A DNA stretch of 24,050 nucleotides from Coemansia sp. RSA 922 (Eukaryota > Kickxellomycota > Kickxellomycetes > Kickxellales > Kickxellaceae): the NCBI GenBank assembly GCA_027577415.1, contig JANBQS010000261.1, positions 1 to 24,050 of the forward strand. The letters are read 5' to 3'. The notes below the pieces were generated by a model, which saw only the letters and a program-made list of their open reading frames with translations, was not told the DNA's origin and did not search any database. Shown one piece after another: positions 1 through 24,050 of this stretch (positions are counted from its first letter, which is position 1; every line of letters starts with the position of its first letter). The position numbers were made by a program, and so were the translations under genes.

Positions 1-317
1 TCGCGGGCGATGGCTGGCTGATAGCGGCAACTCCCCTCTCTCCCCCCATGTGTTTCAGGGACAAGCAGCGGGCAAAGGGCGCGAGTGGCGGGCAATATTC
101 GCACAGTCACAAAGATTCTTTCTCCCTCACACGAGGCTTTGCCATGACGCACAGACTTTCCATTCGGCGGGTATAAAAGCTCCAGCGCCTCGGCCAGCAT
201 ATGAACGGTATAGACATAGGCCCGAGAGATTCTGCACATTTCATACTATACATTTACGTCCCCCCTTTCTCTCTCTAGCTCCAACTCACGCTCCGAGCAC
301 TCCATTAAAATTTACAC
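1..317 (+). promoter_or_regulatory. Upstream region of the ammonium transporter gene
   Basis: No gene is supported here; the long frame that crosses it runs into the transporter in another frame and has no recognisable protein. It holds a TATAAAAG box at 172-179, about 140 bases before the transporter ATG, followed by a pyrimidine-rich leader around 255-290. A GATA tetramer at 20-23 could be a nitrogen-regulation site, as GATA factors control fungal ammonium transporters, but one 4-base match is expected by chance. Confidence 0.5.
172..179 (+). promoter_or_regulatory. TATA box of the ammonium transporter gene
   Basis: TATAAAAG lies 138 bases before the ATG at 318, a usual distance for a fungal promoter with a short leader. 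The match is seen directly; its use is inferred from position. Confidence 0.5.
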
Positions 318-1784
318 ATGTCAAGTCCTGCTCGCGTCGACAACCTCGACATGGGGGCGACGGTGTGGATGATTGCGTCGACGGCGCTGGTGTTTCTGAT
401 GATCCCGGGACTGGGATACTTTTACAGCGGCATGGTTCGCAGCAAGAACGCGCTGTCGCTGGTGTTCTTGTGCATGATGGCGCTTGCAGTGGTAACGGTG
501 CAATGGGTTGTTTGGGGATACTCGCTGGCGCTGTCGGAGACGTCAAACAACGGATTCATCGGCGACCTTGGGCACTGGCTATTTCTAGATGTTGACTACA
601 GACCGCACCCGAATGCGCCGACAGTGCCAGGCGTGGTGTTTGCGACCTACCAGTGCATGTTTGCCGCACTGACGCCGGGTCTGGCCATCGGCGGGGCGGC
701 TGAGCGGATCCGCGTGCTGCCGACAATCGTGTACACGTTCATCTGGACGACGGTGGTGTATGACCCGATTGCGTACTGGGTGTGGGCGCCAGGCGGATGG
801 CTGGCAAAGCTGGGAGTGCTGGACTTTGCGGGTGGGTGTGCAGTGGAAATTGCATCGGGCTTTGCGGCACTGGCGTTCTACGCAGTGCTGGGCAAGCGGC
901 GAGGGTTTGGCGAAGAGAAGTGGCAGCCGCACAACCACCTCAACATCATTCTAGGGTTTGCGTTCTTGTTCTTTGGCTGGTTTGGGTTTAACGCTGGCGG
1001 AGCGTCGCTGGTGTCAGGGCGGGCTGGCATTGCATTTATGACCACCAACATTGCTGGGGCGGTGGCGGGCATCGTGTGGGTGGCGCTGGCGTACTGGCAG
1101 CAGCGGCGGTTCTCCAGCTTCCACTTTTGCTCGGGCGCGGTGGCTGGAATGGTGTGCGTAACGCCCGCCGCCAGCCTGGTCAGCACGTGGGCGGCTTTCC
1201 CCATGGGCGCGGCGGCTGGTCTGTTTTGCTTCTGCGCTGTCGAGGTGAGTCTGCGCCTGGGCATCGACGACTGCATCGACGTCTTTGCCGTCCACGGTGT
1301 GGGAGGCGTGCTGGGCGTAATGCTCACCGGCGTGTTTGCCAACAAGCACGTCATTGGCCTCGACGGCGCTGTGTCCAAGGGCGGGCTTATCAACGGCCAT
1401 GCGCACCAGCTGCTCATCCAGCTCGCTGCCGCTGCTGCCAGCGCTGCTTGGTCCTTTGGCGTGTCGTACCTGGTTCTCCGAGCCATGGACTGCGTGCCCA
1501 TCTTCCGCTTCCGCGTCGACGCAGCTGCTGAGGACCACGGCCTAGACTTTACTGAGCTTGGAGAGGCCGGGTACAGCTTCGTCCGCGACTTAGCCCTGGC
1601 TCATGCACCCGCCTCGAGACCTCACTCGCTATCTAAACCGCTAATTACAGAAGCGCCAACACCTCCGCCAGGCACTACCGCCGCCATTGAGGCAATCATC
1701 ATCCAGCACCCACACGACTCGCGCCCTATGCTCAAGGGCTCGCCCTCATCGGGGACCGTGGCTGAACTGCCATCGCCAAAGTAA
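318..1784 (+). CDS. Ammonium transporter, Amt/Mep/Rh family, Mep1/3-like
   Basis: A 488-residue polytopic plasma-membrane protein that should import ammonium. The family hallmarks are in order: GYFYSGMVRSKN at 33-44 (TM1), GGAAER at 125-130, VVYDPIAYW at 146-154 with the conserved Asp149, AGGCAVEIASG at 171-181, GFNAGG at 223-228, and DVFAVHGVGG at 321-330. The second pore His of the twin-His pair is H326. The first is Glu177 instead, a replacement known from the fungal Mep1/Mep3 subfamily and not from Mep2. After the last membrane segment the conserved cytosolic stretch (LDFTELGEAGYSF, 409-421) is followed by a Pro/Ser-rich tail. No intron is needed. The ATG at 318 is chosen because it opens the protein directly before TM1 and follows a TATA box. 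The next gene starts 91 bases after the stop. Confidence 0.95.
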   Translation: MSSPARVDNLDMGATVWMIASTALVFLMIPGLGYFYSGMVRSKNALSLVFLCMMALAVVTVQWVVWGYSLALSETSNNGFIGDLGHWLFLDVDYRPHPNAPTVPGVVFATYQCMFAALTPGLAIGGAAERIRVLPTIVYTFIWTTVVYDPIAYWVWAPGGWLAKLGVLDFAGGCAVEIASGFAALAFYAVLGKRRGFGEEKWQPHNHLNIILGFAFLFFGWFGFNAGGASLVSGRAGIAFMTTNIAGAVAGIVWVALAYWQQRRFSSFHFCSGAVAGMVCVTPAASLVSTWAAFPMGAAAGLFCFCAVEVSLRLGIDDCIDVFAVHGVGGVLGVMLTGVFANKHVIGLDGAVSKGGLINGHAHQLLIQLAAAAASAAWSFGVSYLVLRAMDCVPIFRFRVDAAAEDHGLDFTELGEAGYSFVRDLALAHAPASRPHSLSKPLITEAPTPPPGTTAAIEAIIIQHPHDSRPMLKGSPSSGTVAELPSPK

Positions 1785-1875
1785 GACTAACAGTTTCGGT
1801 TTCTTTTGTACAGTTTACACTTTTTCGAATTCATTCACACTTTTCACACTTTTTTTCAATTCAATTATTTTTTGT

Positions 1876-2799
1876 ATGTCTGTTGGCAACGGACACTCCA
1901 CTCGTGCATCGCCGCCTGGCAGCGGTCATTTCGTGTCAATTCTCCGTCGTACAACTGGCGGCGTGCTGTTTTCTGACCCGGTCTATGTGGCTCCTGATCA
2001 GACGCTTCCTGACCTGCCCGATGGCTTGCAGTACATTGTCGTTCATCCGTCCGAGGTCCCTGCCAAGTCGCATACTTTAAATGAGCTCGTAAGCGCTAGT
2101 ACCAAACCCGCCTCGGGCGCTGCTACTCGTTCGCAGCTGCTCTCTTCGCCCGTACTGCCACAGGAGGAGGACTATGGCTGCTTCAGCAGCTTCTTACCCA
2201 CGAGAGACTCGTCTCTGTCCACGCTAGACGCTGCCGACTATGCTATGGTAAGCACGCGGCCCACAGACGCTGCCGCCGCGGCCACCGCGATCGCTATATC
2301 AGAAGAAACCAAAGAGTCTACGCGGCCAGAGGTGCTCGACGACATATCGACAGACCTGCTCCGCGAGTTGGGGCTGACACCAGCCGACTTGGGCCTTGAT
2401 GAACAGCCGCCACAGCCTACTGCTGGTGGTATAGAGACAGCCGAAGATATCCTGAGTGCCAACACTGCCCTCCTCGCCGAGCTGCTTGTCATGCAGGATG
2501 ACCGTGCACTGAGCGGCGACTATGGAAAGATCTCGGACAAGGAGCAGGCTGTCGCAGCCAAACTACAGGCAAACCTGGCCCGCGTTGCCGCCGCACACTC
2601 CCCTGCTCAGCTGCGTCCGCCAAGCGCAGAGATCCAGCGCGCGGCTTGCTTGATGCTGGCTAAGAGCTCCACGTCCTATGCTGGCACACTGCCGCCCCAG
2701 CGTCGCTATGCCTTTGTATCCAACGCGTCGTCCAGCACCACCTTCCCGTCCACAGCAACCATGGCGCCAATGCAGCGAGTGCCGCCGTCAAAGCCTTAG
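1876..2799 (+). CDS. Unrecognised acidic, Ser/Ala-rich protein (307 aa)
   Basis: I do not recognise the family. The frame is open further upstream (from 1687), but that part overlaps the transporter coding sequence in another frame; the ATG at 1876 follows a T/C-rich leader and is preferred. Two blocks look structured. An N-terminal one (about residues 18-75) contains PVYVAPDQTLPDLPDGLQY and a TLNELVS motif. A helical one (about 198-250) runs from ILSANTALLAELLVMQ through ISDKEQAVAAKL. The linkers are low-complexity, with an alanine run near residue 134. There is no signal peptide or membrane segment, so it is probably nuclear or cytosolic. GC content and codon use match the neighbours. It is convergent with PRP8, 66 bases away. 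A chromatin or transcription role is conceivable from the composition but unproven. Confidence 0.8.
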   Translation: MSVGNGHSTRASPPGSGHFVSILRRTTGGVLFSDPVYVAPDQTLPDLPDGLQYIVVHPSEVPAKSHTLNELVSASTKPASGAATRSQLLSSPVLPQEEDYGCFSSFLPTRDSSLSTLDAADYAMVSTRPTDAAAAATAIAISEETKESTRPEVLDDISTDLLRELGLTPADLGLDEQPPQPTAGGIETAEDILSANTALLAELLVMQDDRALSGDYGKISDKEQAVAAKLQANLARVAAAHSPAQLRPPSAEIQRAACLMLAKSSTSYAGTLPPQRRYAFVSNASSSTTFPSTATMAPMQRVPPSKP

Positions 2800-2819
2800 C
2801 AATTTGCATTGTAAACATG

Positions 2820-2829
2820 AAATATATTT
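2820..2829. terminator. AT-rich palindrome between convergent genes, probable shared 3' processing signal
   Basis: AAATATATTT is a perfect palindrome in the 66-base gap between the stop at 2799 (+) and the PRP8 stop at 2866-2868 (-). Fungal 3' ends use AT-rich efficiency elements of the TATATA type, and a palindrome could serve both strands. Use is inferred. Confidence 0.3.
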
Positions 2830-2865
2830 GAAACTGGAGTATTGCAAAATAATAGGAAATTGTCC

Positions 2866-5800
2866 TTAGGCGAGCTCATCCTCAACGTCGGCCTCGTCCG
2901 CAGCAGCAGCCGTCTCGAGCGCGCCAAAGGTCATAAAGTGGCTGGGGCGGTGCATGGCATCGTAAAAGTCGCGCGGCACGTCTAGCTGAAGGCCGTACGT
3001 CATGTCGGCGCGGTGCATGGAGCCCATAAAGTTGAAGTTCCACACGCCGTCGTCGTCGGGCACCATGAAGAAGCCCATGAAGCGGTCTGACAGCAGCATC
3101 TGCACGCGCTCGAAGCACGCTGGCGAGAATCCCTCGGGGCTGCTCGACGTCATGTCCATGTTCTCGCGGCCCCACTCGAAGCCCGCCGGAGTCAGCTTGT
3201 ACGCTGTCAGCGAGCACGAGCCTGGCGTGAACGCACACGTCATCACCACTGTGCGCTCGCCGTCCCACCGCGCCTTGGCCTTGTCCGCCGTGCGCGCGAG
3301 AATGCGTGAGTGGATGGTGACGTCCTGGGGCGACAGGTGCGAAAGCTCGTTGGGCATCGTGTGGATCCACCCCAGCGGCTCCAGATCGCGCAGATACTCG
3401 TGGCTGGGCATGCGGTCAGGCAGATGCACTTGCAGGTGCGTGGCCCACTGCGGCACCAGCACTATCGAGTGGACCTCCTTCACCTGGTCGTTGCCCGCTG
3501 GCGACACGCCGTAGAGGTAGCCGGCGACCTGCGTGCGGGGGTCGGCAATGGCAATGAACTGCTTGAGCAGGTTCTTGGGCAGCACGTACGTGTGGGCCGT
3601 GTCGCTGATGTCCTCGGAGGTCACGTACAAGTGCTTGGTGCGTAGCGGCAGGTTTTGCGCCGCAATCGCCCGCTGCCGCCACTCGGTCTTGGACTTGAAC
3701 GCCTGCGACTCGTAGTTGCTGGTCGTCGTCACCACGATCTCGTCGCCGTGCACGTTCTGAGTCTTGGTCGTAATGGCCGTCAGCTGCGTCTGCTCGCGCG
3801 CCTGCTTTTCGATCTCGGCGATCTGCTGCCGCTGCTGCGAGGGCGCCTGGATCTCCATTCCCAGGATCACGTCGCGGATCTCTGACGCCGTGAGCGACGC
3901 CACGTTGACGTTGTTCTTCTTGCCGTAGTCCGCCAAGATCAGGTCCTTGAGCTGGTTCTCCACCTTGATCCACTGCTCGTCGCTGAGCGTCGGCCACAAA
4001 TGATGCGGCTCCGTCTCCGTGGTCTTGTCTGGCCGCAGCACGATCTTGGCCCGCTCGTTGTTGATGTGCAGCGCGCGCAGGATCAACACCAGGCGCGAGA
4101 ACGCCGTGTACGGCGATACCGTCGCCAGCCAATTGTCGTAGCACGACCACATGCTCATCTTGGGCTCCGTCGCCTTGAGGATCATATCGCCAATCTTCTC
4201 AATCTTGAGCAGCGCCTGTAGCGGCAACTGCATCTCGCTGCCTCGGATAGTGATGTTGGGGAAGTCCAGCATCGTCACCTCCAGTGGATCCAGCATGCCC
4301 TTGCGCGACACAATGAGCTGGTTGGGCTGCTCCTCCACGGGCAGCGACCGTACTAGCGCCACTGTCTCCTCGGCCGTCTTCCACTTGGCGAGCTGGCCCA
4401 GTCGCTTCTGTCCGGCCCACACCGAGCTGTGGATAACCTTGATGAAGCACTGACCTGTACGTGGGTTCAAGATCGTCATTGCGCCGTTGATAGGCTTGGT
4501 GTTGCCCACCACAACTGGCCGCGACGCCGAAAGAACCTGGCCGCTGGCGTCAGTCTCATGAACTCGGCGCACCATGATGAACTGGCCCTTGGACGGCACA
4601 GACACACACCACACAGCGCCACTCTTTTGCGCCACGCCGCGGAAGTGCTTGCGCACGTTGAACATCGGCTCGACCTGCTGCAATTGCTCCGTAAAGTGAA
4701 CAGCCCATTGCTCTTGAGTCGACAACGGGTCGTTGCTTGGCTCTGGTCTAAACACAGCAGAGTACCCGGCATGGAGCAGCAGCCGCTGTAGCTCGTCACG
4801 GAAACGCATCGAATAGGTACGAATCGAGCCTGCCTCCATGCTGCTTTGGCAGCCACCGTTGGCCGTGTGCAGGCCGACGACAATAAGGCGCAGCTGGCGC
4901 ATATCCAAGCGCTTCCACACCCACTCCCAGAGCCATTCTCCGCATTTGTAATCGTAAGGGGACTCTGCTTTAAAGTACGCCAACCACCTTGCGTCCACAA
5001 TGTCATATAGGCGATAGGTGGAAAGTTCTGCACTTTCCGCAACATAGCTCATATGCACCCCGCTAGTTGCACCAGCTGCTGCGGACATTGGGAGTACGCG
5101 ATGGAGCTTCTCAAACAAAAAATCGAGGTAGTTGTCGATTGCCGGCCTCTTGGATGCCAACTGCACAGTGTCTGCGTCACGACCGAAAAGACACCCGGAT
5201 CCAAGCCAGTAACCGTACAGCTGCAAAAAGGCATCAACCTCGTCGTCAGTCTGCAAGCCCAGCGCGTCCATGAATGGCAGTCTGTCGGCACAATCCATCG
5301 TCGCTGCGCCTCCAGCAAAGCGGGCGATAAACTGGGCAGCTACCGACTCATCGCTGTTGCCCTTGTCTAATACCGATCCTGCCGTATGCACTTCAAACGG
5401 TGGCGGCATCGTATCATCGTTCGACACCCACTCGCGCTCACTGACTGTGGCGCCAACGCGCAGCAACATGCGATGGTTGGCAGTCGGCATAAGCGACACA
5501 TCGTTGGTGTCCTCGGGACGCTTTCCAGTCGATCCAGTCATCTCAACCAAGTCATGCGTGCCCTCGTCAACGGTGATATCGTCGACTGTGATCGGATGGT
5601 ACTCGAGCACTCCGTCGACATAGCACGCCATGTTCAGAGTAGCATGGCTCTGGAAGTGCGTTTGAACTTGAGCCAGGCTCCAGAAGCCAAACTCTGTCAG
5701 CAGCTGATGGTCCTCGACGGGGAAGCAGGTCAGGTTACCCTCAAACGTCTTTTGCACAGTGACGCGATACACATTGGTGTCGTCGACAAACCAGCAAGTT

Positions 5801-8800
5801 TGATGCGAGAACAGCTCTGCGTAGTTGGTGCTGTTGAGGTAGCTCTCGGTGGGCTCCGACGAAAAGAGCTGCAGCGCCTTGCGAATGCGCTCGCGGATGA
5901 CGTACAAGGCAGGGCTGGCCTTCATGATCTTGGCCATGGCTTGCTGCATCAGCGGCTTCATGCCAGGCACCCAGTTTCCGTATGCAGAGTACATGTTGTA
6001 CGCCAGATCCACGCCAACAATGATACCCGTTGGCGATGGATACAGGCTCATGCTGTCTGTCGTGTAGTCCAGGAACTTTGCACGCGCGTACCGCTCAATA
6101 TCGTGCGAGTCGTAGTCGCCCCAGCGCAGCTGCACGTCGATCCAGTACTTTTGCGTCGTGCCCGCATCCATGCGGTCGCTCGCGTCAGTCAATAGGCTGG
6201 GCGTCGATACTGGCCACTTGTACGAGGCAAAGCAAGTAATGTCGGCCGCCGAGCTGCTCATCTTGTATGACTTGCGCGGATGAATCGCCTCCTTCTGCAC
6301 GGTCTCGATCTGCAGGGGCTCCAGCTCGTTGTCGAGAACCTGGCACAGATCCAAGATCAGACTCTCGTGCGACTTTTGCCACGCATGGCTTCGGAACAAG
6401 CTCACATAGGAGATCTTCAGCGTTGGCAGCTTGCCGTGCATGAAAATACCCGTCAGATCCAGCTGCACTTGGAAGCCCACGTAGACGTTGGAGTTGTGTA
6501 CGACGGTGTTGTTGGCCAACACAAACAGCTGGTCCGACGAGTCTTCCAGCGTCAGTCCAACGTACTCGCCATGGCTCGATCCATATTTGGTCACCTCGAA
6601 TCTGTACTGGGCTGGGAAGCGGCGAACAACGGCAGGCGGCTTCAGGGATCCGTTATAGGCTACCCCGAGAGCAAGGACGTTGGTCATTGCGCTGCACGGC
6701 ATAAGCTTGGCTGCCAACTCTCCCTCGTCGATCAGGGAATCATACTGAATACCAAGCGACCTGGCTATGGCAAATAAACCAGGGACAAAGGCACCCGACA
6801 AACCGAAGAACGTCACGCCCGAATACTGATCTAGTTCCGCTTTATAGTCCGCGTAACGAGCCGGTTCAGAACTGGCTTTAAGATTGAGTTCAAAGATGGT
6901 CGCCGGCGCTGGGTCCACAATGTGTCTCTTAAAGCCAATCAGACCAGCCAGCAGGTGTTCACGGACCCGGAGGAGATCTGTCGCAAAGAACTCTGGTACC
7001 GACGATGCATCCGAAGTACCGAGTCCGAGTTTTAGAATCAGATCCCAGAACCTGTTAGAGTCCGTCCCGGGTACATCGTCGAGTATGTAAATAGGCTCGG
7101 CACCCTCAACATCGGGTCCGCCTGACTCTGGCTCCTCAGAGACACGAAGGCCGATATGCTCGCAGATCTGCAAGATATGCCTGACAATATCCAACTTGCC
7201 GTAAGGCAGGTAGAGTACTGGTGCCCTCGGGTCGCCGCAGTTGATCCAGAGTCCAACCAAAAAGGCAATTTCGTTCGAGGAGCTCAAAGGCAGGCCCACT
7301 GCAGTAACCAGTGGAGCAAACACGTTGTTCTCAATCAGAATTGGAGCCGCCAGTTGATACGTGCGATTACGGATAGAATCGCTTACTTGCCCGTAGAGGC
7401 GGGCATCCAGCTCCCAGGCGATAGGCGACATGTCCAAGCCTTTGATAAACCAATGTGCCGCCTCGTGAGCCAAACCCACCGAGCTGATGTCCTTCGAGAA
7501 GGGGAACTTCTTCCTCTCCCATACGACCAACTTTACTTCTTCGCCGCTAACAAGCGTCGTGAGTTTTAACGCCGTGTAATCGACGACTAGTGTTCCAAAC
7601 TCTTCGTCGTCATACATCACGTCACTGACAAACATGCGCGACACCAAGTGCAGGATGTGGTGCGAATTGCAAACGAACGATGCAAGTCCGATGTCACTAG
7701 ATCCAAGCGCCATGTCATCTTGGCGCCACTCCCGCACCTCATACATGGTATCCATACCCGAGTGGACCGATTCGACTAGTCGCTCCTTCGAGTCAGGGCC
7801 CAGCACATAGTCACCTGCGTAAATGTTCTTTATAGCGCGGACCGAACCATTGGCCATAAACACTTTAGTGTCCGGCTTGAAGCAGCGGTTAATCGTGGGC
7901 GACCACCACATGGTGAAGCGACGGTTGGGAATCTGGTTGAGACCCGAGCGCTGAGCATTGGTGAGCTGACGCTGACCCATGGCACCCGAGAACGACGTCG
8001 ACTGCTGCTGCCAGAACAGACCTTCCCAAGTCGGATAGTACGTGCCGCGGAAGAGCGAGTGCTCCAGAATACACTCAACACCGCCTAGCGCTTGGATCAT
8101 ATCCGTGCGGTAGTTGTTCAGCTGCCACAGCTTGCCGTCGTGCTTGGCGTGAGTCCACCAGAACGGGTTCGCCTTGGGGAGCTGATACTGCTTCCACTCT
8201 GTGCGAATACGCCAGCCCTTGTCGTAGGCCAGCGTGTGGCGATCCTTAGAGAACAGCGTGTTGATACGCGGAATACCACGGTCCCAAGAGTCCTCCAAGT
8301 CCTCGAGTGTCAACCGACGGTTCTGCGCATTGGCCTCTTGCCGCTTCAAGGCATACTCAGCCCACACGCGCTGCGAGTCGACAAACTCGCTCTCCCAAGG
8401 CAAAATGTACCGGAACAAGTTGGGGATCATCTGGCCGTCCTCATGAGACATGCCAGCGCGGAAATGCGAAATACCAGTGTCGGTCTGCTTGAACCACCGC
8501 AGATCGGACTGCGGGATAAGCACGTGGCCCATCGACAGCATGCCCAGACCGCCCAGCTCTTTGGGACAATTGGATCCAACCACAAAGTCGCCATGGCAGA
8601 ACAATGGCGACTGGCCCTCGGCGACCTGGAAGCCGTAGTACTCGCCCGTAGTCACAGGCAGCGTAGAAACCTCAAAGTGTCCGACATGCTGCGAGCTACT
8701 AGTGCTTTCACAGTCAGACAGCGAGCGGCCGCTGGAGCTATTGCCCGAGTAAACGGAGGTCACGCTGGGCATGGCGGCAAAGTCGCCACGAACCATGACA

Positions 8801-11800
8801 AAGCCATGCGTGGCGTTCTTTCTAGTGATCGTCTCCAGCCCAAGCGACCTTGCAACTTCGTAAGCTAGACGCAGCGACGACCCGTTGGCCAGTGGTTGCG
8901 CAATAATCATGCGCCCATCGCTGGCCATTTTTCCACACACATCAAGCATGCCAGCTAGCAAGGCAAACCGCGTCGCAGGTGATTCGGCAACTAGCAAGTC
9001 GCGCGCCTCGACAGATACTTCGCGCGTATCTGCAAGCCCAAGACCACTGAGCAGCGTGGCAAACGCGGAGGGCTGCTCAGAATTGTTATTGTTGGCAGTC
9101 GCAACGGTTTTGGACCAGTGGAGCACAACCGATTCAGCGATGTCAGAGCCCAGCGTACTACCACAGTTGTCAAATGCGTCGCTGCCACACAACCAGCATC
9201 CAAGCGCCCAGGCAAGCTGTTCAATGTCGACCAGCTGGCTCTCAGGGCTATCGGCAAGCAGCTTGAGTATGCCACGGTGATATCTGGCTGACACATTGGT
9301 ACCAATTCTTGGCACCCAGGTGCTGACCTTGCCACTGTAGGCCATCACACAAGGCACGGGAGTTTCGCCACGGGCGTCCATATACCTGACGTACTCCAGA
9401 TAGTCGTCCACGCCAACCGTCCAAGTAATATGGTCGCTCTTGGGGCTAGCGGCTTGTGCTGCTGCCCGGGCTTCATCCTTCGAGTTGAACACCAGATTGG
9501 ACGACGCAGCCGGCACGCAGCCATAGCACATCGAGCGACAAGGAGGAGGTAGGCTCTCAGGATAGCGGTTCGACATGACCCGGTACGCTGCCTTTTGCTT
9601 GTCGTGCCAGACGTACACACAGTCAGGCGATGCGCCAGCGCTAACAGCCAGCGCGCGCATCTTCTCTACGTGTGCAGTGGCCTCCCTCAGCGCCAGTGCC
9701 TTGCCATTCTCGGCCAAGCCAAAGAAGTTGGTGTTGTACTCAAAGACCTGCTTGGCCACATACGGACGCTCAAAGCCGAGCTCATCATCAAGTCTGAGAG
9801 TAACGAACTCGACGACGAACGACCCGACATCAGACCACTGCGACTGAGCCACGCGACAGGCCTTCTCGCGCATTTCGCACTTGGTCGACACGCGAATGAC
9901 CAGCCGATGCTTCTCGTTACAAAGGAACGAGTCGTTAAACAAGAGCTCATCGGCGTCTGTCACTCCTTGCGCAGATTCGATGCTGTCGCTAGAGATGCCT
10001 GAGCAAATGCTTTGCACCGAGATGCTGCTAGCCGTCCGCACGACTGGCGCATTGTAGTTCAGTGGGACGTGGTTATCGTCGCACTTGGTCTTTGGCTTGG
10101 CTAGCGACACGCTGTACAGTGGCGCTGACCCAGACATGGTGTGAGCAACGTCGCGAGGCAGTCCATCTGCGCCGAGAACTTGGTCGCCAACAGAAATGTC
10201 CTCAATGGCCTTGGTCGACCCATCGGCCATGCGCACGCGGAAGCCAGCGCCATAGCAGTAGAAAATGACGGGTGGCATGCGGTTGCTGTCCTTGGAGTTC
10301 AGGCCCAGCATGATGCGCGCCTGGATCTTGGTCTCTGCCTTGACCAGCAAATCGAGCATCTCTCGCGTATGCACTACGGCCTCGCGATAGTACGTCATCA
10401 AGCCAATCAGTGCCGTGTTGAACTTGTTGGCGATCTTGGTAAACGTCGTGCTACCCGATGACATGAGGATCTGGCGGATTCGGTTGTTGAACCGCTGAAT
10501 CGACGCGTCGTCAACACGCAAGAAGGCAGTTGCCGTGCGTTCCTTGCTGCGATCGTCAATAAGCGCCCACGAGCCGTCCTGTGCAGCTGAACCCTCGGTC
10601 AGTTGGCGGCACTTTGGCAGAATACGCACCTCAAAGCCAGCCATGTCAAAGAGCAAGTTGGGATTGTCGCGCGAGTACACGCTGACAAAGCTCGCCTCGT
10701 CGTCCCACTCAATCGTCGTCAGCGAGCGCGGCAGGCGGTTCTTGATATCCCAAAATACAGCACGGCCAAGGTTGACGTCGTGCTTCATTAGTCGCATGCG
10801 GCTGTCGCGAGGCCAGCAGCGCTTGTTGTTGTAGCCAACAACGTTCTCGTTATTCGGATCGGGGTTCTCTGTCAAGAAGCGCTGGATGAGCTCGCGCGAG
10901 TCATCTTGGTCGTCAAAGCGCAGCAGCATATAGACACGGTCAATGTACCGCATGTACATGCGGATCGGGTGTCTGCGCTCCGTCTCGACGTCCTTGAACT
11001 GCAAAAAGTCATTAGGCATGGTTGGCGCGCCAGCAATCTCGCTGGCACGCTGCAAGCCGAGGATCAGAATATCGATAATCATGCCGTAGTACTGGAAGAT
11101 GAATGGTGCAAACTGTAGACCGCGGATCAGACCGTACGAGTTGACGTGGTTCATGTCCTTGAAGCTGATGACCACGTTGTTCTTGGCAGTCATGTAGTCA
11201 GCCAAGTTGTGGTCCAGAATCAAGCGCAACAGCCGGTTGAGCAGAGTAAGGTCGATCTTCTCAAACACGCGCGAAAGCTTGGCTTCCAGCATGACTGTGC
11301 ACTCGCCATTAGCCGTGCTCCAGGCTCCGTCAAGGTTGTTAACGCCCTGGCACCACTTGTAGACCAGCAATGGGGATGGCTCAGAGTCGGCTGGCTTGAC
11401 CCACGGTGCCCACAGCCGGCGCTTGTCGGCCTCGTACCACAGATACTGGTCCAGGTACGCATCGGTGATCTTCTCGAGCGGCTCAATGTCAAACACGGGG
11501 ATCAGGTGCGAGTACATGTCCATAAACTCGATGCCGACCTCTTTGAACGCACGCTGCGTGAGCAACAGACGCTTGATGCGAGCAAGAGCACTGTGAGGCT
11601 CATCGAACGCCTGCTCAATGAGGCCCAACTCTTCGCGCTGCGACGAATTCAAGTGGCCCTGGACCGAGTACGACTCGCGCAGGCGTTCCAGTGCCAAGAT
11701 AAGCAGCTTGGGGTCGTGCTTGTACGACAGAGGCGGGAATGGGATAGGCGAGAAGCGGCGCGACTCGAGCCAGTGTACGGCCGTTACGTAAATAGTGACG

Positions 11801-14800
11801 CCCTCATCGGCGCTCACGTAGGGCCCGTCCTTCAGGTAGTTGCGCTGACGCTCTTGCTCGGCCTTGAGCCACAGCCGCGTGAGACGTCCACAGTTGCGAC
11901 GAGCAATAGCCTTGTCGACTGTCGCGCCGCGGCGGATGCGCTCGCGGTTGTAGTGGGCCACGGAAGTCCACCAATCGGCCTTGGACTTTACATAGCGCAA
12001 GATCATGTTCTCGATGGGCTTGGGCATGCCTGGTACTTGCCAGGGGATGTTGGCCTTGTAGCAGTTGTGAGTGACCACAAAGTTGCCAAGAAGGAAGAGT
12101 GGCGACTTGTCGAGGGTGAAACCACAGTAAGGTCCAGGCTGGGAGCGCTTGCGAATGTGGAAATCGACAGCACCGAGATAGCAGGTCGAGCCTTTGCAGT
12201 CGTGAGGGCCGATTGGCTTCTCCTTGCATGGGATAAGATGGACATCGTCGCCAGTTATCGAAGCGGACCAACGCGTTCCCACAGATGTCGTAACGGTCGA
12301 CGCAGCACTGGTGTACGAGTAGAGGTCGCAAATGAGACCGAGACTACGGGCAACCCTCTGAACAAGCTTGATAATCTCATCATGCCCGATGGTGTAGTCA
12401 GAGTCGACACCCTGAACGATCGAGTAGGCATACGAGGTTAGGCAGTGCTTGCACTTCTCTCTATTGCCGTCGCCGTCAATAAAGCCAGCGAGGAAGGAGC
12501 GACGGAACGCGATCGACTGGCTCAGGATGTTGGACACGGTATTGCCATTCACAGAGCCCTTGCTAGCATAGCCGAAGACGCCAAAGATGTCGCGGAGGCT
12601 GTTGCCTTGCCCCATGCCGTCCGTGCGAGACAGGCAGACAATCCACATCCTCTCGGTTGTATGTTGCGTCTTGGACAAGTTGAGGTCGAGCTTCGGCGCG
12701 ATATCCTCGAGGAAGTCCACAATCGTCATCTCGTCAAGACCGACAAAGAACTCCATCGAGGCGTCGTGGCCGTTGGCCATGTGGAGGCCCATGAGGTACG
12801 CGATGTCGCACTCGGTGACACCTGGCTTGGCTTTGTGAAGCGTGCTCTTGACAACATCAAGGACATCGACAGAGGAGGCCAGGGGAAAGGTAATCGGTTC
12901 GCGAGGTCGGAACATGCGCATCTTGTCGGCTTCCTTGGGGTACATGTTGGCCCAGGCGACATACTGCGCAGCTTCCACATTCCAAGTAAGGCATCCGCGT
13001 GCCCTCAGGTCGGCTGCAAACTTGCTGGCCGCGACACGGGCGGCGTCCTCCGACGGGAACATGCCGGCAACAGAATAGGAGAAGGTGCGTGACGTGTGAC
13101 CGAGCACGGTGGTAGGACCGCCTGCGATGGGCTTGCAGGGCAGAAGGTCGGCGTAATGCACCTCGAATGTACAGCTTTCACTCAGGTCGCAGACCTTAAC
13201 TATGTCGAGTTCGGGTGACACGAGGACAAGCGTGTGGCGGCTGTTGCACTCAAAGTTGTCTTCAACAAAGGTCCACTTCTCGTCCGTAGTGGGGACAGAT
13301 GAGAAAGGAAGGAAGGCGACCTTGTAGACGTCGTCTTGGCCAACCATAGTGTCCGTGACGGTCAAGGCAGCGCCGTCATGACCGAGGACCTTGTTGCCAA
13401 CCGTGATGTCCTTCGCCTTGACAATCGCGCCGTTGGCCATAATGACTTCAGCGTTGGGGGCGAGACACCGCCAGGCCTCTGACAAGTGCTGCAGGATCAC
13501 CTTGCTCTTGTTGCCGCGAATGCCCTCGGGCATCATATCGAGGATGTCGTGCATCACAGCTGCGCGCAGCTCCAGATCGTAGTGCGAGTCCACGCGCTGC
13601 TTGGTCAGCGACTTTACCACGCCCTTGGAGTTACGGCCCTCGAACTGGCGTGCCAGCAGGTTGCCCAGCCAGCGCTCGAGCAAGGGGACAATGCCGCGCA
13701 AAAAGAACAGCCATACACGCCAGCCAGGCGCCCAGAAGCCAACTCCAGGACCCTTTCCTACTGGCCCAGTGTTTCCAAGAACGACCGGTCGCGAGGCGGA
13801 TGTAATGACCCCGCCGTGTACCTGCCGCACCCGCCGCACAATGATCAGCTGCTGCTGAGTCGGCACTGTGACACACCACACTTTGCAGTGGCGCTGCTCC
13901 TGGCTGAACTCCTTCTCAACAGCCAGCACCGGTCTCGCTGCCTCGTCATCGCTCCAAGAGACAACCCAGTGGTCGTGCTGAGCGATAACTGCTTGGCCTT
14001 GCTGGTCGGTGCCATTGTTGGTTCCCTTGGGATACGACAAGGCCCAATAGCAGCTAAGCCCGGCATTCAGACACACTCGCTGTAGCTCATCCCTGAACCT
14101 AACCGAAGACGTGTCCACACTGCCGCTCGCCAGGGACGAAGCCTCGCCCCCATCAGCCAAACTCAGTCCCCGCAGTATAAGCCTCAGCTGTTCCTTGGTG
14201 CATCCACGAAGCACCCACTCGAAAAGCCACTTGTCACTCTTGGAAGATAGGCACTTGTCGCCGTACTCAGCGGCCATGTACTCGAACCATGCCACGTTAT
14301 CGACCACATATCGACGGCCATGGACCTCAGTGCACTTATCCCCGACCCGATCCGTATCAACCCCAACTGAAGGCAACACACGCTCAAGCCGACCGAAGAG
14401 CGCACCCAAATAGTCCCAGTCACGAGTCTTCGCAGGTTCGAATGTTACGGTCTGAGAGTCCATGTCCAGAGAGCCATGGTCACCAAGCCAGTACCCATAG
14501 AGCTCAAGGAAGGCCGAGGTCTCGTCGTCGGATTGTAGACCCAAAGCCGAAAATGGCAAATCACTGAGCGCGGTCTCCACCACACCATGTGGGCAGTTCG
14601 CCTCCAGCTGCACCAAGGCGTGAGGGCCGATAGAATGACGGAGCTCATACACCTCGGCTGCCGAAATAACTTTGAACGAGTCGCCTTCCAGCGCGTCATC
14701 TTGGACGGACGGACCAGTACGGACCCACATGCGGTGTCCCGAAGTTACCACGAGGTCGATATTGTTGCGTGCAACCTCAGCGCTCTCGGCAATGTGGATG

Positions 14801-17800
14801 AGGTCGTGCGTTCCTTCTGCCACGGTGACCTTGTCCGAGGTAATATCGCGGTATACAAGGCGCCCCTCGTCATAGCAGGCAATTCCCAGTTTGGTGTGCC
14901 TCTCGAAGTGCCTCTGAACATCTATCAAGTACATCCAGCCATCCTCGGTCAGGATCTGGTGGTCCTCTGGGAAGCAGTTGAACCTGTAGTAGATCAGGTG
15001 CTTCAAGTCCTTGCAGGCGCGGATCTGCCGCATCAGTCGGTACTTGTAGCGATACATGCCAGTCAGCTGGCCCACATGCGCAAACAAGTACTGCAGTCCG
15101 TCGGCGAGCTGGAAGGCGTCGACGTTGCCCAGGCGATACTGGACGTGGGAATCCACAATGAGCTTGGTCAGACGAAGAATCTCGCGGCAGTTGTGCACTA
15201 CTACAGTTCCCGCGACAAAGTTCTCGTGGCCAGGTACCGAAATATCGTAGACTAGGCGTCCCTCCGCCTCCTCGTCGACTCGAACGATAGGAATCAACAC
15301 CGCTGTCTCGAGCGCGTCTTGCCAGTTGTCGATGTGCGCAGTCGACTTTGACGGCAACCGCACGAGCTTCGAAAACGCCTCAAATGCAAGCTTAGTAGCC
15401 GAACTGTCGCCAGTGCTGGGCTGGCTGACATGGCCATGCCAGCGGCGCAACAAGTCAAAGCTGGTTTGCAAGCGGCGGCAGTAGCGCACGCCGACCTTTT
15501 CCACAAACAGCATAAACGAGTCTGGCAACAGACGCAAGCCTGCCGCGTAGTGTCCCTCGACAGCTGGCACTTCGCTGTCAGTAACAAAGGCGGTCTCGAC
15601 GCCAAAGCTCTCGAGCAGAGCACGCTGCATCCACTGAACCGAATCACACAGGACATCGTTCGATTTGGGATCAGCGGCGACATACGAGGTAGGCGTATTG
15701 CCAAGAGCAGCCTCGGTTGACTCTGAGACAGCACAGCTGCCGCCCCACCAAGCGGCCAAGTACTCTCTCTGGACCGACACGGGTGCCTGCCGAATGACTG
15801 GCGGAACACTGCGCGCAGAGACGAATTGGCTGTCATGGGCGCACCCGATACTTGCAAACATCTGCTTGACAACATCCGGCACGTCTAGCACAAAATGTAC
15901 TCCAGGTGCAGACATGTTGATTCGCCCGCACCCAATGCGCATCAGGACCTTCACGCCGGAGATAAGAGCAATGTCAGCCGCGGCCTGATCAGCATCGGAG
16001 CCATGACTGAACCAGAGCTGGCTAGAGCTCACGCCAGCGACTCCGCTGGAGAGGAAGGCGCCAAGCAAGCGAGCAAATGCCAGAATGAGCTGGCGATCGC
16101 TCTGCATGTTCCACGACAAAAGCTGGTACTGAGAGTCGGCGTCACTGGAAGGAGAGTCAGTGACGCTCCACAGGGCAGAACACACAATGGAGTGGTCCCT
16201 GGTCAATTCCCCAGCCGGGACGTATTCGGCATCCTCAATGGTAGCGCCAATGTGACCATGGACGGCAAGCACTGGGTGGGATGGCGTGACGACAAGCGTG
16301 GTTCCATCCAATCCGGTGATGCGCAAGCATATCTGCGGCGATGCATGGACTTGGAACGCATCGCTGCCAGCGCGGCCTGAAAGCTGGATCGACTTGCTGC
16401 CACTCTTATCGCCGTCGTCACTAGGCGCTACGCACTGCAGCGCCTGACCGCCACGCACAAGCTCAATGGGCACAGCAAGGCCGCTGCCGAGACTGACTGG
16501 CGTGCCCGCGGCAACGCACAGATGGAACGCATTGCCAAAGCGACTCTTCTTGCGCTCTTTAGTGGTCAGCGTCTTGACGGGCTTCAAGTTGAAGTTATAG
16601 TCGAGATGCAGGTAGTTGAGTCGCTTGCGGTGGATCAGCAAGTTGAGCATGTTGTGGCCCTGTCGACACACCTGCAGGCCAGCCTCAACCCAATCGATCT
16701 CGGTAGATTGAAAGAATTTAGTCGCCTTGAACTGCCGGAACAGGTACTTTTTGCGCTGCGCACGAGGCGGGCTGGAGTGGATGGCGTTCAGCACGTAGTT
16801 CTTCAGCAGTTTCTGGTACGATACGCGCACCTTGACAGGCTGCCCCTGGGGACAGTGCTCCATGTACCAGTCCTTAACCAGCGGGACGTCCATTGCGCGA
16901 CGCGTGCGGCCCGAGCGTGCGCTAAAGGGATGCGGTGCCCAGTACAAAGCAATGCCATTAGCCGTATTCTCGGTCTCCAAGGGCTGGTCTTCAAGGAACG
17001 CCGAGGCGCCAAGCGGAAGCACAAAGTCGGTGTCCTCGTCTTGGTCGCCAAAGATCTCGTCCTCGACCAGTCGCGCGTCGTCTTTGAACTGCGACACGAG
17101 GCTGCGCGAGGAGATCGGGTTGATTACTGGGTCAAAGTAAAACGCAGGCAGGTCTGGGTCGTCGGGGCGCACGTACTGCACGGCTGGCGTGTGGTACGGA
17201 GCAACGCGTACCTTGCGAGGCAGCGAATTGTACAAGTGCGGGAACGCCACTTTATACTCGGTACGCACTGGCTGACGGATAATGATCTTGTTGATGTCGT
17301 TAAACTCGTTCCAGTCCTCGTCCGCCGGGTTGATATCGCGATACATGGGCTCGAATTTGGGTCCACCTGGAATAGCCATATTCAGGCACTTTGCCGTAAT
17401 GAACGAGTTGAGGTCGAAAAGATAGAAGAAATTCGGATCGATCAAGTCCGACAGCAGCTGGCTAGCAAGCCGGTGCAAGTTTGCCATCACTGGCAGATCC
17501 AGCCTCCACTTGCGATAGGAAGAGCCGTTAACGCGACGGCCAACCGCGCTCTTTGCAATGTCCTCTTCGTCCTCGTCGGCCAGCGGCTTGCTGTCGTAAA
17601 ACCAGTCTAGGACTGCCGCGTCGTCGTCCTCATCGAGCTCCATCTGGATGGCTTCCAGTGGCTCGACATCAAGCAGATTGTCGCCAAAGTCCAAGGGCGG
17701 CTCTTCGTCGTCAAATGGCGGGAAGCGCATGCGCTTAAAGTGCTTGCGATCGCGCTTCTCGCGACGCATCATAATCCACATGGAGCCCCACTGCGCCATA

Positions 17801-18267
17801 TACACGGGCTCGATAACCCAGGGGATCTCGTTAACAAAAGTGATGGCGCCAGTTACGTGGTACAGCACCGGCACGTCGCGCGCCTGCTCCCACGGCATGG
17901 GCATGTTTTCGAGCAGCTTAAGCACGGCATGCGGCACGTACTTGAGCGCTCCCAAGTAGACGCGCTTGTCGTGGCGGTACTTGCGCGCGCTCATGTCGCC
18001 GTGGTCCTTGATGATCTTGCGCAAGTGCTCTGGCGGCATGTCGCATTTTTCCTGCTCGGCAAACCCCATGCGGCGCTTCGTGTCGTAGCGCTGCGAGCTA
18101 AGCTTGCGCCACTCGAGCGCCTTTTTGTCCGTCTCGGCCGGCGCAGGTTCGCTTGGCACAAACTGAGGATCGAGAGGAGTAATCCTTGACTGATCTGGCT
18201 CTGCACGCTGCTGGTTACCATGCGCGTCTCGCTCCCGGCGTGACGAGCTCATTGAAGAACCAGTCAT
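2866..18267 (-). CDS. PRP8: Pre-mRNA splicing factor Prp8 precursor with six inteins
   Basis: Prp8 is the U5 snRNP scaffold that cradles the spliceosome RNA core. The 5133-codon frame has no stop and needs no intron. Removing the six inteins leaves 2384 residues; Prp8 proteins are usually 2330-2420. Exteins in precursor numbering: 1-583, 1027-1097, 1500-1600, 2069-2670, 3234-3461, 3926-4180 and 4590-5133. Across every junction the flanks rejoin into near-universal Prp8 sequence, for example FGNAFHL+CREILRL, LIYYRFN+TGPVGKG and KTFEGNLT+TKPINGA. The N-terminal domain covers exteins 1-3, the reverse-transcriptase-like and linker regions exteins 4-5, the endonuclease-like and RNase H-like domains exteins 6-7, and Jab1/MPN roughly the last 285 residues. 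The start ATG at 18265-18267 precedes a short polar tail before the first conserved block. With all inteins retained the protein should not assemble, so splicing of all six should be needed for viability. Confidence 0.97.
4501..5727 (-). mobile_element. PRP8 intein 6 (409 aa), degenerate paralog of intein 2
   Basis: Precursor residues 4181-4589, between KTFEGNLT and TKPINGA (after spliced residue 1840), inside the RNase H-like domain. It begins [15 protein letters not shown] and ends RPVVVGN with Thr at +1, the same Gly-Asn ending and +1 Thr as intein 2. Block B is TANH at 82-85. The motif helices align with intein 2 but have Ser177 (LYGYWLGSG) and Asn290 (VGLHTANGG) in place of both aspartates. 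The shared stretch [20 protein letters not shown] and the shared SASRPVV end make descent from one element clear. Confidence 0.94.
6493..7884 (-). mobile_element. PRP8 intein 5 (464 aa), degenerate endonuclease
   Basis: Precursor residues 3462-3925, between WWSPTINR and SNVYVGFQV (after spliced residue 1585). This is, from memory, the common Prp8-a site of Cryptococcus and Aspergillus inteins. It begins [13 protein letters not shown], has NSHH at 73-76, and ends NNTVVHN with Ser at +1, where intein-free Prp8 (for example human) has Ala. LAGLIDADG remnants are LVGLWINCG (209-217, Cys216) and LAGLIGFKR (312-320, Lys319). Both acids are gone, so it should splice but not home. Blocks A and B resemble inteins 3 and 4. 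Confidence 0.94.
8569..10257 (-). mobile_element. PRP8 intein 4 (563 aa), largest, degenerate endonuclease
   Basis: Precursor residues 2671-3233, between PPVIFY and [10 protein letters not shown] (after spliced residue 1357). It begins [13 protein letters not shown] and ends FVVGSN with Cys at +1; the penultimate residue is Ser, not His. Block B is NEKH at 114-117, displaced by a Ser/Asp-rich insertion of about 45 residues (roughly 60-105). A long region at 170-300 with [16 protein letters not shown] resembles the DNA-recognition part of fungal Prp8 inteins. Motif helices ALGCWLCGS (351-359) and LAGMLDVCG (434-442) have Gly358 and Cys441 at the catalytic positions, so cleavage is not expected. 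At +1 most Prp8 proteins have Thr; here it is Cys. Confidence 0.93.
12064..13467 (-). mobile_element. PRP8 intein 3 (468 aa), partly conserved LAGLIDADG endonuclease
   Basis: Precursor residues 1601-2068, between LQHLSEAWR and CYKANIPW (after spliced residue 755). Cys1 lies in [13 protein letters not shown], block B is NSRH at 75-78 (Asn in place of Thr), and the end is NFVVTHN before Cys+1. The second LAGLIDADG helix is canonical, LAGFIDGDG at 326-334 with Asp333. The first, LMGLHMANG at 225-233, has Asn232 at the acid position. A conserved block between splicing and endonuclease parts ([10 protein letters not shown], 161-170) is shared in pattern with intein 4. One acid is lost, so cutting is probably impaired. 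Confidence 0.94.
13771..14976 (-). mobile_element. PRP8 intein 2 (402 aa), LAGLIDADG endonuclease apparently intact
   Basis: Precursor residues 1098-1499, between LIYYRFN and TGPVGKG (after spliced residue 654). It begins [14 protein letters not shown] and ends RPVVLGN with Thr at +1, so the penultimate residue is Gly rather than the usual His. Block B is TSGH at 78-81. Both LAGLIDADG helices keep their acidic residue: Asp166 in LYGYWLGDH and Asp275 in [10 protein letters not shown]. It is the only one of the six with both, and so the best candidate for a still-active homing element. It is plainly homologous to intein 6 over its whole length. Confidence 0.94.
15190..16518 (-). mobile_element. 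PRP8 intein 1 (443 aa), degenerate LAGLIDADG endonuclease
   Basis: Precursor residues 584-1026, between extein ends FGNAFHL and CREILRL (after spliced residue 583). Splicing motifs are complete: Cys1 in [13 protein letters not shown], block B TPSH at intein residues 78-81, block [15 protein letters not shown] near the end, and VVVHN before Cys+1. The endonuclease core is recognisable but decayed: LLGAFLSSG (151-159) and YLAAWWGGS (253-261) both carry Ser where the metal-binding acid should be. Block A and block F are unlike the other five, so it appears to be an independent lineage, closer to the common intein pattern. Protein splicing should work; homing should not. Confidence 0.95.
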
Positions 18268-18534
18268 CGTCCTCTTATAGTTTTCTTTGGCTACAGTAGA
18301 GATATGTGTATACTTTTTTTGTAAATTAGCTTAACAAAGAGCGGACCTTCCTCCTTTGCTCATTCTGTGACTACAGGTGGAGGCCTACCTATTCGAATGT
18401 GTCGATTGTTCAGTAGCGGTTTCAAGAAAATTTAAACAAAAAATATAAATTTAAGAACGCGACGATTTGAACTCAGTAGACGCTAAGAGCACTTTTTTTG
18501 AAAAAGTCGATCTCCAGTGAGGAAGAAAATCGTG
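18268..18534 (-). promoter_or_regulatory. Upstream region of PRP8
   Basis: AT-rich sequence before the PRP8 ATG, with T-runs and short A/T tracts (18307-18330, 18421-18455). No clear TATA box in the sense orientation, no ORF of note and no RNA gene. The CG-to-AT composition change between coding DNA and the island begins here. Confidence 0.4.
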
Positions 18535-18537
18535 TCA

Positions 18538-18576
18538 AGCGGATTACCAGTTGGATCTGATCAGTGGTACTACCAG
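18538..18576. repeat. Dispersed palindrome-rich repeat, copy A
   Basis: AGCGGATTAC, a 5-base spacer, then 24 identical bases at 18553-18576 shared with copy B at 23864-23887. The core contains the perfect palindrome CTGATCAG followed by the inverted repeat TGGTACTACCA. The 24-base identity 5.3 kb apart is far beyond chance. Read on +, the core could encode SDQWYYQ, so it may be a relic of a coding repeat instead of a control site. Confidence 0.75.
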
Positions 18577-18961
18577 CAAGGTCCTTGCTGCAATTATCTC
18601 GGTAGAGCTGTCTGTGTTGCCCTTTGATTCTTGCTCAAAGACACCGTCAAATCGCCTACAGAGCACAATTGTCAGAGATAAGGACTCTGGCTGGAGAAGG
18701 TCATCCGGTTGGCGCAGCACTACGTGGGGGGTCATGCCATTTTCGGTGATACTCGGCATGATACAGCATATCGGAGACCCGAGCAATCAGCAATATCAGC
18801 TGGCTTTCATCGATCCTGAGCAACAAAACAAAGAAAATACTCCCGAAAACCATGAGACTACTCGCAGCAAGTGCCAGGAACATACTAAAGAAGTGCTGCG
18901 CGAAAAAAGTCTGCACAATTGTGAAGATGTGGGGAATACTTCTTATGACGAGCCACCCCAA
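18544..18961 (-). pseudogene. Possible decayed membrane-protein gene fragment
   Basis: Two overlapping - strand frames (18701-18961 and 18544-18786). The first has two strongly hydrophobic stretches separated by a short polar gap, around HFFSMFLALAASSLMVFG and SQLILLIA, like membrane helices. The second continues in another frame without recognisable domains. This is compatible with a frameshifted remnant of a membrane protein; the family cannot be named. A + frame over the same bases (18551-19036) looks like its shadow. Confidence 0.2.
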
Positions 18962-19290
18962 ATAGCTTGTTTTAATCTTGTTTCTTTTGACAACTTAATA
19001 TCTGGGACTGCATTCGTGCATACATCATATGCCTAAAGAACTATGGCGGTCTTATGTAGCCATTATAAAGGTGCAGAAATTAAACGTGCTCATATCATAT
19101 GGCCGCTAAAGGACGTGTGTGGATTGGCGAGATATTTACATGAAACATCAGTACAATTGTAGATTCTCAGGTGATAAGCTGAATCTGAATAGCCCCTATG
19201 TGTAATTTATGCTGAGGCAATTAACTATGTGACTTTTTAATACTACCTTGCATGGGTGTTTGAGTGAGACACAAAAAATCCGCATTCACT

Positions 19291-19322
19291 GAAGAGTACG
19301 CTCTGCCTGGCAAGTACTCTTC
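19291..19322. repeat. Perfect 9-bp inverted repeat (hairpin)
   Basis: GAAGAGTAC at 19291-19299 pairs with GTACTCTTC at 19314-19322 over a 14-base loop. A TATAAAT follows three bases later, which could make it an operator-like site, but no gene start is evident downstream on +. Confidence 0.6.
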
Positions 19323-19470
19323 GAGTATAAATTGGCAACAGTTTTCTGGCCCTCCGAGTTTTTTTTTCAAGTAATATATTTTAAGTTAAGAATGTGCTTT
19401 TATCAGTGACTTTTACCACCTCCACCTCCACCTACACCTCTCGCTGTAACGCTGGCCACAGCCCCACACT

Positions 19471-19488
19471 GCCGCCGCCGCCGCCGCC
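19471..19488. repeat. (GCC)6 trinucleotide repeat
   Basis: Six uninterrupted GCC units, close to the ACCTCC-rich tract at 19417-19440. Simple-sequence repeat without a supported coding frame. Confidence 0.8.
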
Positions 19489-19822
19489 ACTGGAGGATAT
19501 TTTTAAACTTCAACTTTAACTTGTCACGGGAGGCAAGCGATTAATAACAATTGCTCGTACGCCAACAGGAGTATCACATTTAAATAATAAATAACAATTT
19601 ACACCCAACATCAAAGGTTGTTAATTCGACGCCAACTTTATGTTATTTCGACCCCCTCATGCCTGGAAATCGTTTTTTCCCGCAAGTTTTCTCCCCAGCT
19701 TAACTATTGACCAATCATGCATCTACTGCTGCTGCCACTGCCTCTAGATCCACAGCAAGGCCAGCATCCGCCAGTTAGGCGGAATTTTTACCCCCATTTT
19801 TTGAGTAGCAAATATATGACAA

Positions 19823-20188
19823 TTATTTTGTACTTTTTTCAAACACGGCGACAGTAGTGTCGTCCTTGTCGATTGGTGGACGAATGTACTCTACCTGGCA
19901 CTTGGGTAGCTGCGGGTTGTCTTGAACGCTATCTCTGGGTTTTAGCCCTGTATTAGTAATGGCATATACAAGAATCCTATCGATGCAACACTTCTTAGTC
20001 CCTTGATCTAGTGGTCGCTTGGTCGCTTTGTTTATACTACTCTCTGTCATGATGTAGCATTTTCCACCAGCAATACTGGGTGTACTGCCAGTGCACGCAG
20101 CTATTCCTAATCACATACCTTTAATGGAGTCAGCTCTTTCTGGATCGACAATAGCATGCCGTCTTTCACTGTCACCACTGACATCCAT
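19823..20188 (-). CDS. Possible two-exon small gene (about 96 aa), unrecognised
   Basis: Exon 2 (19823-20043 with stop) is an open frame that has an ATG of its own at 20048-20050. A better model adds exon 1 (20119-20188, start MDVSGDSERRHAIVDPE). The proposed intron, 20044-20118 (75 bases), begins GTATGTG and ends ATGACAG, typical fungal borders, and the join keeps the frame (phase 1, making a Glu codon). The product would be polar and soluble, with a pair of Cys and an acidic end (PPIDKDDTTVAVFEK). No family is recognised. Exon 1 is short enough to be open by chance. Confidence 0.3.
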
Positions 20189-20847
20189 ATGAATTGCAGA
20201 ATACTTACCATTTTAAAAAACCTACCTTTAACTATCAATTTAAAGCCAATAGCAATAAAACGTCATTAGTAAAATAGTCTTACCTACGACTATCAATTTT
20301 TACCAAGGTATCATAATATGAGGAAATAGAACAGAAATGAAAAAACAATTAGTGTTAGAGAGAATATTTGCCAGGGAAGTGTTGGTGTGCGGCCTTGCCT
20401 TAAATACTTGCCATGGCTCTCCAACATTTGATACAAGCTACACCCTACTCCGCTAAAATTTCTCTAATATAAACACTTTTCCTGATCCGTGCTGGCCAAA
20501 AGATAGCACTTGATTTATCACCGTGTGCTTGAGCACTATCTTCTCCAATCGAGCCAATGGCCTAAAAAATACACTAAGAATATTCGATGATGTCAGAGAT
20601 CAAACTAGCGATTGTCTGCTTAAGGCGTTGATATGATCACCCAAGTCCACACGTGACAGTAGGGACTTTTATGTCCTCCTGACAGGTTTGCAGTCAGAGC
20701 ACCTCCACTAGCAATCAACGGGAAAACAAGGGTAAAGAAAATCATGGCCCTCATTAAAAAGCAGAGCAAGCGGCCCTTGCTTTTTTCTTTCTTTCTTCAC
20801 TTTTCTGCACACATCCACTTACATTATTTCAAATAACGCTAGAAGAA
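20189..20847. other. Intergenic, AT-rich, no gene seen
   Basis: No supportable ORF or RNA gene. On the - strand the motif AATTGATAGT followed within a few bases by GTAGGT or GTAAGA occurs twice, 60 bases apart (around 20223-20240 and 20283-20298), a short direct repeat that resembles splice donors. From about 20755 the sequence becomes pyrimidine-rich and forms the leader of the gene at 20848. Confidence 0.4.
20763..20820 (+). promoter_or_regulatory. Leader motif pair shared with another small gene
   Basis: AGAGCAAGC at 20763-20771 and CATCCACTT at 20812-20820, 49 bases apart, precede the ATG at 20848. The same pair (AGAGCAAGC and CATCCACTC, 42 bases apart) precedes the - strand start at 22337-22339. 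Related promoters are suggested, not shown. Confidence 0.3.
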
Positions 20848-21132
20848 ATGGACAATTACTACACTGCAGAAGGCCATGATAACTACAATTTTCAAATGTA
20901 TAGTTTGAACCCAAGTGCAAGCGGAAAGACTATAGTGGTCAATTGCACTGTCGATAATACCACTACTATTTCCGATTTACGGGCTGTTGTAGTGGCTAGA
21001 TTCAAGAAATTGGTGACAAAAGAGTTTGCTGTATTGCTATATACTGAACACCCTAATAATGGTGGAACACTGCTTCGAAACAGTGGTGAATTTAGTAGCG
21101 ACATGAAGATTTACTTTGTCATTGTTGGATAG
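20848..21132 (+). CDS. Small protein with ubiquitin-like pattern (94 aa), hypothetical
   Basis: An uninterrupted 94-residue frame after a long C/T-rich leader. Residues 26-94 follow the order of a beta-grasp fold: strand GKTIVVNCTV, turn, helix TISDLRAVVVARF, strand EFAVLLY, a loop with GGTLL, and a last strand MKIYFVIVG. GKTI near the start and a Val-Gly end are reminiscent of ubiquitin, but there is no C-terminal Gly-Gly, so conjugation is unlikely without processing. Ubiquitin-like N-domains also occur in Crinkler-type proteins; no Crinkler motif is visible. It lies in the AT-rich island and shares leader motifs with the small gene on - at 22017-22339. The fold call is inference. Confidence 0.5.
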   Translation: MDNYYTAEGHDNYNFQMYSLNPSASGKTIVVNCTVDNTTTISDLRAVVVARFKKLVTKEFAVLLYTEHPNNGGTLLRNSGEFSSDMKIYFVIVG

Positions 21133-21370
21133 TAGAGACAGAATCGGCTTGCTCTTCAGAGCAATTAAGAGAAGCAATGCTAGATGACAGAGCATTTACA
21201 AATATACGATGGCTCCCCGAATAACGAATGCTTTAGTGAGCTAAACTCCAGTCTTTTTTTACATGTAGTCAACAGATACTTTGTTACTATCCAATAACAT
21301 TTTTATTCATACTCCAGACTGAATGGTATGCAGGTGATGTATGCCAAGACATTACTCTTTGTCCCCAGTG

Positions 21371-21637
21371 CTGCCTGTAGATGTGTAGTATCTAGCTTAT
21401 TTTGGCGTTAGCCTAAGTCACCGTTCTAATGTCTCGTATTAAATAAATAATAAAAGCTATAAGAAGTGATTGAATGAAACCTAAGCCGGTGTGCCGTGCG
21501 CGGTTCCTTAATGACCAAAGTCATGGCGCAGTAGCGCTAGTCGTCAACATTAAAGATCGCCCCGTTGGGCGATAGATCGGTCACGTGACCGAAATGTGGG
21601 ATCGCTTGCTGATGCGATGTGTCGATCCTACACTGCC
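21371..21637. repeat. 5-bp target-site duplication CTGCC flanking the solo LTR
   Basis: CTGCC at 21371-21375 and 21633-21637 brackets the insert exactly. Removing the insert plus one copy restores alignment and reading frame with the related ORF copy 2. Confidence 0.6.
21376..21632. mobile_element. Probable solo LTR (257 bp)
   Basis: It begins TGTAG and ends CTACA (TG...CA with 5-bp inverted ends) and is bordered by the direct repeat CTGCC at 21371-21375 and 21633-21637, a 5-bp target-site duplication as made by LTR-retrotransposon integrases. The related sequence at 23010-23100 runs straight through the site without the insert and so acts as an empty site. Inside are an AT-rich block with AATAAATAATAAAA and CTATAAG (around 21440-21465), plausible LTR signals. 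No retrotransposon ORF is adjacent, which fits a solo LTR left by recombination. A small non-autonomous DNA element is the alternative. Confidence 0.6.
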
Positions 21638-22016
21638 AACAATTTCAGCAATGGCGGAAGAGACAAGAGTGGTGTTCTGGCACAATATACACGCCCATCT
21701 CTGTGCTGTGACCCAAACCCCGCAACAGCAAAATCCAAAATGCTCTCAATGCCTTGTTTGGTTGGTATGGATTGCCGCTGCACTACATACCAGCTTTTTA
21801 TATATCACTTCTGAATTGAAGTACAATGGGTTACACTATATGTTAGCAGTATAACTGTGTAAAGTATTTATTTAAAGACTTGTTGTAAATGTTAGTTGTG
21901 CCCTAATGGGTCTACTAAGTAACATGGTCATAATCATTTGTAACTTTATGCAAAAACAGGCAATATTGTAAAGTGCGGACTAGACAGCCTTCACCAGACG
22001 CGAAGAGGTCAGTATT

Positions 22017-22339
22017 TTACAAGTGGATCACCTCTCTATACTTTCTTTCACTGGCTATAAGGTCCTTGAAGATGTCAGCCATATTATTATTGTAACGCGT
22101 AACTACCCCCAGTGATTGATCGTAGGTTCCGGTGAATATATAGACACTGCTATCACCTCCATTCCATTCCTCGATTGTGCGAAAGCCACTCTCAGTAATG
22201 AGTACATTGCCAATTTTATTCTTTTTGGCATTTGGCATTAGGATTTGGCAGCAGCCCCCAGACCATTGGTTATTTCAACGTGGTTAACAACCTTGACAGA
22301 GTTATCGTCTCCACGGATAATGGCAAAGCAATAGGGCAT
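22017..22339 (-). pseudogene. Small gene split by a frame break, unrecognised
   Basis: Two - strand frames abut. The upstream one starts MPYCFAIIRGDDNSVKVV (ATG 22337-22339) and stops at 22238-22240; the downstream one (22017-22238, 73 codons) starts on the overlapping TAATG. They overlap over a run of five G, and one extra G there would fuse them into a protein of about 106 residues. Either a base was lost (pseudogene or assembly error), or they are two overlapping ORFs. The upstream ATG has a good promoter: TATAAAG at 22445-22451 on -. The second half contains GGDSSVYIFTGTYDQSLGVV, a beta-strand-like stretch. A longer upstream ATG (22474) would start before the TATA box and is not favoured. 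Confidence 0.45.
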
Positions 22340-22444
22340 GGTAATAATATATTCAGTGTTTAGAGAAATACCTAGTTGAGAATGTTTGGAGTGGTGAGTG
22401 GATGGTAGATGGTAGATGGTTTGAAAGTGCCAGGGAGGCTTGCT

Positions 22445-22451
22445 CTTTATA
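22445..22451 (-). promoter_or_regulatory. TATA box of the small - strand gene
   Basis: TATAAAG on the - strand, 106 bases before the ATG at 22337-22339, similar in spacing to the transporter TATA box. The shared AGAGCAAGC motif (22438-22446) overlaps it. Confidence 0.45.
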
Positions 22452-22474
22452 GTGGAAGACTGGGACATTCCCAC

Positions 22475-22988
22475 TTACAAGGGTGAACTAAAAAATATCC
22501 CCCTCTCCTCCCAAAGCTACCTTCCAATGATGTAGTGAAATATTGCGCAGACTTTGATGATGTCATCTTTTGCTGTTTGGCAGCGGGCTTTGCGCATTGC
22601 TTTCCATTATTACGTCATCGGTTAAAAATAAAGCAAAAGTGGCTATATCCAAGTCTCCAGTTTCCTTTGAATCAAAGAAAAAGCAATATAGTGGGTTTTT
22701 ATTTTTAGTGGTGTGCTGTACACTCATCCCCGCTTTTCTTCAACAAGAAAAAAAGGGCGCGGCAATGTCCAAGTCTTACATCCCTTTCCTCAAAGGACAT
22801 GTAGGTGAAGGATTGATGGTTTTCTACTCAAGTAGTGTACGGCGGCATCCACTTACTCAGCACAGCGACTCTAGCCATCGCCAAGTTTACCCAAACATTG
22901 GCCAATTCCATTACTTGATTATGCGGCTAGCACTGCATTTTGCAGTGAGTAAAAGTCGACATGGTGGCCTGCACATTCTTTTTGCTTG
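22475..22988. other. Intergenic, no convincing gene
   Basis: A + frame of 140 codons (22570-22992) crosses this stretch but has no recognisable domain, and its end runs into the antisense of the better-supported - strand ORF copy 2. A TTACGTCAT (22609-22617) resembles a CREB/ATF half site. Nothing else is seen. Confidence 0.35.
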
Positions 22989-23183
22989 TTAGCAACAGCA
23001 ACCTTGTACCTTCTCCAGACTAAATGTCAGGCAGGTAGTTAATGGCAAGGCATCACTCTTTACTCGCAGTGCTACCAACAACTGCGGCAACAGTGCAGAG
23101 ACAGGAGTGGCATACAGGTATGATGTACTCATCTGCCTGTGTACTGTGGCTCTAAACCTTGCAATGACAAATTCGCTGAGAAA
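22989..23183 (-). pseudogene. Decayed ORF copy 2
   Basis: A 64-codon frame plus stop on -, limited upstream by a stop at 23184-23186. It aligns at DNA and protein level with copy 1 (21303-21804) and lacks the LTR. There is no start codon near the beginning of the homologous part. Since the reading frame is the feature conserved between the copies, they were probably coding. The protein family is unknown. Confidence 0.45.
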
Positions 23184-23186
23184 TCA

Positions 23187-23847
23187 TGAAGTGTCAGTGT
23201 GTTTGTGACTCAGTGTAGGTGCAGATCCGTTGGGGGCAAGTACCAAATGGAAAAAGAGGCTTAATCTTACCAGTTCACATGGTTCGTGAGGTCGGGCAGG
23301 ACGGTTTGGGAAGATATACGAATGTTATGCTGCCTCATTCCTTATTTTTGCGCCTCTATGATTGCATTGCCAAAATAGTATAAATACCCTATCATTGCCT
23401 CCCTTGCTTTGAATGGTTGAAATCATCACTATTCAATGTATACCTTTCCACTCATTGCATTAAACCGGAATTAGACATTGTTAAGTGTACTTGTATACTC
23501 TCCTACTATCTAAAGCAACAAGGTGTTGGGTAATACTGACAATATTTTATTAATAGTCTCACGTTATTCTTGCCTATTTGGCCTGGTGCTAGTGATGATA
23601 AAGTTGACAGGTGTTTGTTTTATTATCATTACTTAAAGGTTTTGGTGTAATGCAAAGGAATTTATGGCGTGTCATATACTGCCTTTGTACTATACTATAA
23701 CTTTAAGTACTGGTAAAAAAACATACCCTTATATCAGCGATGTAGTCTAGCATGTCTCATTCCTAGTCGATCTTCAAGTCAAGGACTACCACTCGTGCCC
23801 ATACACGGCTCCAATACAACAACTCAATCATCATCATCATGCCTAGC
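23187..23847. other. Intergenic, AT-rich, one TATA-like site
   Basis: No ORF above about 20 codons is convincing. TATAAATA at 23379-23386 is the only clear promoter-like element; the first ATG after it opens only 16 codons. The later part leads into the promoter of the aminotransferase gene. Confidence 0.4.
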
Positions 23848-23887
23848 GGATTACGACTTTTCCGGATCTGATCAGTGGTACTACCAG
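23848..23887. repeat. Dispersed palindrome-rich repeat, copy B
   Basis: AGCGGATTAC, a 9-base spacer, then the 24 bases identical to copy A (23864-23887), containing CTGATCAG and TGGTACTACCA. It ends 90 bases before the aminotransferase ATG, so it sits in that gene's promoter or leader. Similarity continues weakly beyond the core (AATCTCG here, ATTATCTCG in copy A). Confidence 0.75.
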
Positions 23888-23977
23888 TAATCTCGTGCGT
23901 CACGACTTTGTGAGCGTTTTTGCTCCCTTGCTTATCTTTTCACCGACTTTGACTATAATAATTAACTTTCTCACACC

Positions 23978-24050
23978 ATGTCACCTAAAGCTACTGGACT
24001 CCCCTATGACCGCGTGTGGAACTTTTCTGCCGGGCCTTCAGCTCTGCCCG
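23978..24050 (+). CDS. Phosphoserine aminotransferase, 5' end only
   Basis: The first 24 codons are visible before the window ends: MSPKATGLPYDRVWNFSAGP and SALP. The NFSAGPSALP block is the N-terminal signature of SerC/Ser1-type phosphoserine aminotransferases, PLP enzymes of serine synthesis that convert 3-phosphohydroxypyruvate and glutamate to phosphoserine and 2-oxoglutarate. The PLP lysine lies beyond the window. The ATG at 23978 follows CACACC and an AT-rich stretch with ACTATAATAA about 20-30 bases upstream. Confidence 0.88.
   Translation, partial: MSPKATGLPYDRVWNFSAGPSALP

What the first reader, a model, noticed from the sequence alone, without database searches (positions are those of the whole stretch)
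2866..18267. Six inteins in a single PRP8 gene
The 5133-codon frame resolves into seven Prp8 exteins (2384 aa) and six inteins (2749 aa), each with Cys1, a block B His, terminal Asn and a Cys/Ser/Thr at +1. PRP8 is known as a frequent nuclear intein host with several insertion sites, but from memory most genes carry one or two inteins. Six at once, making up 54% of the precursor, would be exceptional. Correct maturation needs six splicing events in one essential protein, with extein islands as short as 71 and 101 residues between inteins.
Basis: partly seen in the sequence, partly recalled or inferred. Interest (0 to 1): 0.95.

Follow-up and report, generated by a model that had tools for sequence, protein, structure and literature searches.

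The report
Six inteins in one Prp8 gene
In a Coemansia fungus, the gene for the core RNA-splicing protein Prp8 carries six self-splicing protein inserts (inteins) that make up over half of its first product, and relatives carry as many or more, far above what the papers we could search describe for one gene.

The parts
2866..18267 (-). PRP8 gene, one uninterrupted frame, 5133 aa precursor
   Evidence: Prp8 Pfam domains PRO8NT, PROCN, RRM_4, U5_2- and U6-snRNA_bdg, PRP8_domainIV, JAB, PROCT
16519..18267 (-). Extein 1, aa 1-583
15190..16518 (-). Intein 1, aa 584-1026 (443 aa), site ...GNAFHL|CREIL, shared with Acytostelium P0042
   Evidence: PF14890 E 1.9e-8, 1.1 bits under the cut-off; NCBIfam intein_Cterm above its cut-off; LAGLIDADG acids lost
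14977..15189 (-). Extein 2, aa 1027-1097 (71 aa)
13771..14976 (-). Intein 2, aa 1098-1499 (402 aa), site ...[12 protein letters not shown]; divergent Gly-Asn|Thr family; aspartate kept in both LAGLIDADG motifs
   Evidence: no credible Pfam match; predicted Hint + LAGLIDADG fold
13468..13770 (-). Extein 3, aa 1500-1600 (101 aa)
12064..13467 (-). Intein 3, aa 1601-2068 (468 aa), site ...SEAWR|CYKAN
   Evidence: PF05203 E 1.4e-21, PF05204 E 3.7e-7; second LAGLIDADG motif intact, first lost
10258..12063 (-). Extein 4, aa 2069-2670
8569..10257 (-). Intein 4, aa 2671-3233 (563 aa), site ...PPVIFY|CPKELGG, ends Ser-Asn
   Evidence: PF05203 E 2.2e-18 over its N-terminal part; LAGLIDADG acids lost
7885..8568 (-). 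Extein 5, aa 3234-3461
6493..7884 (-). Intein 5, aa 3462-3925 (464 aa), site ...SPTINR|SNVYVGF
   Evidence: PF05203 E 2.4e-41; PI-SceI E 2.5e-29, Cryptococcus Prp8 intein E 0.0023 by sequence; LAGLIDADG acids lost
5728..6492 (-). Extein 6, aa 3926-4180
4501..5727 (-). Intein 6, aa 4181-4589 (409 aa), site ...FEGNLT|TKPING; same divergent family as intein 2; LAGLIDADG acids lost
   Evidence: 39% identical to intein 2 over full length; no Pfam match
2866..4500 (-). Extein 7, aa 4590-5133 and stop

Best explanation
This is the PRP8 gene of a Coemansia fungus interrupted by six inteins, each most likely built on the Hint splicing fold with a LAGLIDADG-type endonuclease or its remains. The gene is translated as one 5133-aa precursor; each intein then excises itself by class 1 protein splicing (Cys1 acyl shift, transfer to the +1 Cys/Ser/Thr, Asn cyclisation, extein ligation; mechanism from general knowledge), leaving a 2384-aa Prp8. 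The inteins entered as homing elements over a long time and mostly stay because precise loss is rare and faulty splicing would destroy an essential protein, while their endonucleases decay. Shown here: frame, junctions, conserved residues, family membership of four, predicted fold of intein 2, selection between two copies, shared sites in relatives. Inferred: translation of the whole precursor, splicing of all six, past homing.
Against: No RNA or protein data. Intein 3 shows no detectable purifying selection between the two copies (dN/dS 0.82, p 0.28). Inteins 2, 4 and 6 lack the penultimate His, though Gly-Asn ends are on record (PMC1635734, passage read). Inteins 2 and 6 match no Pfam family; only intein 2 was folded, at moderate confidence. 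The local profile comparison of the intein 2/6 family with canonical Prp8 inteins reached only 47-57% probability, over the endonuclease part and not the splicing part.
Confidence: 0.94

Rival explanations
1. The inserts are removed as spliceosomal introns from the pre-mRNA.
For: Two public models from this clade are annotated in this way: C. mojavensis P0124 and Linderina P0126 show no insert of 90 aa or more.
Against: All six inserts are open in frame in the window copy and, as far as it goes, in the diverged second copy, and pooled they evolve under amino-acid constraint. No exact GT-AG pair at any junction. P0124 matches the exteins of RSA 989 (P0008, six inteins) at 2373 of 2395 residues; 21 of the 22 differences lie at five of the six intein junctions, and the first 7-20 residues of each of the six P0008 inteins are still present in P0124: its introns are false. 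P0126 has stubs at two sites and altered residues at a third.
Confidence: 0.03
2. Assembly artefact or contamination.
For: The assembly is fragmented (960 contigs) and the second copy stops inside intein 6.
Against: Two contigs (C261, C263) carry the inserts (inteins 1-5 whole, intein 6 in part on C263), and other assemblies have inteins at the same sites: Coemansia sp. S100 for inteins 1-3 (partial protein), C. aciculifera and RSA 2050 for inteins 4-6.
Confidence: 0.01
3. The inteins are kept because they regulate Prp8, pausing its maturation under stress, as proposed for the Cryptococcus Prp8 intein.
For: Intein dN/dS is significantly below 1 in five of six, and in the pooled middle (endonuclease/linker) parts of inteins 1-5 (0.38, p 2.9e-10); metal inhibition of a Prp8 intein is published (PMC6805012, passages read).
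Against: Purifying selection is expected from the need to splice alone; five of the eight sites used in the Coemansia group are patchy (618, 719, 877, 1507, 1813 in 4, 9, 5, 10 and 6 of 17 proteins). The window gene has no intein at the Aspergillus site, which by its flank is the commonest one.
Confidence: 0.1

Closest known systems
Prp8 inteins, sites a-g (Green et al., PMC6805012 and PMC5784728; passages read)
   Same: Host gene, in-frame Hint inteins with C1 and terminal Asn. Intein 1 lies at one of the two Acytostelium sites (P0042); the other is the Aspergillus site, so intein 1 is by inference at site g
   Different: Six at once; the Aspergillus site is empty. The sites of inteins 5 and 6 were seen here only in Coemansia, Kickxella, Mycoemilia and a few unnamed or metagenomic proteins. 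Letters b-f could not be matched because the figure is not held
VMA1 intein PI-SceI and archaeal TliVMA intein
   Same: Hint fold with inserted LAGLIDADG endonuclease; sequence match to intein 5, fold match to intein 2
   Different: One intein in a V-ATPase; the PI-SceI endonuclease is active (recalled), those here mostly decayed
Trichodesmium erythraeum ribonucleotide reductase with four inteins (cited in PMC1635734, passage read; the 2003 paper itself not seen)
   Same: Many inteins in one essential gene
   Different: Bacterial, four inteins, with group II introns by the title of the 2003 paper
Haloarchaeal MCM with four intein sites (PMC10643990, passages read)
   Same: Neighbouring inteins in one gene, and the question which endonucleases stay active
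   Different: Archaeal; four sites
Gly-Asn-ending inteins: Pno RPA2, Ceu ClpP, Candida ThrRS (PMC1635734, passage read)
   Same: End Gly-Asn like inteins 2 and 6
   Different: Kinship to inteins 2/6 not tested; their sequences were not at hand

Membership tests
Intein (class 1) | In-frame insert absent from intein-free homologues | tested here: met
   six references, same junctions
Intein (class 1) | Nucleophile at position 1, Asn at the end, C/S/T at +1 | tested here: met
   6 of 6
Intein (class 1) | Block B histidine | tested here: met
   candidate H in 6 of 6, picked by motif; not checked in a structure
Intein (class 1) | Penultimate His (common, not universal) | tested here: not met
   met in inteins 1, 3, 5; not in 2, 4, 6. 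Exceptions are published (PMC1635734), so it is not treated as a defining feature that excludes
Intein (class 1) | Hint fold | tested here: met
   Pfam for 3, 4, 5 and, just under the cut-off, 1; predicted fold for 2; intein 6 only through 39% identity to 2
Intein (class 1) | Autocatalytic excision with extein ligation | not testable with these tools
   needs protein
Active LAGLIDADG homing endonuclease | Catalytic acid in both motifs (motif positions recalled) | tested here: not met
   kept in both motifs only in intein 2 (its first motif has one extra residue); intein 3 in the second only; 1, 4, 5, 6 in neither
Prp8 | Set of Prp8 domains in the exteins | tested here: met

The most novel reading that the evidence does not exclude
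PRP8 is a general intein trap in Kickxellomycotina and kin: at least 20 insertion sites in the proteins examined and up to ten inteins in one frame (Mycoemilia, with a 13-residue extein island), in part hidden in public models as false introns. Part of the load is a divergent intein family that Pfam misses (start mostly C[FL]P..DH..LT, end mostly SRP...GN or GQ) and that has moved between sites of PRP8 and into RNA polymerase, dynein and other genes.
Probability: 0.75. Interest if true: 0.75.

Novelty: new variant of a known kind. Interest (0 to 1): 0.66.

Why it matters
An essential protein of 2384 aa seems to depend on six separate protein-splicing reactions, and in a relative on ten. That makes questions testable that single-intein genes cannot answer: does order matter, how short can an extein island be, how efficient must each step be, and do inteins that live in one gene decay or hitch-hike together. 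The 20 sites enlarge the published map of seven and supply many natural inteins, some of a family that Pfam misses. The case also shows gene predictors turning inteins into false introns, so counts made from annotation can be too low.

Tried and rejected
The first census used Linderina P0126 as reference; several junctions came out wrong because that model keeps intein stubs, so it was replaced. Coturnix P0194 was unsuitable near residue 1538 (extra residues) and is used only for numbering. I had recalled |SNVYVGF as Prp8 site a; Aspergillus P0078 has its intein at |SGFEESMK, so this was dropped. No Rfam, tRNA or tandem repeat match in the window. Intein 2 has no PDB sequence match. NCBIfam: intein_Cterm passes its cut-off for intein 1, intein_Nterm does not; the other three NCBIfam matches are far below theirs. 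Profile alignment of the divergent family to canonical inteins was weak. MAFFT of intein 2 with 12 other sequences misplaced several rows, so nine rows were used for the fold. One RNA polymerase match and nine HSP70 matches did not settle whether the assembly holds two haplotypes. The strict automatic rule undercounts some proteins (P0025 8 instead of 10; P0007 and P0019 one too few). Negative control: of 48 proteins picked by number, 45 gave no call; the 3 with calls (P0187, P0188, P0198) are fungi with inserts at sites 1507 or 719 that should not have been in that list. Dropped before the 17-protein tally: the partial models P0006, P0017, P0122, P0123, P0125, P0220 and P0224 and the stub model P0124; P0016, without a name, was kept because it groups with Coemansia.

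Papers: listings only (several list a part of the hits). Passages, not whole texts, were read of PMC5784728, PMC6805012, PMC8778642, PMC1635734, PMC10643990, PMC5050341 and PMC1508164. No figure or supplement was available.

Full report
What is there. The window holds one long frame on the minus strand, 2866-18267, 5133 codons and a stop. Pfam finds the Prp8 domains PRO8NT, PROCN, RRM_4, U5_2- and U6-snRNA-binding, PRP8_domainIV, JAB and PROCT, broken up by Hint and homing-endonuclease matches. Mapping on six intein-free Prp8 proteins gives the same six inserts each time: aa 584-1026, 1098-1499, 1601-2068, 2671-3233, 3462-3925 and 4181-4589, in all 2749 aa, with exteins of 583, 71, 101, 602, 228, 255 and 544 aa, in all 2384. 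With the caller's bonus for catalytic residues switched off, the best junction is one position or two adjacent ones, and includes the one given.

A second copy. Contig C263 of the same assembly holds a second PRP8 with 96.7% DNA identity over 14 kb; upstream of the gene the two contigs match at 87-90% in pieces. Its frame is open for all 4468 aa before the contig ends inside intein 6, with one single-residue gap. It keeps the first and last residues and the +1 residue of inteins 1-5 and the start of intein 6. Between the copies, exteins have dS 0.064 and dN/dS 0.015; inteins have dS 0.078 and dN/dS 0.317, far from neutral (p 3.5e-21; an unweighted count gives 0.013 and 0.279). Singly, five of six inteins are constrained (p 2.5e-4 or less); intein 3 is not (dN/dS 0.82, p 0.28). 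The similar dS says the inteins were there before the copies split. Whether the copies are alleles, or two strains, is open: other genes gave no clear answer. No third, intein-free PRP8 was found in the assembly, which may be incomplete.

Rivals. An RNA-intron reading fails on frame, constraint and splice sites: no GT-AG pair within 12 bases of either end of an insert restores the extein protein, and the inserts have no stops in frame but 6-35 in each other frame. Two database proteins look intein-free, Linderina P0126 and C. mojavensis P0124, but do not help that reading. P0124 equals the exteins of RSA 989 (P0008) at 2373 of 2395 residues; 21 of the 22 differences sit at five of the six intein junctions, and the first 7-20 residues of each of P0008's six inteins are still in P0124. 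Its introns are false. P0126 keeps stubs at two sites and odd residues at a third, with no intein-bearing twin to compare. Assembly error is unlikely because two contigs and other assemblies agree.

Relatives. The best named matches are Coemansia: sp. S100 (P0122, 100% over aa 60-585), C. aciculifera (99%) and RSA 2050 (98%). S100, a partial protein, is a third haplotype: exteins 1-3 identical, 12, 3 and 6 differences in inteins 1-3. In 17 proteins of the Coemansia group complete enough for the tree (window included, one of them unnamed) the load is 3 to 6 inteins over eight sites; 547 (Coturnix numbering) is filled in 17 of 17, 1318 in 15, 1558 in 13, 1507 in 10, 719 in 9, 1813 in 6, 877 in 5 and 618 in 4 (presence entered by hand). 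The window's inteins 1-6 sit at 547, 618, 719, 1318, 1558 and 1813. Outside Coemansia, three Dimargaris proteins have 8-9 and Mycoemilia scoparia ten in 6458 aa, two of them parted by the 13-residue extein [13 protein letters not shown]. The 223 proteins examined come from the top of ranked lists, some are partial, and four were added because they carry the family of intein 2, so they are no random sample. Among them the strict rule found 25 with four or more inteins. The inserts fall on 20 sites with agreeing flanks on both sides, four of these seen in one protein each; a 21st row of that output, without agreeing flanks, is in my reading site 1507 with a diverged flank.

The divergent family. 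A search with intein 2 returned 21 proteins. Copies mostly begin C[FL]P or C[FL]A with DH or near it at positions 5-8, and mostly end SRP...GN or GQ before T, C or S. Hosts, by their Pfam accessions (names recalled) or given names, are Prp8 (four sites), RNA polymerase beta subunits, dynein heavy chains of Entophlyctis and Sorochytrium, a PI-kinase-like protein, a ubiquitin hydrolase and others. One protein (P0221) holds three copies at three Prp8 sites. Movement between sites and genes is the natural reading, but no tree of the family was made. Gly-Asn ends as such are on record (PMC1635734).

State of the endonucleases. By motif, only intein 2 keeps an aspartate in both LAGLIDADG motifs, with one extra residue in the first; intein 3 keeps the second (its counterpart in C. 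aciculifera keeps both); inteins 1, 4, 5 and 6 have lost both. The two with catalytic residues left sit at patchy sites (618, 719), and the three at near-universal sites are dead, as the homing cycle would predict. With six inteins this is only suggestive, and intein 6, at a patchy site too, is dead.

What is known. PMC6805012 counts seven Prp8 sites, a to g, and PMC5784728 six (passages read). The Aspergillus site is empty in the window gene; intein 1 is at the other Acytostelium site. PMC1635734 names four inteins in a Trichodesmium gene as an example of many. Searches for intein with Coemansia (1 paper), Kickxellomycotina (2), Zoopagomycota (2), multiple inteins with PRP8 (3) and five to ten inteins (6) showed no report of such a load in the listings and passages that I saw. 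The library is open-access only, so print elsewhere is possible.

Verdict. Six inteins in one PRP8 gene: confirmed by sequence, with protein splicing inferred. The kind is known; the amount, the clade-wide spread and a family that Pfam misses are what is new to the literature that I could search.

Noticed in passing
L014 (contig C82) 3569-6718 +: A V-ATPase subunit A (VMA1-like) gene in the same genome with one intein: Hom_end_hint E 1.5e-75 and Hom_end E 1.1e-16.
   Followed up: partly
L015 883-4956 -, L016 1547-5935 -, L017 1675-5919 -: Three eIF5B/IF-2-like genes in the same assembly, each with a Hom_end_hint insert just before or inside the GTPase domain.
   Followed up: partly
P0124 (C. 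mojavensis) and P0126 (Linderina): Public Prp8 models in which inteins were cut out as false introns, leaving stubs: six in P0124, at least two likely in P0126.
   Followed up: yes
P0002 (C. aciculifera), site of intein 2: The empty site reads YYRFN-AAPVAKGPG, not TGPVGKGPG as in the window exteins, so the +1 Thr is Ala; a scar, a resistant site or a model error.
   Followed up: no
P0222, P0227, P0225, P0226, P0228, P0231, P0235: Inteins of the intein 2 family in dynein heavy chains, an RNA polymerase subunit and several other large proteins.
   Followed up: partly
window 18268-24050: About 5.8 kb of lower G+C (about 0.40-0.47) upstream of PRP8 with no gene recognised; two short frames there match no Pfam family.
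   Followed up: partly
window 318-1784 +: Ammonium transporter gene downstream of PRP8, on the opposite strand (PF00909 E 7.5e-108).
   Followed up: no
window 2866-18267: Third-position G+C is 0.79 in exteins and 0.66 in inteins.
   Followed up: no
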